64,000 bases of DNA from Demequina sp. TMPB413 (GTDB taxonomy: Bacteria; Actinomycetota; Actinomycetes; Actinomycetales; Demequinaceae), in NCBI RefSeq assembly GCF_020447105.2, contig NZ_CP096184.1, positions 2,418,001 through 2,482,000 of the forward strand. The letters run 5' to 3'. This document shows, piece by piece, positions 1 through 64,000 of the stretch (position 1 is the stretch's first letter; every line of letters starts with the position of its first letter). Made by a program: the position numbers and the translations under genes. The notes under the pieces are model-generated. The model was given only the letters and a program-made list of their open reading frames with translations. It ran no database searches and had not been told where the DNA came from.

Positions 1-50
1 CGGATCGCCGGAAATTTCTGAGTGAGACTTGTCACAGGATGCTTGTCAGA

Positions 51-58
51 GCCGATAG
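51..58 (+). promoter_or_regulatory. Possible flagellar sigma (FliA/WhiG-type) -10 element
   Basis: GCCGATAG lies 52 nt upstream of the flgN start and matches the GCCGATAA -10 consensus of FliA/SigD/WhiG-type sigma factors. I do not see a convincing TAAA -35 at the expected distance, so this is only a candidate. Positions 1-109 hold no gene I can support. Confidence 0.3.
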
Positions 59-109
59 GTCACGTGTGAATGGCCATCAACCGGGCTGTTCGAAAGCGAA
101 GGAGTCACT

Positions 110-592
110 GTGGGACTCAATGAACTGTCGACCGTGCTGTGGCGCGAGCGAGAACTTCTCGAAATGTTGTTGTTCAAGTTGGAAGAAGAGGAACTCGTGC
201 TCGCGAGCGGACGCTCGCGCTGGCTCGGGCGCGCGACGCGCGAGGTCGAGGCCGTACTTGACCAGATCCGCGGCATCGAACTTGGTCGCGCCGTCGAGGC
301 CGACGACGCCGCCCGCGAAGTCGGTATCACCGAAGGCGCCTCTCTGATGGAGTTGGCCAAGGCCGCCCCGTCGCCGTGGAACGACCTGTTGCGCAGCCAC
401 CACGTGGCCCTGACGGACATCACCGCGCAGATCGACGCGCTCGCCCACTCCAATCGGGAGATTCTGGCGCAGCAGGTGCGTGACACCCAAGACGCGCTCA
501 TGGGCATCAGCGACACCGTCAAGACGTACAACCCCAAGGGCGGCTCCGCCTCAGGCACCGATGCTGCCTTCCTGATTGACGAGGCGCTGTAA
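110..592 (+). CDS. flgN: FlgN-type flagellar export chaperone
   Basis: Small (160 aa), mainly alpha-helical protein with a Glu/Leu-rich N-terminal helix (about residues 5-35) as in FlgN chaperones. FlgN proteins escort the hook-filament junction proteins FlgK and FlgL to the flagellar export gate. Sequence similarity within FlgN is weak; the call rests largely on position, 4 nt before flgK and followed by flgL. The GTG start at 110 is chosen because GAAGGAG (98-104) precedes it. First gene of a four-gene flagellar run; earlier genes may lie outside the window. Confidence 0.75.
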   Translation: MGLNELSTVLWRERELLEMLLFKLEEEELVLASGRSRWLGRATREVEAVLDQIRGIELGRAVEADDAAREVGITEGASLMELAKAAPSPWNDLLRSHHVALTDITAQIDALAHSNREILAQQVRDTQDALMGISDTVKTYNPKGGSASGTDAAFLIDEAL

Positions 593-596
593 CGCC

Positions 597-2036
597 ATGA
601 GCTCGTTCTCCGGACTGTCCACCGCGCTGTCGTCGCTGATCGCTCAGCGACAGGCTCTCAACGTCTCCGGTCAGAACATCGCGAACGCCAACACCGTCGG
701 CTATACCCGGCAGCGTGCGGACCTTCAGTCCGTTTCCACGGCGGCGGTACGGTCCATGTTCTCCACCCCGCTTGGCGCCGGGACCGGAGTCAACACCGTT
801 GGCATCGCCAGGCTTGGCGACGAGTTTCTCGACGCCCGGCTGCGCACCCAGACGTCTCAGTCAGCCCACTACGCCTCGACGGCGACGGCGCTGCAGCGCG
901 TCGAGTCGGTGGTGACGGAGCCGGGAGACACGGGACTAGCGTCTGGCATGCAGCAGTTCTGGACGGCGTGGGAGGACGTGGCTAACGCGCCAGACTCTGG
1001 CGCCACGCGCACGGCGCTTCTTGGTAAGGCGACGACGCTGACGCACCAGATCGCGGACACCTACAGGGCGTTCGAGACGCAGTGGCAGCAGGCGAGGGTC
1101 GAGGCGGGCGCCACGGTGGCGCAGGTCAACACCGCCGCTCAAGGCATTGCGGAACTCAACAACGAGATCCGCGGCGTGCTGGTCTCCGGCGGTTCGGCGA
1201 ACGAGCTGATCGACCACCGCAGCGAACTCATCACCCAGTTGTCCTCTCTTGTAGGCGCCACGAGCCGCCTCAAGGAGGACGGCACCATGGATGTGATGAT
1301 CGCCGGCAACCAGTTGGTGACGGGCGACCGTGCGCAGACACTCCAACTTGAGGGCTCCTACGTGATGAACGCCGCGATCGCCGAGCCTCCCGTTGCTACC
1401 GATGTGGTGCGATTGTCATGGGCCAACACTGGAACGTCCCTGGTGCTCGATGGCGGTTCGCTCGCGGGCACCATCACGTCGCTGTCGCCAGCGTCGTTCG
1501 GTGGACCGATTGCTACGGCCGTCAGCACGGTGAACAAGGTGGCCACGGATGTGGCCGCAGCTGTCAACGCCGTGCACTCGAGCGCGCAGACGCTCGCAGC
1601 TCCTCCCAACGACACCGGCGTCGACTTCTTCTCCCTCACCGCTGGCACCCCCGCAGCTCTGGGACTCAAGGTCGCCATTACCGATCCTCAACAGATCGCT
1701 GCGGCGAATGCGGCCAACGGCCCGCTCGACGGCTCGGTGGCAGACCAGATCTCCCAACTTCGTGACGCCGCCGGCGGACCGGACCAGACGTGGCGCAACT
1801 TTGTGGTTGACCTTGGAGTCACCACGCAGGCGACCATTCGTAGGGCCGATGTGTCGGAGACCTCACGAGCAGTTGCCGAGAACATTCAACGGTCAAACGC
1901 AAGCGTCGATATTGATGAAGAGATGACCAACATGCTCGCCTACCAAAGGGCCTACGAGGGCGCAGCCCGTGTGCTCACAGCGGTAGACGAAATGCTGGAT
2001 ACCCTGATCAACCGGACTGGACTAGTGGGGAGGTAG
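597..2036 (+). CDS. flgK: Flagellar hook-associated protein 1 (FlgK)
   Basis: 479 aa. The N-terminus (SSFSGLSTALSSLIAQRQAL followed by NVSGQNIANANTVGYTRQ) is the rod/hook/HAP signature, and the C-terminus has the matching helical D0 segment (NMLAYQRAYEGAARVLTAVDE). FlgK forms the first junction zone between hook and filament and is exported by the flagellar type III apparatus. The ATG at 597 is preferred over an in-frame ATG at 576 because the family begins at this motif. It follows flgN by 4 nt and precedes flgL by 3 nt, so the genes are probably cotranscribed. Confidence 0.93.
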   Translation: MSSFSGLSTALSSLIAQRQALNVSGQNIANANTVGYTRQRADLQSVSTAAVRSMFSTPLGAGTGVNTVGIARLGDEFLDARLRTQTSQSAHYASTATALQRVESVVTEPGDTGLASGMQQFWTAWEDVANAPDSGATRTALLGKATTLTHQIADTYRAFETQWQQARVEAGATVAQVNTAAQGIAELNNEIRGVLVSGGSANELIDHRSELITQLSSLVGATSRLKEDGTMDVMIAGNQLVTGDRAQTLQLEGSYVMNAAIAEPPVATDVVRLSWANTGTSLVLDGGSLAGTITSLSPASFGGPIATAVSTVNKVATDVAAAVNAVHSSAQTLAAPPNDTGVDFFSLTAGTPAALGLKVAITDPQQIAAANAANGPLDGSVADQISQLRDAAGGPDQTWRNFVVDLGVTTQATIRRADVSETSRAVAENIQRSNASVDIDEEMTNMLAYQRAYEGAARVLTAVDEMLDTLINRTGLVGR

Positions 2037-2039
2037 GCC

Positions 2040-2939
2040 GTGATCAATCGTGTGACGCAGCAAACGATGCAGCGCTCGACGCTGTACAACTTGCAGAACA
2101 ACATGGCCACGATGTCCAAGCTCCAGGCGCGGATGTCTTCTGGCAAGGCGATCCAGCGTCCTTCCGACGACCCCAGTTCAACCGGACGCACCATGACGTT
2201 CCGTGCCGAAAAGGCCGCGGCTACCCAGGCTTCTCGCAACACGGCCGACGGCGTGGCTTGGCTCGCGACCATCGACAACACGATGCAGAGCTCCATCAGC
2301 GCATTGCAGCGCGTGCGTGACCTCACGGTTCAGGGTGCGAACTCCGGTTCCGTTGGTCCCACCTCGCGCGGCGCGATCGCTACCGAGATCGAGGGCCTGC
2401 GCGACACGTTGCTTGACCTTGCCAACACCAACTTCCAGGGGCGGTCAGTCTTTGCTGGCACCTCGAACGCTGGTGTCGCCTTTGAAGACGGCACCGCCGC
2501 CACGCCCTATGCGTGGAACGGCGTGGCCGGCTCGAGCGTCGAACGCCGCATCGGCCCTGATGCCACCGTGCGGGTGGACGCCGACGGCGCCGCTACCTAC
2601 GGCACCGGTGCCACGTCTGTGTTCCAACTCCTCGACGACATCGCGGCCGACTTGCGCGGCACGGCCGAAGTCTCGGGTAGGTTGGCTGAGATTGATACGC
2701 GCCTCAATGGAATGCTGGCGCAGATTGCGGATGTCGGAATCCGGTACAAGCAGGTTTCCGACGCGCAACAGTCCATCGCGAAGACGCTGCAGGATGTGAC
2801 GTCTAGCATCGACGATGTCGAAGGCATCGACCTTGCGGAGACCATCATGGAACTGAAGATGCAAGAGGTCGCCTATCAGGGCGCCCTTGGCGCTACGGCA
2901 CGCGTGCTGCAGCCCACCCTCATGGACTTTCTGCGATGA
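2040..2939 (+). CDS. flgL: Flagellar hook-associated protein 3 (FlgL)
   Basis: 299 aa, flagellin-like fold. The N-terminus (RVTQQTMQRSTLYNLQNNMA) and a C-terminal helix (ETIMELKMQEVAYQGALGAT) pair as the D0/D1 coiled coil; the middle (about 130-200) is the variable outer domain with the FlgL-typical FQGRSVFAGT. FlgL is the second hook-filament junction protein. GTG start with GGGGAGG just upstream, overlapping the end of flgK. Its stop overlaps the fliW start (ATGA). Confidence 0.93.
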   Translation: MINRVTQQTMQRSTLYNLQNNMATMSKLQARMSSGKAIQRPSDDPSSTGRTMTFRAEKAAATQASRNTADGVAWLATIDNTMQSSISALQRVRDLTVQGANSGSVGPTSRGAIATEIEGLRDTLLDLANTNFQGRSVFAGTSNAGVAFEDGTAATPYAWNGVAGSSVERRIGPDATVRVDADGAATYGTGATSVFQLLDDIAADLRGTAEVSGRLAEIDTRLNGMLAQIADVGIRYKQVSDAQQSIAKTLQDVTSSIDDVEGIDLAETIMELKMQEVAYQGALGATARVLQPTLMDFLR

Positions 2940-3376
2940 GCGTTGCCGTCGCGCTTGACGGGGCACGCAGCGAGTTGCGGGAACTGCCCGACGAACTGAC
3001 CTTTGTCGAGGCGCCTCCTGGCATGGCCGGGCTGAGGCGCTTTGACCTCACGTCTCTTGACGAGGCGGGCTTCCTGTTCGCCTTGCGTAGTCTCGAGCAG
3101 CCTGGCGTGCGACTCTTTGTGATCCCTCCTCGCGCCTACTTCCCCGGCTACGCCCCGGAGGTTTCCGCGTCGGTGCGCGAGGCGCTCGACATGGCGGCCG
3201 ACGCACAGCCGGTGATGCTCGCCGTGGTTCACCCAGGTGGGGACGACGTCACGACGGCCAATCTGTTGGCGCCCATCGTGGTCAACCCGGCGACGGGCGC
3301 GGCCGCTCAAGTGGTGCTCGACGGCGACGAGTGGCCACTGCGCGCGCCCCTCGGGGCGGGGTCAGACGAGGCGTAG
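2936..3376 (+). CDS. fliW: Flagellar assembly factor FliW
   Basis: 146 aa, with FliW-like features: an N-terminal beta-rich half containing LPDELTFVEAPPGMAGLRRF and a C-terminal NLLAPIVVNPATGAAAQVVL, matching the family motif NLxAPIVIN. In other bacteria FliW binds flagellin and the RNA-binding protein CsrA to couple flagellin translation to secretion. Overlaps flgL by 4 nt. A csrA gene often sits beside fliW, but none lies between here and fhaA; only 60 nt separate them. Confidence 0.88.
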   Translation: MSVAVALDGARSELRELPDELTFVEAPPGMAGLRRFDLTSLDEAGFLFALRSLEQPGVRLFVIPPRAYFPGYAPEVSASVREALDMAADAQPVMLAVVHPGGDDVTTANLLAPIVVNPATGAAAQVVLDGDEWPLRAPLGAGSDEA

Positions 3377-3436
3377 CGACGCCCCACCCGCGCGAGGCGA
3401 GTGAGCCCTCCCAACCTCGCAAGATACGATTCCCGT

Positions 3437-4144
3437 ATGGGTGTCCTTGATCGCTTCGAGAAGGGCGTCGAGAACGTGGTGCAGTCCGCGTTCGCCAAGA
3501 CGTTCCGTTCAGGCGTGAAGCCGGTGGAATTGTCAAGCGCGCTCAAACGCGAATGCGACGCCAGGGCCGCTGTGGTCGACAGGCAACGCACGGTGGTTCC
3601 GAACGAGTACGTGCTGGTCCTCAGCCCTGCGGATATGGAGTCCGTGCGTGAATGGGGTGACTCCGCCCTCGCTCACGAGTTCGAGGACTCGCTCCATGAT
3701 CATGCCGATCGCCAGCGCTACAGCTTTGTGGGCAACGTTGCCGTGCGCTTTGAAGAGGATGCGGACCTGGCCACCGGCCGCTATGCCGTCCACTCGCGCT
3801 CCACGCGCGGTCCTGCGGCGCCAGCAGGCAACCGCGCCCCGCACTCCCGCTATCCCCTGCTGGACATCGACGGAAAGCGCTACCACCTCACGGGCTCGTC
3901 CACCGTGCTGGGACGGGGCTCCGAGGCCGACATCGTCGTGGACGACACCGGAGTGAGCCGCCAGCACATCCGCCTCGAGCGCACCGAGTACGGCACCATC
4001 GTGACCGACCTGGGCTCCACCAACGGCACGTTCGTGGAGGATCAGCGCATCCACGAGGCCACGCTCGTCGACGGCAACGCCATCACCATCGGCCGCACCA
4101 CCATCCTGTATTGGGATGGCCTGCCAACGGACGAGGACGACTGA
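3437..4144 (+). CDS. fhaA: FhaA-type protein: DUF3662 domain plus FHA domain
   Basis: 235 aa. Residues 1-120 match the DUF3662 domain (MGVLDRFEKGVENVVQSAFA start) and residues about 150-235 form an FHA domain with the phosphothreonine-binding signature GRGSEAD, SRQH and LGSTNGT. FHA proteins of this cluster bind phosphorylated PknA/PknB substrates and help control peptidoglycan synthesis. The linker is shorter than in mycobacterial FhaA. ATG 3437 is chosen because the family starts there; no Shine-Dalgarno is visible, and TACGAT (3424-3429) lies 7 nt upstream, suggesting a leaderless mRNA. First gene of the run down to pknB. Confidence 0.9.
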   Translation: MGVLDRFEKGVENVVQSAFAKTFRSGVKPVELSSALKRECDARAAVVDRQRTVVPNEYVLVLSPADMESVREWGDSALAHEFEDSLHDHADRQRYSFVGNVAVRFEEDADLATGRYAVHSRSTRGPAAPAGNRAPHSRYPLLDIDGKRYHLTGSSTVLGRGSEADIVVDDTGVSRQHIRLERTEYGTIVTDLGSTNGTFVEDQRIHEATLVDGNAITIGRTTILYWDGLPTDEDD

Positions 4145-4665
4145 TGAGTCAGTTGTCCATCTCCCTTCTGCGGATGGGCTTCTTGGTCCTGCTGTGGGCG
4201 ATGGTGCTGGTGGCCATCGCCGTGTTGCGTTCCGACCTCTACGGCACGCGCGTGACCTCGCGCGGCAAAGGCAGAAAGAACCGGCGCGAGCACGGTGGCC
4301 GCGCGAACAAGCGCGCCGCGCCGTCGCGGGCTAGCACTGGAGTGAGGGCCGGGACCATTTCGACTCAGGCGCCCGCCGCGGCTCACCTGGCCATCACGTC
4401 GGGAACGCTCAAGGGGACGACGGTGCCGCTGGGGGCCGCTCCCATCTTGATTGGCCGCGCGGCAACCTGCACAGTGGTGATCGAGGACGACTTCCTCTCC
4501 GCCAGGCATTGCCGCATCTTCCCTGAAGACGGCAAGTGGCTGGTGGAGGACCTGGGGTCTACCAATGGCACATTCCTTGGCAACCAGAAAGTCGAGGACC
4601 CCGTCCCGTTCTCGATAGGAGAACGCGTGCGCATCGGCGCGACCACCTTGGAATTGAGGGCCTGA
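4144..4665 (+). CDS. fhaB: FhaB/FipA-type membrane-anchored FHA protein
   Basis: 173 aa. One N-terminal membrane segment (about residues 8-28, LLRMGFLVLLWAMVLVAIAV), then a basic linker rich in Arg/Lys, then an FHA domain (about 95-170) with GRAATCT, SARHCR and LGSTNGTF. In actinobacteria this protein is a PknA/PknB substrate linking signalling to FtsZ/FtsW and polar growth. Its ATG shares one base with the fhaA stop (TGATG), so translation is probably coupled; pstP follows 1 nt later. Confidence 0.92.
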   Translation: MSQLSISLLRMGFLVLLWAMVLVAIAVLRSDLYGTRVTSRGKGRKNRREHGGRANKRAAPSRASTGVRAGTISTQAPAAAHLAITSGTLKGTTVPLGAAPILIGRAATCTVVIEDDFLSARHCRIFPEDGKWLVEDLGSTNGTFLGNQKVEDPVPFSIGERVRIGATTLELRA

Positions 4666-4666
4666 T

Positions 4667-5863
4667 ATGTTCCTGACGCTGCGCTTCGCAGCGCGTTCCG
4701 ATGTGGGATTGGTGCGCGCAGACAATCAAGACTCCGCCTTTGCAGGCCCTCACCTGTTGGTGGTCGCCGACGGTATGGGTGGCGCCGCTGGAGGGGACAT
4801 CGCATCGTCCCTGGCGGTCGGTCGACTCGCCGCTCTCGAGGGTGAGGCGCTCGGTCCCGATGAGGCCCTCGACCAACTCAAGGAAGCCATCGCCGAGGCC
4901 CACGCGGACATCGTCGAGCGGGCGCACAACGACCCAGAACTGTCAGGCCTTGGCACCACGGTGACCGCGATCCTGCGCTCCGGAACGTCGCTGGCCATGG
5001 CACACATCGGCGATTCCCGCTGCTACTTGCTGCGCGAAGGGGAACTCGACCAGGTCACCTCAGACCACACCTTCGTGCAGCACCTGGTGGACACGGGACG
5101 CCTGTCGCTCGCCGACGCCGAGAACCACCCCAAGCGCAACCTCGTCCTGCGCGTGCTCGGCGACATCGACGCGGACGTCCCCGTCGACATCTCCGTGCGC
5201 GAGGCCCGCCTTGGCGACCGGTGGATGCTGTGCTCAGACGGGCTGTCGGGCGTGGTCTCCCGCAGCACCATTCACCAGACGATGCTCGAGGTCGAAGACG
5301 CGGCCGATTGCGCCGACGCCCTCGTCTCCCTCGCCCTTGCCGCAGGCGCCCCCGACAACGTGACGTGCGTCATCGGCGACATCGTCGACGTCGACTCTGC
5401 CGCCAGCAAGGCCAAGCCAGCCCCCAACCAGATCGTCGGCTCAGCGGCCCGGGACCGCAAGCGCCCTACCCAGGGATCGACGTCGTCGGCCGGCCGTGCC
5501 GCCAAGCTCTCCACCGCCCCGGCGGAGGAGGACGAGGACGAAGAGCACGGAAAGCGGTGGGCTCACCTGAGGCCATGGCTACTGCCGTTCGCCGCGCTCG
5601 TGGCCGTGGTCGCAGGGCTGTGGGGGGCCTACGCCTGGTCGCAGACCCAGTACTACGTGGGCGTCGACGGCGACGAGGTCGCCATCTATCGCGGCATTCC
5701 GCAGAGCCTTGGCCCCATCTCGCTGCACCACGTCGCCGAGTCGACGAATGTCTCGCTCGACTCCCTGGCCCCCTTCGAGCGCGAGCGCGTCGACTCCTCC
5801 ATCCGCACGAGCGATCTTGGTGAAGCGCGCGACATCGTGGCGTCTCTCGAGGACGACGGCTAG
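4667..5863 (+). CDS. pstP: PP2C-type Ser/Thr protein phosphatase PstP
   Basis: 398 aa. The PP2C catalytic domain (about 3-240) shows the metal-binding motifs ARSDVGLVRADNQDS, VADGMGG, AHIGDSRCY, LCSDGLSG and GAPDNVTCV. An acidic linker leads to one membrane segment (about 303-323) and a roughly 70-residue extracellular tail. PstP dephosphorylates PknA, PknB and their substrates. The genes on both sides (fhaB, FtsW/RodA) are the conserved partners; the stop overlaps the next start (TAGTG). Confidence 0.95.
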   Translation: MFLTLRFAARSDVGLVRADNQDSAFAGPHLLVVADGMGGAAGGDIASSLAVGRLAALEGEALGPDEALDQLKEAIAEAHADIVERAHNDPELSGLGTTVTAILRSGTSLAMAHIGDSRCYLLREGELDQVTSDHTFVQHLVDTGRLSLADAENHPKRNLVLRVLGDIDADVPVDISVREARLGDRWMLCSDGLSGVVSRSTIHQTMLEVEDAADCADALVSLALAAGAPDNVTCVIGDIVDVDSAASKAKPAPNQIVGSAARDRKRPTQGSTSSAGRAAKLSTAPAEEDEDEEHGKRWAHLRPWLLPFAALVAVVAGLWGAYAWSQTQYYVGVDGDEVAIYRGIPQSLGPISLHHVAESTNVSLDSLAPFERERVDSSIRTSDLGEARDIVASLEDDG

Positions 5864-7227
5864 TGGCCACGGTTCTCGAGGTCTCCATTCGCGTCGGGAG
5901 GCGATCGGAGGCCGTGCTGCTGGCCATCGCGTGCGCCATCGCGATCGCGGCCAGGGCCTTTGTCGACGCGAACGCCGGCCCGGGGATCGACGGCTCCCTT
6001 GCTGCGTATGCCGTGGCCGTGGTCGCCATCGCGACCGCCGCACACGTGGTGGTCCGCCTCAAGGCGCCCGACGCAGACCCCGTCCTCCTGCCAGCGGTCT
6101 TTGCGCTCAATGGGTTGGGCTTGGCGATGAATCGCCGCATCGATTTCGCCTATCTCGACAGGGGCCGTGAGACGGCCTTCGCCGAGACCCAAACCCTCTG
6201 GGCGGTCATCGGCATTGTGGCGGCGCTGACGATCGTCGCCGTGCTTCCCGACCACCGCTTGCTGCGCCGCTACACCTACACGGCCGGCGCGCTCGGCCTC
6301 GTGGGCTTGCTGCTCCCGCTTGCGCCCGTGATCGGCCGTGAGGTCAACGGCGCGCGCATCTGGGTGTCGATCTTTGGCCGCTCGCTGCAGCCTGGCGAGT
6401 TTGCCAAGATCGCCTTCGTCGTCTTTTTCGCGGGGTACCTGGTGTCACACAGGGACACGCTGGCGCTCGCCGGACCCAAGGTGCTCGGCATCCGCCTGCC
6501 GCGCCCGCGCGACCTTGGCCCCATCCTCATCGTCTGGGCCGCGGCCCTGCTGGTCCAGGTGGCGGAGCGCGACCTGGGCGCCTCCCTCCTGTTCTTTGGA
6601 CTCTTCGTCGCGATGCTCTACGTCGCGACCCAGCGGATCTCCTGGGTGATCGTCGGCGTCGGCCTGTTTGCCGTCGGCGCCGTCGTGGCGGGGACGCTGT
6701 TCTCTCACGTGGGCGCGCGCTACGACGCGTGGCTGCACGCTCTCGACGGGGAGGTCTACGACTCCGGAAGGTCCTACCAATTGGTGCAAGGCCTGTTCGG
6801 CATGGCCTCCGGAGGGCTCTTCGGCACCGGCCTTGGTGACGGCTCCCCCGCGCTCGTGCCGTATGCGGAGTCGGACTTCATCATGGCCGCGCTCGGTGAG
6901 GAGCTTGGGCTCACCGGCTTCATGGCGATTCTTGCCCTCTACCTGGTGGTGGTGCAGCGGGCCTTGCGCGCAGCGATCGGCGTGCGCGACGGCTTCGGCA
7001 AACTCGTGGCCGCCGGTCTCGGGTTCGCGATGGCGCTGCAACTCTTCGTGGTCGTCGGCGGCGTGACTCGGGTCATCCCGTTGACGGGACTGACCACGCC
7101 CTTCCTCGCCTACGGCGGCTCCTCGATGATCGCGAACTGGCTGGCCGTTTCCCTGCTCTTGCGCATCTCGGACGTGGCGCGGGCGGGGGCGGCCGACGGC
7201 GCACGCGCGGCGCAGGTGACCGCATGA
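5863..7227 (+). CDS. rodA: SEDS-family peptidoglycan glycosyltransferase (RodA/FtsW)
   Basis: 454 aa with about ten membrane segments. SEDS hallmarks include NGARIWVSIFGRSLQPGEFAK, the invariant aspartate of the ERDLGASLLFFGLF segment, AALGEELGLTGF and GGVTRVIPLTGLTTPFLAYGG. SEDS proteins polymerise lipid II glycan strands together with a class B PBP, here encoded next door (pbpA). Whether it acts in elongation (RodA) or division (FtsW) cannot be told from sequence alone; the position in the pknB cluster is that of the actinobacterial rodA. GTG start, overlapping the pstP stop. Confidence 0.93.
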   Translation: MATVLEVSIRVGRRSEAVLLAIACAIAIAARAFVDANAGPGIDGSLAAYAVAVVAIATAAHVVVRLKAPDADPVLLPAVFALNGLGLAMNRRIDFAYLDRGRETAFAETQTLWAVIGIVAALTIVAVLPDHRLLRRYTYTAGALGLVGLLLPLAPVIGREVNGARIWVSIFGRSLQPGEFAKIAFVVFFAGYLVSHRDTLALAGPKVLGIRLPRPRDLGPILIVWAAALLVQVAERDLGASLLFFGLFVAMLYVATQRISWVIVGVGLFAVGAVVAGTLFSHVGARYDAWLHALDGEVYDSGRSYQLVQGLFGMASGGLFGTGLGDGSPALVPYAESDFIMAALGEELGLTGFMAILALYLVVVQRALRAAIGVRDGFGKLVAAGLGFAMALQLFVVVGGVTRVIPLTGLTTPFLAYGGSSMIANWLAVSLLLRISDVARAGAADGARAAQVTA

Positions 7228-8690
7228 ACGAGCCGATCCGCCGCCTGTCAGTCGTCACCCTGCTGCTGTTTCTCACGCTCATGGTCGCCGCATCGTGGGT
7301 GCAGTTTGCGAAGGCCGGCGAGCTGGGCGAAGACCCTCGCAACGTCCGCACGCTGTATCGCCAATTCGGGTCCTTCAGGGGTCCGATTATCGTGGACGGT
7401 CAATCGATCGTCAGCTCGGTGCCTGTGGATGATCCCTTCAACTACCAGCGCATTTATGCCGACGGGCCGCTGTACGCGCCCGTCACGGGCTACTACTCGA
7501 TCGGCCCTGGTCGCTCGGGTCTTGAGGCGACGGAGAACGCGCTTCTCGACGGCAGCGCCGACGCTCTGTTCTGGACGCGCCTCGGCGAACTCTTCGCTGG
7601 CCAAGAGCAAGAAGGCGCCTCTGTCGAGTTGACGCTCGACGCCGACGTTCAAAGGGCGGCGTACGACGCTTTGGCTGGCAAGAGTGGCGCCGTCGTCGCG
7701 CTCGACCCGCGAACAGGGGCGATCCTCGCGATGGTGTCGACGCCCACGTACGACCCCGCCGCACTCGCCGTGCACTCGTCGTCGGAGGCCAATCGCCTGT
7801 ACGAGGCGCTGCTGGCCGATCAGACGGACCCTCTGTTCAACAGGGCCATCGGCGGCGACACGTATGCGCCTGGGTCGACCTTCAAGCTAGTGGTCGCCGC
7901 CGCGGCGCTCGAGTCTGGGTACACGCCGGAGACCCTCATCTACGCTCCTCAAGAGCTCACGCTTCCCGGCACCACCGCGACTATCAGCAACTACGGCGGC
8001 AGTCGGTGCGGCCCCACCGACAACATCACTCTTGCCGAGGCACTCAGGGTTTCGTGCAACACCGCATTCGCCGACCTGGCGATGCGGCTGGGATGGGGAG
8101 TCATCGAACGCACGGCCGCCAAGTTCGGCTGGGGCGAGCAGCTTGAGATCCCGCTCGACGTGACACCCTCGCGACTCCCCGACAACCCCAACGAGCCTCA
8201 AGTGGCCCAGTCGGGCATCGGCCAGTTCGACGTCCGCGCGACACCACTCCAAATGGCGATGGTCGCGGCTGCCATCGCCAACGACGGCGTGCTCATGAAG
8301 CCCTACTTGGTCTCCACGGTGCGCGACCCAGACCTGCGCGTGATCGAGCACACCTCGCCTGAAGAACTCTCTTCCGCACTCAGCAGGGACGCCGCGGGCG
8401 CCCTCAACGCGATGATGCAAGGAGTGGTTGCGAACGGAACGGGAAGCAACGCGCAGATCAGCGGCGTAAGCGTCGCGGGAAAGACAGGAACGGCCGAAAC
8501 CGGCACGGACGCGGCGCCGCACACTTGGTTCGTGGCCTTCGCCCCCGCCGACGACCCGGTGGTGGCCGTGGCCGTCTTGGTTGAGAATGGTGGGGACCTC
8601 GGTAGCGAGGCCACGGGCGGCAAGGTCGCCGCCCCGATTGCGAAGGCCGTCATCCAGGCTGCGATCGCTAGCGCAGCAGGGGGGAGCTGA
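7224..8690 (+). CDS. pbpA: Class B penicillin-binding protein PbpA (transpeptidase)
   Basis: 488 aa. One N-terminal membrane anchor (about 10-30), a short dimerisation region and a transpeptidase domain with STFK (nucleophile Ser near 216), SCN and KTGTAE. It crosslinks peptidoglycan in the periplasm with the SEDS protein encoded immediately upstream (4-nt ATGA overlap). The start is fixed by that overlap, and the length is normal for actinobacterial PbpA. Confidence 0.95.
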   Translation: MNEPIRRLSVVTLLLFLTLMVAASWVQFAKAGELGEDPRNVRTLYRQFGSFRGPIIVDGQSIVSSVPVDDPFNYQRIYADGPLYAPVTGYYSIGPGRSGLEATENALLDGSADALFWTRLGELFAGQEQEGASVELTLDADVQRAAYDALAGKSGAVVALDPRTGAILAMVSTPTYDPAALAVHSSSEANRLYEALLADQTDPLFNRAIGGDTYAPGSTFKLVVAAAALESGYTPETLIYAPQELTLPGTTATISNYGGSRCGPTDNITLAEALRVSCNTAFADLAMRLGWGVIERTAAKFGWGEQLEIPLDVTPSRLPDNPNEPQVAQSGIGQFDVRATPLQMAMVAAAIANDGVLMKPYLVSTVRDPDLRVIEHTSPEELSSALSRDAAGALNAMMQGVVANGTGSNAQISGVSVAGKTGTAETGTDAAPHTWFVAFAPADDPVVAVAVLVENGGDLGSEATGGKVAAPIAKAVIQAAIASAAGGS

Positions 8691-9658
8691 TGCAGATGCA
8701 AGCGGGAACGACGCTGGGCGGTCGCTACGTGTTGCGCTCCCTTCTCGCCGTTGGCGGCATGGGCGAGGTGTGGCGAGGGGTCGACAGCGAGCTCGACCGG
8801 CCCGTCGCCGTCAAGGTGCTGAAGGAAGAGGCTCAAAGCAACGAGACCTTCCTCAAGCGCTTTCGCAACGAGGCACAGAACGCCGCGGGGCTCATGCACC
8901 CCAACATCGCTCAGGTCTTCGACTACGGCGACCAGGCTGGGGCCGCCTACCTCGTCATGGAACTGGTCGAGGGAGAACCGCTGTCGACCGTGCTGGAACG
9001 CGAGCTCACGGTGGATGAGCACCGGCTGGTCCGCATGATGATCGGCACCTGCAATGGTCTGCACGCGGCACACCAGGCCCAGGTGATGCACCGCGACATC
9101 AAGCCAGGCAACCTCCTGATCGAGGGTGAGGACCACGTCAAGATCACGGACTTTGGCGTGTCACGAAGCCGCGACCAGACCACGCTGACCGCGACCGGCA
9201 TGGTGATGGGCACCGCCCAGTATTTGGCTCCCGAACTCGCCCTCGGCAAGCCAGCCACCCCAGCGTCGGATCTCTACGCTTTGGGAATCATCGCCTACGA
9301 AGCCGTGGTGGGCAGGCGACCCTTCACAGCGTCGTCCCCCGTCGACATCGCCATCGCCCAAGTGAACGATGCGGTGCCGCCGCTCCCGGCGACCGTCTCG
9401 CCCGCTTTGGCCGCGGTGATCATGGACCTCCTGGAGAAGAATCCGCGGCGCAGGCCACGCACTGCCCTCGATTTGGCCGAGATCCTGGCCGGGCTGCGGC
9501 TACCCACCAAGGCCGAGAGGGCCGCTCGCGAGCACGGCGCACCAGAGACCATCTCACCCAGAAGAACAGGCCGCGCACCCGCGCGCGTCATGCCCCCATC
9601 CATCGCTCCCGCGAGGTACAGACCGCGCCCCGACGCGCCGTCGAAACGGCAAACCTAG
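8690..9658 (+). CDS. pknA: Ser/Thr protein kinase PknA
   Basis: 322 aa. Complete Hanks-type kinase domain (about 8-270): glycine loop LLAVGGMGEVWRG, catalytic Lys in VAVKVL, HRDIKPGN catalytic loop, DFG and an APE-type YLAPELALG. The remaining 50 residues are basic and Pro/Arg-rich, and I see no hydrophobic stretch long enough for a membrane segment, unlike mycobacterial PknA. Start overlaps the pbpA stop (TGATG). Probably phosphorylates FhaA/FhaB and division proteins. Confidence 0.92.
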   Translation: MQMQAGTTLGGRYVLRSLLAVGGMGEVWRGVDSELDRPVAVKVLKEEAQSNETFLKRFRNEAQNAAGLMHPNIAQVFDYGDQAGAAYLVMELVEGEPLSTVLERELTVDEHRLVRMMIGTCNGLHAAHQAQVMHRDIKPGNLLIEGEDHVKITDFGVSRSRDQTTLTATGMVMGTAQYLAPELALGKPATPASDLYALGIIAYEAVVGRRPFTASSPVDIAIAQVNDAVPPLPATVSPALAAVIMDLLEKNPRRRPRTALDLAEILAGLRLPTKAERAAREHGAPETISPRRTGRAPARVMPPSIAPARYRPRPDAPSKRQT

Positions 9659-9717
9659 CGGGAATGCCACAATAAGCGCTAGATAACGTGCCCTTTGGGC
9701 TACAGGCAAGGAACATG

Positions 9718-11850
9718 ATGAACGACGAACCACAGCTCCTAGCGGGCCGATACGAGGTCGGCGACCTCATCGGTCGCGGCGGGATGGCCGAGGTACACAT
9801 CGGCTATGACACGCGCCTCGGCCGCAACGTCGCCATCAAGATCCTGCGCGCCGACCTCGCGCGTGACCCATCCTTCCAGACGCGTTTCCGCCGCGAGGCG
9901 CAAGCGGCCGCCGGGCTCAACCATCCGTCGATCGTTGCGGTATACGACACCGGCGAAGACCACCGGCGCAACGAACAGGGCGCCATCCAGGCCGTCCCCT
10001 TCATCGTCATGGAGTACGTCGAGGGCCACACCGTCCGCGACATCCTCAAGGGCGACGTCGCTGCGCCCATCGATGAGGCCGTCGAGATCACCCAGGGGGT
10101 CCTGTCCGGCCTCGACTACGCGCACCACGCTGGGCTCGTGCACCGCGACATCAAGCCAGCCAACGTGATGCTGACGCCCACCGGCGCGGTCAAGGTCATG
10201 GACTTCGGGATCGCCCGCGCCCTCGCCGACGTCGGGCAGACGATGACGCAGACGCAAGCCGTCGTCGGCACGGCCCAGTACCTCTCCCCAGAGCAGGCGC
10301 GCGGCGAGAACGTCGACGCCAGGTCAGACCTGTACTCGACTGGTTGCCTCCTCTTTGAACTCCTGACGGGCAGGCCTCCTTTTATGGGCGACTCGCCCGT
10401 GTCGGTCGCGTACCAGCACGTGCGCGAAGAGGCGCCCAGGCCTTCTCAGTTCGCTTCTGACGTGCCGGCGGAGCTCGACGCCGTGGTCGCCAAGGCCCTT
10501 CAGAAGGATCGCAACGCGAGGTACTCCTCGGCACAGGAGTTCTCGGCCGACCTTCAGCGCGCGATGGGCGGGAGCCCAGCCCCCACCACGGGTGCCACCG
10601 CCGTTGGCTCCGCCGCGTGGGGCGTCGGCGCCGCTGGCGTTGCTGCCGCGGGGGCCGCCGCCGCTGGCTCCGACCACGACTTCACTCCTGGCACGGACGC
10701 GACGTCCATCATGCCCGGCGAGCCAGCTCCGCGGCCGCATCCCCCGACGACGGGCGCCACGGCGGTCATGCCTGCTTCGGCTGGCTGGGGAGCCGTCATG
10801 GGCGGCCCCCCAGGGCCTCCTCCATCGGTGTCGCCTCCTGTGACGGGAACGATCGTCACTGACGACGAGCTGGTGGAGGATGACTCTCGCAAGCGGCTGA
10901 TGATTCAGATCGGCATCGCCGCTGCTGCTGTGATCGGCCTGATTCTGGTGATTTGGGCACTGTTCTCGATGCTCGGCAATGAGGGTGGCGAGCCTGAACC
11001 CACGGCGGAACTCGTCACGATCCCGATTCTCGAAGGCGTCGATCGCGACACCGCCCAGACCCGACTCGAGGCCCTTGGCCTGACACCAGTGTTCGAAGAA
11101 GAATTGTCAGAAGAGATCGAGTCAGGTCGCGTGATTCGCACCGACCCTGAGTCCGGCGAGAAGGTGGACCCTGCCACCGACCCAGAGGTCACCGTCTACC
11201 TCTCGAGCGGCCCAGACGAGATCGAGGTGCCGGAGGTTCGCGGCATGACTCAAGAGGATGCGGTCACCGCTCTCGAGGACGCGGGGCTCGAGGTATCCAC
11301 CGTCGAACCAGATCACGACCCCGACATCGCTGCCGACCGCGCCTCCAAGACGGAACCCGCCGCTGGGACCGTTGTTCCCGTCGACACGGGCATCACGCTG
11401 TACATCTCCGATGGCAAGGTGGAGTTGCCCGAACTGCGCGGCAAGACCGAAGGCGAGGCTCAACAACTCCTCGTGGAGCTCGGACTGATCGGAAACCTTC
11501 AAGACGTCGAGACGACCGAAGTGGACCCCGGCACCGTGTTCGAGCAGGACCCGCTGCCTGGCCTGGTCGACCAGGGCTCCACGGTGACCATCAAGGTTGC
11601 CAAGGCGCCCACCACAGTCGAAGTTCCCAACGTTGTCGGAAGCTCTCAGGCGCAGGCCATGAGCGCCCTGAATAATGTGGGGCTCAAGAGCAGCGTGACG
11701 GAAGAGAACCACCTCACAGTGCCCGCTGGCCAGGTCATCTCCCAGAACCCCTCTGGTGGCATCAAGGTCGCGATCGGCACCACCGTGAACCTCGTGGTGT
11801 CGAAGGGGCCGCTTCCGGTAACGACGGAGCCGGCACCCCCGGGCCCTTAG
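9718..11850 (+). CDS. pknB: Ser/Thr protein kinase PknB with four PASTA domains
   Basis: 710 aa. N-terminal kinase domain (about 10-275; GRGGMAEVHIG, VAIKIL, HRDIKPANVM, DFG), an Ala/Pro/Gly-rich linker, one membrane segment (about 393-420) and four extracellular PASTA repeats (about 434-700), each starting with VTIP-, IEVPEV-, VELPEL- or VEVPNV-type strands. PASTA repeats sense muropeptides or lipid II. ATG 9718 is preferred because AAGGA (9708-9712) has better spacing to it than to ATG 9715; GTG 9688 is a longer alternative. A TAGATAA-like -10 lies just upstream, so it may have its own promoter. Confidence 0.95.
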   Translation: MNDEPQLLAGRYEVGDLIGRGGMAEVHIGYDTRLGRNVAIKILRADLARDPSFQTRFRREAQAAAGLNHPSIVAVYDTGEDHRRNEQGAIQAVPFIVMEYVEGHTVRDILKGDVAAPIDEAVEITQGVLSGLDYAHHAGLVHRDIKPANVMLTPTGAVKVMDFGIARALADVGQTMTQTQAVVGTAQYLSPEQARGENVDARSDLYSTGCLLFELLTGRPPFMGDSPVSVAYQHVREEAPRPSQFASDVPAELDAVVAKALQKDRNARYSSAQEFSADLQRAMGGSPAPTTGATAVGSAAWGVGAAGVAAAGAAAAGSDHDFTPGTDATSIMPGEPAPRPHPPTTGATAVMPASAGWGAVMGGPPGPPPSVSPPVTGTIVTDDELVEDDSRKRLMIQIGIAAAAVIGLILVIWALFSMLGNEGGEPEPTAELVTIPILEGVDRDTAQTRLEALGLTPVFEEELSEEIESGRVIRTDPESGEKVDPATDPEVTVYLSSGPDEIEVPEVRGMTQEDAVTALEDAGLEVSTVEPDHDPDIAADRASKTEPAAGTVVPVDTGITLYISDGKVELPELRGKTEGEAQQLLVELGLIGNLQDVETTEVDPGTVFEQDPLPGLVDQGSTVTIKVAKAPTTVEVPNVVGSSQAQAMSALNNVGLKSSVTEENHLTVPAGQVISQNPSGGIKVAIGTTVNLVVSKGPLPVTTEPAPPGP

Positions 11851-11856
11851 CAGCCT

Positions 11857-11895
11857 CGGGCATCGTCCCCTCTTGAACACCAGGGACGATGCCCG
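11857..11895 (+). terminator. Hairpin terminator after pknB
   Basis: Perfect 13-bp inverted repeat (CGGGCATCGTCCC and its complement) with a 13-nt loop, 6 nt after the pknB stop. There is no U-tract, as is common for high-GC hairpins. It probably separates the kinase cluster from the carotenoid operon. Confidence 0.7.
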
Positions 11896-12029
11896 CGTAG
11901 CATGGGAGACGGAGCAAGGGAGCCGCCCATGCAGTCGAGTACGAGCGAGTCAGTGCGCGGCGCCCGCGCGAGCGCACTTCCGCGCCGTGCGGGAATGACT
12001 GCGGGTTCGTCAGCGTCTTATCAGGCACT

Positions 12030-13112
12030 ATGACCGCGCTGCTGACCACCGACGCCCTGCAGGACTACGTCTCCGAGCGCCTCGGCGCGGTTCAGGCCGC
12101 CCTTGATGACCATGTGATCGCGGCGACAGCCGAGCTCCCGGCGGCCGGTCCCGACTATCGCAACCTGTGGCAGACGCTCGGCGTCCAGTTCGGCGGCGGC
12201 AAGAATCTGCGGCCCTCCCTCACCCTTGCCGCGTACGCCGGGCTCGGGGGGGAGGACGACGAGGCAATCCTGCCGGTAGCCGCGGCCATGGAGATGCTGC
12301 ACCTCGCGATGCTGGTCCACGACGACGTCTTGGACCACGACGAGGTGCGCAGGGGCCGCGCCAACGTGGCAGGAACGAGGCGCGCGGAGCTCGCGAACTC
12401 CCGGCTCAGCCCCACGCAGGTGGACGACCACGTGCTGGCCGCAGCGTTGCTCGGTGGAGACCTCGCACTGTCTTCCGCCTACGACCTGATCTCGCGAGCG
12501 CCCCTGCCTGCGCACCATCGGCTCGCGTGTCTCGACCTGGTGACCAGGGCCATCCGCACCACCATCGCGGGTGAGCTGCTGGACATGTACGGCGACCTGA
12601 TCGACCCTGCCGAGGCGAACTCACTGCTCGTGGCAGAGCTCAAGACGGCGACCTACTCATGCGTGGTGCCGCTTCGGGCAGGGGCACAACTCGCCGGCGC
12701 AGACCCCACCATGGTGAGCCACATGGAACGACTGGGCGCCTCGCTCGGCTTGTCCTTCCAGTTGGTTGACGATGACCTCGGTGTGTTCGGTGACCCCGCC
12801 GTCACGGGCAAGTCGGTGCTGTCTGACTTGCGAGCTGGCAAGCGGACCGAGTTGCTGCGGTTGGGATTCCACGCGACGGACGACGCCGGACGCCAGGTCT
12901 TGCGCGAAGCCGTGGGTAACCCTGAACTCGACGAGGACGGCGCTGCGGCGGTGCGCGCCATACTGGTGGATTCGGGCGCGAGGGACCGCTCCCTCAAGGT
13001 GGCCCGCCAGCACGCCAGAATCGCGCGTCGCATCGCGTCGGAGCGCATCTCTAAGCCACTGTCCGGCTACCTCATTGGCCTGATCGACTCGCTCGAGGAG
13101 CGCTCGTCGTGA
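12030..13112 (+). CDS. idsA: Geranylgeranyl diphosphate synthase
   Basis: 360 aa, all-alpha prenyl synthase with both aspartate-rich motifs: HDDVLDHDE (first, substrate Mg2+ binding) and QLVDDDLGVFGD (second). It condenses IPP with allylic diphosphates to GGPP (C20), the precursor for phytoene. First gene of the carotenoid operon; its stop overlaps the crtB start (GTGA). The ATG has no obvious Shine-Dalgarno, and a TTATCA-like -10 (12018-12023) lies only 6 nt upstream, so the mRNA may be leaderless. Product chain length cannot be read from sequence; GGPP is inferred from the neighbours. Confidence 0.9.
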   Translation: MTALLTTDALQDYVSERLGAVQAALDDHVIAATAELPAAGPDYRNLWQTLGVQFGGGKNLRPSLTLAAYAGLGGEDDEAILPVAAAMEMLHLAMLVHDDVLDHDEVRRGRANVAGTRRAELANSRLSPTQVDDHVLAAALLGGDLALSSAYDLISRAPLPAHHRLACLDLVTRAIRTTIAGELLDMYGDLIDPAEANSLLVAELKTATYSCVVPLRAGAQLAGADPTMVSHMERLGASLGLSFQLVDDDLGVFGDPAVTGKSVLSDLRAGKRTELLRLGFHATDDAGRQVLREAVGNPELDEDGAAAVRAILVDSGARDRSLKVARQHARIARRIASERISKPLSGYLIGLIDSLEERSS

Positions 13113-14005
13113 ACGCCCACGGGGGGCGTGCTCACCACGACAACACCACGTCGCTTGCCCTCTATGACCAGACCGCGCAGGCAGCGGCCGCGACGGTGCT
13201 CGCGAAGTATTCGACCTCCTTTGGCGCAGGCACCAGGCTTCTTGGTCGCACGATGCGCACTCACATCCGGTCGATCTACGCGATGGTGCGCGTCGCTGAC
13301 GAGATCGTCGACACGTACAGGGGAGAAGACGCCCGCGCGATGCTTGACAGCTTTGAGGGCGAGGTGAACGCGGCGCTCGACAGCGCATTCAGCGCGAACC
13401 TTGTGGCACACGCCTTCGCCTTGAGCGCCAAGCAGGTGGGGATAGGCAGAGACCTCACCGAGCCGTTCTTCGCCTCGATGCGCATGGATCTCGACACCAC
13501 GGCGCACACGCAAGCAAGCTTCGACCGCTACGTCTATGGCTCGGCTGAGGTCATCGGCGAGATGTGCCTCGCCGTGTTCCTCAACTCGTACACCGGGCCG
13601 CGCGAAACTCCCTCAGAGGTGCGGGAGGGCGCAAGGCGGCTGGGGGCGGCCTACCAAAAGATCAACTTTCTGCGCGACCTCGCGATGGACGACGGCGAAC
13701 TGGGGCGCTCGTACTTTCCTGGCGTCACCGTTGCTACCCTCGACGACGTCACCCTGGCCACCCTCGTGGACGATTGCCGCGCCGACATCAGGGCGGCGGA
13801 GGCGTGCCTGCCGGCGCTGCCAAGGCGCGCACGCATCGGCGTCACCACCACCATCGACATCTACTCACGGTTGCTGCGCAGGATCGAGCGCACTCCAGCG
13901 CAACAACTGTGCACTACCCGCATTCGCGTAGCCAACCCCGTGAAGGCTGCCTACGCACTGCGCAATGCGTGTCCGTGGGTCAGTGCTACCAGGAGGGTCG
14001 CATGA
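13109..14005 (+). CDS. crtB: Phytoene synthase
   Basis: 298 aa, squalene/phytoene synthase family. The first Asp-rich motif is DEIVD (residues 64-68) within RVADEIVDTY, and the second lies in INFLRDLAMDDGELGRSYFP. It joins two GGPP molecules head-to-head to give 15-cis-phytoene. GTG start overlapping idsA; crtI follows with a 4-nt overlap and its ribosome site AGGAGG (13991-13996) inside crtB. Confidence 0.93.
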   Translation: MNAHGGRAHHDNTTSLALYDQTAQAAAATVLAKYSTSFGAGTRLLGRTMRTHIRSIYAMVRVADEIVDTYRGEDARAMLDSFEGEVNAALDSAFSANLVAHAFALSAKQVGIGRDLTEPFFASMRMDLDTTAHTQASFDRYVYGSAEVIGEMCLAVFLNSYTGPRETPSEVREGARRLGAAYQKINFLRDLAMDDGELGRSYFPGVTVATLDDVTLATLVDDCRADIRAAEACLPALPRRARIGVTTTIDIYSRLLRRIERTPAQQLCTTRIRVANPVKAAYALRNACPWVSATRRVA

Positions 14006-15693
14006 CCGCCCCACATCCCCCGCACATCGTCATCATCGGCGGCGGCATCGGCGGTCTCGCGACCGCAGGGCTGCTCGCTCGAGGTGGCGCCGCCGTGACC
14101 CTCTTGGAACGTCACGCCAGCGTCGGCGGGAGGGCCGGCCAATGGGTGCACGACGGCTACACGTGGGACACGGGACCCTCGTGGTACCTCATGCGTGAGG
14201 CTTTCGATCAGTACTTCGCGCTCATGGGGACGTCTTCCGACGAGCAACTCGATCTCATCGACCTTGACCCGCGCTATCGCGTGTTTTTCGAAGACGACGA
14301 CGCCGCAGGTGCTGGCGAGGTGCTCGACGTGGTGGCCGATCCTGACGCCAACTACGCGCGCTTCAACGAGATGTCTCCCGGCGATGGTGACGCAATGCGC
14401 GAGTACGCGCGGGAGTCGAAGGAGTTGTACACCCTCGCGCTGCAGCGGTTCCTCTACACGACGTTTGAGCGGGTCGACAAGGTGCCCAACGCCACCGTGC
14501 TGACCCGTCTGCCGATGCTCGCCTCCCTGCTCACGCGTTCCCTCGGCTCCAAGGTTGCCGGCAAGGTGCGCGACGAAAGACTCCGCAAGATCCTTGGCTT
14601 CCACGCCGTCTTCCTCGGATCCTCTCCCTCGCGCGCGCCATCGCTGTTCTCGCTCATGAGCCACCTCGACCTGACCGACGGCGTTCGCTACCCGCGCGAG
14701 GGCATGTACCAGGTGATTCGCGCGATCGAGGCGCTCGCTGTCACGCACGGCGCGCACATCAGGACGGGCACCAACGTCACCAGGATCGTGGTGGGCGACG
14801 ACGGCCTGGCTACTGGCGTCGAGCTTGAAGGGGGCGAGGTCATTGACGCCGACGCGGTGGTCTCCGGCGCCGACATGCACCACACCGAGACGGCACTCCT
14901 TGAGCCCCAGCACCAGTGGCAACCGGAGCGGCGCTGGGCGAAGCGTCAGCCGGGCGTGAGTGCCCTCCTCGTGTACGCAGGGGTGCGGGGAGAGGTCCCT
15001 CAGCTCGCCCACCACAGCCTGTTCTTCTCCCGCGACTGGGAGGCCAACTTCGACGCCATCGTCGGCGGTGGGGAACTCAAGCCTCCCTTCCCCGCCTCGG
15101 TGTACGTGTCGCGCGTGACCGCGACCAACCCCGATGCCGCGCCAACGGGCCACGAGAACCTCTACATGCTGGTGCCTTTCCCCGCCGATCCCGAGTTGGG
15201 CGCCACCCCAGCAAGCCGCGCGCAACTCGAGGAGTACGCGTGGCGCTACCTCGACCAAGTCGCCGCATGGGCGTCGATCCCTGACCTACGCGAGCGCACC
15301 ACCCTGTACAGGATCACCGCGCCGTCGGACTTCGCCACCGAACTGAGCGCTTGGCGCGGCACCGCACTCGGCCTCGAGCACACCGTGCGCCAGTCCGCCG
15401 TGTTCCGGCCAGGAAATGTCTCACGCAAGGTGCCCAACCTGATGTACGTGGGCGCCTCCACCGTGCCCGGCATCGGCATGCCGATCTGCCTCATTTCTGC
15501 CGAGCTCGTGGCCAAACGGCTCCTGGGAGCGACCACCGTGTCGCCTTTGCCGACGCCGGCGCCGCCAGGATTCCTAGCCCGCTCCCGCAAGCGTGGCGTG
15601 TTGGGCGACATCGCCCGCCGCGCCGCCGCGCCCGGCTCACCTGGTGCGCAGGCGGACGACGCTGGCGCGGCCGCTACCTCGGAGCGCGCGTGA
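14002..15693 (+). CDS. crtI: Phytoene desaturase (CrtI type)
   Basis: 563 aa. N-terminal dinucleotide-binding fold IVIIGGGIGGLATAGLLARG followed by GGRAGQW, and a C-terminal CrtI signature YVGASTVPGIGMPICLISAE. Catalyses the stepwise desaturation of phytoene to lycopene at the membrane using FAD. ATG 14002 is set by AGGAGG at 13991. The C-terminal 45 residues after the signature are Pro/Arg/Ala-rich and variable. Overlaps crtYe by 4 nt. Confidence 0.94.
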   Translation: MTAPHPPHIVIIGGGIGGLATAGLLARGGAAVTLLERHASVGGRAGQWVHDGYTWDTGPSWYLMREAFDQYFALMGTSSDEQLDLIDLDPRYRVFFEDDDAAGAGEVLDVVADPDANYARFNEMSPGDGDAMREYARESKELYTLALQRFLYTTFERVDKVPNATVLTRLPMLASLLTRSLGSKVAGKVRDERLRKILGFHAVFLGSSPSRAPSLFSLMSHLDLTDGVRYPREGMYQVIRAIEALAVTHGAHIRTGTNVTRIVVGDDGLATGVELEGGEVIDADAVVSGADMHHTETALLEPQHQWQPERRWAKRQPGVSALLVYAGVRGEVPQLAHHSLFFSRDWEANFDAIVGGGELKPPFPASVYVSRVTATNPDAAPTGHENLYMLVPFPADPELGATPASRAQLEEYAWRYLDQVAAWASIPDLRERTTLYRITAPSDFATELSAWRGTALGLEHTVRQSAVFRPGNVSRKVPNLMYVGASTVPGIGMPICLISAELVAKRLLGATTVSPLPTPAPPGFLARSRKRGVLGDIARRAAAPGSPGAQADDAGAAATSERA

Positions 15694-16016
15694 GTTTCGC
15701 GTACCTTGGCGCGTTGCTCGTGAGCATCGCCGGCTTGGGATTCCTCGACGCGCGCTACAGGGTCGCAGTGTTTGCCGAGCCCAAGCGGGCCCTTGCCACC
15801 ATTGGCATTGCCGTGCTCGCGTTCCTCGCATGGGACCTCGCAGGGGTGGGACTCGGCATCTTCTTTCGCGGCGACGCCGAATACATGACCGGCGTACAAC
15901 TCGCGCCGGAGGTACCGCTCGAGGAACTGTTCTTCCTGATCCTCTTGACGTATCAGACGCTGCTGCTGTGGCGAGCGCTCGAGCGCCAGCGCGAGCGCGC
16001 GGGGGGCGCCGCATGA
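15690..16016 (+). CDS. crtYe: C50 carotenoid epsilon-cyclase subunit CrtYe
   Basis: 108 aa with three predicted membrane segments. It carries the lycopene cyclase domain motif PEVPLEELFFLILLTYQTLLL. In corynebacteria and micrococci CrtYe and CrtYf form a heterodimer that cyclises the C50 intermediate flavuxanthin. GTG start (GTGA overlap with crtI) and ATGA overlap with crtYf indicate a coupled pair. Confidence 0.88.
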   Translation: MSFAYLGALLVSIAGLGFLDARYRVAVFAEPKRALATIGIAVLAFLAWDLAGVGLGIFFRGDAEYMTGVQLAPEVPLEELFFLILLTYQTLLLWRALERQRERAGGAA

Positions 16017-16345
16017 CGTACGTGGTCCTGTCCGCTGCGGTCTTGGCGATCATTGCGGCCGTCACGGTGCCGACGCTGCGACGACTGCCATTGCGGCCGC
16101 TCGTGATCACGGCGCTGGTCTTGATCGCACTCACGGCAGTGTTCGACAACATCATCGTGGGCGTTGACCTGGTCGCGTACGACGAATCGAAGATCTCTGG
16201 TGTACGCGTTCCCATCGCCCCGATCGAGGACTTCGCGTACACGCTGGGCGCCGTCATGCTCGTGCCAGCGCTGTGGACCTGGCTCGGCGGACGTCGGGGC
16301 ACATCCCGCGGGCTGGACCCGAGCGAACGGGGGCAGGACTCGTGA
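16013..16345 (+). CDS. crtYf: C50 carotenoid epsilon-cyclase subunit CrtYf
   Basis: 110 aa with three hydrophobic segments. It has the partner motif FDNIIVGVDLVAYDESKISGVRV split by the family-typical turn, then PIEDFAYTLGAVMLVPALW. It is the second half of the heterodimeric cyclase; whether rings are epsilon, beta or gamma type depends on residues I cannot assign. Overlaps crtYe and crtEb by 4 nt each. Confidence 0.88.
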   Translation: MTYVVLSAAVLAIIAAVTVPTLRRLPLRPLVITALVLIALTAVFDNIIVGVDLVAYDESKISGVRVPIAPIEDFAYTLGAVMLVPALWTWLGGRRGTSRGLDPSERGQDS

Positions 16346-17220
16346 TCGCGAGCATCATCCGCGCCTCCAGGCCGGTCAGCTGGATCAACACCGCCTTCCC
16401 CTTCGCCGCCGCCTACCTCTTGGTCGAAGGCTCGATCGATGCCCGACTCATCGTCGGCACCCTGTTCTTCCTCATCCCGTACAACCTGCTGATGTATGGC
16501 GTCAACGACGTCTTCGACTACGAGTCGGACCTGCGCAACCCGCGCAAGGGCGGCATCGAGGGCGACGTGGTGCGCGACAGGGACGCCGCGCGGCGCATCC
16601 ACAAGGGCATTCTGTGGGCCTCCGCCATCACGGTCCTGCCTCCGCTCGCATGGCTGCTCACCCAAGGCTCGGTGGCTTCATCCGTATCGCTCCTGGCCGT
16701 CGTGGCCGGCGTGCTGGCCTATTCCGTACCGGTGCTGCGGTTCAAGGAGCGACCGTTCCTCGACTCGCTCACCTCGGCACTGCATTTTGCGGGCCCCTTG
16801 CTCTACGGGCTCGTCCTCACGGGAGCCGAACTGACCGCGAGGGGAGTGTGGCCCATCTGGGCGGCGTTCATTGCATGGGGCATGGCGAGCCACGCCTTTG
16901 GCGCGGTGCAAGACGTGCGGGCAGATCGCGAGGGGGGCATCGCCTCGATCGCTACCGTGATGGGCGCGCGAGTCACCACGTGGTTCGCCTTGGTCATGTA
17001 CCTGGCCGCAAGCGCCGTTCTGCTCGTGCTGCCGTGGCCTGGCGTGCTCGCCGCGGCGCTCCCGCTCGCTTACGTGGCTTCGGTAGCGCGGTTTGTCCGC
17101 ATCACTGACCAAACGTGCGAAGAAGCGAACAGGGGTTGGCGCACCTTCCTATGGCTCAACCAGCCCGTCGGCTTCTTGGTGACGATGCTGTTGATCGTGA
17201 CCGCAAAGGGCTGGCTCTAG
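16342..17220 (+). CDS. crtEb: Lycopene elongase (UbiA-type prenyltransferase)
   Basis: 292 aa, about eight membrane segments. UbiA-type prenyl-diphosphate site NDVFDYESD near residues 54-62, and a second Asp motif around QDVRADREGG. CrtEb adds two C5 units to lycopene to give C50 flavuxanthin, which CrtYe/CrtYf then cyclise. GTG start at 16342 with GGGGGCAGGA upstream. It ends 6 nt before the convergent pabA stop. Confidence 0.88.
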   Translation: MIASIIRASRPVSWINTAFPFAAAYLLVEGSIDARLIVGTLFFLIPYNLLMYGVNDVFDYESDLRNPRKGGIEGDVVRDRDAARRIHKGILWASAITVLPPLAWLLTQGSVASSVSLLAVVAGVLAYSVPVLRFKERPFLDSLTSALHFAGPLLYGLVLTGAELTARGVWPIWAAFIAWGMASHAFGAVQDVRADREGGIASIATVMGARVTTWFALVMYLAASAVLLVLPWPGVLAAALPLAYVASVARFVRITDQTCEEANRGWRTFLWLNQPVGFLVTMLLIVTAKGWL

Positions 17221-17226
17221 CGACGC

Positions 17227-17850
17227 CTACTTGGTGACGAGAGGCGACAGGCCTTCAGACCGGCCGGCGGGGTCAGGCATGCCGCACGCCTCAAGCCAGT
17301 TGGCCAGCAGGCGGTGGCCGCCCTCGGTGAGGACCGACTCCGGGTGGAACTGGACGCCGTGGAGCGGGAGCTCGCGGTGTCGGAGCCCCATGATGATCCC
17401 GTTGGCCGTGGTCGCCGTGACCTCGAGCTCCGCCGGCACGGTGGGAGTCTCCACCGCAAGCGAGTGATAGCGCGTCGCCGTGAACGGCGAGGGAAGGCCG
17501 TCCAACACGGACGCGCCCTCGTGAGACACCAAGGATGTCTTGCCGTGCATCAGCTCGGGCGCATGGGAGACGACGCCCCCGAACACCTCTGCGAGCGCCT
17601 GGTGTCCCAAGCAGACTCCCAGCATCGGAACCCCCGTTGCCGCGCAGGCGCGAATGACGTCCATCGACGAACCGGCGTCGGCCGGGGTGCCGGGCCCAGG
17701 CGAGACCAAGACGCCATCAAAGGAAGAGATCACGGAGAAGTCGACGGCGTCATTGCGCACCACGACCGTCTCGGCACCCATCTGGCGCAGGTATCCGACG
17801 ATCGTGTACACGAACGAGTCGTAGTTGTCGATCACGAGAATGCGTGTCAT
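17227..17850 (-). CDS. pabA: Class I glutamine amidotransferase (PabA/TrpG)
   Basis: 207 aa. Triad region GVCLGHQALAE (nucleophile Cys) and HPESVLTEGG (His, Glu), plus the oxyanion segment LVSPGPGTPADAG and start MTRILVIDNYDSFVYTIV. It releases ammonia from glutamine for aminodeoxychorismate or anthranilate synthase. No chorismate-binding partner is in the window, so pabA versus trpG is not settled. The ATG shares its A with the stop of the small gene upstream (TGATG). This gene sits near pknB and crgA in other actinobacteria too. Confidence 0.9.
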   Translation of the reverse strand: MTRILVIDNYDSFVYTIVGYLRQMGAETVVVRNDAVDFSVISSFDGVLVSPGPGTPADAGSSMDVIRACAATGVPMLGVCLGHQALAEVFGGVVSHAPELMHGKTSLVSHEGASVLDGLPSPFTATRYHSLAVETPTVPAELEVTATTANGIIMGLRHRELPLHGVQFHPESVLTEGGHRLLANWLEACGMPDPAGRSEGLSPLVTK

Positions 17851-18011
17851 CAGCCGTCCACCGTCTGTTCTTGGAAGGGAAGGATCGCGGAAACGAAGGG
17901 GAAGACCCATTCGAACAGCACGAGCACGACGAGCGCAAGGGCCAGTGCGGCCTCGATGGCCCGCAACCACACCGGGCCAGGCAGGTGCCTCCAGATCCAG
18001 GCGTACATCAT
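17850..18011 (-). CDS. Small single-span membrane protein between sortase and pabA
   Basis: 53 aa, not assigned to a family. It starts MMYAWIWRHLPGPVWLRAIE, followed by one strongly hydrophobic segment (about 21-45, ALALALVVLVLFEWVFPFVS). Its start overlaps the sortase stop by 3 nt and its stop overlaps the pabA start by 1 nt. This tight coupling on both sides supports a real gene. A role with the sortase in the membrane is possible but not shown. Confidence 0.7.
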   Translation of the reverse strand: MMYAWIWRHLPGPVWLRAIEAALALALVVLVLFEWVFPFVSAILPFQEQTVDG

Positions 18012-18826
18012 GCGCCCTCCACGATCTCGCTCGGGTAGCCGTGACCGGTTGGCGCCCAGTACTCGAGTTGTCCGTAGACCACGTAGCGCTGCTCGGCCGA
18101 ATAGCGGGGGTGGCACGTCGTCAGTGTGATCGAGGCGGCGGTGGGTGCCACGCCAGGCTCGCGCGGGGTGGGGGCGATGGCCGCCGTGTACGTGGGCGCG
18201 ACGATCTCGGAATCCGTCACCCGGTAGACAAACCACGCAGCCTCCGTCTGCACTACCAGGGCGTCCCCCACCTCCAGCTTCTCGATCGAGGTGAAAGGCT
18301 TGCCGTACGTGGTGCGGTGACCGGCCACGGCAAAGTTGCCGACGGCGCCTGGCATGGCCGTGTCGGAGTAGTGGCCGATGCCGAGGGAATCGAGCACGCG
18401 GGCGCGATCCGTCCCTTCCGAGATCGGCTTGACGTAGTCGTAGCCCCAACGAGGCACGTGCAATGCCCCGAACGTCGTCGCCTCCGCCTGGCTTGCCAGG
18501 ACGGGCGCGCCGTCGGGGGAGTACACCTTGAGCTCGTCGGGGATGAGTTGGACGATCGTGGGCGCTTCGTCAGCAGCGCCGGCGTCGCCAGAAGCCTCGA
18601 CGCGTGCAGTCTCAGGGAACGCAAGGTCGTCGAGCGCGGCCGCCTGGGTGCGCCCCGACTGGACGTCCGTATAGAACAACTGCCACACCACAAACAGGCC
18701 CAGCACCACTCCGACCGTGACGAGAGTCTCGCCGATCACGACGAAGGCCCGATCGACGGCACTGCGCTCTGGGCGCGCGGGGACCGGCGTCGGGGAGTCG
18801 ACGGCGGGGGGACGATGCACGGTCAT
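18008..18826 (-). CDS. srtE: Class E sortase
   Basis: 272 aa. N-terminal cytoplasmic tail, membrane segment (about 27-51), then the sortase domain with catalytic His170 (AGHRTTYG), Cys238 (LTTCHPRYS) and Arg247 (EQRYVVYG). Class E sortases attach LAXTG-type surface proteins to the wall of high-GC Gram-positives. No sortase substrate is visible in this window, so it is probably a housekeeping enzyme. AAGGTG precedes the ATG. Transcribed away from crgA, sharing the 18827-18976 spacer. Confidence 0.92.
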   Translation of the reverse strand: MTVHRPPAVDSPTPVPARPERSAVDRAFVVIGETLVTVGVVLGLFVVWQLFYTDVQSGRTQAAALDDLAFPETARVEASGDAGAADEAPTIVQLIPDELKVYSPDGAPVLASQAEATTFGALHVPRWGYDYVKPISEGTDRARVLDSLGIGHYSDTAMPGAVGNFAVAGHRTTYGKPFTSIEKLEVGDALVVQTEAAWFVYRVTDSEIVAPTYTAAIAPTPREPGVAPTAASITLTTCHPRYSAEQRYVVYGQLEYWAPTGHGYPSEIVEGA

Positions 18827-18976
18827 GGCACCTTAAGAGTACGCGAGCCTGCTTCCCCTAGCCGTTCCCGCGTGTGCCTGCGATGGTGGCACAGAGGCCG
18901 ACGCCCGGTACGCTGGGCGCAATCGGTCGCCACGCGCGCGCCGCACCACCATGTTGAAGTCGTCCAGGAGGGCACA

Positions 18977-19225
18977 ATGGCCGTCTCGAAGAAGCGCAAT
19001 AAGTCAAACGCCTACAAGGTTCCGCGCAGCGCAACCAAGCCGCCGTCTGACAACCCCAAGTGGCTCGTTCCCGCGTTCTCCACGCTGCTGCTGCTGGGGC
19101 TCGGGTGGATCCTCGTGTACTACATCTCTCGCGGTCAGTACCCGCTCGAGATTGGCAACGTCAACATCTTCATCGGCTTCGCGATGCTGCTGGCAGCCAT
19201 GGGATTGCTCACCCGCTGGAAGTAG
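18977..19225 (+). CDS. crgA: Cell division protein CrgA
   Basis: 82 aa. Basic N-terminus (MAVSKKRNKSNAYKVP), two membrane segments (about 29-50 and 63-80) separated by a short loop, as in CrgA. CrgA recruits FtsZ, FtsQ and PBPs to the septum and influences Z-ring formation. AGGAGG (18967-18972) sits at ideal distance from the ATG. Position beside pabA and the pknB cluster matches actinobacterial synteny. Confidence 0.93.
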   Translation: MAVSKKRNKSNAYKVPRSATKPPSDNPKWLVPAFSTLLLLGLGWILVYYISRGQYPLEIGNVNIFIGFAMLLAAMGLLTRWK

Positions 19226-19244
19226 ACCGCGCACTCTAGCTGAG

Positions 19245-19305
19245 TTACACCGCTGTAGTTCTCCCCAGAGATTTCCACAGTCGGGGGAAAACTACACCGG
19301 TGTCA
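19245..19305. repeat. Inverted repeat between crgA and the rhomboid gene
   Basis: Arms 19245-19266 and 19284-19305 are 22 nt each and pair at 19 positions, with a 17-nt loop. Each arm contains a smaller near-palindrome (ACACCGCTGT left, ACACCGGTGT right). Lying between convergent gene ends, it may be a bidirectional terminator, but the inner ACACCGGTGT palindromes are unusual for a terminator. Confidence 0.75.
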
Positions 19306-19357
19306 TTTCCCTCATCACGGCGCCGCTTCTGCCGATAGGGCTCATGGGGCCACGCGT

Positions 19358-20134
19358 CTATCGCGAGGCGCGCGAGAACGGCGATTGGCCCACGAGCCGC
19401 AACATGACCGCCATGGTCGCCGCGCCAAGCACCAAACCGCCGATGTGCCCTTCCCACGAAATGCTGGGCAGGAAGAAGCCGACGGCGAGCCAGATGCCCG
19501 CTGTCGCCGCCATGCTCTGCCATGGCAGCTTCAGCTTGTAGAGCAGCAGGCCGTAGGCCCCAAAGAGCCCGAAGACCGCGCCGGACGCTCCCACGTGGAG
19601 CGAGTTGGGAGAGGCCAACAGCTGGATTGCCGCTGACCCTCCGAGCAGGGACACCCCGTAAAGGACCCCGAATCGGAGGCGCCCCATCACTTGCTCCAGT
19701 TGGCTGCCGAACTGGTAGAGCACGAACATATTCAGGCCGATGTGCCACAGGCTGCCGTGCACAAAGCCGGAGGTCACCCACCGCCACGGCTCTTGTCCGG
19801 CCATCGCTGGCCAGAGTCCATACGTCGCTTGCCAACTGAACAGTCCGGCGCCCATGCCATAGACATAGAACGCGACGTTCGCGGCAATGATGCTGATGGT
19901 GACGTAGGGGCGTCCCAACGCGCGGGGGAACCCCAGACCGGTGCGCGCGCCACGCGCCGCCTGATTGGCGGCGCGCACGCAATCGACACACATGACGCCG
20001 ACGGGCGCCGGCACCTGACATTGCGGGCACGTAGGGCGCTCGCAGCGCTGGCACCGCACATAACTGACTCTGTCAGGATGCCGAGGGCACACGGGGGGTG
20101 CCGCCTCCGGCGCCCCCTGCGTCGGCTCGCTCAC
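19358..20134 (-). CDS. Rhomboid family intramembrane protease with zinc-ribbon N-terminus
   Basis: 258 aa. Residues 16-52 hold eight Cys/His ligands (C16, H19, C28, C31, C36, C39, C49, C52), a B-box-like double zinc site. The rhomboid core follows with six membrane segments, HIGLNMFVLYQFG, catalytic Ser184 in GASGAVFGLFG and His230 in WEGHIGGLVLG. Rhomboids cleave membrane proteins within the bilayer. It follows ppiA by 7 nt on the same strand, a pairing common in actinobacteria. Confidence 0.92.
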   Translation of the reverse strand: MSEPTQGAPEAAPPVCPRHPDRVSYVRCQRCERPTCPQCQVPAPVGVMCVDCVRAANQAARGARTGLGFPRALGRPYVTISIIAANVAFYVYGMGAGLFSWQATYGLWPAMAGQEPWRWVTSGFVHGSLWHIGLNMFVLYQFGSQLEQVMGRLRFGVLYGVSLLGGSAAIQLLASPNSLHVGASGAVFGLFGAYGLLLYKLKLPWQSMAATAGIWLAVGFFLPSISWEGHIGGLVLGAATMAVMLRLVGQSPFSRASR

Positions 20135-20141
20135 GCGGTGG

Positions 20142-20681
20142 CTACTCCTCGATCGAGACGCCCGTGATCATCACGTCGTCCTGGGGGCGGTCGCCACGGC
20201 CAACGGGCGTGGTGGCGATCTTGTCGACCACTGCGCGCGACTCGTCGTCGATGACCTTGCCAAAGATGGTGTGCGCGCCGGTCAGGTGCGGGGTGGGGCC
20301 CACCGTGATGAAGAACTGTGAGCCGTTGGTGCCGCCGGGCTTGCCGGTAATCGGGTTGAGGCGCTTTCCCGCATTCGCCATCGCGAGCAGGTACGGCTCG
20401 TTGAAGGCGAGTTCTGGGTGGATCTCGTCGTCAAAGGTGTAGCCGGGGCCGCCGGTACCGGTGCCGAGCGGGCAACCGCCCTGGATCATGAAGCCGTCGA
20501 TGACGCGGTGGAACACGAGGCCGTCATAGAACGGCTCGTTGCTCGCCTCTCCCGTGGCCGGGTCCTTCCACTCCTTGGCGCCCGTCGCGAGTCCCGTGAA
20601 GTTCGCGACAGTGACGGGGGCGTGGTTCGGGAACAGTTCGAGGCGAATGTCACCGGCGGTGGTCTGCAAGGTAGCGATCAT
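20142..20681 (-). CDS. ppiA: Cyclophilin-type peptidyl-prolyl cis-trans isomerase
   Basis: 179 aa. Cyclophilin core with [15 protein letters not shown] (catalytic Arg), [25 protein letters not shown] and TIFGKVID. No signal peptide, so cytoplasmic. Catalyses proline isomerisation during protein folding. First gene of the ppiA-rhomboid pair; divergent from the gene at 20823. Confidence 0.95.
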
Positions 20682-20822
20682 GCCGCCATTGTGTCATGCC
20701 GACCGCAGCGCATCAGGGCTGGTGCCGTGGTGTTCGCTGGTGGCGCAGGGAACATCCGAGCCTCGCACATCCTTCACCTAAGTGGCAGGATGGAAAGCAG
20801 CACCACGACCAAGGAGGCCGCA

Positions 20823-21866
20823 ATGCAGAGACGTTGGGACGAAATCGACGTGGACAAGTACCGCAAGCAAGCATTCGAGGCGGCTGAGTCGGCGCGCGAG
20901 GCAGCCGAGCATGCAGCCGACGCCGCGAGCAAGGCCGCCCGGACGGCCAAGCAGTGGGCCGGGCCCCGCGCAGAGCGCGCCAAGGACTGGGCTGCACCCC
21001 GCGTGGGAGACGCCAAAGACTGGGCCGCGCCACGAGCGGAGAAGGCCAAGCGCGCCGCTGCTCGCAAGGCAAGCCCCTATGTACACAAGGCGGGCGACAC
21101 CGCTGGCCACTGGGTGGACGTCGCACGGGGCGCGATCGTTGGAGCTGCGATCCCCGCGGTGGTTTCCGCGATCGACCGTGCTGGCGAAGAGGAGCCCCAG
21201 AAGCACGGTGGCGGCGCGTGGGGCAAGGTGCTCGTCCCCGTGCTGGTCGCTGGCGCAGCAGGCGCAGCGCTCGTCATGTGGGCGCGTCGTGATCGCGGTA
21301 GGGACGACTGGGCCGGCGACGATGACTGGGAGTTCGCTGGCGACGAAGGCGACTTTCAGGCCAAGCTCCGGCGCGACGTGAACCGGGCTGCCGACTCTGC
21401 GGCCGCTGCCGCAAAGAAGGCGGCCACCGCGGTCGCCGCGGCGGCAGGCACCGTGAGCGAGAAGGCGGGTCCCGCCTACGAGAAGGCGCGTGAGACGGCG
21501 ACGGCAGAGGCGAAGAAGTTCGCCGAGCAGAGCCAGCCTTACGTTGACAAGGCGAAGGACACCGCGGCGAAGGCTCGCGACGCGGCTCAGCCCGTGATCG
21601 ACAAGGCCAAGGACGCCGCGACTCCTGTGGTGGACCGCGCGAGGTCGACCGCGTCGGCCGAGGCTCAGCGCGTGCGCGACGGTGTCATTACCGCCCGCTC
21701 TCGTGCCGCCTCCGGTCTGGCGGACACTCTTGACGACGCCGAAGACGTCTGGGAGGACGACGGGGCGGACGACGCTCCGGCCAAGAAGGCTCCGGCGCGG
21801 CGGACCACTACGGCAAAGAAGTCGCCGGCCAAGCCCGCTGTCGCAAAGAAGACAGACACCAAGTAG
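20823..21866 (+). CDS. Ala/Lys-rich coiled-coil membrane protein, function unknown
   Basis: 347 aa. Two long helical stretches rich in Ala, Lys and Glu (about 1-95 and 180-310) flank a hydrophobic segment (about 138-158, VLVPVLVAGAAGAALVMWA). The C-terminus is basic with repeated KKAPA/KKSPAKP blocks like the tails of histone-like proteins. The N-terminal part repeats AKDWAAPR-type units. ATG 20823 is chosen for the AAGGAGG at 20811-20817; ATG 20790 is possible. Resembles YtxH/apolipoprotein-like stress proteins in composition only. Confidence 0.7.
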   Translation: MQRRWDEIDVDKYRKQAFEAAESAREAAEHAADAASKAARTAKQWAGPRAERAKDWAAPRVGDAKDWAAPRAEKAKRAAARKASPYVHKAGDTAGHWVDVARGAIVGAAIPAVVSAIDRAGEEEPQKHGGGAWGKVLVPVLVAGAAGAALVMWARRDRGRDDWAGDDDWEFAGDEGDFQAKLRRDVNRAADSAAAAAKKAATAVAAAAGTVSEKAGPAYEKARETATAEAKKFAEQSQPYVDKAKDTAAKARDAAQPVIDKAKDAATPVVDRARSTASAEAQRVRDGVITARSRAASGLADTLDDAEDVWEDDGADDAPAKKAPARRTTTAKKSPAKPAVAKKTDTK

Positions 21867-21874
21867 TTCTTAAG

Positions 21875-21915
21875 GCGCGGGGAGCGATTCCGATGGGATC
21901 GCTCCCCGCGCTTTG
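21875..21915. terminator. Bidirectional hairpin terminator
   Basis: Perfect 14-bp stem (GCGCGGGGAGCGAT, 21875-21888, with 21898-21911) and 9-nt loop, followed by TTTG. It lies between the convergent genes ending at 21866 and 21927. Confidence 0.85.
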
Positions 21916-21926
21916 TCATGTGTGGC

Positions 21927-22538
21927 TCATGCGCCGACGAGGTGCTCGATCAGGATCTTCACCCCGATGCCGATCAACACCAGGCCGCCGAAGAGTTCGG
22001 CCCACGCGCCGAGATGCCGTCCGGCGTGGTGTCCCAGGCGCACGCCCGCGAGCGAAAGCGCGGCGGTGATCACGGCGATCACCACCGCTGCCTGAGCGAT
22101 GTTGACGTCGAGCACGGCGAGCGAGATCCCCACCGCAAGAGCGTCAATGCTCGTGGCGACCCCGAGCGTCAGCAGTTCTCGTTTGCGCAGGACGAGCGTG
22201 GACGCCTCGGGCCTGGCCGAGTCGGGTGTCGAGGCCTCCGGCGCCGACTGCGCCTCTTCCCGCGAACCCACGCGGGCCTCCCACACCATCTTCGCGCCGA
22301 TCGCCGTCAGCAGGCCGAAGGCGAGCCAGTGATCGAAGGCCGCGATGGGCCCGGAGAAAGCGGATCCAAGCGCCCAGCCCATCACGGGCATGAGCCCCTG
22401 GAAGAGCCCGAACGTCAGCGCGATCGCGAGAGAAGGCGCCCATCGGAAGTGCCGCATCTGGAGGCCCTTGCTGACGGACACCGCAAAGGCGTCGGCCGCG
22501 AGGCCCACGGCGGTGAGCAGCAGGATGATGAATGACAT
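21927..22538 (-). CDS. mntP: Manganese efflux pump MntP
   Basis: 203 aa, six membrane segments in two homologous halves. Half one has GLAADAFAVSVSKGL and half two has GVATSIDALAVGISLA, the MntP signature with membrane Asp residues that bind Mn2+. The central hydrophilic loop (about 90-115) is longer than usual. It exports excess Mn2+. A yybP-ykoY manganese riboswitch lies in its leader (22614-22724), which strongly supports the function. Confidence 0.94.
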   Translation of the reverse strand: MSFIILLLTAVGLAADAFAVSVSKGLQMRHFRWAPSLAIALTFGLFQGLMPVMGWALGSAFSGPIAAFDHWLAFGLLTAIGAKMVWEARVGSREEAQSAPEASTPDSARPEASTLVLRKRELLTLGVATSIDALAVGISLAVLDVNIAQAAVVIAVITAALSLAGVRLGHHAGRHLGAWAELFGGLVLIGIGVKILIEHLVGA

Positions 22539-22593
22539 GGGTCTCGCCTTCGGTGTCCGGTGGACCGTGCCGAGGCGGGGGTGACGTGGGGTC

Positions 22594-22618
22594 GCTTCGG
22601 CACGGCGTCGTGCCGAAG
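22594..22618 (-). terminator. Riboswitch expression platform hairpin
   Basis: Perfect 9-bp stem (CTTCGGCAC at 22595-22603 with GTGCCGAAG at 22610-22618). Its outer bases 22614-22618 are also needed for the closing P1 helix of the aptamer, so the two structures exclude each other. This fits a Mn2+-on switch in which aptamer folding blocks the terminator-like hairpin. Confidence 0.65.
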
Positions 22619-22724
22619 GTCTCGCTCACCCGGATGAACCGGGAAGCACGCCGGGCGCTATTGAGGCGCCAGTATGTCGACGTACTTCGGGCCCTTGCGG
22701 GCCGCCAGGAGCTACTCCCCTTCG
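22614..22724 (-). promoter_or_regulatory. yybP-ykoY manganese riboswitch upstream of mntP
   Basis: On the minus strand the leader contains the conserved elements in order: CGAAGGGGAGTAGC at the 5' end (about 22711-22724), CGTCGACATACT (near 22671-22682) and GCGAGACCTTCG at the 3' end (22614-22625). CGAAGG and CCTTCG pair as P1. These are the invariant segments of the yybP-ykoY Mn2+ aptamer, and the next gene is mntP. About 75 nt separate the aptamer from the start codon. Confidence 0.85.
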
Positions 22725-22750
22725 TTGGCAGTCATTGTGGCACACGTGCA

Positions 22751-22788
22751 GTTGAGCAGGCGAGGCCTTTGGGCCCCGCCCGCTCAAC
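22751..22788 (-). terminator. Hairpin terminator after the aldo/keto reductase operon
   Basis: Imperfect stem of about 17 bp (GTTGAGCAGGCGAGGCC with GGCCCCGCCCGCTCAAC, plus-strand order) around a 4-nt loop. It lies 18 nt after the stop at 22807 and upstream of the mntP leader. Confidence 0.7.
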
Positions 22789-22806
22789 CGTCCACGAGAG
22801 AGCCGC

Positions 22807-23739
22807 CTACGGAACGGTGTAACCGGCCGCCCTGAACATCTCGTACCACTCGGCGCGGGTGAGCTCCACGCCTGAGCCCCTGGCGGCGGCGGCCACGCGC
22901 TGAGGCGTGGTGGTACCCAGCACCACTTGCCACTTCGCCGGGTGACGCAGGATCCACGCGGTCGCGATCGCGATGGGCTCCACTCCGTACTGTGCCGCGA
23001 GGCGGTCGATGACCTCGTTGAGTTGCGCGTACTCGGGGTTGCCCAAGAACACGCCCGTGAAGAATCCCGCCTGGAACGGCGACCAGGCCTGCAGCGCGAT
23101 GTCGTGCAGGTGGCAGTAGTCGACCGTGCCGTTGTCGCGCGCGATGGACTGATCAAGAGCCTGCATGTTGTTCGCCACGCCGTGCGCCACCGCCGGGGCG
23201 TGGGTCACGGACATCTGGATCTGGTTGGCCACGATCGGCACGTTCAGGTGCTTGCGGAGTAAGTCCATCTGGCCAGGCGTCTGGTTGGAGACACCGAAGT
23301 GGCGCACCTTGCCTGACGCCTTGAGGTCGTCGAAGGCACGCGCGACCTCCGCAGGCTCCATGAGGGCGTCTGGGCGGTGCAGCAACAGGATGTCGATGTA
23401 GTCAGTGCCGAGAGCCTCGAGCGAGCCCTCCACCTGGCCAATGAGCCTTTCGTAGGAGAAGTCGAAGGACGGGTTCTCCTTGACGATGCCGGCCTTGGTC
23501 TGGATGACCAGCTGCTCGCGCTGCGAGGAGGTGAGCTGCATCGCCTCAGCAAATCGACGTTCGCAACCGTGATAGCCGTCGCCGTAAACGTCGGCATGGT
23601 CCATGAAGGTGATGCCCGCGTCGAGCGCGGTGCCGACCAGTTCGCGGACTTCATCGTCAGTCTTCTCTTGGATGCGCATGAGCCCGAGAATCACCTCGGG
23701 CACCACCAGGTCGGTGCCGGGAAGAGTGAATGTCTTCAT
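22807..23739 (-). CDS. Aldo/keto reductase (YdhF-like)
   Basis: 310 aa, TIM-barrel oxidoreductase. Catalytic Tyr in DHADVYGDGYHGCE, Lys in VIQTKAGIV, and His in LLLHRPDALMEP; the NADPH-binding end is VVLGTTTPQRVAAAA. The sequence style (VPEVILGLMRI start, YCHLHDIALQAWSPF) is that of the YdhF group. Substrate unknown. It follows a second aldo/keto reductase by 3 nt, so the two form an operon divergent from a LysR regulator. Confidence 0.88.
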   Translation of the reverse strand: MKTFTLPGTDLVVPEVILGLMRIQEKTDDEVRELVGTALDAGITFMDHADVYGDGYHGCERRFAEAMQLTSSQREQLVIQTKAGIVKENPSFDFSYERLIGQVEGSLEALGTDYIDILLLHRPDALMEPAEVARAFDDLKASGKVRHFGVSNQTPGQMDLLRKHLNVPIVANQIQMSVTHAPAVAHGVANNMQALDQSIARDNGTVDYCHLHDIALQAWSPFQAGFFTGVFLGNPEYAQLNEVIDRLAAQYGVEPIAIATAWILRHPAKWQVVLGTTTPQRVAAAARGSGVELTRAEWYEMFRAAGYTVP

Positions 23740-23742
23740 GCC

Positions 23743-24624
23743 TTAGGCCTCCAGCACCTTCGACAGCAGAGCAACCTCATCGGCCGTGAGCTCGAGCTCT
23801 GGCGCCTGCGCCGAATCGGTGATGGACGCCGGCTTGGAGGCTCCAGGAATCGGGATGACGACGTCGGCGAGTGCCAACTCCCAGGCTAAGGTGAGGCGCT
23901 GAGGGGAGACGCCATGAGCGTCGGCGATGTCTTGGAAGGCCTGGTGGCGCTGGCCAACCTCACCGGCGCGGGAGATGCCGCCGAGCGGGCTCCACGGCAG
24001 GAACGCGATGTTCATCTCGGCGCACACCTCGAGCTCGGGGTAGCTGGAGACGAACGCGGGAGAGAACTGGTTCTGGACGCTCACCAGGCGGCCGCCCAGC
24101 AGGTCGTTTGCCTGGCGGATCTGCTCGGGGTTCGCGTTGGAGATGCCTGCCATCTCGATGACGCCCTCGTCGAGCAACTCCACCACTGCGCCGATCGAGT
24201 CCACGTAAGGAACCTTGGGGTCTGGCCGGTGGAACTGGAACAGGCCGATGGCCTCAACGCCGAGTCGCTGGGCGGAGGCCTTCGCGGCGAGCTTCACGTA
24301 GTCGGGGTCGCCGTTCTGGGTCCACGTGCCGTCGCCTGGCCGCAAGTGACCAGCCTTGGTGGCGACCAAGATGTGGGAGGTGTCGGAGCCGTATGCGCGC
24401 AGCGCCTCGGCGATGAGCGACTCGTTGTGGCCCACCTCGCCCGCCTTCAGGTGGTAGCTGTCGGCGGTGTCGATGAAGGTGACGCCGGCCTCGAGCGCGG
24501 CGTGGATCGTGGCGATGGACTGCTCCCTGCCGGGGCGGCCCTCGATGGACATAGGCATTCCGCCAAGGCCAATGGCAGAGACGGAACGATTGCCGATGGT
24601 GCGCTCGCGCACGGTGACCTCCAA
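23743..24624 (-). CDS. Aldo/keto reductase
   Basis: 293 aa. Catalytic Asp/Tyr in FIDTADSYHL, Lys in LVATKAGHL and His in FQFHRPDPK; the cofactor site is in VVIPIPGASKPASITD. Distinct subfamily from its neighbour (about 310 aa, YdhF-like), closer to general AKR12/13-type enzymes. First gene of the two-gene operon; 91 nt upstream of the divergent LysR gene, which probably controls it. Confidence 0.87.
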   Translation of the reverse strand: MEVTVRERTIGNRSVSAIGLGGMPMSIEGRPGREQSIATIHAALEAGVTFIDTADSYHLKAGEVGHNESLIAEALRAYGSDTSHILVATKAGHLRPGDGTWTQNGDPDYVKLAAKASAQRLGVEAIGLFQFHRPDPKVPYVDSIGAVVELLDEGVIEMAGISNANPEQIRQANDLLGGRLVSVQNQFSPAFVSSYPELEVCAEMNIAFLPWSPLGGISRAGEVGQRHQAFQDIADAHGVSPQRLTLAWELALADVVIPIPGASKPASITDSAQAPELELTADEVALLSKVLEA

Positions 24625-24677
24625 GAGTGGGATATGGGTTCCCTTTCAGCATAGGAAGCGGTAACTTAGAAGTCCAA

Positions 24678-24689
24678 CGATTGCAATCG
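24678..24689. promoter_or_regulatory. Candidate LysR operator
   Basis: Perfect 12-bp palindrome CGATTGCAATCG in the divergent spacer, flanked by AAGTC on one side and GACTT on the other as an extended dyad. It is placed as expected for a LysR-type binding site controlling both the regulator and the aldo/keto reductase operon. Confidence 0.55.
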
Positions 24690-24715
24690 ATGACTTCCAC
24701 AACCTGGAGTGCTTA

Positions 24716-25714
24716 ATGGAATTGCGGCAGATGGAGTACCTCGTCACTCTCGCCGACGAGCGCCACTTCACCCGTGCCGCCCAGCTCATGGGGGTGTCGC
24801 AGTCCGGCCTGTCTGCGGGAATCCGCGGGCTCGAACAAGAGCTGGGAGCCTCGCTGTTTACGCGGACCACACGCCGCGTCGAACCCACCGACGCCGCGCT
24901 CGCCTTGCTTCCCCACGCCCGCGCGCTCCTTAACCAGGCGCGCGCCGCCCGCGACGCCGTCGTCCACGCAACCCACCAGGTCTCGGGGACCCTGCGCGTC
25001 GGCACCGAGCAATGCTTGGGCGTGATCGACGCGACCGCGCTGATCGACCGCTTTCACCGCCGCCACCCCCAGGTGGAAATCCAGTTCAGGCAAGCGGGCT
25101 CGCACGAGCTCATCGACTCGCTGCGCGCCGACGCCCTAGACGTCGCCTTCGTGGCGGCCGCCGCGCACCTCGGTACCCTGCCCCACCACGCACTTGGCCA
25201 CGAGGACCTTGTGCTCGTGTGCCCGCCAGAGCACCCGCTTGCCGACGCCGCTGTCGCCTCGTGGGAGCAGCTCGCCGTCGAGGACCACGCCGATTTCGAC
25301 CCCACGTGGGGGGTGCGGCCGCTCACGGATGCGGCCTTCGAATCGCGCGGGCTCATGCGCCGGGTGCGCTTTCAGGTCAGCGACGTGCACACGCTGCTGG
25401 ACTTCGTCGACCGTGGCCTTGGTGTCGCGATCGTGCCGCGACACGTGTCCAACAAGCCCCAAGCCGCGCGGCTTGCCGTGGTGGCCATGCCGCACGACTC
25501 TCCCCGCTGGGAGGTCTCCGTTGTTCAGTCTCAGCGCGCGGGAGTCGACTCCGCGGCGCCCTACTTACTGGAACTCGTCGCCGACGCGCCTGCGTGCCGG
25601 GGAGCGGTCACCGCCGGGGACGAGGCGATCGAAGTGGTACTGCCATATGGCCATGCGGCTCCTCTTCACGACACTCGTTCGCTGTCCCAGGCGGCGGCGC
25701 AACCTACGGCATAG
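24716..25714 (+). CDS. LysR-family transcriptional regulator
   Basis: 332 aa. N-terminal winged helix (MELRQMEYLVTLADERHFTRAA, GVSQSGLSAGIRGLEQELG), then a substrate-binding domain (about 92-300). ATG 24716 begins the family motif directly. Probably senses a small molecule connected with the divergent aldo/keto reductases; the inducer is unknown. The C-terminal 30 residues beyond the fold are variable. Confidence 0.9.
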   Translation: MELRQMEYLVTLADERHFTRAAQLMGVSQSGLSAGIRGLEQELGASLFTRTTRRVEPTDAALALLPHARALLNQARAARDAVVHATHQVSGTLRVGTEQCLGVIDATALIDRFHRRHPQVEIQFRQAGSHELIDSLRADALDVAFVAAAAHLGTLPHHALGHEDLVLVCPPEHPLADAAVASWEQLAVEDHADFDPTWGVRPLTDAAFESRGLMRRVRFQVSDVHTLLDFVDRGLGVAIVPRHVSNKPQAARLAVVAMPHDSPRWEVSVVQSQRAGVDSAAPYLLELVADAPACRGAVTAGDEAIEVVLPYGHAAPLHDTRSLSQAAAQPTA

Positions 25715-25801
25715 TTGACTGCGGGCGCAATGACCAGCGCCGCGTCGGTGGGGGCGAAGGGATGACATGCACGGCCTGACCACGACATCGAGCGCGAGCA
25801 G

Positions 25802-28800
25802 ATGACGCGCGCGCTGACCGCCCTTGTCCTCACCCCGAGCCTCGGTGGCGACTTCTTTGGCGACATCCTCACTGGCCTCGCCCGCGCGGTCGTCGGCGCC
25901 GGCGGCCGCCTCGTTGTGGTCGAGACGCTTCAGGCGCACGCCCCGCGCGACGAGGCGGGCCTGCCTGGCATGTTTGGCACCCAGGTCGCGTGGTCGCAAG
26001 TGGACGGCGTGGTCTCCATTACCACCGCCGTCGGCGCGGACTACCTCGATCGCCTCGAGCGCGCTGGCAAGCCGGTAGTACTGCTGTCGAGTACCCAACT
26101 GGCTGACGTCGACGTGCCTGTCGCTCGACCGGACAACCACAGGGGAACCGTCGCCGCCGTTGAGCATCTCATCGAGCACGGCCACACACGCATCGGTTTT
26201 GTCGGCAACATCGCTCAACGCGACGTCAAGGACCGCCTCGAGGCTTACACCAGCACGCTCACGGCCCACGGGCTGGCCGCCGACCCTGCCTTGCTATTCC
26301 CCACCCCAGACAATGGTGAGACGGGAGGGGCATCGGTGGCAGAGCGCCTCCTGGCCTCCGCGAACCGTCCCACTGCCGTGATGGCCGGCACCGATCGCAA
26401 TGCGATCGGCCTCATGGGCGCCGTGGCCAAGGCAGGCCTTGAGGTTCCGCGGGACCTGGCGGTCATGTCTTTCGACAACATTGCGGCTGGCGCGTTCGGA
26501 ACGCCTGCGCTATCCAGCGTCGACCCGCGATTCGACGAGGTCGGCGCGCTCGCCGGTCGCTTGATCCTGGCGAAGATGCGCGGGGACGGGACATCACACA
26601 TGACCGTCACGCCAGACTCGACCACGCTCGAATTGCGCGAATCGTGCGGCTGCGCCGCGGATGCTCACCGCACCATCTCGCTACGCGACGATCCCCTTGA
26701 CCCTACGTCTCCCGAGGGCGCGCGCGCCGTGCTCCACCACGTGCTTGCGCGCGAACTCCGGACGGGAAGCGGGGCCGCTGATCGACGCAGCGCGGAGGCG
26801 ATCTCCGCCATCGTCGACGAGGCCATGGTGGTGCTTGAGGCGGGAGATGCCGCGACCGCGCGGCAGATCTCCACGCTCGCCTCCTCGCTGCGGAACCTCA
26901 CGTCGCGGCCCAGCACGCTCAGACGCTTCACTGACGCGATGTCGTCGGCGATGCACAACCCTCGCCTTGGCGATGGCGACGGACGCGACGCATCTGCGCC
27001 GACAAGGGCCAGCATCGCTGCTGCCCTCTGGAAGGCCCAGGCAGGCGCGTTCCTCCACCAAGCCGAACTGACCGAGGCCGCGATTGCGGAGCAGTACGTC
27101 ATCGATGCGGGGCTGCTCGCCACAGGCGGAGCAGACCCGCGCACGCTGCGGTGGCTGACCAACACCCACGTGAAGGCCGGCGCCCTCGCCCTGTGGGAAG
27201 GCGACCCTGCCGATCGTCGCCTCAGCATCGTCGGCGAGTACCACCGCGACGACGACGCGGCCGCTCTCGTCGGCACCTCGCTGATGAGCGACGAGTTCCC
27301 GCCACGGACGCTGATCGTGGAGGCCTCCGCAGCCGGCCGCGAGGTGTGCGTCGTGATGCCAGTGAGCACGCGGGACAGGGACTGGGGACTGCTCGCTCTC
27401 GTGGCGGAGATTGACCCCACCACGGCACGCGAGACGTATCAGCACTGGACTGCTCTGCTGTGCGCCGCGCTCGAGTCGCAACGCAGGCAAGAAGAGGTGC
27501 GCAGGAGTGCTCTGTTCGATGCTCTCACTGGATTGCCCAATCGTCGGTTGTTCGTCCAACGGCTCGAGCACGCACTGGCGCTGAGGGAGCGCTCCGGGAC
27601 TCCCTTCGCCGTGCTCTTTCTCGACGTCGACGGCTTCAAGCTGATCAACGACTCACTGGGACACCAGATGGGTGACCGCGTGCTCAAGAGCGTCGCGACC
27701 GACATCACCGGCGCCCTACGCGACGTGGACACCGCGGCCCGATTCGGAGGCGACGAGTTTGTGATTCTGCTGCCCGACACCGAGCCCCTTGATGCCGAGG
27801 TGGCGGCCAAGCGGGTGCAAGCGGCGTTGGCCACGGCACACGATTTCGATGGCCACAAGATCACCACGCGGGTGAGCATCGGCATCGCCTCAACGGCCGT
27901 CGACTACGCGTCTGCCGAGGACGTCTTGAGGGACGCCGATACTGCGATGTATCGCGCGAAGACCACCGAGCCAGGCACTGTCGCCTTCTTTGATGAGGCC
28001 ATGCATGACACCGCCGTGCGGCGGGCCTCGATGGCGCGCGCCGTGCTGTTGGGCCTTCAGGAGAACCAGTTTGAGGTGCACTATCAACCGATCGTGAACC
28101 TCACCACCGGTCGTACTGATCGTTTCGAAGCGCTCTTGCGTTGGCGCCATCCGGAGCGCGGCCTGCTCCACCCAGAGGAGTTCCTTGGCGCGATCGAGGA
28201 GACGGCCGACATCATCCAGGTGGGCCACTGGGTGCTGAACGAGGTGTGCCGCAAACTTGCCGCCTGGGGGCCAGGCGTCGACAACGTAAGCATCAACATC
28301 TCTGACAAAGAGTTCTGGAGTCAAGATCTGTTGGCCCATGTGATGTCGACCTTGCGCCGCCACAAGCTCGACCCGCATCTGATCACTCTGGAGATCACAG
28401 AGGGTGTGCTGATGCGCCGCCCGGAGATGGCCTTGCGGATCATGCACCGGCTCCATGAGGCGGGGCTCAGACTCCACATCGACGACTTCGGGACGGGTTA
28501 CTCATCGCTGGAGACCCTCCATCGCTTCCCCGTCGAGGCCTTCAAGATTGATCGGTCGTTTATCCAGAGCCTCACCGAGGGCGGCAACAGCGCGGCACTG
28601 ATCTCGTCACTGGTGCAACTGGGCCAGGCGCTTGGCCTCTCGGTGCTCGCGGAAGGAGTCGAGACCGAGGAGCAACTCGCCTTCCTGCAGAGCCTTGGCT
28701 GCGCGACTGGCCAGGGCTACTTGTTCATGCCTGCGGTCACCGCCGACCGGGTCGCCGAGTTGCTGGGACGCGACTTGCACGCTGAGAACTCGCGCATCAC

Positions 28801-28807
28801 TCCGTAG
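25802..28807 (+). CDS. LacI-like periplasmic-binding sensor fused to GGDEF and EAL domains
   Basis: 1001 aa. Residues 1-285 are a LacI/PBP1-type sugar-binding fold (LVLTPSLGGDFFGDILTGL, VEHLIEHGHTRIGFVGN, VMSFDNIAAG) without the usual N-terminal HTH and without a signal peptide, so a cytoplasmic sensor. Residues about 300-560 are an unassigned region that may contain a GAF-like part. GGDEF near 648 is intact (ARFGGDEFVILL) and EAL near 775 is intact (FEALLRWRHPERG), with DDFGTGYSSL downstream. It should make and/or degrade cyclic di-GMP in response to a ligand. Possible links to motility are inference. Confidence 0.9.
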   Translation: MTRALTALVLTPSLGGDFFGDILTGLARAVVGAGGRLVVVETLQAHAPRDEAGLPGMFGTQVAWSQVDGVVSITTAVGADYLDRLERAGKPVVLLSSTQLADVDVPVARPDNHRGTVAAVEHLIEHGHTRIGFVGNIAQRDVKDRLEAYTSTLTAHGLAADPALLFPTPDNGETGGASVAERLLASANRPTAVMAGTDRNAIGLMGAVAKAGLEVPRDLAVMSFDNIAAGAFGTPALSSVDPRFDEVGALAGRLILAKMRGDGTSHMTVTPDSTTLELRESCGCAADAHRTISLRDDPLDPTSPEGARAVLHHVLARELRTGSGAADRRSAEAISAIVDEAMVVLEAGDAATARQISTLASSLRNLTSRPSTLRRFTDAMSSAMHNPRLGDGDGRDASAPTRASIAAALWKAQAGAFLHQAELTEAAIAEQYVIDAGLLATGGADPRTLRWLTNTHVKAGALALWEGDPADRRLSIVGEYHRDDDAAALVGTSLMSDEFPPRTLIVEASAAGREVCVVMPVSTRDRDWGLLALVAEIDPTTARETYQHWTALLCAALESQRRQEEVRRSALFDALTGLPNRRLFVQRLEHALALRERSGTPFAVLFLDVDGFKLINDSLGHQMGDRVLKSVATDITGALRDVDTAARFGGDEFVILLPDTEPLDAEVAAKRVQAALATAHDFDGHKITTRVSIGIASTAVDYASAEDVLRDADTAMYRAKTTEPGTVAFFDEAMHDTAVRRASMARAVLLGLQENQFEVHYQPIVNLTTGRTDRFEALLRWRHPERGLLHPEEFLGAIEETADIIQVGHWVLNEVCRKLAAWGPGVDNVSINISDKEFWSQDLLAHVMSTLRRHKLDPHLITLEITEGVLMRRPEMALRIMHRLHEAGLRLHIDDFGTGYSSLETLHRFPVEAFKIDRSFIQSLTEGGNSAALISSLVQLGQALGLSVLAEGVETEEQLAFLQSLGCATGQGYLFMPAVTADRVAELLGRDLHAENSRITP

Positions 28808-28834
28808 GCCACGACGGGCGGTTGTCAGACGAAA

Positions 28835-28867
28835 GCGCGCCACCCCGATCGGGTCGGGATGGCGCGC
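28835..28867. terminator. Bidirectional hairpin terminator
   Basis: Stem of 14 bp with one C/T mismatch (GCGCGCCACCCCGA with TCGGGATGGCGCGC) and a 5-nt loop. It lies between convergent ends at 28807 and 28880. Confidence 0.8.
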
Positions 28868-28879
28868 GGCGGGTCCTGG

Positions 28880-29146
28880 TCAGACGACCGGGGGGGCCGT
28901 GGTGTCTTCGGTCACGACGCGAGACGATTGCGAGTCCTGCGCGACCGGTTGACCGCTCCGGGTCTCAGTGACCGTGCGGCGGCGCCGTGGGGCGAACACC
29001 AGCAGGGTAAGCGCGAGGCCCACCACACCGGCGATCATCAGGATGATGCCGACCACCTGAATGTCCAGGCCTGCGACCGTCGCATCGACGGCGAAGGCAA
29101 GAATGGCGCCTACAGCTAAGAGAAAGATGCTAGATCCGATACCCAT
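28880..29146 (-). CDS. DUF6458-type small membrane protein
   Basis: 88 aa. Two membrane segments (about 4-24 and 30-52) beginning MGIGSSIFLLAVGAILAFAV and VVGIILMIAGVVGLALTLL, then RRRR and a polar tail of about 35 residues. This pattern matches the actinobacterial DUF6458 family; function unknown. Confidence 0.75.
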   Translation of the reverse strand: MGIGSSIFLLAVGAILAFAVDATVAGLDIQVVGIILMIAGVVGLALTLLVFAPRRRRTVTETRSGQPVAQDSQSSRVVTEDTTAPPVV

Positions 29147-29241
29147 GATGTTCCTTTCGTGGGGGAAGCGTTCTCCCGCGGTTACTCATTGAGTGATGGG
29201 GAACCGCTCGGACCGTGGGGACCGAGAACGGTGTCGCAGGC

Positions 29242-29397
29242 CTACCAGTAGTGGCGTCGCCCTCCGACTGCGCGGCCAGTCCCGCCAAGGATCGCCAAGA
29301 TCAGGCCGACAACGATGAGGATGACGCCGAGGGTCTGCAGCAAGGGGATGGGGGCGATGAGTCCGATGATGAGTAGGACGAGTCCGAGGAGAATCAT
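29242..29397 (-). CDS. DUF6131-type 51-aa membrane protein
   Basis: 51 aa. Two hydrophobic segments (MILLGLVLLIIGLIAPIP and LGVILIVVGLILAILG) followed by GRAVGGRRHYW. The GRxVGGRRH(Y/W) end is typical of the actinobacterial DUF6131 family. An ATG at 29397 is chosen because longer versions add non-conserved Arg-rich sequence. Divergent from the TetR gene and probably under the same operators. Confidence 0.7.
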   Translation of the reverse strand: MILLGLVLLIIGLIAPIPLLQTLGVILIVVGLILAILGGTGRAVGGRRHYW

Positions 29398-29463
29398 GCT
29401 GACTCCATTCTGTAATGGGGTGGTAGCGCTGCGGCGAGTAGGGGTTGCCCGACACAGTAGGAC

Positions 29464-29539
29464 TACGCTGTAGATTCCATTAGAACCCCGGCGTCGGCCG
29501 TTGTCAACACGTAGCGCTACGGCGTGGGTATACGCTGTA
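29464..29539. promoter_or_regulatory. Candidate TetR operators
   Basis: The spacer between 29397 and 29586 contains TACGCTGTA twice (29464-29472 and 29531-29539) and a 12-bp palindrome CGTAGCGCTACG (29510-29521). All three fit a TAC-NNN-GTA-like dyad usual for TetR sites. Autoregulation by the adjacent TetR gene is likely. Confidence 0.55.
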
Positions 29540-29585
29540 TTGGAGAACGACCTAGCGCGCATCGAAGAAGCCGGAGGACGACCAC

Positions 29586-30293
29586 ATGGCACGCCGCACC
29601 GCTCCCGCCGCGACTAGGGCGGCGAGCAAGGGCCGCCAAGAGGTCTTGCGTGCCGCCTTGGAGATCATCGATCAAGACGGCATCGAGGGGCTGTCGATGC
29701 GAAGGCTTGGCCGCGCGATCGGTCGGGACCCCATGTCGCTCTATCGACATGCGACCACCAAGGCAGAACTACTCGACGGGGTCGCGGAGCTAGTACTCGC
29801 TGATCTGTCCGTCGTGACCACCGATGACGACTGGCCGGCACAGTTGCGAGCCTTTGCGCGAGAGTTCCGGGAGGTCGCCTTGTCGCACCCGAATGCGATC
29901 CCACTGCTCGTGACGCGGCCCCTCGCCACGCCGATCGCCCTACGACCGGTGGGCACGTTGCGTCCGCTCGAAGCCATCCTCGAGTTGCTCACCCATGCGG
30001 GGTTCTCGCCCGTTGACGCGCTCCACGTGTACCGGTCGTTCTACGGCTTCGTCCAAGGGCACATCCTGAACGAGTTGCAAGAGCTGGTCGAGAATCCAGA
30101 GGAGACGGACGACCTGCTGCGCCTTGGCCTACACCGCCTGCCGTTGCGTGACTTCCCGCGGCTACGCAGTCTCGCACCCGCGCTGATGGCGTACGACGGT
30201 GCTGCGGAGATGGAACGTGGCCTCGACATGTTGCTCACGGGTCTCAAGGCGCAATTGCATCCGGACGTGCCGCCGATAGAGCTGGAGTTGTGA
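29586..30293 (+). CDS. TetR-family regulator with TetR-class C-terminal domain
   Basis: 235 aa. HTH at about 20-62 (VLRAALEIIDQDGIEGLSMR, GRAIGRDPMSLYRHATTKAE). The C-terminal part (about 75-225) resembles the tetracycline-repressor ligand domain (TetR_C), for example GFSPVDALHVYRSFYGFVQG. Ligand unknown; no efflux gene is adjacent. Three dyads upstream suggest self-control. Confidence 0.88.
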   Translation: MARRTAPAATRAASKGRQEVLRAALEIIDQDGIEGLSMRRLGRAIGRDPMSLYRHATTKAELLDGVAELVLADLSVVTTDDDWPAQLRAFAREFREVALSHPNAIPLLVTRPLATPIALRPVGTLRPLEAILELLTHAGFSPVDALHVYRSFYGFVQGHILNELQELVENPEETDDLLRLGLHRLPLRDFPRLRSLAPALMAYDGAAEMERGLDMLLTGLKAQLHPDVPPIELEL

Positions 30294-30339
30294 ATGACCG
30301 CTGAGGCGGCTGACGGGGCGCTGCCTTTGCGGCAGGGAG

Positions 30340-30412
30340 TGGAGCCTAGGGGAATCGAACCCCTGACCTCCTGCTTGCAAAGCAGGCGCTCTACCAATTG
30401 AGCTAAGGCCCC
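30340..30412 (-). tRNA. tRNA-Ala (anticodon TGC)
   Basis: 73 nt. Folds as a full cloverleaf: 7-bp acceptor stem GGGGCCT/AGGCTCC, D arm with AGCTCAATTGGTAGAGC, anticodon arm with TTTGCAA and T arm with GGTTCGATTCC. Discriminator A; CCA is not encoded. Part of the conserved Ile-Ala tRNA pair downstream of DUF3566. Confidence 0.97.
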
Positions 30413-30480
30413 GGACGGCTGTTGGCCGGGCAATCTGTCACCGCCGCGCCGCCGGCATCGTTGCCAACGCCACGGGGTGG

Positions 30481-30554
30481 TGGGCCCAGGAGGACTTGAA
30501 CCTCCGACCTCTTCGTTATCAGCGAAGCGCTCTAACCGCCTGAGCTATGGGCCC
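30481..30554 (-). tRNA. tRNA-Ile (anticodon GAT)
   Basis: 74 nt. Acceptor stem GGGCCCA/TGGGCCC, anticodon loop CTGATAA, T arm GGTTCAAGTCC, discriminator A, no encoded CCA. Sits 68 nt before tRNA-Ala in the transcription direction and just after the DUF3566 gene, as in other actinobacteria. Confidence 0.97.
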
Positions 30555-30625
30555 GTAACGGCCGAGGCCGCGACGAACAAAGATACCCCACCCACGGGCG
30601 GGGATCAAAACGCGCGGACTGGGTC

Positions 30626-31483
30626 CTAGTCGTCGGTGAGCGTGAGGTACACGCCGCCGACCATGCGCGACACCATGTTGTACAGGAATGCGGCGATCAC
30701 TGACAGGCCCGAAATCAGCACGACGTTGGTGACGGCCACCAGGAGCGTCGCCGAAATGACCTTCTGGTAGGCAACAAACTGGAGGATGTCGACCTCTTGG
30801 TCCTGCGTGAAGAGCTTGAGCACCCACTCTTGCATGAGGTCGAACGTTCCCATGGCGTTGAGCGTCTGCCACAACACGTGAACGGCGACCACGAGCATGA
30901 TGCCAGCGGCGATCGACAACAAGAAGCCGATCTTGAGCGCCGACCACGGGTCAACGCGCGACAACAGCACGCGCACCTTGCGGGGCGCGCCTGGCGCGAC
31001 GGGTCCCGACTTGGCATCATCGCTCGACGTGACCTTGTCCTTAGCGGACTTGGTCAGGCGGCCGAGGCCGGCCGTCGCGGACCTCACCTTGTCTTGAGCC
31101 GCGCCGACGACGCCGTGGCTGTCCTCTTCCGTTGACTGCGGGGCGCCGGTGTGGGGAGTACCAGTCTGAGGCGTACCCGTCTGGGGGGTGCCGGTCTGAG
31201 GCGCGTACGAAGGTCGCGCTGGTGCACCTTCCTGGCGCGGCGCCGCCGGTGCCGTTCCTGGTGGGGCGTAGGACGAAGCCGGACGAGACGGTGCCGTGGT
31301 GGAGTGCTGCGACGTGGACGGCTGTCCCGTCGGCTGCGTCCCGGTGACGGGCCGGAAGGCGGTGCGTTGAGGCACCGATCCGCTCGCGGGCATCACGCCT
31401 GCTCGTCGCACAGGGGTCTGAGCCGAAACGGGCGGCGCCGAAGGCTGGCCGCCGTTGTTCGGGTTGCGGTCATCCGCGTTCAT
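30626..31483 (-). CDS. DUF3566 membrane protein
   Basis: 285 aa. The N-terminal 170 residues are polar, Pro/Thr/Gln-rich and include tandem QTGTP pentapeptides (about 31140-31205). The C-terminal 120 residues form the DUF3566 domain with two membrane segments (ALKIGFLLSIAAGIMLVVAV and LVAVTNVVLISGLSVIAAFL). ATG 31483 follows AGGAGGAG. Normally this gene is directly downstream of gyrA and followed by tRNA-Ile and tRNA-Ala; here the tRNAs follow but gyrA is 12.7 kb away. Confidence 0.9.
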   Translation of the reverse strand: MNADDRNPNNGGQPSAPPVSAQTPVRRAGVMPASGSVPQRTAFRPVTGTQPTGQPSTSQHSTTAPSRPASSYAPPGTAPAAPRQEGAPARPSYAPQTGTPQTGTPQTGTPHTGAPQSTEEDSHGVVGAAQDKVRSATAGLGRLTKSAKDKVTSSDDAKSGPVAPGAPRKVRVLLSRVDPWSALKIGFLLSIAAGIMLVVAVHVLWQTLNAMGTFDLMQEWVLKLFTQDQEVDILQFVAYQKVISATLLVAVTNVVLISGLSVIAAFLYNMVSRMVGGVYLTLTDD

Positions 31484-31721
31484 GCAATCTCCTCCTGGCC
31501 CTACGGGCCCACGTCTGACCAAGAGTAACCGAGCAATGCCTCCGGGTCACGCCTAGCCAACGCGCCTGGGGTGTTCTGCGCTCCCGGCGACCATGTCGGG
31601 TCCCGGGTGGAGCCGGCCTTTCACGGGGTGAGGAGGGTCCCGGGCAGTGGCAAACGTCCCGCGCGCAGGGCCGCGTCGCTCCTTACTGTGAAGGGGAACC
31701 GATACCCCTGGAGGCATTGCC

Positions 31722-34171
31722 ATGAAGCTCGTAGTCGTCGGAGGCGTGGCAGCAGGAGCTTCCACTGCCGCACGCGCCAGAAGGCTCGATGAGTTTGCCG
31801 AAATCGTTGTGTTTGAGCGCGGTCACCACGTGTCCTTCGCGAACTGCGGTCTGCCTTACCACGTGGGTGGCGTCATCGCCGATCGTGACCGCCTGTTGCT
31901 CCAAACCCCTGAGAGCCTTCGCGAGTCGCTCAACATCGACGTGCGCATCGCGTCAGAGGTGGTCGCGATCGACCGCGAGGCCAAAACGGTCACCGTGCGC
32001 GAGGTGGACGGGGACCGCGAGTACACCGAGTCCTACGACAAACTCGCCCTGTGCATGGGCGCCGAGGCTCTGCGCCCCCCTCTGCCGGGAATCGACCACC
32101 CTGCCGTCGCCGTCTTGAGGCGCAAAAGGACGGCAAGCGCGGCGTCGTCAGGGCCGTGGTTGTTGGCGCCGGGTACATCGGCCTGGAGATGGCCGAGAAC
32201 CTTCACCACCGGGGCGTGAAGGTCGACGTGGTCGAGCTATCCGACCAGATCCTTCCCCCCGTCGATCACGAGATCGCCGCCCCCGTCGAGCAGCACCTCA
32301 CCGCGCGCGGCATCGGCCTCCACTTGTCGACGGCCGCCGCGGCCTTCCAGCCCCTGTCGGACTCCGACGGCGCCGAGCGAGTGACCGTCGAACTCAACTC
32401 TGGCGTCAACATTCTTGCCGACCTGGTGATCCTGGCCGCGGGCGTGCGGCCGTCGGTGGGTCTCGCGAAGGACGCCGGGCTTGAGTTGGGCGAACGCGGC
32501 GGCATCAAGGTCGACACCCACATGTGCACCTCGGACCCCGACATCTACGCGGCCGGCGACGCCGTCGAAACGCCGCACCCCGTGCTCCCCGGCGCCTACC
32601 TCGCTCCTCTTGCAGGGCCTGCCAACCGCGAGGCGCGCGTGGCCGCAGAGAACATCTGTGGGCGCTCCACCGAGTACAAGTCGACTCAAGGCACCAGCAT
32701 CGTCAAGGTGTTCGACATGGTCGCGGGAGGAACCGGAGCGACCGCCCGGCAACTCGACGCTACTGGCATGGCGTATCGCGTGGTGCACGTGCACCCCAGT
32801 GGCCACGCCGGGTACTACCCCGGCACCGCCATGATGCACATCAAGGTGCTGTTCTCCCCGGACGACGGCAGGGTGCTTGGCGCTCAGGCGTGCGGCTTTG
32901 ACGGCGTGGACAAGCGACTCGATCTGTTCGCGATGGCGATCCGCGCTGGTCTGACGGTGTACGACCTCGAGGAGCAGGAGCTCGCCTACGCGCCCCCCTT
33001 CGGTTCGGCCAAAGACCCCGTCAACATGGCCGGTTTTGTCGCCTCGAACGTGCTGCGGGGCGACCTGACGCTCTGGTACTCGCAAGACTTCCCTGCCGCT
33101 GTTGATGGCGCCAGGCTCGTAGACGTGCGCACCACCGATGAGTACGACATCTGGCACCTGCCCGGTGCCGAGTGCGTCCCCCTCGCGACGTTCCGTGATG
33201 CGATCAAGGATTGGGACCGCTCCGTGCCGGTGCGGCTGTACTGCGCAGTTGGCTTCCGGTCCTACCTGGCGCACAGGATTCTGGTGCAGAACGGCTTCGC
33301 CGACGTCGCGACGCTCTCGGGCGGATCGACCACCTTCAAGCACGTCCACGACACGGAGAAGGACGAGTACGAGGCCCAGCCGCCGATGGAGAACTACGCG
33401 GAGAAGATCTCGGTGGCTTCGGCCGTTGCGGCGGCCACCGGGCAGTTGACCGACCTCGACTGCACAGGACTCGCATGCCCTGGCCCGATCATGCGACTTG
33501 CCGGCGCGATGAAGGCCGCCAGCGTCGGCGACGACATCAGGGTGACCGTGTCCGACCCCGGCTTCGCTCTCGATGCCCCCGCGTGGGCTTCGAAGAACGG
33601 CCACTCGCTGGTGGCGATGGAACCCAAGGGCCCCGGCTACGTGGCGACGTTCCGCAAGGGCGGCGTGCACCCCATGTCGATGGGTGGCGGCAAGCCCGCG
33701 AGCAACAAGCTGTCGATGGTGGTGTTCTCCGGAGACCTCGACAAGCAGATCGCGGCGTTCATCATCGCGAACGGTGCCCTCGCGATGGGCCAAGAGGTGT
33801 CGATGTTCTTCACCTTCTGGGGACTGAACGGCCTGCGGAAGTCCGACCCGCCCAAGCGTCAGAAGAAGATGATGGAGAAGATGTTCGGCGCCATGATGCC
33901 GCGCGGGGCCAACAAGCTCACCCTGTCGCAGATGCACATGATGGGCGCTGGCACCGCGATGATCAGAAACGTCATGAAGCAGCACGACGTGCAGACGCTT
34001 CCTGAACTGATCGCCGCCGCTCAAGAGGGCGGGGCGCGATTGCTGGGCTGCACCATGACGATGGATCTGCTGGGCATGGCGCAGTCCGACTTGCTCGACG
34101 GTGTCGAGTTGGCCGGTGTGGCGACCTTCCTTGGCGACGCCCAAGAGTCAGGGACGTCTTTGTTCATCTAG
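31722..34171 (+). pseudogene. CoA-disulfide reductase-rhodanese-TusA-DsrE fusion, frameshifted
   Basis: The first part (31722 to about 32120) encodes an FAD-binding start MKLVVVGGVAAGASTAARAR and the redox Cys42 (SFANCGLPYH). The rest continues in another frame from about 32120 to 34171 with NAD-binding AVVVGAGYIGLEMAENLHHR, the dimerisation domain, a rhodanese domain (RLYCAVGFRSYLAHR), a TusA-like domain (GLACPGPIMRL) and a DsrE/DsrF-like domain to the end. Between LRR (residue 133) and the NAD motif the family normally has about 18 residues that are largely missing here, so a deletion of 3n+1 nt within about 32112-32130 is likelier than a single-base error. Intact relatives reduce CoA or sulfane disulfides. 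Convergent with the SulP gene. Confidence 0.8.
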
Positions 34172-34212
34172 CGTCAGCGCGGCCTCGGGGAGGGGCCGCC
34201 TTCTCGGGGGGT

Positions 34213-34247
34213 CGGAGCCCCGCGATGGAGGGGGTCGCGGGGCTCCG
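34213..34247 (+). terminator. Hairpin terminator after the sulfur-handling gene
   Basis: Perfect 13-bp stem (CGGAGCCCCGCGA, 34213-34225, with 34235-34247) and 9-nt loop, 41 nt after the stop at 34171. Confidence 0.75.
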
Positions 34248-34292
34248 TCACGTCCTGCGCCCGCCTCGCGTCCGCCCCACCACCCCCCGGTA

Positions 34293-34415
34293 GTGGCTTG
34301 ATTTGTACCGCGACACGCCGTGTTGGCGGCCGTGGTGGCTTGATCTGTACCAGCGCCGGTACAAAATTAGCCACACGGCGCTGATTCGGCCGCGCAGCGG
34401 TACGAATCAAGCCAC
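34293..34415. repeat. Nested inverted-repeat cluster of a 17-bp motif (four copies)
   Basis: Copies GTGGCTTGATTTGTACC (34293-34309) and GTGGCTTGATCTGTACC (34335-34351) face GGTACAAAATTAGCCAC (34358-34374) and GGTACGAATCAAGCCAC (34399-34415). Outer pairs with outer and inner with inner, so the whole forms an imperfect palindrome of about 60-nt arms with a 6-nt centre. The 34172-34536 gap otherwise holds a terminator and a tandem repeat, and no gene that I can support. Confidence 0.85.
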
Positions 34416-34443
34416 TTCGCGGGGCCGGCTGCAGCCTTGGCCT

Positions 34444-34511
34444 GGCGCGAACGCGGAGCCCACCGCCGCGTCGACCCGGCGCGAACGCGGAGTCCACCGC
34501 CGCGTCGACCC
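34444..34511. repeat. Tandem repeat, 2 x 34 bp
   Basis: Units 34444-34477 and 34478-34511 begin GGCGCGAACGCGGAG and differ at one base. They lie just after the stop of the SulP gene (minus strand) and beside the inverted-repeat cluster. Confidence 0.85.
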
Positions 34512-34536
34512 GGCCCCGGCGTCGGCCGTGCAAGGG

Positions 34537-36126
34537 CTAGTGCCCCGCGCCCAGATTCCCCGACATCTTGTCGTGGAAGGCGAGCGAGGCGTCGTTAAGG
34601 CCCTCGATGCTCACCGCGGTGCCGTGGCGCTCGTACTTGTAGACGATGCTGTCGAGCGTCGCCACTGTCGAGGCATCCCAGACGTGCGAGTCGGACATGT
34701 CGATGATCACGTTCGCCGGGTCGCCCGAGTAGTCAAACTGACTGAACAGGTCGTTGGAGCTCGCGAAGAACAGCTCGCCGGTGACTTTGTACACGCGGGT
34801 GTCCCCCTCGATGGGCCCGCCCGTCACGTTCGCGAGGTGAGCCACGCGCCGCGCAAACAACACCGACGCCAACACCACGCCGGCCACCACCCCGTAGGCA
34901 AGGTTGTGCGTGAACACCACGACGCCGACGGTGGTGAGCATGACGCTCGTCTCCGACTTCGGCATGCGCTTCAGCGTCGACAACTGGATCGAGTGCCAGT
35001 CGAAAGTCGCCCAAGACACGTAGATCATCACCGCGACGAGCGCCGCCATGGGGATGGTCGCCACCACATCGCCGAGGGCGAGGATGAGGACCAGGAGGAA
35101 GGCCCCCGCCATGAAGGTCGAGAGCCGTGTGCGTGCCCGTCCGGCCTTCACGTTGATCATGGTTTGGCCGATCATCGCGCAGCCGCCCATGCCGCCAAAG
35201 AAGCCGGTGATGATGTTCGCCGCGCCCTGACCCCACGCCTCGCGGGTCTTATCGGAGTGGCTATCGGTGATGTCGTCCACCAGCTTGGCGGTCATGAGCG
35301 ATTCAAGTAGCCCCACCAACACGACCCCCACGGCGAACGGGAACACAATCTGCAACGTCTCCCATGTGAACGGCACTCCTGGCCACAGCAGCGCAGGCAG
35401 TCCTTCCGGCAACTCGCCTTCGTCGCCGACGGTGGGGACGGCCAGCGCGAAGGCGGTCGTGATGACGGTGAGGAGCACGATCGCGACGAGAGGCGCCGGC
35501 ACGGCACCGGTCAGGCGGGGGAAGAAGGTGATGATCGCGAGCGCCGCCACGACGAGCGGGACCACCATCCACGACACGCCCGTCAGGTGGGGAATCTGCG
35601 CCATGAAGATGAGGATGGCGAGTGAGTTCACGAACCCGACCATCACCGAGCGCGGAATGAAGCGCATCAGCGTGGCGACGCCCAGCACCGCGAGCACCAC
35701 CTGGAGGATGCCGCCGAGGATGATTGCCGCGATCAGGTAGTCGAGCCCGTACTCGCGGGAAAGCGGGGCCACCACCAGCGCGATCGCCGCGGTCGCGGCG
35801 CTAATCATGGCGGGCCGGCCACCGAGGAAGGCGATGCTGATCGCCATGGTGAAGCTTGCGAACAGTCCCACCCTCGGGTCAACTCCCGCAATGATCGAGA
35901 AGGAGATGGCCTCGGGGATCAGTGCCAACGCCACCACGAGACCCGACAGGATCTCCGTGCGCGCGATCCGAGGGCTCATCCACGCTTGACGCTTCCAGGT
36001 GCTTGGGGCCCAGAACTTGCCGTAGGCGTTGGTCACCTCGGGCACGCCGGTGGGGGTGCGCTCCTCGATGCCTGCTGTCACGAGCGCATTGATATCGGCT
36101 TCTTGGGCACGGGTGGTGGGAGTCAA
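34537..36126 (-). CDS. SulP-family anion transporter with STAS domain
   Basis: 529 aa. About ten to twelve membrane segments beginning [20 protein letters not shown], with SulP motifs [20 protein letters not shown] and [20 protein letters not shown]; the C-terminal STAS domain (about 420-525) includes [20 protein letters not shown]. SulP proteins carry sulfate, bicarbonate or other anions. The start is taken at TTG 36126 because AAGGAA stands 5 nt upstream and the family begins nearby; ATG 36228 would add 34 unlike residues. Next to the sulfur-handling fusion, sulfate or thiosulfate is a reasonable but unproven substrate. Confidence 0.88.
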
Positions 36127-36413
36127 GGAGTTCCTTACTGTGGGCGGCGGGGCGCCCGATGGGACGGCAGGCAAGCGCGAGTAGTGCGTCAAAGCGCCAA
36201 CGCCGGGGCAGAGATCGGGGCGACACACCGCGTGCGGTGGCTCATGGGCAGGGGACAGTGGCGCAGGGGTGACCCGCGCGAAGTTCAGAGGGGAGTCGGC
36301 CGACGGTGGCCAGGACTAAGGGTAGCGGACGACGCTGTTGCCGCCCTGGGCCTACCGTGCTCACCGATCGCCGTGGCTGAGTGTGTGCCGTGGCAGGCCA
36401 CCGCGTGACCCGG

Positions 36414-36507
36414 TGGCGGCTCAATCTGTACCGGCCCCTGCGCAAGGCGGTACAGATTGAGCCACGACGCGGGAAGTGGTGGCCAAAACCGGTACGAAAT
36501 AGACCAC
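36414..36507. repeat. Second cluster of the 17-bp inverted-repeat motif
   Basis: GGCTCAATCTGTACC (36418-36432) faces GGTACAGATTGAGCCAC (36449-36465), an almost perfect hairpin. A third copy GGTACGAAATAGACCAC (36491-36507) follows, bracketed by GAAGTGGT/ACCACTTC. The 36127-36593 gap holds this cluster, probably the SulP promoter, and no gene that I can support. Confidence 0.8.
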
Positions 36508-36551
36508 TTCTGGGGGCGTCGTGATCCGCCGAGGTCAGTGCCGCGCCGACA

Positions 36552-36597
36552 GTGACGGCGTCAACAATCGCGGTGCGGACAACGACCGCGCCGTCAC
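36552..36597 (-). terminator. Possible terminator overlapping the arabinofuranosidase stop
   Basis: Perfect 9-bp stem GTGACGGCG/CGCCGTCAC with a 28-nt loop; its upstream arm covers the stop codon at 36594-36596. The long loop makes this tentative. Confidence 0.35.
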
Positions 36598-38105
36598 CCC
36601 AGCGCGAGCACCGTCCACGACACGGGCGGAAGCGTGATTGTCACCAGGCCATCGTCCACGACCACGGATTCGTTGTCGGCCAGCCCCACCCGCTCCCGGT
36701 CTGTGAGCGTGTTCTTGGCGTAGAAGTCTTCGTCGCTCAGGGTGCGCGCAGAGGAGACCTTCACGTCTCCGAGGCCACGCGCGTCGATCGTGACCTCGGT
36801 GCTCGAGTCCTGGCTCCTGTTCACCAAGAACACGGCCGAACTGCCGGACTCCGCGTCGTGGGTCGCGACTGCATCGACCACGTTGACGGTGCCGTAGTCC
36901 TTGGTTTCGTACGTGTCGGACGTGAGCTTCAGCGTGAGTGCATCACCCCGCGCCAGACGGGATGTCTCGGCGAATGGGAAGAAGGTCGTCTGACGCCACG
37001 CCGGGCCGTTCGGCTCGGTCATGATGGGTGCGATGACGTTGACGAGTTGCGCAAGGCTCGCCGAGGTCACGCGGTCCGCGTGACGCAAAAGCGAGATCAT
37101 CAAGTTGCCGAAAACCACCGCGTCCGCCACTGAGTAGACGTCCTCGAGGATGCGCGGCGCCTCTGGCCACTCATCGCGGTCGGTCACTTTGTCGGTCGCG
37201 TGATAGCGGTCGATGTACCACACGTTCCATTCGTCGAACGAGATATTGATGGTCTTGTCGCTGCCGCGCACTGCCTTCACGTGGTCCGCCGTCGCCACGA
37301 CGGACTCGATGAAACCGTCCATGTTGACGGCCGACGCCAAAAAGCTGTCGAGGTCGCCGTTCTTCTCCTCGTAGTACGCGTGGCACGAAATGTAGTCCAC
37401 GTCGTCGTAGGTGTGTTCGAGAACGGTGCGTTCCCACGACCCAAAGGTCGGCATTTGCGCGCTTGAGCTGCCACACACCACGAGTTCGAGGTCCGCGTCG
37501 ACCTGGCGCATCGCCTTGGCGGTCTGTGACGCAAGTTTGCCGTAGTCATCGGCGGAACTGTGGCCCAACTGCCAGGGGCCATCCATCTCGTTGCCGAGGC
37601 ACCACATGGAGATCCGGTGCGGTTCAGCGTGACCATTCGCCACCCGCCAGTCCGACAGGCGGGTGCCCGAGGGGATGTTCGCGTACTCGAGAACGTCGAG
37701 AGCCTCTTGCACGCCTCGAGTACCCAGGTTGACGGCGTACATGAGCTCGCTGCCAACCTTCTTGACCCACACCGCGAACTCGTCCAGCCCCACCTGATTG
37801 GTCTCGGTGGAGTGCCACGCGAGGTCGAGCCTCCGCGGCCGCTGGTCACGCGGTCCGACGCCATCCTCCCAGCGGTAACCCGACACGAAGTTGCCGCCTG
37901 GGTACCGGATCGCTGAGACGCCCAACTCCTTCACCAGCGCGATCACATCTTCGCGGAAGCCGTCCTCGTCAGCGTTCGGGTGGCCCGGCTCATAGATTCC
38001 GTCGTAGATACACCTCCCGAGGTGCTCGGCGAAGGAGCCGAACAGCCTTCGGTCGATGGGCCCCACAGTGAAGTGGGGGTCAAGGGTCAGGTGCGCTTGC
38101 AACAT
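36594..38105 (-). CDS. GH51 alpha-L-arabinofuranosidase
   Basis: 503 aa. (beta/alpha)8 barrel plus C-terminal beta domain. Acid/base Glu173 in WCLGNEMDGPW and nucleophile Glu292 in ISFDEWNVWY, with family motifs IRYPGGNFVSGYRWEDG and YISCHAYYEE. No signal peptide, so it acts in the cytoplasm on imported arabino-oligosaccharides. It is the last gene of the ABC importer operon (30 nt after the MalG-like permease). Normal length. Confidence 0.94.
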   Translation of the reverse strand: MLQAHLTLDPHFTVGPIDRRLFGSFAEHLGRCIYDGIYEPGHPNADEDGFREDVIALVKELGVSAIRYPGGNFVSGYRWEDGVGPRDQRPRRLDLAWHSTETNQVGLDEFAVWVKKVGSELMYAVNLGTRGVQEALDVLEYANIPSGTRLSDWRVANGHAEPHRISMWCLGNEMDGPWQLGHSSADDYGKLASQTAKAMRQVDADLELVVCGSSSAQMPTFGSWERTVLEHTYDDVDYISCHAYYEEKNGDLDSFLASAVNMDGFIESVVATADHVKAVRGSDKTINISFDEWNVWYIDRYHATDKVTDRDEWPEAPRILEDVYSVADAVVFGNLMISLLRHADRVTSASLAQLVNVIAPIMTEPNGPAWRQTTFFPFAETSRLARGDALTLKLTSDTYETKDYGTVNVVDAVATHDAESGSSAVFLVNRSQDSSTEVTIDARGLGDVKVSSARTLSDEDFYAKNTLTDRERVGLADNESVVVDDGLVTITLPPVSWTVLALG

Positions 38106-38134
38106 GGTTCGCTTTCAGAGTCTGGTGGAAGGAT

Positions 38135-39049
38135 CTACTTGAGGCTGCCGATGGACAGGCCGCCCTGCCAGTACCGCTGGAGCGACAGGAACGCGATCAC
38201 CAACGGGATGATAGAGATGAGCGAGCCCATGATGATGATGCTCCACAGCGATGTTCCGCCACCGTTGTTGGCTGACGCAAGGCTCTGCCACAGGCCGATG
38301 CCGACCGTGACCGGGTAGAGCTTGGTGTCGGAGAGCATCGCCAGCGGCAGGAAGTAGTTGTTCCAGGTGGCGACAAGCGACAGCAGCAGCACCGTCACCA
38401 CAGCCGGACGCATGAGCGGTAGCGCCACTTGGAGGAAGGTGCGGAACTCGCCCGCACCGTCGATGGCGGCCGCATCGAGCAGCTCATCCGGCACCACATC
38501 GCGGGTAAATACCGTCATGAGGTACACGCCGAAGGGGCTGAGCAGCGACGGCAGGATCACCGCCCAGATCGTGTTGGTCAGCTCGAGTCGCGACAGCATG
38601 ATGAAGGTCGGGATGACGAGCGCGGTGAGCGGCACCATGACGGTGCCGAGCAGCATGGAGAACGCCAGGCGGCGGCCCTTGAACTTGTACTTGGCGAAGC
38701 CGTAGCCCGCGAGTACGCACAGGATCGTCGCGCCGCCGCCGCCTACGACCGCATAGAGCGCCGAGTTGAACAGCCAGCGGGCATAGATGCCTTCGTTGAA
38801 CGAGAACAGCTGCTGAAGGTTGTTCACGTAGTCGACGTCTTCCGCAAACCACAGGGCGCTTCCACCACTGAAGAGACCAGCGGCGCTCTTGGAGCTGTTC
38901 ACGACGATCCACCAGAAGGGGATCACGAAGTAGATCAGCAGCGCACCGAGGAAGAAGTGTGGTGCCAAACTGCGGCGGGGGCGACCCTTGCTCGACTTGG
39001 CGAAAGGGTCTGCCTTGGTTCCGGCGCGGCGAGAGGTGAGATCGGTCAT
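38135..39049 (-). CDS. Sugar ABC transporter permease (MalG/AraQ-like)
   Basis: 304 aa, six membrane segments. The EAA loop ELLDAAAIDGAGEFRTFLQV docks the ATPase. C-terminal motif RYWQGGLSIGSLK is typical of the MalG-type subunit. Overlaps the end of the MalF-like gene by 4 nt. No ATPase gene is nearby; such actinobacterial importers often share an MsiK-type ATPase encoded elsewhere (inference). Confidence 0.92.
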   Translation of the reverse strand: MTDLTSRRAGTKADPFAKSSKGRPRRSLAPHFFLGALLIYFVIPFWWIVVNSSKSAAGLFSGGSALWFAEDVDYVNNLQQLFSFNEGIYARWLFNSALYAVVGGGGATILCVLAGYGFAKYKFKGRRLAFSMLLGTVMVPLTALVIPTFIMLSRLELTNTIWAVILPSLLSPFGVYLMTVFTRDVVPDELLDAAAIDGAGEFRTFLQVALPLMRPAVVTVLLLSLVATWNNYFLPLAMLSDTKLYPVTVGIGLWQSLASANNGGGTSLWSIIIMGSLISIIPLVIAFLSLQRYWQGGLSIGSLK

Positions 39050-39692
39050 GACAGGAAGTTCCCTCGCTTACGTGTGAAGAATAGGAAGAGGTAGACGCAC
39101 ACGAACACCACGAACCCAAGCGCGAAGGAAATCGCCGATCCGTAGTTCACGTTGCCCAGCGCGAACGCCTGTTGGAACGCGTACATGTTGGGCGTGAAGT
39201 CCTGCCCGATGGAGCCCGCAGCGAGGAACTGCAGCACCTTCGGTTCGGTGAAGAATTGGAGTGTTCCGATCAGAGCAAACACGAGGATCAGCAGCAACGA
39301 GTTCGTGATGAGCGGCACCTTGACACGCAGAGTGATCTGGAACGCGCTCGCCCCGTCGATGCGGGCGGCCTCGTACAGCGTCGGGTCGATGCCCTGGAGC
39401 GCCGCGAAGATGATGATCATGTAATAGCCGGCCCACTGCCATGTCACGAGATTGAGCAGGCCAAAGAAGATGAGGTCCTTGCTGAGCAGGTCGGGCGGAG
39501 TGGCGCCAAAGAGGCCCCATATCTCCGCCATCGGCCCAAAGTTCTTGCTGTAGAGAAAGCCCCACATGATGGTGCCGATGACCACGGGGATGGAGTACGG
39601 CAGGAAGATCATGAGCCGCGCGAAGCGGGTGAACTTGTTGACCACGGCATCGAGCACGAGCGCCATCACGAGCGATATGAACATCTGCAACG

Positions 39693-39724
39693 GAAGGGGC
39701 TGGTGCAGTGATTGGTGACAACTG
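39693..39724. repeat. IS left end: GAA target duplication plus left inverted repeat
   Basis: GAA at 39693-39695 is the left copy of the 3-bp target duplication. The inverted repeat 39696-39724 begins GGGGCTGGTGCAG and matches the right end at about 23 of 29 positions, including a second block TGGTGACA. Confidence 0.85.
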
Positions 39725-39765
39725 ACTTCTGGGATCCGGGCGGGTCCTGGTGGAAGGATGTTGTC

Positions 39766-40065
39766 ATGTCTAGAGCTTTTCCTGAGGAGTTTCGCCGTGA
39801 CGTGGTCGCGGTCGCGCGGCGCCGTGAGGCGCCGCAGAAACAGATCGCCGAGGACTTCGGGATCTCTCATGCGACGTTGTCGAACTGGTTGCGTCAAGCC
39901 GATGTCGAAGACGGTGAGAAGCCAGGGGTGACCCGTGAGCAGGCGCAAGAGGTGCGGGAGCTGCGTCGGCGGAACCGGCTTCTCGAGCAAGAGAATGAGG
40001 TGTTGCGTCGTGCGGCAGCGTACTTGTCGCAGGCCAACCTCAGGCTCGGTGGCCACCCAAAATGA
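39766..40065 (+). CDS. IS3-family transposase OrfA
   Basis: 99 aa. N-terminal helix-turn-helix of the IS3/HTH_Tnp_1 type (MSRAFPEEFRRDVVAVARR, DFGISHATLSNWLRQAD) followed by a Leu-rich coiled coil ELRRRNRLLEQENEVLRRAA used for dimerisation. ATG 39766 is the family start. The stop TGA overlaps the orfB ATG (ATGA). Confidence 0.92.
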   Translation: MSRAFPEEFRRDVVAVARRREAPQKQIAEDFGISHATLSNWLRQADVEDGEKPGVTREQAQEVRELRRRNRLLEQENEVLRRAAAYLSQANLRLGGHPK

Positions 40066-40937
40066 TCTACCCGCTCGTCCGCGAGTTGGCCGTGGACGGC
40101 GTGCCCGTCACGGTGACGTGCCGGGTGCTCAAGATCGCACGTCAACCGTACTACCGGTGGCTCAGTGACCCGGTGACAGCGCTGGAGTGGGTGCAGGCGC
40201 ATCGGATGAATGCGCTCGTTGATGCTCACCGCGAGGACCCTGAGTTTGGTTACCGGTTCCTTGGCGACGAGGCCGAGGTCGCGGGGTGGCCGATGGCGCG
40301 CAGAACCGCGTGGTCACTGTCCGCTCAGGCGGGCCTGGTGTCGGCCACACAGCGACGCAAACGGGGCAAGGCCACCAAGGCCGGCCCGCCCGTGTTCGAC
40401 GACTTCGTGAGGCGCATCTTCAGGGCCGACCGCCCGAACCAGGTGTGGCTCACGGACATCACGGAACACCAAACGGGTGAAGGCAAGCTCTACCTTTGCG
40501 CGGTCAAAGACCTGTATTCCAACCGCATCGTGGGCTACTCGATCGGTGACCGCATGCCAGCCCAGTTGGCCGTGAGCGCCCTGAACAACGCCGTCGCTTC
40601 CCGCGGCGACGTCACCGGATGCGTCCTGCATGCCGACCGTGGATCCCAATTCAGGTCCCGGAAGATGGGCCACGCACTGAACCGTCACCACATGGTCGGA
40701 TCCATGGGTCGCGTCGGCGCTGCCGGGGATAACGCCGCAATGGAATCGTTCTTCAGCCTGCTCCAAAAGAACGTGCTGAACAGGCAACGGTGGGACACCC
40801 GCCAAGAGCTCCGCATCGCGATCGTGACCTGGATCGAACGGACCTACCACCGGCGCCGCCGCCAAGACCGGCTCGGACGCTTGACCCCCATCGAGTACGA
40901 GACCATCATGAACACACCACTGGCCCTCGCGGCCTAA
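40062..40937 (+). CDS. IS3-family transposase OrfB (DDE integrase)
   Basis: 291 aa. N-terminal HTH_21-like region (about 48-95) and an rve-type integrase core with Asp132 (WLTDITEH), Asp192 (LHADRGSQF) and Glu228 (AAMESFFSLLQKN); the last two are separated by exactly 35 residues, the DD35E spacing. It lies in the -1 frame relative to orfA with a 4-nt overlap beside AAAATGA, so a fused OrfAB could arise by frameshifting or OrfB by re-initiation. Confidence 0.94.
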   Translation: MIYPLVRELAVDGVPVTVTCRVLKIARQPYYRWLSDPVTALEWVQAHRMNALVDAHREDPEFGYRFLGDEAEVAGWPMARRTAWSLSAQAGLVSATQRRKRGKATKAGPPVFDDFVRRIFRADRPNQVWLTDITEHQTGEGKLYLCAVKDLYSNRIVGYSIGDRMPAQLAVSALNNAVASRGDVTGCVLHADRGSQFRSRKMGHALNRHHMVGSMGRVGAAGDNAAMESFFSLLQKNVLNRQRWDTRQELRIAIVTWIERTYHRRRRQDRLGRLTPIEYETIMNTPLALAA

Positions 40938-40940
40938 ACC

Positions 40941-40972
40941 GAACTGTCACCAGTTCCTGCACCAGCCCCGAA
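40941..40972. repeat. IS right end: right inverted repeat plus GAA target duplication
   Basis: The inverted repeat 40941-40969 ends CTGCACCAGCCCC, complementary to the left end. GAA at 40970-40972 is the second copy of the target duplication. Confidence 0.85.
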
Positions 40973-41312
40973 TGAGCACGAGCGAGAACGTGAGTACGAA
41001 CTGGACGCCGGACTGGAAGTTTGGATCGGTGAACGCCTTCTCGTAGTTCTCGAACCAGACGAAGCTCGTGCCGCCGATGAGGGCGGAACGGAACAGGCTC
41101 AAGTAGAAGGCGTACGCGAGGGGCGCGACCAGGAAGACGAGAAAGACGATGGCGAACGGTGCGACGAAGAGCCAGCCGACGATGCTGTGTCGACGCCTCG
41201 CCTGCTTGCGGGTGCGCGCGCGGCGCAGGTTGGGGGCTTTGAGGGCGCGGGAGTCCGTGCCGACGCCTGGTGCTGCGGTACTCATAGCAAGAAGTGTCCT
41301 TCGCGATCAAGG

Positions 41313-41348
41313 GAGGCGTACCGGCCCGGTTTCGGGCCGGTACGCCTC
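41313..41348 (-). terminator. Intra-operon hairpin after the binding-protein gene
   Basis: Perfect 16-bp stem (GAGGCGTACCGGCCCG) with a 4-nt loop, between the binding protein stop (41358) and the permease start (41285). Such hairpins commonly reduce read-through or protect upstream mRNA so that more binding protein than permease is made. Confidence 0.75.
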
Positions 41349-41357
41349 CATTGCCAT

Positions 41358-42746
41358 TTAGTCGGTGATGACGGTGAAGCCCTGCTCCTCCGCGTAGGCG
41401 ACAGCGGACGCCTGCAGAGCATCAGCAGCCTCATCGCCGGTCATCTCACCAGCGTTGATCGCTCCCAGCACCTCGGTGAACTCCGCGTAGTAGTACGAAG
41501 CGAAGGGGCTGTAGGTGAATCCCTCGTAGGCGTTGGCCGCAGGAATGTAGACCTCCTTGTTCGCCTGCTGGCCGGCGAAGAAGCCAACCTCGGCGTTGAG
41601 GAACTCATCCGACGTGAGGACGTCCTTGTTGAGCGGGAAGATGATCTGCTCAGTCCATCCCTGCTCAAGCGACTCCGGGTCAGCGTAGATGCCGAAGGCT
41701 ACCTTGGCGGCCAGCTCGACGTTCTCTGCCTGCTCGGTCACGGAGAATGCGGAACCACCCCAGTTGATAGCGACAGGGTTGTTCGGGTCCCACTGGGGCA
41801 GGGGAGCGACGGCGAACAGGCCCTCGTCCTCACCCTGGCCGACACCAGCACCAGTGAGGTAACCGGGCGCCCATGCTGCCGAGAGGTAGGTGGCGTAGTC
41901 GCCGCCCACCACACCGGAGATGTACTCAGGCGTGAACTGGTCCTGCGTTCCCACGAGTCCCTGCTCGACGAGGCTGGCCCAGTAGTTGAGCACCTCCTTC
42001 GATGCCTGGTCATTGAGGTTGATGGTGATCTCCTCTGGAACCAGCGGGTCGTACTCGAACGGCGTCGCACCATTCTGGATCTGGAGCGCCATCATCGGCG
42101 CGGGAACGTTGGCACCCAGGTCACCGAACAATGGGCCGCCAGCGTCCTTGACCTTCTTGGCGGCAGCTTCGTACTCCTCCCAGGTGGTCGGGATCTCGAT
42201 GTCGTACTCTTCGAAGACGTCCGTGCGGTAGATCATGGCCATCGGGCCACCGTCGACGGGTGCGCCAAACACTGCGTCGCCCACCGAGACATCCTTCCAG
42301 GCGCCGACGCTGAAGTTGTCCTTCACGTCCTCGTAGCCGTACTCGCTGATGTCAACCAGGGCGCCTTGCACCACATAGTTCGGGATGCGGTCAGCCTCGA
42401 GCATGATGACGTCAGGAGCACCACTTCCGGCGGTAATCGCGGTCTGGAACTTGTCGTACTCCTCGTTGCCCTGGCCGACGTTGGTCCAGCAGATCTGGAC
42501 GTCGTCGTTCAGGCCGTTGAAGTTGTCGACCACGTCGCCCATGTTCGGGTACCAGCCCCACACGGACACTGTGGGAGCGTCGGGCTTGGGGATGGTGTTG
42601 TCGCAGGTGGACGAACCGCCGCCGCCCCCTCCGTCAGTGGCCACTGGGCCGTCGGTGGTGTCTTCGGAGACGGATCCGCTGCACGCTGTGAGCAGCAATG
42701 CGACGGCGGCTGACGCAACCGCAGTTGAGACGAGTTGTTTCTTCAC
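41358..42746 (-). CDS. Sugar ABC transporter substrate-binding lipoprotein
   Basis: 462 aa. Lipoprotein signal peptide with lipobox LLTACSG (Cys22), a Gly-rich linker, then a family 1 solute-binding fold (about 55-460; VSVWGWYPNMGDVVDNFN, INWGGSAFSVTEQAENVELA). It captures sugar outside the membrane for the permeases downstream. GTG start with AGGGAA upstream. First gene of the importer operon, behind the LacI operator at 42930. Substrate inferred as arabino-oligosaccharide from the GH51 gene. Confidence 0.92.
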   Translation of the reverse strand: MKKQLVSTAVASAAVALLLTACSGSVSEDTTDGPVATDGGGGGGSSTCDNTIPKPDAPTVSVWGWYPNMGDVVDNFNGLNDDVQICWTNVGQGNEEYDKFQTAITAGSGAPDVIMLEADRIPNYVVQGALVDISEYGYEDVKDNFSVGAWKDVSVGDAVFGAPVDGGPMAMIYRTDVFEEYDIEIPTTWEEYEAAAKKVKDAGGPLFGDLGANVPAPMMALQIQNGATPFEYDPLVPEEITINLNDQASKEVLNYWASLVEQGLVGTQDQFTPEYISGVVGGDYATYLSAAWAPGYLTGAGVGQGEDEGLFAVAPLPQWDPNNPVAINWGGSAFSVTEQAENVELAAKVAFGIYADPESLEQGWTEQIIFPLNKDVLTSDEFLNAEVGFFAGQQANKEVYIPAANAYEGFTYSPFASYYYAEFTEVLGAINAGEMTGDEAADALQASAVAYAEEQGFTVITD

Positions 42747-42929
42747 GTTGAGTGTTCCCTTCGATGATGCGTTGGACTTCGTTGTCTCTTGAGGGCTAGA
42801 TGGGGACGCGATTCCCGAGCGCGAGCAGGCACCGCATTGGTGAAGGAACGATGAGCGATCCGGTCAGGCGAGGCGGGGGCCTCCTCCACGACGAATCGCC
42901 ATTGATCCGACAGCCAGACTGATTGGCTT

Positions 42930-42943
42930 TTGCAACGTTGTAA
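42930..42943. promoter_or_regulatory. LacI-type operator upstream of the importer operon
   Basis: TTGCAACGTTGTAA is a near-perfect 14-bp palindrome centred on CG, the layout of LacI-family sites. It lies about 185 nt upstream of the binding-protein start and 68 nt from the end of the lacI gene. The 42747-43010 gap otherwise holds the leader. Confidence 0.7.
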
Positions 42944-43010
42944 TTTTGGTGTTACAGGTAGCATCTTGCAGGCAAGGGGAGGGCTTGTCAAGCGTTCCCG
43001 TGGCCCGGCT

Positions 43011-44024
43011 CTAACCAGCAGTGGACTCGCGCACCACGACGCGAAAGGCCGACAACAGCTCGCGCGGTGCAGGGCCCGCTTTGCCTTTCTGCCCGATTCG
43101 TTCCATGAGGACATCGATGGCCGTTTCCGCAATCTCGCCTCTACCTGGATCGATGGTTGACAGGCTGGGGATGGAGTAGCGCCCCTCGTCAATGTCGTCG
43201 AAACCCACCACGGCGACGTCTTTGGGAATGGCGAGACCTGCTTCCTGCAGCATGCGCATCGCCCCAAGGGCGAGCTCATCATTCATCGCGAACAGGCCGT
43301 CAAACTGCGTTCCGGCGTCGAGGAGTCGCTTCATCCCCTCGGCGCCGTTTGCCCTGTGCCACAGGCCCACGTGGACAACGAGTGCCTCATCGAAGGGGAT
43401 GTCCGCACCAGCGAGCGCCTGTCGGTAGCCCGTATAGCGCAACCCAGCAGAGCCGATCACTTCCCCTTCGTGCGCTCCGATCACGGCGATTCGCCGTCGA
43501 CCCAGTTCGATCAGGTGCTCAGTCGCCGCTTGCGCGGCTTCGACGTTGCGCATGGTGACGTGGTCGGCAGGGCCGTTGAAGATCCGCTCGCCCAGGAGGA
43601 CAAGAGGTGTATCGATATCGACAAGCGCAGCGTCGTCGATACCCAACCCCAGCGGGCTGAACAGAAGTCCGTCAATGAGTTGCAACCGCGGCCCCCGCAG
43701 TACCTCCAGCTCGCGGTCCCGGTTGCCGCCCGTCTGCTCAATGAGTACTACGAGGCCGCGCTTCTCTGCCGCTTGAATGACCTCGTCCGCAAGTTGGGCG
43801 AAGTACGCGAGGCTCAGTTCTGGCACGGCCAGCCCGATGAGTCCCGACCTTCCCGATCGCAGATGACGCGCCGACACGTTCGGCCGATATCCGAGCTCGT
43901 CGATCGCGGCCTGGACCCGTATGCGCGTCGGTTCGCTGACGTGTGGGTGGTCGTTGACGACGTTGGACACGGTTTTGAAGGACACGCCCGCCACCTTGGC
44001 GACGTCGTGCAAGGTAATGGCCAC
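43011..44024 (-). CDS. LacI-family transcriptional regulator
   Basis: 337 aa. N-terminal HTH and hinge (TLHDVAKVAGVSFKTVSNVV, RPNVSARHLRSGRSGLIGL), then a two-lobe sugar-binding domain (HLIELGRRRIAVIG, VVGFDDIDEG, PSLSTIDPG). Likely represses the arabinoside importer until the sugar arrives. Same strand and directly upstream of the operon it should control. Confidence 0.92.
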   Translation of the reverse strand: MAITLHDVAKVAGVSFKTVSNVVNDHPHVSEPTRIRVQAAIDELGYRPNVSARHLRSGRSGLIGLAVPELSLAYFAQLADEVIQAAEKRGLVVLIEQTGGNRDRELEVLRGPRLQLIDGLLFSPLGLGIDDAALVDIDTPLVLLGERIFNGPADHVTMRNVEAAQAATEHLIELGRRRIAVIGAHEGEVIGSAGLRYTGYRQALAGADIPFDEALVVHVGLWHRANGAEGMKRLLDAGTQFDGLFAMNDELALGAMRMLQEAGLAIPKDVAVVGFDDIDEGRYSIPSLSTIDPGRGEIAETAIDVLMERIGQKGKAGPAPRELLSAFRVVVRESTAG

Positions 44025-44100
44025 TCCGCGATCCTCCCTGTTGCGCTGAGACTACAACCTCACCCAACGCCGCAATCCACCGGCGGCGCCGATTGCTGCT

Positions 44101-44158
44101 GGTACGGATTCAGCCACCAGACGCCGTTTGCGGCGAGATTCGGTACGAATCAAGCCAT
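44101..44158. repeat. Third cluster of the 17-bp motif (two direct copies)
   Basis: GGTACGGATTCAGCCAC (44101-44117) and GGTACGAATCAAGCCAT (44142-44158) occur in the same orientation between the lacI start and the gyrA stop. They mark the gyrA-side edge of the accessory stretch. Confidence 0.8.
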
Positions 44159-44172
44159 TTCTTGGGCGCGGT

Positions 44173-46791
44173 CTAGCTCTCCTCCGGTGCAGCATCGTCG
44201 TCGAGCGCGGTGCCGGATTCAACTATTTCGTCCTCAACCACCACGTCCGTATCAACCACGGCGTCGGGGTCAACAGCCTCGTCACCGTCGAGGTGACGCT
44301 CCACGTTGCGCGCGACCCCGATGATGCGGTCACCCTTGCCAGGCTTGGCGAAGATCACGCCCATGGTGTCGCGGCCCTTTGCAGGAACCTCATTCACCAA
44401 AGACCGCACCACCTTGCCGCCGCTCATGATGACTAGGACCTCGTCGGTCTCTTCGACCAACAGCGCTCCGACCAAGTCCCCGCGCTCCTCTTGGAGTTTG
44501 GCCACCTTGATGCCGAGGCCTCCGCGGCCCTGGACGCGATACTCATCGACAGCGGTGCGCTTGGCGTAGCCGCCCTCTGTCACCACAAAGGAGAACGCCC
44601 CCTCGGTGACCACGTCGAGTGACAGCAATTCGTCCTCATCGCGGAACTTCATGCCCTTGACGCCGGACGTCGCGCGCCCCATGGGGCGCAGCGCCTCGTC
44701 GGTCGCCTCGAACGTGAGCGACAGGCCCTTGCGACTCACCAGCATGAGCTTGTCATCAGGAGCGACCAGCCTCGCGGCCACCAACTCGTCGGGCCGCAAC
44801 TGGCCGTCGTCACCCTCGACGTCGCGCAGGTTGATGGCGATGAGGCCGCCGCTACGGTTCGAGTCGTAGGAGGTCAGGTCCGTCTTCTTGACCAGGCCGC
44901 GCTTGGTCGCGAGCACCAGGTACGGCTTGTCCTCGTACGTGCGCAGGTCCATGACCTGGGCGATCTCTTCGCCCGGCTGGAACGCGAGCATGTTGGCCAC
45001 GTGCTGGCCCTTGGAGTCGCGTCCGCCCTCTGGCAACTCATATGCCTTGGCGCGGTAGACCCTGCCGAGGTTGGTGAAGAACAGCAACCAGTGGTGGGTG
45101 GTCGTGACAAAGAAGTGGTCGACCAGGTCGTCCGTGCGCAGGGTTGCGCCCCGCACGCCCTTGCCGCCGCGGCGCTGAGCCCTGTACTGGTCGGAGCGCG
45201 TGCGCTTGGCGTAGCCGCCGCGGGTGATGGTGACCACCACCTCTTCCTCGGCGATGAGGTCCTCCATCGACACCTCGCCGTCGAACGGAGAGATCTCGGT
45301 ACGCCGGGCGTCGCCGTACTTCCGCACGATCTCGCCGAGCTCCTCGGAGATGATGGTGCGCTGGCGCGACTCCGACGCGAGAATGCCCTGGAGATCGGTG
45401 ATCTCGGCCATGAGCGCGTTGTAGTCGTCAGTGATCTTCTGGCGCTCGAGGGCAGCGAGACGACGCAGTTGCAGGTTGAGGATTGCCGTCGCCTGGACCT
45501 CGTCCACATCGAGCAGTTCCATCAGGCCCGTGCGCGCGGTTTCGACATCTGGCGAGCGACGGATGAGGGCGATGACCTCGTCGAGCGCGTCGAGCGCCTT
45601 GAGGTAACCCTGCAAGATGTGGGCTTCGCGCTCGGCCTCTCGCAGGCGGAAAGCGGTACGACGCTGGATCACCTCGACCTGGTGCGTCACCCAGTGGCGC
45701 ACAAAGCCGTCGAGCGGCAACGTGCGGGGCACGCCGTCGACGATCGCGAGCATGTTGCAACCGAAGGTGTCTTGAAGCTGCGTGTGCTTGTAAAGGTTGT
45801 TGAGCACCACCTTCGCGACGGCGTCGCGCTTGAGCACAATCTCGAGGCGCTGGCCCGTGCGACCGGACGACTGGTCGCGGATGTCGGCGATGCCTGCGAC
45901 CTTGCCGTCCTTGACCAAGTCGGCAATCTTGATCGCGAGGTTATCGGGGTTCACCTGGTACGGAAGTTCGGTGATGACCAGGCACATGCGGCCCTGGACT
46001 TCCTCGATATTGACCACGGCGCGCATCGTGATGGAGCCGCGGCCGGTGCGGTATGCCTCTTCGATGCCGCGGCGGCCAAGGATGGTCGCGCCGGTGGGGA
46101 AGTCGGGCCCTGGGATGCGCTCCATGAGCGCGTCAAGGAGTTCCTCGCGCGTCGCCTCGGGGTTGTCGAGGTGCCACTGCACGCCCTCGGCTACCTCGCG
46201 CAGGTTGTGCGGAGGAATGTTGGTCGCCATGCCGACGGCGATGCCAGCGCTGCCGTTAACCAGCAGGTTGGGGAATCGCGCGGGAAGGATGATCGGCTCT
46301 TGTTCGCGGCCGTCGTAGTTATCTTCGAAAGCGACAGTGTCCTTGTCGATGTCGCGGACCATCTCCATGGCCAACGGCGCCATCTTGCACTCGGTGTACC
46401 TGGAGGCGGCAGCACCGTCGTTGCCAGGGGAACCGAAGTTTCCCTGACCCTGAATCAGCGGGTAGCGCAGGGACCACGGCTGAACCAAGCGCACCATGGT
46501 GTCGTAGATCGCGGAGTCGCCGTGTGGGTGGTACTTACCCATGACGTCGCCGACGACGCGGCTGCACTTCGAAAACGCGCGGTCGGGGCGGTAGCCGCCG
46601 TCGAACATCGCGTACAGGACACGGCGGTGGACGGGCTTCAGTCCGTCGCGCACGTCGGGAAGGGCGCGGCCGACGATGACCGACATCGCGTAGTCCATGT
46701 AGGACCGCTGCATCTCGGTATTGAGGTCGACGGCCTCGATGCGGCCGTGGTTGATGAGCTCTGGGCTATCAGATGTCAAGGAAACGCACAT
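44173..46791 (-). CDS. gyrA: DNA gyrase subunit A
   Basis: 872 aa. Active-site Tyr132 in AASRYTEC, the quinolone-determining segment [17 protein letters not shown] with Ser and Asp at the usual resistance sites (wild-type pattern), GyrA-box QRRGGKG and six C-terminal blades for DNA wrapping. An acidic tail of about 45 residues ends the protein. The start is uncertain: ATG 46791 is given; TTG 46779 has better-placed AAGGA, and ATG 46800 is possible. It overlaps the end of gyrB, so translation is coupled. Confidence 0.95.
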
Positions 46792-48763
46792 CCTTCGCAT
46801 TGCGCTGAATGAAGTTACGGCGGGACTCGACGTCTTCGCCCATCAGGACCGAGAACACTTCGTCGGCCATCGCGGCGTCGTCCATCGTCACCTTGAGCAG
46901 GGTGCGAGTCGCGGGGTCCATCGTGGTGACGCGCAGCTCCTCGTGGTCCATCTCGCCCAGACCCTTGTAGCGTTGGATCCCGTTCTCTTTGGGGATCTTC
47001 TTGCCCGTTTTGAGACCCTCGGCCAGGAGAACGTCGCGCTCCTTGTCGGTGTACACGTACTCGTGCGGCGAGTTGGACCACTTGATCTTGAACAGCGGCG
47101 GCTGTGCCAAGTACACGTAGCCGGCGTCGATCAGCGGGCGCATGTACCTGAACAGCAGCGTGAGCAACAGAGTGCGGATGTGCTGCCCGTCGACATCGGC
47201 ATCGGCCATCAGCACAATCTTGTGATAGCGCGCCTTGTCGATGTTGAAGTCTTCGCCCATGCCGGCGCCGAACGCCGTGATGAGTCCCTGGACCTCCATG
47301 TTGGCGAGCGCCCTGTCCAGGCGCACCCGCTCCACGTTGAGTATCTTGCCGCGAATCGGCATGATCGCCTGGTTGTACGGCTCGCGGCCCTGTTTGGCCG
47401 AGCCGCCTGCGGAGTCTCCCTCGACGATGAAGATCTCGCACTCGTCGGGGTTGCGGCTCTGGCAGTCGGACAGTTTTCCTGGCATGCCGCCCGATTCGAG
47501 CAGCCCCTTGCGACGGGTTGCCTCGCGGGCCTTGCGTGCCGCCATGCGCGCGGCCGACGCCTGGATCGCCTTGCGGATGACGTCCCTTCCCTCGTTCGGG
47601 TGGGAGTCGAACCAGTCGGTGAGCCGCTCGTTGACCGCCTTCTGGACGAACGTCTTGGCGATCGTGTTGCCGAGCTTGGTCTTGGTTTGGCCCTCGAACT
47701 GTGGCTCTCCCAGCTTCACGGAGATGACCGCGGTGAGACCCTCGCGCACGTCGTCGCCCGTGAGGTTCTCGTCCTTGTCCTTGAGGATTCCCTTGTCGCG
47801 CGCATACCTGTTGACCAAGGAGGTCATGGCGGCACGGAACCCTTCCTCGTGCGCACCGCCCTCGGTGGTAGCGATCGTGTTCGCGTACGTGAAGATCGAC
47901 TCCGAGTAGGCGTTCGTCCACTGCAACGCCAACTCGACAGAGATCTTGTTCTCGAGGTCTTCCGTTTCGATGCTGATGACCTCTGGGTGCACCAGCTCTG
48001 CCTTTTTGGCGTCGTTGAGGTGCTTGACGTAGTCGACCAGGCCGCCGTCGTACTTGTAGGTGACCGTGCGAGAGGTCGGAGCCTCTTCGTCGTCCTCGCC
48101 TGCGATGTGCTCCGGGCGCTCGTCCGTGATCGTGATACTCAGGCCCTTGTTGAGGAAGGCCATCTGCTGGAAGCGGGCGCGCAGTGTCTCAAAGTCGAAC
48201 TCCACCGTCTCGAAGATCTCGGGGTCAGGCCAGAAGGTCTGGGTGGTGCCCGTCTCGGTGGTCGCCTCGCCCTGGACGATAGAGCCCTGGGGCTTGCCGC
48301 CGTCGGCGAAGGTCTGGCGCCACACGTGGCCCTGCCGCTTGACCTCGGTCTCGACCTTGCGTGACAAGGCGTTGACCACGGAAATGCCGACGCCGTGGAG
48401 ACCACCGGACACCGCATAGCCGCTGCCGCCGAACTTTCCACCAGCGTGAAGGATCGTCATGACCACTTCGAGCGTTGGTCGCCCCTCGACGGGGTGCATG
48501 TCGACGGGGATGCCGCGCCCGTTGTCGGTCGTGCGCACGCCGCCGTCTTGAAGCAACGTGACGGTAATGGTGTCGCAGTGACCGCCGAGCGCCTCGTCAA
48601 CGGAGTTGTCGACCACCTCGTAGACGAGGTGGTGCAAACCGCGCTCCCCCGTGGAGCCGATGTACATGCCGGGGCGCTTGCGCACGGCCTCGAGTCCCTC
48701 GAGAACCGTGATGTCACTAGCGCCGTATTCAGGCTGAGTCGCCCCTACGTCGGTGTTGGCCAC
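46769..48763 (-). CDS. gyrB: DNA gyrase subunit B
   Basis: 664 aa. GHKL ATPase domain ([38 protein letters not shown]), transducer domain and Toprim domain ([27 protein letters not shown]), then the GyrA-binding end. GTG 48763 is chosen because GGAAAGG lies 6 nt upstream; longer starts add non-conserved Arg-rich residues. With GyrA it introduces negative supercoils. Confidence 0.96.
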
Positions 48764-48821
48764 AGATTGCCTTTCCAAGCCCCTCACGCGGCCCGATGTG
48801 GCTCGCGTCCTACCTCGGTCC

Positions 48822-48848
48822 ATTCTACGCGCTCTGAGCGGCTTTCAA
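48822..48848 (-). promoter_or_regulatory. Candidate gyrB promoter
   Basis: TTGAAA (48848-48843) and TAGAAT (48827-48822) on the minus strand, spaced 15 nt, about 60 nt upstream of the gyrB start. The spacing is slightly short. The remainder of the 48764-48991 gap shows nothing else I can name. Confidence 0.45.
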
Positions 48849-48991
48849 GGGCGATTCAGGGGGATTCTGGGGAAAGCGGGCCGACGCGCGTTTTTGGGCG
48901 TGAGTTCCGGTGGTGGCACTGAGCGGCCCTCAAGTGCCTCGGCACGGGACCTTTCGGCCTTCGCATCGGCTATTGGCGCCGATCGGCCGCC

Positions 48992-49582
48992 TTAGCCGTA
49001 CGTGTCGCGTGGGCCGCGGCCCTTCACTCGGCGAGGCCCCTTGACCCAGTGCCGGTCGCTGGGCCCGATGAATCGCAGCTCCTTCACGACCTCGCGGCCG
49101 AACTCCTCATTGAGGCGATGCCTCACTTGGCCGGACATCAGTTGCATTTGGGTGGCCCATGCGCTCGAGGAGGCGCGCAGCAGCAGCACGCCGTCTTCGA
49201 AGCTGACCGGATCGCAATGGTCAGCGATCTGGTCGCCGATGACCTCGCGCCACCGAGCCGTCACTGCAGCCACCTCGATGTGCTCGGTCCAGCCCATGCG
49301 CCGCAGCAGTGCGGTGACGTTGTCGCTCATGGCGCGCGGGTCGCGGCCAGCGCCGAAGGGCATAGGCGAGCCGCCGTCCGCCGCCTCCTTCTTAGCCTCC
49401 TTGCGCCGGCGTGCCGCTTGGGGAGAGACCCGTGCGGCGCCCCTCTCGCGGGCGGAAGCCCGCGCGCGCTCCATCGCCTCCCTCGCTTGGGCCGCCGCAT
49501 CCTTGCGAGGCATTGAGGCGCCCGGCTCATCAGACGGCTGCTCCTGCGGGGCCCTAAGACCCTCGTCTTCCTTGTCACTCAT
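48992..49582 (-). CDS. dciA: DUF721/DciA-type replication protein
   Basis: 196 aa. Basic, disordered N-terminal 90 residues rich in Arg/Ala, then a KH-like DUF721 domain (about 92-180; RMGWTEHIEVAAVTARWREV, DGVLLLRASSSAWATQMQLM). DciA proteins load the replicative helicase in bacteria lacking DnaC. Overlaps recF by 8 nt, the usual recF-DUF721-gyrB order. Confidence 0.88.
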   Translation of the reverse strand: MSDKEDEGLRAPQEQPSDEPGASMPRKDAAAQAREAMERARASARERGAARVSPQAARRRKEAKKEAADGGSPMPFGAGRDPRAMSDNVTALLRRMGWTEHIEVAAVTARWREVIGDQIADHCDPVSFEDGVLLLRASSSAWATQMQLMSGQVRHRLNEEFGREVVKELRFIGPSDRHWVKGPRRVKGRGPRDTYG

Positions 49583-50774
49583 CGCTCACGCTCCCAGGAG
49601 TGACGTGAAGCACCCTGTGGCCGCCTGGGTGCTCGCGCAACTGCTCCGGAACGTCTTGCTCGACCGCGGCGGTGATCAACACCTGGCCGGCGCCGGCGAC
49701 GCGGCCCGCGAGGGCCGCGCGGCGGCCGGAATCCAATTCCGCAAAAACGTCGTCCAGTATCAGCACCGGCTCGCCATCCTCGCCGTCGTCCGAGAGCAAT
49801 GCGAATGAGCCGAGTCGCAGCGCAAGAGCGCATGACCAGCTCTCGCCGTGACTTGCGTAGCCCTTGGCCGGCAGGTCTCCGATTTTGATGTCAACGTCAT
49901 CGCGATGAGGGCCCACGAGGCACACGCCGCGCTCGATTTCTTGAGCGCGCCGCTCGGTCATGGCCGCCAGGAGTGCCGCGCCGATGTCAGCGGTAGGAGT
50001 GGCGGCAGTAGGCGCGGCGGCTGTTGGCGCGGCGGCCGGCGTTGGAGAAAGGTCCTCTTCCGAGTCTTCTTGCCTGGTAGCAATCTGGGTAGCTGTCGAG
50101 TACGCGATCGCACAGTCGCCTTCGCCTGGCGCGACATCCTCGTAGGCTCTACTGACGTGCGGTGCAAGGGCCTCGAGCGCTGCTAGCCGCGCGTGCACGA
50201 TGCGCGCCCCGAGGTCTGCGAGCTTCTCGTCCCAGATGTCGAGGGTGGACTCGTCAAAGCGCGGCTTGCCGCGCGCTGACTTCAATAGGGAAGAGCGCTG
50301 GCGCAACACCCTGTCGTAGTCGGCGAGGTCACCGGCTAGTGGAGGTTGGATGGCGACGCACAGCTCGTCCATGAAGGCGCGCCGTGTGCTGGGATCTCCC
50401 TTGACGAGTGCGAGGTCTTCTGGAGCAAACACGACGGTGCGCAGAATGCCGACGACGTCGCGCGGCTTGGCGTTGCCACGGTTCAGTCGGGCCTGGTTCG
50501 CCTTCCCAGGAATCATCGTGATCTCGATGGTCAAGGCTCGCTCGCCGCGTTGAACTCTCCCCGAGATGACAGCCCTGGAGGCCCCTGACCTCAGCATCGG
50601 CGCATCCGTAGCGACTCGATGTGAAGACAGTGTCGAGAGGTATCGCACCGCTTCGATCACATTGGTCTTGCCGTGTCCGTTGCGCCCTACGAGCGTCGTG
50701 ACGCCTGGACCGAGCTCGATCTGCGCGGTTTCGTAGGAGCGGAAGTCCGTGAGGTGAAGATGTGTGATGCGCAT
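49575..50774 (-). CDS. recF: DNA replication/repair ATPase RecF
   Basis: 399 aa. Walker A GRNGHGKTN, signature-like region LRLGSFALL and Walker B PVLILDDVFAELD. It binds ssDNA gaps and helps load RecA with RecO and RecR. An Ala/Pro/Thr low-complexity insert of about 20 residues (around 243-262) separates the two lobes, made of PTAA-type repeats. Start ATG lies 6 nt after dnaN. Confidence 0.94.
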   Translation of the reverse strand: MRITHLHLTDFRSYETAQIELGPGVTTLVGRNGHGKTNVIEAVRYLSTLSSHRVATDAPMLRSGASRAVISGRVQRGERALTIEITMIPGKANQARLNRGNAKPRDVVGILRTVVFAPEDLALVKGDPSTRRAFMDELCVAIQPPLAGDLADYDRVLRQRSSLLKSARGKPRFDESTLDIWDEKLADLGARIVHARLAALEALAPHVSRAYEDVAPGEGDCAIAYSTATQIATRQEDSEEDLSPTPAAAPTAAAPTAATPTADIGAALLAAMTERRAQEIERGVCLVGPHRDDVDIKIGDLPAKGYASHGESWSCALALRLGSFALLSDDGEDGEPVLILDDVFAELDSGRRAALAGRVAGAGQVLITAAVEQDVPEQLREHPGGHRVLHVTPGSVSDE

Positions 50775-50780
50775 CGATCG

Positions 50781-51908
50781 CTAGCCAGCGATACGAATGG
50801 GCACCAAGAGATAGCGGAACTCGGAGGCAACTGTGCCTCCTGGCTTGTCGAGTCCGACAAAGTCCACCGGCTTGGTGTCTTGCGTGAAACCGAGCCGCAC
50901 GTAGGGCGCCCCGAGAGCGCTCAGACCGTCAAGCAAGTACGTGGGATTGAACGCAACGGTGATGTCTCCACCCTCGACCGTCGCTTCGATCGCCTCGGAA
51001 GCCTGGGCGTCGTCGCTGTGTCCCGCATCAAGCACTACTTCGCCTTCAGAGAAGGCGAGGCGAACGGCGGCGTTGCGCTCCGCCACGAGTGCAACGCGGC
51101 GGGTCGCCTCGATGAGCTCGGTGGTCGAGACGATGGCCGTGATTGCCGAGGAGTCGGGAAAGAGCCTGCGGACCTGGGGATACTCGCCGTCCATGAGCAA
51201 GGAGGTGGTGACCAAACCGCCGGCACTGAAACCGATGAGGTCGACCCCTTGACCGGAACTCAGCGCGAGTTGGACCTCGCCTGTGCCGAGCGACTTAGCG
51301 GTGTCGGTAAGGGTCTTGGCGCGCACGAGCGCGATCGCTGAAATGTCGGGTGAGCCCGGCTTCCAGGTCAGTTCGCGAAGCGCCAAGCGGTAGCGGTCCG
51401 TGGCGAGCAAGGAAATCCGTTCGCCTTCGATCTCCATGCGCACGCCAGTGAGGATCGGGAGGGTCTCGTCCCGTGACGCGGCAGACTGAACCTGCTGGGC
51501 GGCAGCGAGCAGCGCCGCGCCATCCACGGTGCCAGACGTATCGGGCATGGTGGGCAGAGCGGGGTACTGATCAACCGGCATGGTGGCGAGCGAGAAGCGC
51601 GAGGCGCCGCACGTGACGGAGACCTTGGAGCCCTCGAGTTCGAACTTGACCGGCTTGTGAGGCAAGGCGTTGGAGATCTCACGCAACAGCCGCCCGGATA
51701 CCAGGACGGCGCCGCCGTCCTCGACGTCGGCCGCGAACTCGCCGCGAGCTGAGACCTCGTAGTCGAAACTGGACAGCTTGACGGTGCCTGCGCCATCGGC
51801 CTCGATGAGCACACCAGCCAGCACGGGGACAGGGGGACGATGCGGCACGGCGCGCGCGGTCCACGCAACAGCGTCGTTAAGCACATCCCGATCCACGGAA
51901 AACTTCAT
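50781..51908 (-). CDS. dnaN: DNA polymerase III beta subunit (sliding clamp)
   Basis: 375 aa, three clamp domains, starting MKFSVDRDVLNDAVAWTARA and ending FRYLLVPIRIAG (the conserved C-terminal end). ATG 51908 follows AAAGGGG by 7 nt; an in-frame upstream ATG at 51929 lacks these features. It tethers polymerase III to DNA. Separated from dnaA by the presumed oriC. Confidence 0.96.
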   Translation of the reverse strand: MKFSVDRDVLNDAVAWTARAVPHRPPVPVLAGVLIEADGAGTVKLSSFDYEVSARGEFAADVEDGGAVLVSGRLLREISNALPHKPVKFELEGSKVSVTCGASRFSLATMPVDQYPALPTMPDTSGTVDGAALLAAAQQVQSAASRDETLPILTGVRMEIEGERISLLATDRYRLALRELTWKPGSPDISAIALVRAKTLTDTAKSLGTGEVQLALSSGQGVDLIGFSAGGLVTTSLLMDGEYPQVRRLFPDSSAITAIVSTTELIEATRRVALVAERNAAVRLAFSEGEVVLDAGHSDDAQASEAIEATVEGGDITVAFNPTYLLDGLSALGAPYVRLGFTQDTKPVDFVGLDKPGGTVASEFRYLLVPIRIAG

Positions 51909-52291
51909 CGATATCCCCTTTCGGGTCACAGACTACGCCACAGGACCGACGCGTCCAGTCCCGTGGAGATGAGCCTTGGCCTGGCCTCATGAAGGCCCTT
52001 GTGTACAAGTAATAGAGAGAGATAGGTAGTAGTCATAGGTGACCCTGAAACTGTGGAGAAATCACAATCTTCCTGCTACGGCAGGTGATGTGACCGTGTA
52101 TGGGACGTTGAGAGATGTCCACGTTGGTGCTGATGGGCTGTGAACGAACGAGATTGACTCACAAGAACTTGTCGTTCGTACACAGGCTGTCCCTTGTGGA
52201 TGAGAAGGCGTCCCGAGGATATGCACAGGGTTATCCACATGTGTGAGTCATAGTTTGGGGGGCGGCTAAAACGGACAAATGCCGCTTCGGC
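51909..52291. other. oriC: Chromosomal replication origin oriC (dnaA-dnaN spacer)
   Basis: 383-bp spacer with no supported gene. It has one perfect DnaA box (TTATCCACA at 52231-52239) and several one-mismatch boxes: TGTGGATGA (52195-52203), TGTGGAGAA (52052-52060) and TGTGTACAA (52000-52008). An AT-richer segment around 52000-52045 could be the unwinding element. Location is where actinobacterial origins are found. Confidence 0.85.
52231..52239 (+). promoter_or_regulatory. DnaA box (perfect)
   Basis: TTATCCACA, identical to the strong consensus box, 53 nt from the dnaA stop inside oriC. Confidence 0.9.
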
Positions 52292-53683
52292 TCAGCCGCG
52301 TGACTGCTGCTTGATCCGCGCGTGGATTTCGTTGACCTGGTTGTACATCTGACGACGCTGCGCGATCTGGTCTTCGACCTTCTTCACTGCGTACATGACC
52401 GTCGTGTGGTCCTTGCCGCCAAAGTGTTCGCCGATCTTGGGTAGCGAGAGATCAGTGAGCTGGCGACACAGGTACATCGCGATCTGACGAGCCGTCACAA
52501 ATACACGTGATCGCGATGTGCCGGTGAGCTCTTCCATCGTGATCCCGAAGTACTCGGCGGTCTTCCCGATGATGCTCGACGCGGTGATCTCCGAGTCGTC
52601 ATCGCTGATGAGGTCCTTGAGCACAACCTGAGCGAGGGAGAGATCCACCTGCTGCTTGTTGAGCGCTGCAAAAGCCGTGACCCTGATGAGCGCGCCTTCA
52701 AGCTCCCGGATGTTACTCGTGATGTTGGAGGCGATGTACTCGAGCACGTCTGGCGGAGCCTGAACGTCGTCGGCTTGTGCCTTCTTTCGAAGAATGGCGA
52801 TACGCGTCTCAAGGTCCGGTGGCTGGACGTCCGTCATCAGGCCCCACTCGAAGCGGGTGCGCATGCGCTCCTCGATGCCGTTCAAGTTGCGTGGCGAGAC
52901 GTCGGACGTGATGACCACGTGCTTGCCAGCGTTGTGCAAGGCATTGAAGGTATGGAAGAACTCCTCAAGAGTCTGTTCCTTGCCTTGCAGAAACTGGATG
53001 TCGTCTACGAGCAGTACGTCAACCTCGCGGTACGTGCGCTTGAAGCTGAGCGAACGATCGTCGCGAATCGAGTTAATGAAATCGTTGGTGAACTCCTCTG
53101 AGTTCACGTACCTGACCCTGGTCTGAGGCTTGATCTGGCGCGTGTAGTGGCCGATCGCGTGCAGCAAGTGAGTCTTGCCAAGTCCGGAGTCGCCATAGAT
53201 GAAGAGCGGGTTGTACGTCTTGCCGGGGCTCTCGGCGACCGCCAGGGCCGCGGCGTGGGCGAAGCGATTGGATGATCCAGGAACAAAGGTGTCGAAGGTG
53301 TAGCGAGGATTCAGATGAGGGTCTTCCACCGCAGGCGCCACAGGCGCTGCCGATGGCCTTCGCTCACGGGACGGCTGAGCGGGCTCTTCGTCGGGAAGGG
53401 CCGGCGGCGTGATGGACGAGTCGACCGTAACGGCAATGCGGATATCGAGGTCGAGAACTTCGCTGAGAGCCTCAGTGATGGGCGCCCGCAGTGTCGACTC
53501 GATGTAGCTCTTGGTGAACTCTTCCGACACGGCGAGGAAGACATTGTCCTCAACCACGGCGAGCGGCTTGATCAGGCGCAAGAAAGATCGCTGTTGCGCG
53601 GTGGTGGAATCATCGGAGTACAGTCGGCTGACGGCGCGAGACCAGACATCTTCAATGCTGTTCACGGACTCGTCCTTTGCCAC
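52292..53683 (-). CDS. dnaA: Chromosomal replication initiator DnaA
   Basis: 463 aa. Domain I (about 1-85), a short Pro-rich domain II, AAA+ domain III with Walker A GDSGLGKTHLL and Walker B VDVLLVDDIQF, and domain IV ending with the DNA-binding signature GGKDHTTVMYAVKKVE. It melts oriC and loads the helicase. Domain II is much shorter than in Streptomyces. GTG start. Confidence 0.97.
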   Translation of the reverse strand: MAKDESVNSIEDVWSRAVSRLYSDDSTTAQQRSFLRLIKPLAVVEDNVFLAVSEEFTKSYIESTLRAPITEALSEVLDLDIRIAVTVDSSITPPALPDEEPAQPSRERRPSAAPVAPAVEDPHLNPRYTFDTFVPGSSNRFAHAAALAVAESPGKTYNPLFIYGDSGLGKTHLLHAIGHYTRQIKPQTRVRYVNSEEFTNDFINSIRDDRSLSFKRTYREVDVLLVDDIQFLQGKEQTLEEFFHTFNALHNAGKHVVITSDVSPRNLNGIEERMRTRFEWGLMTDVQPPDLETRIAILRKKAQADDVQAPPDVLEYIASNITSNIRELEGALIRVTAFAALNKQQVDLSLAQVVLKDLISDDDSEITASSIIGKTAEYFGITMEELTGTSRSRVFVTARQIAMYLCRQLTDLSLPKIGEHFGGKDHTTVMYAVKKVEDQIAQRRQMYNQVNEIHARIKQQSRG

Positions 53684-53706
53684 GCGGTACCCCCCTTTCC
53701 ACAGTC

Positions 53707-53715
53707 TTGTACACA
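53707..53715 (+). promoter_or_regulatory. DnaA-box-like site upstream of dnaA
   Basis: TTGTACACA (one mismatch to TTGTCCACA) lies 24 nt upstream of the dnaA start, with CTTTCCACA (53695-53703) beside it. This fits autoregulation of dnaA. Confidence 0.5.
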
Positions 53716-53795
53716 GCCGGTGAGGACCGCGTTACCCAATCGTCATTTTGGTGCTGCGGCGTGTCGCTCCGCGGCAACCTGTGCTGATGAGGGAG

Positions 53796-53822
53796 CCTAT
53801 ACCGTTTGGGCCGATGGTCCAA
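53796..53822 (-). promoter_or_regulatory. Candidate dnaA promoter
   Basis: On the minus strand TTGGAC (53822-53817) and TATAGG (53801-53796) are spaced 15 nt, about 113 nt upstream of the dnaA start. Confidence 0.45.
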
Positions 53823-53837
53823 CGGCCCGGTGGAGAT

Positions 53838-53866
53838 TTGACCGGTGGGCCGCCAGCGCGTAACGT
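53838..53866 (+). promoter_or_regulatory. rpmH promoter
   Basis: TTGACC (53838-53843) and TAACGT (53861-53866) with an ideal 17-nt spacer, about 43 nt before rpmH. It is a strong sigma-70-type match. Confidence 0.7.
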
Positions 53867-53909
53867 AAGTGCGCTATTTGACCTTCCCTAACAGTCGTGG
53901 AGTTTCCCC

Positions 53910-54047
53910 GTGAGCAAGCGGACTTTTCAGCCGAACAACCGCAAGCGTGCCAAGACGCACGGCTTCCGCCTGCGCATGCGCACCCGTGCCGGGCGTGCGA
54001 TCTTGAAGGCCCGTCGTCGTAGGGGTCGCGACGCCCTGTCGGCGTAG
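53910..54047 (+). CDS. rpmH: 50S ribosomal protein L34
   Basis: 45 aa: [20 protein letters not shown] then [20 protein letters not shown], the L34 signature. GTG start. It is very basic and binds 23S rRNA. Its stop shares a base with the rnpA start (TAGTG). First gene of the rightward run to jag. Confidence 0.97.
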
Positions 54048-54391
54048 TGCTCTCGGCCGGTCAGCGGCTTCGGCGCGCGGAGGAGTTTCGCCTCACGATG
54101 CGCCAAGGAGCGAAGGCCGGCACCCGTACTGCGGTGGTTTACCTAGTGAGAACCGGTGATGCGAACAGCATGGCCGGTTTCGCTGTTTCTCGTGCGGTAG
54201 GAGGCGCTGTGGTGCGCAATCGAGTCACCCGCCGCTTTCGCGCGATCATGTCGGGCGAATTGACCCGCCTCCCGCAAGGTACGAAGGTGGTGGTTCGCGC
54301 GCTTCCCGACGCTGCGTCGGCATCGTTCGATGAGCTCCGATCCGATGTATCGAACGCCGTCGGCCGCGCGCTGACGAAGGCGGCCGTATGA
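54047..54391 (+). CDS. rnpA: Ribonuclease P protein component
   Basis: 114 aa. Contains [20 protein letters not shown], which includes the RNR-type motif that contacts the catalytic RNA. It helps mature the 5' ends of tRNAs. GTG start overlapping rpmH; the stop overlaps yidD (ATGA). Confidence 0.94.
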
Positions 54392-54681
54392 GCGTCGTGA
54401 CCGCAGTGGTGCGGCTACCCGCGCTCGTGCTGATGGGCGCCATTCGTCTCTATCAACTCGTTGTCTCGCCGTTGATCGGCCCCACCTGCAAGTACTACCC
54501 CTCGTGTTCGCACTACGGCTTGGAAGCTGTGAGCCGGCACGGCGCATTGCGCGGTACGGTGCTGGCAGCGTGGAGGGTGCTTCGCTGTAACCCGTGGAGC
54601 AACGGCGGGGTCGACGAAGTGCCGCCGGTTGGCGAGCCGCTGTTCAGGCACCACCACCAGACTTCATCAGTAGCTACGTAA
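54388..54681 (+). CDS. yidD: Membrane protein insertion efficiency factor YidD
   Basis: 97 aa. Motifs [20 protein letters not shown] and [20 protein letters not shown] with conserved cysteines. It assists YidC-dependent membrane insertion. Sits between rnpA and yidC as usual. Confidence 0.94.
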
Positions 54682-54691
54682 GGAATCCTCT

Positions 54692-55747
54692 GTGGACGCG
54701 CTCTTATCCCTGTTGATGCCCATCGAGTGGGTGGTTGCCAACATCATGGTGTTGGTGCACCAAGGGCTTGAGTTCTTGGGTATGGACCCCGCCTCGGGTC
54801 TGACCTGGGCCCTGTCTATTGTGGGTCTCACCGCGGTGATTCGCATGGCGCTCATCCCGGTGTTTGTGCGCCAGATCAAGGCGCAACGGTCGATGCAGGT
54901 CATCGCCCCCGATCTGCGCAAGATCCAAGACAAGTACAAGGGCAAGAAGGATCAGGCCTCGCGAGAGGCGATGACCAAAGAGACCATGGCCTTGTACTCG
55001 GAGCACAAGACCAATCCTTTCGCGTCGTGCCTGCCGCTGCTGCTTCAGATGCCGATCTTCTTCTCGCTCTTCCGTGTGCTCAATAATCGGTTGAAAGAGG
55101 ACGGGGAGTCCATTGGACTGCTGTCTGACACGCTCCGTCAACAGGCGATGGATGCGACGCTCTTCGGAGCGAAACTCTCCGACACCTTCCTTGGCGCTGA
55201 CACGTCGGCCACGCGCTGGATCGCGGCCGTGCTCATCGTGACGATGGTGGCGACCACGTTCTTCAGCCAGCGCCAGCTGACGTTCAAGAACATGCCGGCC
55301 TCAGCGCTTGAGGGCCCCATGGCTCAGCAGCAGAAGATTCTGCTGTACGCGTTGCCGTTCATCTTTGTGCTCTCTGGCCCCAACTTCCCTATCGGTGTGC
55401 TGATCTACTGGACCATTTCCAACGCGTGGTCGATGGGTCAGCAGTTCTACGTGATCCGCCGCAACCCCACTCCAGGCTCGGAGGCCGAGAAGGCGCTCAT
55501 TGCCCGAAAGACGGAAAAGGCCGCGCGCAAGGGACTCACCATTGACGGGCGCACGCTGGAAGAGGCTCGTGCCGAGGAGGAGGCCGCCGCGGCCGCCGCC
55601 GAGGAGGAGCGCCGTAACCGGCAGCGCCAGCAGCCCAAGCGCAAGAAGGGCAAGAAGGGGCCGGCGAAGGCGACGCAAGCCGGCGCTGCTTCGAAGCCAG
55701 CAGAAGCGGCGGACGCGTCGCCCGACGCGGACTCTGATTCCCAATAG
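54692..55747 (+). CDS. yidC: Membrane protein insertase YidC/Oxa1
   Basis: 351 aa. Five membrane segments, with MALIPVFVRQIKAQRSMQVI (cytoplasmic hairpin after TM1) and PFASCLPLLLQMPIFFSLFR. The C-terminus (about 255-351) is highly charged: Ala/Glu/Arg then Lys-rich, ending acidic, probably for ribosome contact. No signal peptide of the lipoprotein type is seen. GTG start. Confidence 0.95.
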   Translation: MDALLSLLMPIEWVVANIMVLVHQGLEFLGMDPASGLTWALSIVGLTAVIRMALIPVFVRQIKAQRSMQVIAPDLRKIQDKYKGKKDQASREAMTKETMALYSEHKTNPFASCLPLLLQMPIFFSLFRVLNNRLKEDGESIGLLSDTLRQQAMDATLFGAKLSDTFLGADTSATRWIAAVLIVTMVATTFFSQRQLTFKNMPASALEGPMAQQQKILLYALPFIFVLSGPNFPIGVLIYWTISNAWSMGQQFYVIRRNPTPGSEAEKALIARKTEKAARKGLTIDGRTLEEARAEEEAAAAAAEEERRNRQRQQPKRKKGKKGPAKATQAGAASKPAEAADASPDADSDSQ

Positions 55748-55790
55748 TCGTAGGCCGCCGTACGGGTGGCCCCATCGAGCAAGGACCATG

Positions 55791-56276
55791 ATGACTGACG
55801 AAACTCGCAAGGCCCTCGAGAACGAGGGCGACATCGCCGCCGACTTCCTCGAGGAACTGCTCGACATCCTGGACATGGATGGTGACATCGACATCTCTGT
55901 CGAGGCGGGGCGGCCCAAGGTTGCCGTCGTGGCCGACGGACCCAATCAGGACATGAAGCGGCTCGTTGGGCCTGACGGCGAGGTCCTTGAGGCGCTCCAG
56001 GATCTCGCGCGCTTGGCGGTGCAGTCGGAGACGGGGAACATGAGCCGCCTCATGCTCGACATCGCCGACTTCCGGGCCGGGCGCAAGGAGCAATTGGCGG
56101 AGAAGGCCAGGGCTGCGATCGCCGAGGTCCGCGAGAAGGGCACTGCCGTCGCGATGGCACCCATGAACGCATTTGAGCGCAAGGTGGTTCACGACGTCGT
56201 CCTGGAGGCGGGGCTCGTTTCGGAGTCCGACGGTGAGGACCCCCACCGGCACGTGGTGATCAAGCCAGCGGAGTAG
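55791..56276 (+). CDS. jag: Jag/KhpB RNA-binding protein (KH and R3H domains)
   Basis: 161 aa. KH-like domain (about 15-85; VVADGPNQDMKRLVGPDGEV) and R3H domain (about 90-155; FRAGRKEQLAEKARAAIAEV, AMAPMNAFERKVVHDVV). It binds RNA and in some Gram-positives affects cell elongation. The start is ATG 55791 (AAGGA 5 nt away) rather than ATG 55788. The N-terminal Jag domain is absent, as is usual in actinobacteria. Confidence 0.92.
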   Translation: MTDETRKALENEGDIAADFLEELLDILDMDGDIDISVEAGRPKVAVVADGPNQDMKRLVGPDGEVLEALQDLARLAVQSETGNMSRLMLDIADFRAGRKEQLAEKARAAIAEVREKGTAVAMAPMNAFERKVVHDVVLEAGLVSESDGEDPHRHVVIKPAE

Positions 56277-56288
56277 AGCAACAGATGA

Positions 56289-56304
56289 TGTTTCACGTGA
56301 AACA
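56289..56304. promoter_or_regulatory. parS: parS site 1
   Basis: TGTTTCACGTGAAACA, the perfect 16-bp ParB-binding palindrome. The 56277-56588 gap between jag and rsmG holds three parS sites and no gene I can support. Confidence 0.97.
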
Positions 56305-56463
56305 TCAGCAAGAACGATCGCCTCGCGAGGTGTGCCTCAGTAGTAGCCCGCTGAGAGTCCCACTTCACGGGGCTTTCGTGTTTCGGAAGTAGGCGCCGAG
56401 GCCGATGGGCATGCGCCTCGATGTCAGCTTGGACCGCAAACGCGCGCGGTGTGCCGTCAGTAG

Positions 56464-56477
56464 GTTTCACGTGAAAC
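56464..56477. promoter_or_regulatory. parS: parS site 2
   Basis: GTTTCACGTGAAAC core, 14 bp perfect; the outer flanking pair differs from the 16-bp form. Confidence 0.95.
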
Positions 56478-56504
56478 ACTCTTCTCAAGCGACGCGAGGG
56501 GACA

Positions 56505-56520
56505 TGTTTCACGTGAAACA
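56505..56520. promoter_or_regulatory. parS: parS site 3
   Basis: TGTTTCACGTGAAACA, perfect 16-bp site 41 bp after site 2 (start to start). Confidence 0.97.
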
Positions 56521-56588
56521 TCTGCGCGGCGGCAAGGAGAATCAGCGACGAGGCGGGATGCCACGGACACGATAGGGGAAGTCAAGCG

Positions 56589-57290
56589 ATGGAGCCGCAG
56601 ACACCGGACACGCCGAAACCCTCGGCGTCAGGACCGAAGGACGATGTCGCGGATCGCGCCGCTCTCACAGACTTTGAGGCCCTTGGCCCCACCAAGCTGC
56701 GAGCGTTCTTTGGGGACCGATTCGACTCCGTCGAGGGCTTTGCAAAGCTGCTGGCCGATCAGGGCGAGACCCGTGGGCTCATCGGACCGCGGGAACTCGA
56801 TCGCCTCTGGGAGAGACACATCCTGAACTCCGCGGCGGTAGTGCCCTTCCTTGGTGCGGGGCGGATCGTGGACGTCGGTTCAGGGGCCGGTTTACCCGGT
56901 CTGGTGATAGCGGCGATGCTTCCTGACCGAGAGGTGACCCTGGTCGAGCCAATGGAGCGCCGGGTTGCCTGGCTCGAGGAGGCCGCCGCTGACGTCGGGC
57001 TCGAGAATGTCGCGGTGGTCAGGGGGCGAGCCGAAGAGGTGAGCGCAACGGTGACGGCGGACTTTCTGACGGCGCGTGCCGTCGCCTCGCTCGACAAGCT
57101 CATCAAGTGGTGCCTCCCTCTCGTGGCTCCGAACGGTGAGATGGCGCTTCTCAAGGGCCGCAGTGTCGGCGCGGAGATAGAGCGCGCCAAGTACGCATTA
57201 AGGAAGGCGCGACTCACCGCGAAGATCGAGTCCGCACCGACCCTCGAGGGGCTCGAGCCAACGACGGTGGTCCGCTTGATGCGCGAGTAG
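56589..57290 (+). CDS. rsmG: 16S rRNA (guanine527-N7)-methyltransferase
   Basis: 233 aa. SAM site IVDVGSGAGLPGLVIAAMLP and the family motifs RLWERHILNS and LLKGRSVGAEIERA. It methylates G527 in 16S rRNA; loss gives low-level streptomycin resistance in other species. GGGGAAG upstream of ATG 56589. Conserved neighbour of parA. Confidence 0.94.
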   Translation: MEPQTPDTPKPSASGPKDDVADRAALTDFEALGPTKLRAFFGDRFDSVEGFAKLLADQGETRGLIGPRELDRLWERHILNSAAVVPFLGAGRIVDVGSGAGLPGLVIAAMLPDREVTLVEPMERRVAWLEEAAADVGLENVAVVRGRAEEVSATVTADFLTARAVASLDKLIKWCLPLVAPNGEMALLKGRSVGAEIERAKYALRKARLTAKIESAPTLEGLEPTTVVRLMRE

Positions 57291-57320
57291 AGAAATCTCC
57301 GAGAGTTTTCTTTCCCCAGG

Positions 57321-57374
57321 TTATCCACAGCCGCGCTGATCGAGTTGGGCTGGCCTGGACGGGGCTTGTCCACA
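57321..57374 (+). promoter_or_regulatory. Two perfect DnaA boxes upstream of parA
   Basis: TTATCCACA (57321-57329) and TTGTCCACA (57366-57374), same orientation, 45 bp apart, in the rsmG-parA gap. Both are consensus boxes, which the main origin spacer has only once. Confidence 0.85.
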
Positions 57375-57446
57375 GGCCAGACTGAGGATCCACTCGTCCC
57401 CAGGAAGAGTGTGCATAACTTGCACTCGATGCGTTTGCGATGGTGG

Positions 57447-57462
57447 TGTTTCACGTGAAACA
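57447..57462. promoter_or_regulatory. parS: parS site 4
   Basis: TGTTTCACGTGAAACA, perfect 16-bp site 38 bp upstream of the parA start, where ParB binding could also repress parA. Confidence 0.97.
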
Positions 57463-57499
57463 TTGGCCCTTGCCCCGACCAGAACACAAGGAGTACCGC

Positions 57500-58585
57500 G
57501 TGACCGAACCCGCTCAGGAGCCGACGTCTCCGACGACGCCGACCCTCGGTCACTCCGATCTTGACGGCAGTAACCACGGCGCGCTCGGGGGCTCCGGGAG
57601 CAGAGCACACGTGCCCCCGTATGCGCCGATGGGGGAGCAGCACACCGCTCCTGCTCCCGTCGCGAACCGCGACAATGATCCCTTCAGTGGAATCGAGGCA
57701 GACCTCGACTCGCCTCTGGCCGCGGAGCTGCTTGAGACCGAGCGGCTCCGGCGCTCGCTTGAAGCCACGGACTTCCCGAGGCCCCCTCGCACTCGCGTGA
57801 TTGCCGTCTCCAACCAGAAGGGCGGCGTCGGAAAAACGACCACGTCGGTGAACATGGCTGCGGCCCTCGCCAGCAAGGGCGCGAACGTGCTAGTGATCGA
57901 CGCCGATCCACAAGGAAATGCCTCGACGGCTCTGGGAGTTGAGCATCGTGCGGGCACCCCATCGATCTACGAGGCGCTGCTCGACGACGCCCCGCTCGCC
58001 TCCGTCGCCCAGCGATGCCCCGACCTTCCCACACTGTGGTGCGTGCCGGCGACCATCGACCTCGCCGGGGCCGACATCGAATTGGTGTCTGCGGTGCGCA
58101 GGGAGTACCGCCTCCACGGAGCGGTCGCCGAACTCCTCGAGCGCGAGGGCAGACAACTCGACTACGTGTTCATCGACTGCCCTCCCTCGCTCGGACTGCT
58201 GACGCTCAACGCCATGGTGGTGGCAACCGAGGTCCTCATCCCGATCCAGTGTGAGTACTACGCGTTGGAGGGTCTGACGCAACTCATGAAGACCATCGAG
58301 ATGGTTAAGAAGCACTTGAACCCCGCGATCCATGTGTCGAGCATCGTGTTGACGATGTTCGATCAGCGCACCAACCTGGCGCGCGAGGTTGCTCATGAGG
58401 TCCGGAGCCACTTCCCTGGCGAGACCTTTCCCCAGACAATTCCCCGTTCGGTCAGGGTCTCCGAGGCGCCAAGCTTCGGCAAGACAGTGATCACCCACGA
58501 CCCCCACTCCCCAGGCGCTGTGGCGTATCTCGCCGCAGCGAAGGAGTTGGCCGAGCGCGGCGTCGCCGCAGGAGGTACGCAGTGA
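57500..58585 (+). CDS. parA: Chromosome-partitioning ATPase ParA
   Basis: 361 aa. Deviant Walker A NQKGGVGKTTTSVNMAAALA, Walker A' DYVFIDCPPSLGLLTLNAM and the ParA DNA-binding basic region. An N-terminal extension of about 100 Pro/Ser-rich residues precedes the core. GTG 57500 follows AAGGAG. An in-frame ATG at 57440 would translate through parS site 4 and is not favoured. It moves ParB-parS complexes to the cell poles. Confidence 0.95.
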   Translation: MTEPAQEPTSPTTPTLGHSDLDGSNHGALGGSGSRAHVPPYAPMGEQHTAPAPVANRDNDPFSGIEADLDSPLAAELLETERLRRSLEATDFPRPPRTRVIAVSNQKGGVGKTTTSVNMAAALASKGANVLVIDADPQGNASTALGVEHRAGTPSIYEALLDDAPLASVAQRCPDLPTLWCVPATIDLAGADIELVSAVRREYRLHGAVAELLEREGRQLDYVFIDCPPSLGLLTLNAMVVATEVLIPIQCEYYALEGLTQLMKTIEMVKKHLNPAIHVSSIVLTMFDQRTNLAREVAHEVRSHFPGETFPQTIPRSVRVSEAPSFGKTVITHDPHSPGAVAYLAAAKELAERGVAAGGTQ

Positions 58586-59625
58586 GCAACCCGAAGCGAG
58601 GCCTCGGCCGCGGCCTGGGCGCGTTGATTCCCACGGAGCCAGAAGCGACAGAAGGCGCCGAATCGCCTCGCCAAGGTGCCCGACCGCGCGACGTCTTCTT
58701 CTCGGACACGGCGGCGATTCCGCGCGTGCCGGAAGAGGCCATCGAACCGGCATCGGCCGTCGCGCTCACGCCCGCTGAAGCGCAAGACGACGATGCGCTG
58801 CGCCCCGTACCCGGCGCCAGGTTCGCCTACATTGACCCCGCGACGGTCGTGCCGAATCCACGGCAGCCCCGACAGATCTTCGACTCGGAGGCCCTCGCCG
58901 AACTGGTGGGCTCGATCAAAGAGATCGGCGTCCTTCAGCCGATCGTGGTGCGGCCCAACCCGGAAGGGGAGGGCTTCGAGCTCATCATGGGTGAGCGCCG
59001 GTTGCGGGCCACCCGCGAGGCAGGCCTTTCTGAGATCCCGGCGATCGTACGCAGCACCGACGACGTGGACCTGCTCCGTGACGCGCTCGTGGAGAACCTG
59101 CACCGCTCCCAGCTCAACCCACTAGAAGAAGCCGCCGCCTACCAGCAGCTCCTCGACGACTTCGGGATCACGCATGAGCAGCTCGCCGAGCGCATCAGCC
59201 GATCGCGTCCGCAGATCACGAATACCTTGCGCCTGTTGAAACTGCCGCCATCTGTGCAGAAGCGGGTGGCGGCCGGGGTACTGAGCGCGGGACACGCGCG
59301 CGCTCTGCTCACCCTCGACAGCCCGCAGGCGATGGATCAGCTCGCCACCAAGATCGTCGCCGAGGGCATGTCAGTGCGCGCCACGGAGGAGGCCGTCACC
59401 TTGGGGGTCAAGGTCGCGAAGCCCAAGCAGGGTTCCGTGCGCCCAGGCGGGCGTACAGCGGCTCTCGATGACCTTTCCGCGAGGCTGGGAGACCACCTTG
59501 ACACCAGGGTCAAGGTGCAACTGGGTAGCACCAAGGGGCGCATCACGGTGGAGTTCGCCACCGTGGAGGATCTCAACAGGATCGCCAAGATCATCAACCC
59601 CAAGGAGCAGGGCTTCGGCAGCTAG
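58582..59625 (+). CDS. parB: Chromosome-partitioning protein ParB
   Basis: 347 aa. N-terminal RGLGRGLGALIP (ParA-stimulating peptide), CTPase core with NPRQPRQIFD and GERRLRATREAG, helix-turn-helix region and C-terminal dimerisation domain. It binds the four parS sites nearby and spreads as a CTP-dependent clamp. GTG start with 4-nt overlap with parA. Confidence 0.95.
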   Translation: MSNPKRGLGRGLGALIPTEPEATEGAESPRQGARPRDVFFSDTAAIPRVPEEAIEPASAVALTPAEAQDDDALRPVPGARFAYIDPATVVPNPRQPRQIFDSEALAELVGSIKEIGVLQPIVVRPNPEGEGFELIMGERRLRATREAGLSEIPAIVRSTDDVDLLRDALVENLHRSQLNPLEEAAAYQQLLDDFGITHEQLAERISRSRPQITNTLRLLKLPPSVQKRVAAGVLSAGHARALLTLDSPQAMDQLATKIVAEGMSVRATEEAVTLGVKVAKPKQGSVRPGGRTAALDDLSARLGDHLDTRVKVQLGSTKGRITVEFATVEDLNRIAKIINPKEQGFGS

Positions 59626-60554
59626 CGTCTGGCCGCGCCCTCGATGATCTGCGCGTAGAGTGCGCCAAGCTCCTGGCCGGAGGCCTCGACGGCTTGCGGG
59701 AACAGGGACGTCTCGGTCATTCCAGGAGCGATGTTGATGTCGATCACCTGAGCGACGCCTGCGTCGTCGACGATCATGTCGATCCGCGAGAGGTCGCGAA
59801 GGCCCATGGTGCGGTGCACGGCCAGGGCGGCCTTCTCGACTGCGGCCGCTCCGGCGGGGTCGAGGCGCGCAGGGGCGAAGTACTCAACCCGACCAGGGTT
59901 GTAGCGGGCGTCATAGTCATACGGCCCGTCGCACGCGATCTCCACGGCGGGAAGCACGGTGGCGCCGTCACCATGCCCGACGACGGAAACCGCCACCTCG
60001 GTCCCCGAGACGGCGCGCTCGATCATGGCCTGATCGCCATAGGCGAAGCACCTGACCATGGCTTGGGCGAGAGCGTCGGCCTCCGTGACGAGAGACACCC
60101 CGAGAGCAGATCCGCCGCGCGCTGGCTTCACCACGAGCGGCAGCGAGAACTTCGCGAGCAGGGCCTGAAGGACCTGGTCGGCTCCCACCTCCCTGAACAG
60201 CGATTGAGGCAGGGTGACGTAGTCGGGGGTCGAGACGCCGGCGCGTGCGAACACGGCCTTGGCGACGGGCTTCACCCAGGCGACGCGAGCTTCTCGAGAG
60301 CCGGTTCCCACGAAGGGAGCATCCACGAGTTCGAGGAGGGCCTGGAGCGAGCCATCCTCACCAGAGGCGCCGTGAAGCAATGGCCACACCACAACATCGT
60401 CAAGGCTGCGCAAATTCGGGAGCAAGGAGGTGTCGACATCCGTGACGGTGGCCTTGATGCCACGCTCTTCGAGCGCCTCCCAGACGCGACGCCCCGAACG
60501 GATCGAGACATCGCGCTCATGCGACAGCCCGCCAGCAAGAATCAGCACCTGCAT
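59622..60554 (-). CDS. ddl: D-alanine-D-alanine ligase-like ATP-grasp protein
   Basis: 310 aa. ATP-grasp domains with KPARGGSALGVSLV (ATP binding) and C-terminal VIDINIAPGMTETSLFPQAV. The usual metal-binding motif is E-x-N-x-x-PG; here the first residue is Asp (DINIAPG). This fits Ddl but leaves room for a related ligase. GGGAGGAG precedes ATG 60554. Its stop overlaps that of parB by 2 nt, tail to tail. Confidence 0.7.
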   Translation of the reverse strand: MQVLILAGGLSHERDVSIRSGRRVWEALEERGIKATVTDVDTSLLPNLRSLDDVVVWPLLHGASGEDGSLQALLELVDAPFVGTGSREARVAWVKPVAKAVFARAGVSTPDYVTLPQSLFREVGADQVLQALLAKFSLPLVVKPARGGSALGVSLVTEADALAQAMVRCFAYGDQAMIERAVSGTEVAVSVVGHGDGATVLPAVEIACDGPYDYDARYNPGRVEYFAPARLDPAGAAAVEKAALAVHRTMGLRDLSRIDMIVDDAGVAQVIDINIAPGMTETSLFPQAVEASGQELGALYAQIIEGAARR

Positions 60555-60585
60555 GTTGTCTCCTCCCACATCACGGCCGCGTCGC

Positions 60586-61887
60586 TCATGCCAAGTCCGG
60601 CGACGGGAACTCAACGGTTGACGTCGCGCCGGTTGCGCTGCGCCCAAAGATCTTGACGGTCTCCATCTCCGCATCGACGACGCCGGCAAGCCGTCGGACG
60701 CCCTCCCTGATGCGCTCGGGAGTGGGGTAGCAATACGAGAGCCGCATGTGACTAGCCCCGGTACCGTCGTAGTAGAACGCAGTGCCAGGCACGTATGCGA
60801 CGCGGGCGGTGACCGCGCGAGGCAGCATCGACTTCGCGTCAAGCCCCTCTGGCAACGTCACCCACACGTAGAAGCCCCCGTCAGGGACGTTCCACGAGGC
60901 CTCCGGCATGAACTCTTCAAGAGCGGAGATCATCGCGTCCCTGCGCTCTCTGTACTGCTCCCTGAACTTCTTGATCTGGCCTTGCCAGTCGTGGTGATCC
61001 AGGTAGCTCGAGATGGCCATCTGCGAGGCGTTCGAGGGGCACAGGATCGCGGCCTCCGACGCAAGTACGAGCTTCTCGCGCACGGCATGCGGTGCGACCG
61101 CCCAGCCCACGCGGAATCCCGGAGCGAAGGTCTTGGAAAAGGACCCCAGGTAGATGACGCCGTCCTCGTCCATGGACCGCAGCGCCGGCAGCGGCTCGGA
61201 GTCAAAACCCAGCAGGCCGTAAGGGTTGTCCTCCAGCACCAGCACGCCGTAGCGCTGGCAGATCTCAAGGATCAACGGCCGACGCTCGAGGGACAGGGTG
61301 ACGCCGCCAGGGTTGTGGAAGTTGGGGACGGTGTAGAGAAACTTCACGGTGCGACCCTCGGCGGCCAACTGCGCCAAGGCCGACTCAAGCGCCTCTGGCA
61401 CCAATCCGTCGGCGTCCATGGGCACGTGGACCACGTCCGCCTCATGGGCACGGAAGACTCCAAGGGCGCCCACGTAGGAAGGCGCCTCGGCCACGATGAC
61501 GTCGCCAGGGTTGATGAAGATCTTGGTGACCAGATCGAGAGCCTGTTGCGAGCCGGTGGTGACCACCACGTCGTCGGGATGGGCGTGGATGCCTTCAAGC
61601 GCCATCACTTGGGTGATGTGCTCTCGCAGCGGCTCGTAGCCCTGCCCAGAACCGTATTGGAGGGCCATCTCGCCTTGCTCGACGATGAGGCGACGCATCA
61701 TCTCGCCGATCTCCTCCAGCGGGAGCCCACCGATGAACGGCATGCCACCGGCGAGCGAGACCACCTCGGGACGTGAGGCCACGGCGAAGAGCGCGCGAAT
61801 CTCGGAGGCGCGCATGTTGTGCGCGCGGGCGGCGTACGAACCCAACCAAGGGTCGAGCCTGGTGCCGCCGGTGTCCGAGTGAGTCAT
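60586..61887 (-). CDS. PLP-dependent aminotransferase, class I/II
   Basis: 433 aa. PLP-Lys in LGSFSKTFAPGFRVGW, substrate/cofactor motifs YGSGQGYEPLREHI, GSQQALDL, VPNFHNPGGVTLS. The sequence resembles LysN/2-aminoadipate or valine-pyruvate-type aminotransferases, without a MocR-like DNA-binding domain. ATG 61887 begins MTHSDTGG; longer starts add poor Arg-rich sequence. It lies 31 nt before ddl on the same strand, so possibly one transcript. Confidence 0.88.
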   Translation of the reverse strand: MTHSDTGGTRLDPWLGSYAARAHNMRASEIRALFAVASRPEVVSLAGGMPFIGGLPLEEIGEMMRRLIVEQGEMALQYGSGQGYEPLREHITQVMALEGIHAHPDDVVVTTGSQQALDLVTKIFINPGDVIVAEAPSYVGALGVFRAHEADVVHVPMDADGLVPEALESALAQLAAEGRTVKFLYTVPNFHNPGGVTLSLERRPLILEICQRYGVLVLEDNPYGLLGFDSEPLPALRSMDEDGVIYLGSFSKTFAPGFRVGWAVAPHAVREKLVLASEAAILCPSNASQMAISSYLDHHDWQGQIKKFREQYRERRDAMISALEEFMPEASWNVPDGGFYVWVTLPEGLDAKSMLPRAVTARVAYVPGTAFYYDGTGASHMRLSYCYPTPERIREGVRRLAGVVDAEMETVKIFGRSATGATSTVEFPSPDLA

Positions 61888-61983
61888 GGGCGCCAGTCTT
61901 CCACGACAGCGGCGCTCATCGCACGGTCCAGTCCTTGGTTGTTGGCCCCGTGTCGCAGGAGCGGCCAATGCGGCGGAAGGACC

Positions 61984-63201
61984 TTACGTTCCTGAACGCA
62001 GTGCTTCAACCGGCTCGAGCGAGGCCGCCCGAAGGGACGGGTACACGCCAGCGATCAACCCTGTCAGCGCGCCAAGCAGCGGAGCGCCGAAGGGAATCAG
62101 GGGAGAGAGCACGGGAGTCCAGTCGCGGGACGCGGCCAAGCCCACCACGATCAGGATGCCTGCTGTTGCTCCAATCACCCCGCCGACCAAACCCATTGCT
62201 GTCGATTCCACGAGGAACTGCGTCGCGATGTGACGGCGGCGGGCGCCGACGGCGCGGCGAAGGCCGATCTCACCCACCCTTTCGAGCACGGAGACGAGGG
62301 TCACGTTGGCGATACCAATCGCGCCTACCAGGAGCGACACCGCGCCGAGAATGAGGAAGAGCGCGTTCGCGTCGCTCTCGACCCTGTTGCGAAGCGCATC
62401 AGGAGACGGAGGTGTGCGCACGCGATAGGCGTCGGGATTGTCGGGGTTCAGCGCGATGGGCGCCTGGGCGCCAATGAGCTCTGCGGCCCCGATCTGCACA
62501 TCGATCTGGACGGTCGACGCGCTCGTGTACTCGTAGTGCTTGCGCGCGGTCGCCTCCGGCATGATGATCGCACCAAGCAAGTCGCTCTGCCTGGCCACAT
62601 CGGCCAAAATACCCATCACCACAAAGGGGCGATCGCCCAAGAAGACAACAGGCTGCTGATCGACCCTGTAGATGCCCAACTGAGCAGCCGCGCCGGGTCC
62701 CAGCACCACGACGTCGTCGGCGCGCTCTTCGTGGCCCGAGTCGAACCATCGACCTGTGCGCAAGGTGCCCTTGACGGCCTCAAGTAGGCCTGGAGAGGCG
62801 GCAAGCACGTCTACCTGGAACTCGTTGCGACCGGAGGGGTCGTCCAGCTTCACTGCCGAGGCAAAGTCCTCGCCGATGGGCACCGCGCCCATCACGCCGG
62901 CAGCGGTGACTCCATTGAGGCGCATGAGGCGATCCTCGACGTCCCGGGGGAACGAGACGCGCGTCCCGTCGCCACCCCAAAACCCGCCGTCATTGGAGAC
63001 CTCGATGCTCGTCGCCTCGAGCTCCGAGAAGTTGCCGACGATGCGGTTGCCTGCCGTCTGGGCGATTCCCATGGTGGCGACCAGTGCGGCGATGCCAAGC
63101 ACGGTTCCCAGCACAGTAAGGAGGGTGCGAGCAGGGCGAGAAGCGAGACCAGCGATCGCCTCGGTAGCGAGGTCTCGCCACGCCATCTTGGTGGGCTTCA
63201 C
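61984..63201 (-). CDS. MacB/FtsX-type ABC transporter permease
   Basis: 405 aa. One N-terminal membrane segment (about 25-47), a large extracytoplasmic MacB core (about 50-270), and three C-terminal FtsX-type segments with GEIGLRRAVGARRRHIATQF. Such proteins couple ATP use inside to mechanical work or export outside. It lies 2 nt after the ATPase gene; together they form an export or cell-wall-related system of unknown substrate. Confidence 0.9.
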   Translation of the reverse strand: MKPTKMAWRDLATEAIAGLASRPARTLLTVLGTVLGIAALVATMGIAQTAGNRIVGNFSELEATSIEVSNDGGFWGGDGTRVSFPRDVEDRLMRLNGVTAAGVMGAVPIGEDFASAVKLDDPSGRNEFQVDVLAASPGLLEAVKGTLRTGRWFDSGHEERADDVVVLGPGAAAQLGIYRVDQQPVVFLGDRPFVVMGILADVARQSDLLGAIIMPEATARKHYEYTSASTVQIDVQIGAAELIGAQAPIALNPDNPDAYRVRTPPSPDALRNRVESDANALFLILGAVSLLVGAIGIANVTLVSVLERVGEIGLRRAVGARRRHIATQFLVESTAMGLVGGVIGATAGILIVVGLAASRDWTPVLSPLIPFGAPLLGALTGLIAGVYPSLRAASLEPVEALRSGT

Positions 63202-63203
63202 GA

Positions 63204-63977
63204 CTAGTCTCCGATCTGCGCGACGGCGCGTGCCATGTCGGCGGAGTCGACCTCGGTGAGCCTGCCGTCCCTGATGCGCACCGCGCGGTCAGCACGTGAG
63301 GCGACAGAGGCGTCGTGCGTAATCATCACGATGGTGAGACCGCGCGCCCGCAACTCGTCAAAGAGCGCGAGCACGGCGTCGGAGGTATGAGAGTCGAGGT
63401 TTCCTGTGGGCTCGTCCGCGAGGAGCAGCGCCGGCTCGGCGACGATTGCCCGCGCGACGGCCACGCGCTGACGCTCGCCGCCGGACAGTCGGGTGGGGGT
63501 GAACCCCGCTCGGTGGCTCAGTCCCACTGACTCAAGGGCCGCGTTGGCCCGCTCGACTCGCTCGGCTGGCCCGACGCCGGTGTACAGCATCGATAACGTG
63601 ACGTTCTCGAGCACCGTCCGGTGGGACAGCAGGTGGAACGACTGAAAGACAAAGCCGATGCGCCTGCCCCTGACGGCGGTGCGCGCGGCCTCGTCAAGAT
63701 CGGCCACCTCGAGCCCCTCGAAGCGGTACGAGCCGGAACTGGGCCTATCAAGCAACCCCAAGACGTTCAGGAGCGTCGACTTCCCCGAACCGGAGGGACC
63801 CACGACCGACACGTACTCCCCGCGATGCACGGTCAGGTCCACGTCCGTCAAGGCGGAAACCTCGACATCGCCCGTGGCATACGTGCGGCCGATGCCGTCG
63901 AGGACGAGCACGGGGGCATCGCCCGTCACGACAGACAGTTCGCCCTCGTAGTCCTCGGCGGCGCCAGTGAGCGCCAC
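63204..63977 (-). CDS. MacB/LolD-type ABC transporter ATPase
   Basis: 257 aa if GTG 63977 is the start. Walker A GPSGSGKST, signature LSGGERQRVAVARA, Walker B LLLADEPTGNLDS and switch His in MITHDASV. The reading frame stays open to the window edge, so the true start could lie outside. Family members usually start about 25 residues later, so an internal start is also possible. Confidence 0.88.
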   Translation of the reverse strand: MALTGAAEDYEGELSVVTGDAPVLVLDGIGRTYATGDVEVSALTDVDLTVHRGEYVSVVGPSGSGKSTLLNVLGLLDRPSSGSYRFEGLEVADLDEAARTAVRGRRIGFVFQSFHLLSHRTVLENVTLSMLYTGVGPAERVERANAALESVGLSHRAGFTPTRLSGGERQRVAVARAIVAEPALLLADEPTGNLDSHTSDAVLALFDELRARGLTIVMITHDASVASRADRAVRIRDGRLTEVDSADMARAVAQIGD

Positions 63978-64000
63978 GTCAACCCGCCTGAGTCTCTTCG

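Follow-up and report, generated by a model that had tools for sequence, protein, structure and literature searches.

The window analysed here, a 64-kb stretch of DNA from Demequina sp. TMPB413, contains about 12.65 kb of accessory genes between the end of gyrA (position 44173) and cofA. On one side, tRNA-Ala (30339-30412) and tRNA-Ile (30478-30554), both on the minus strand and found with ARAGORN and Rfam, together with the cofA-like gene encoding a DUF3566 domain (30626-31522, minus strand; PF12089, E 2.9e-35), form an intact block at 30339-31522. On the other side, gyrA occupies 44173-46800 on the minus strand (PF00521, E 5e-153), and beyond it lie, in turn, gyrB, DciA and recF. We refer to gyrA and cofA as the fixed flanks. 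The original prediction had placed the intact DUF3566-tRNA-Ile-tRNA-Ala end and the end of gyrA where we find them, and its view that everything in between is accessory (sulfur genes, an arabinoside locus, an insertion sequence and repeats) was borne out by domain searches, with corrections. It had missed the frameshift in the sulfur fusion gene, the position of the insertion sequence inside a permease gene and the doubtful status of a 119-aa open reading frame.

The interval starts, next to cofA, with a gene on the plus strand (31722-34171) that, according to profile matches, encodes a CoA-disulfide reductase/rhodanese/TusA/DsrE fusion, and that is frameshifted by a 52-nt deletion near 32108-32120 relative to the copies of its relatives. 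The 119-aa open reading frame that comes next (34174-34533) is probably not a gene, because it had no family match in the profile scan and overlaps repeat DNA. This repeat DNA, cluster A (34284-34424, four cores on both strands), is one of three clusters (A, B and C) of a 41/42-bp repeat family in the interval. It is followed by the gene of a SulP-type anion permease (34537-36228, minus strand; PF00916, E 1.5e-48), and cluster B (36413-36515) lies at the junction between the SulP gene and an operon. Cluster C (44098-44170) is located immediately behind gyrA, and the genomes G017 and G032 have sites at the same place.

The operon, which spans 36594-44024 and is entirely on the minus strand, has the order LacI-SBP-permease-permease-ArfA. 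It encodes a LacI-family regulator (43011-44024; PF00356 and PF13377), a sugar-binding lipoprotein (SBP, 41358-42746; PF13416, E 6.7e-26), an F-type ABC permease, a G-type sugar ABC permease (38135-39049; PF00528) and the GH51 arabinosylfuranosidase ArfA (36594-38105; PF06964), whose assignment rests on 726.7 bits against the NCBIfam equivalog NF051901, with a cut-off of 625. The F-type permease gene is split in two by an IS3-family element on the plus strand (39696-40969), which severs the C-terminal part (39046-39684) from the N-terminal part (40970-41285). In G017 the corresponding parts, at 7990-8628 (85% identity over 213 columns) and 7666-7980 of locus L195, are joined. The element resembles IS3-family insertion sequences in having an orfA/orfB pair (39766-40065 and 40062-40937), a transposase above the cut-off (NF033516, 248 bits against 160, with an HTH_Tnp_1 match), inverted ends (39696-39720 and 40945-40969) and a 3-bp direct repeat, GAA, on either side; it shows nothing unusual for the family.

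Base composition is uninformative as a mark of foreign origin: the GC3 of the interval genes is 0.74-0.90, against 0.86 for gyrA and gyrB, and of the 227 windows of equal size in the 64 kb, 11 have a GC no higher than that of the operon (0.626). The comparison with the flanks that had been proposed as a check, made here on GC and GC3, thus does not set the stretch apart.

In Actinobacteria the order gyrA-cofA(DUF3566)-tRNA is conserved (PMC7205459). The Demequina locus agrees with that description in having cofA followed by tRNA-Ile and tRNA-Ala in the same orientation as gyrA, but differs from it in that 3.1-22.9 kb separate gyrA from cofA in each of the 38 Demequina genomes for which the distance could be judged. 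Our Demequina set comprised 44 genomes, 38 of which have gyrA and DUF3566 on the same contig; for the remaining six (G005, G006, G012, G018, G028 and G029) the distance could not be judged. None of the 38 has an empty site, which would have spoken for insertion; an ancestral separation, which the original prediction had named as its refutation, is instead what the genus shows. Elsewhere in the order the gap is 0.12-1.6 kb: this holds for both sister-genus genomes and for 31 of the 32 genomes from other families.

Between these fixed flanks, the content of the interval differs among the 38 genomes that have both on one contig. The differences are found between species, and they agree only partly with the gyrA tree. 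Catalase, the sulfur fusion, Fur, SulP and others are variably present, with individual gene families occurring in 15-33 of 37 Demequina intervals. (G041, which is 50% complete and has a broken gyrA, was left out of the tree and the family counts; G026 and G041 were left out of the length statistics.) The fusion and SulP families, present in 29 and 22 of the 37 intervals, respectively, are old residents and not recent arrivals. In quick single-gene trees, built from genes predicted with a simple caller, the strongly supported splits that conflict with the gyrA tree number 5/14 for the sulfur fusion, 5/8 for catalase, 1/8 for MFS, 0/9 for SulP and 0/12 for LPG-synthase; these 0-5 conflicts for interval genes stand beside 1/14 for the flanking DUF3566. 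SBP, both permeases and ArfA are found, among 40 interval regions, only in that of this genome (G000). The relative G017 carries a colinear, unbroken operon some 134 kb away from gyrA, in an insert of 6.7 kb at tRNA-Ser; the corresponding tRNA-Ser site of G000 is empty. The G017 site bears a 16-nt copy of tRNA-Ser, but the genes seen around it yielded no integrase. The arabinofuranoside operon is therefore a local arrival at the gyrA-cofA interval, and its tRNA-Ser place in G017 may be older or younger.

Based on these data, we consider it likely that the interval represents, in this species, a locus that varies throughout the genus: an accessory-gene hotspot separating cofA from the end of gyrBA, where "hotspot" is used descriptively for one interval compared across genomes. 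The split would date back to the base of Demequina or close to it, because the split is limited to the genus and in view of the gyrA tree. Small operons would subsequently have been gained, lost and swapped, with both flanks keeping their place and orientation. In this genome the sulfur fusion and SulP genes are the older content, and the arabinofuranoside operon is the local arrival. The IS3 element has split one permease, and the deletion has frameshifted the sulfur fusion. As the route of exchange, homologous recombination in the conserved flanks or in shared interval genes seems the likeliest, since neither an integrase nor a copy of the ends of the adjacent tRNAs was found in the interval; we give it about an even chance. 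The trees, with no strong conflict for SulP and LPG-synthase and one each for MFS and DUF3566, do not demonstrate that the flanks recombine often.

According to Oliveira et al. 2017 (PMC5635113), hotspots without mobile elements exist, and their flanking core genes show more recombination. The Demequina interval resembles the hotspots described there in its high turnover between fixed core genes and in that an integrase was not found; the only element gene detected in this interval is that of IS3, other species being covered by the selected proteins scanned. It differs from them in that the turnover is seen between species of a genus and not between strains of one species, and in that raised recombination of the flank is not apparent for DUF3566. 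As a variable site, the interval is thus genuine, if fairly ordinary, and is ringed by an odd repeat family. Its significance lies in the fact that, in one genus, the gyrase-cofA-tRNA order by the replication origin, common across Actinobacteria, gave way to a gap that has remained a place of gene turnover ever since, which makes Demequina a clean clade for asking how variable loci start.

The repeats offer another explanation, namely that the 41/42-bp arrays, moved by a unit encoding a DUF222-HNH protein, opened the interval and keep reshuffling it through breaks or recombination that swap modules. In line with this, arrays are located at three of the four module junctions here and form four clusters in the G017 interval. 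They are also enriched in the interval (2/27 clusters in G000 and 3/12 in G017), with no sites in 400 kb of spaced control stretches, and at six loci in three genomes an array stands some 100-200 bp upstream of a DUF222-HNH gene. However, the array family was found in only 4 of 79 genomes and the split is genus-wide, so that the arrays cannot have opened the site. Moreover, no break point was mapped within any array, and a position at module junctions is expected anyway, since the arrays are intergenic wherever they were read. We therefore regard this explanation as improbable. Even less probable is the view that a site-specific recombinase placed the interval as a genomic island or an integrative element, perhaps using the nearby tRNAs as targets. 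The distance from the tRNA genes to the interval is indeed about 1 kb, and the same operon occupies a tRNA-Ser insert in G017. However, the scan of the window genes turned up no integrase, the sole recombinase found being the IS3 transposase within the permease gene; the tRNAs are located on the far side of DUF3566; and their final 16, 20 and 30 nt match the interval no better than shuffled queries do. Neither the integrase nor the duplicated tRNA 3' end of a tRNA-borne island was thus found at this interval, and integration at tRNA-Ile or tRNA-Ala is rejected. A last proposal, that of the original prediction, is that the full 12.7 kb entered this strain recently in one piece, or that a single rearrangement pulled apart a rigid gyrA-DUF3566 pair. 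It draws on the adjacency of the pair outside Demequina and on the finding that, of the genomes compared, only this one has the operon here. For the 12.7 kb taken together it is refuted by the split in 38/38 genomes and by the common fusion and SulP families, and it stands only for the layer formed by the operon and its IS.

Returning to the variable locus and the repeats in it, a tentative and rather unlikely possibility, drawn by analogy with REP sequences and their RAYT transposases, is that the arrays are the marks of an undescribed dispersed element. This element would consist of a 41/42-bp array with a DUF222-HNH (13E12-type) gene behind it, with arrays also spreading alone through intergenic DNA and the HNH nuclease as the driver, and its marks in the gyrA-DUF3566 gap may aid module swapping. 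REP/BIME sequences with RAYT transposases are short intergenic repeats with many solo copies and some inverted pairs. The Demequina repeats share these features but are regularly spaced at 41/42 bp, and a Y1 transposase is rejected as their driver, as Y1_Tnp (PF01797) had no match in this genome. The DUF222 and HNH domains of a 13E12-type protein were both detected in the L248 copy (PF02720, E 7.3e-34; PF01844, E 1.1e-6), the other five loci being assigned by tblastn likeness only.

The REP13E12/DUF222-HNH repeats of mycobacteria and their relatives (PMC13061034, PMC10589994) are similar in combining a DUF222 and HNH protein with several copies per genome; the six Demequina copies differ in that each is preceded by a 41/42-bp array, which is also found alone, and the two plasmid homologues read are without the array. 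The first of these sources, a 2026 preprint, describes the REP13E12 regions of M. tuberculosis as having no defined biological function. If the link between the arrays and DUF222-HNH genes is true, it would provide a first mechanistic handle on 13E12-type genes. A literature search for dispersed repeats in the intergenic DNA of actinobacteria returned no papers.

Relatives of the DUF222-HNH protein were found in six plasmid records, and none in phages or viral contigs. Neither of the two plasmid records read (L252 and L253) contains the 42-bp array; L253 carries other tandem repeats. Repeat cluster A had no match on plasmids and the paired repeat pattern none in viral contigs, where a lone single-core match is taken as chance, a second copy being absent from the 401 bases read. 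Arrays that share the geometry but have unrelated cores occur in other Demequina clades. No DUF222-HNH gene lies beside the second repeat family, that of G013, G029 and G034, in the seven loci read from G013 and G029. When the RNA folding of five clusters was compared with that of shuffled sequences, the three inverted clusters beat the shuffles (z -5.5 to -8.7) and the two single-strand ones did not. With respect to gene 3' ends, 16 of 22 array arms share an orientation trend, in a count made by hand that is suggestive only.

The separation of gyrA from the gene for DUF3566, which belongs to the CofA family, is real: the DUF3566 gene (30626-31522) and the tRNA-Ala and tRNA-Ile genes (30339-30554) are intact, gyrA, itself followed by gyrB, DciA and recF, ends only at 44173, and accessory genes lie between. 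The interval holds a fusion of CoA-disulfide reductase, rhodanese, TusA and DsrE (31722-34171), a SulP gene, and a LacI-SBP-permease-permease-ArfA operon (36594-44024) with an IS3 element inside. The genome is one contig (C1) of 2.92 Mb, in which the window occupies 2418001-2482000. Within a named collection its gyrA is closest to those of Demequina, and it has the same genus code (g1) as G001-G043. Elsewhere in the window, 25802-28807 encodes a 1001-aa protein in which a LacI-type periplasmic-binding domain is fused to GGDEF and EAL domains.

The original prediction took this arrangement as a sign of insertion or rearrangement at an otherwise rigid, origin-proximal site. We compared the positions of gyrA and DUF3566, measuring between match ends, in 79 genomes (44 Demequina including this one, three of sister genera and 32 of other families of the order), and found the separation throughout the genus. 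Both genes share a contig in 38 of the 44 Demequina genomes and are separated in all 38, by 3.1-22.9 kb (13.2 kb here), with not one empty site having gyrA beside DUF3566. Six genomes are left out of this count: in G006, G028 and G029 the genes are on separate contigs, in G005 and G018 the best gyrA match is merely 42-43% identical and therefore probably a paralogue, and in G012, as in G018, the DUF3566 search gave no match. The distance is 0.60 and 0.75 kb in the sister-genus genomes G044 and G046 (the third, G045, had no DUF3566 match) and 0.12-1.6 kb in 31 of the 32 genomes of other families, the remaining one (G053) carrying the genes on different contigs. In a quick tree built from the gyrA genes of 40 genomes, Demequina forms a single clade, with G044 and G046 outside. 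The break is thus a Demequina trait, and at genus level this is the ancestral separation that the original prediction named as refuting it. Composition, proposed as a check, gave no sign of foreign origin, as neither GC nor GC3 sets the stretch apart from its flanks.

Gene turnover was assessed at this interval alone, using the intervals of a further 37 Demequina genomes and the corresponding regions of two genomes from sister genera, by clustering proteins from a simple codon-based gene caller and naming families from Pfam scans of representatives. Interval length ranges from 2.8 to 21.9 kb (median 10.5 kb, 36 Demequina genomes), and families present among the 37 genomes include catalase (33), the sulfur fusion (29), Fur (25), SulP (22), an S33 hydrolase (19), an LPG-synthase type and MFS/ATG22 (17 each) and GDPD (15). 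The fewest changes on the gyrA tree, set against the mean of 50 shuffles, were 6 versus 12.8 for the hydrolase, 5 versus 12.9 for MFS, 4 versus 11.8 for GDPD, 8 versus 11.9 for SulP and 9 versus 12.7 for LPG synthase; they came close to the shuffle mean for catalase (3 versus 3.9), the fusion (6 versus 7.4) and Fur (9 versus 10.0). Strong splits conflicting with strong gyrA splits, counted on quick single-gene trees, numbered 5 of 14 for the fusion, 5 of 8 for catalase, 1 of 8 for MFS, 1 of 14 for DUF3566, 0 of 9 for SulP and 0 of 12 for LPG synthase. The content thus looks partly vertical and partly exchanged. Overall, this is a genuine variable locus at the level of the genus and of a kind already known, containing a single local operon, an IS and a sulfur gene in decay.

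Across the 40 mapped regions, the genes for SBP, the two permeases and ArfA are confined to the interval of this genome. G017, a related species whose gyrA is 91% identical, has a colinear, unbroken version of the operon (76-79% nucleotide identity) near C1:209.9-216.1 kb, away from gyrA (73.6-76.1 kb), in an insert of ~6.7 kb between tRNA-Ser(GCT) and tRNA-Arg (locus L195, 4423-11334). At the far border of this insert the tRNA-Ser 3' end recurs as a 16-nt copy, and no integrase gene was found in the insert. The corresponding tRNA genes are 59 bp apart in our genome, leaving the site empty. The arabinoside operon has thus been mobile. More distant ArfA relatives occur elsewhere, with some match in 33 of 46 genomes searched, and our genome holds a second copy (69% identity). 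The IS (39696-40969), with GAA on either side, interrupts the F-type permease, whose two parts both align to one contiguous G017 stretch. The fusion gene, unbroken at ~830-850 aa in most other species carrying it, lacks 52 nt here and is frameshifted. A likely tRNA-Arg-borne insert of ~33 kb lies elsewhere in this genome (C1:2223003-2256591, ends in L245 and L246), with an intact tRNA-Arg at one end (2256518-2256591) and, at the other (2223003-2223049), 47 nt that resemble the 3' part of that tRNA.

The interval contains three clusters (34284-34424, 36413-36515 and 44098-44170) of a repeat whose 17-nt core reads loosely GGTACRRATYRAGCCAY; a 34-bp tandem repeat of 2.5 copies (34431-34514) adjoins the first. 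A stricter core has 73 copies at ≤2 mismatches in 27 clusters genome-wide (reversed control, 0). The spacing between same-strand neighbours is 41-43 bp for 33 of 37 pairs (otherwise 81, 82, 123 and 123 bp), the minus arm is left of the plus arm in 9 of 9 mixed-strand clusters, and no called ORF contains any of the 16 clusters read. With up to one mismatch the core occurs in four of the 79 genomes (ours, G012, G017 and G032), and sites stand immediately behind gyrA in ours, G017 and G032. Two of the 27 clusters fall in the interval (p 0.006 by length, and 0.024 by non-coding length assuming 10% non-coding, for which a rough gene caller later gave 15%), as do 3 of 12 in G017 (p 8e-6 and 1e-4), these enrichments in related species not being independent. 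On the minus strand at 16672-16730, two weak copies of the core (with 2 and 3 mismatches) are spaced by 42 bp.

Arrays precede a DUF222-HNH gene at three loci in our genome (L248 1927-3884, L249 3535-5282, L250 2098-3926) and two in G017 (L197 5146-6722, L251 4308-5957), and a single core site does so in G032 (L157 1-1517). The gap is ~100-200 bp and the relative orientation identical in all six; Pfam was used to check the domains of the L248 copy, which served as the tblastn query that found the other five. Twenty evenly spaced 20-kb stretches of our genome held neither core sites nor a DUF222-HNH gene. Since DNA likeness among our copies starts no more than 3 bp from the outermost core and extends through most of the gene, the array marks one end of the shared unit. 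Counting against the link, two plasmid DUF222-HNH homologues read have no 42-bp array, and a second repeat family, with an unrelated core, has no such gene in seven loci read. Most clusters are solo, 13 of 16 read in our genome having no DUF222-HNH gene in their 3-kb locus. A limited search of literature on DUF222/13E12 and REP13E12 gave no mention of such arrays, which does not prove their absence. The arrays and their possible HNH partner are the most novel lead, as yet unproven.

The second family (core near GAGTGCCGGACAGG, 41-bp period, minus-then-plus arms) occurs in G013, G029 and G034 (L113 707-825, L254 3348-3402, L255-L260), in G034 directly behind gyrA, as the first family does in our genome. 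The gyrA-DUF3566 interval of G007 has a further, third repeat, present as three copies at 45-bp spacing (L090 8532-8635, the same place as L261 4664-4767).
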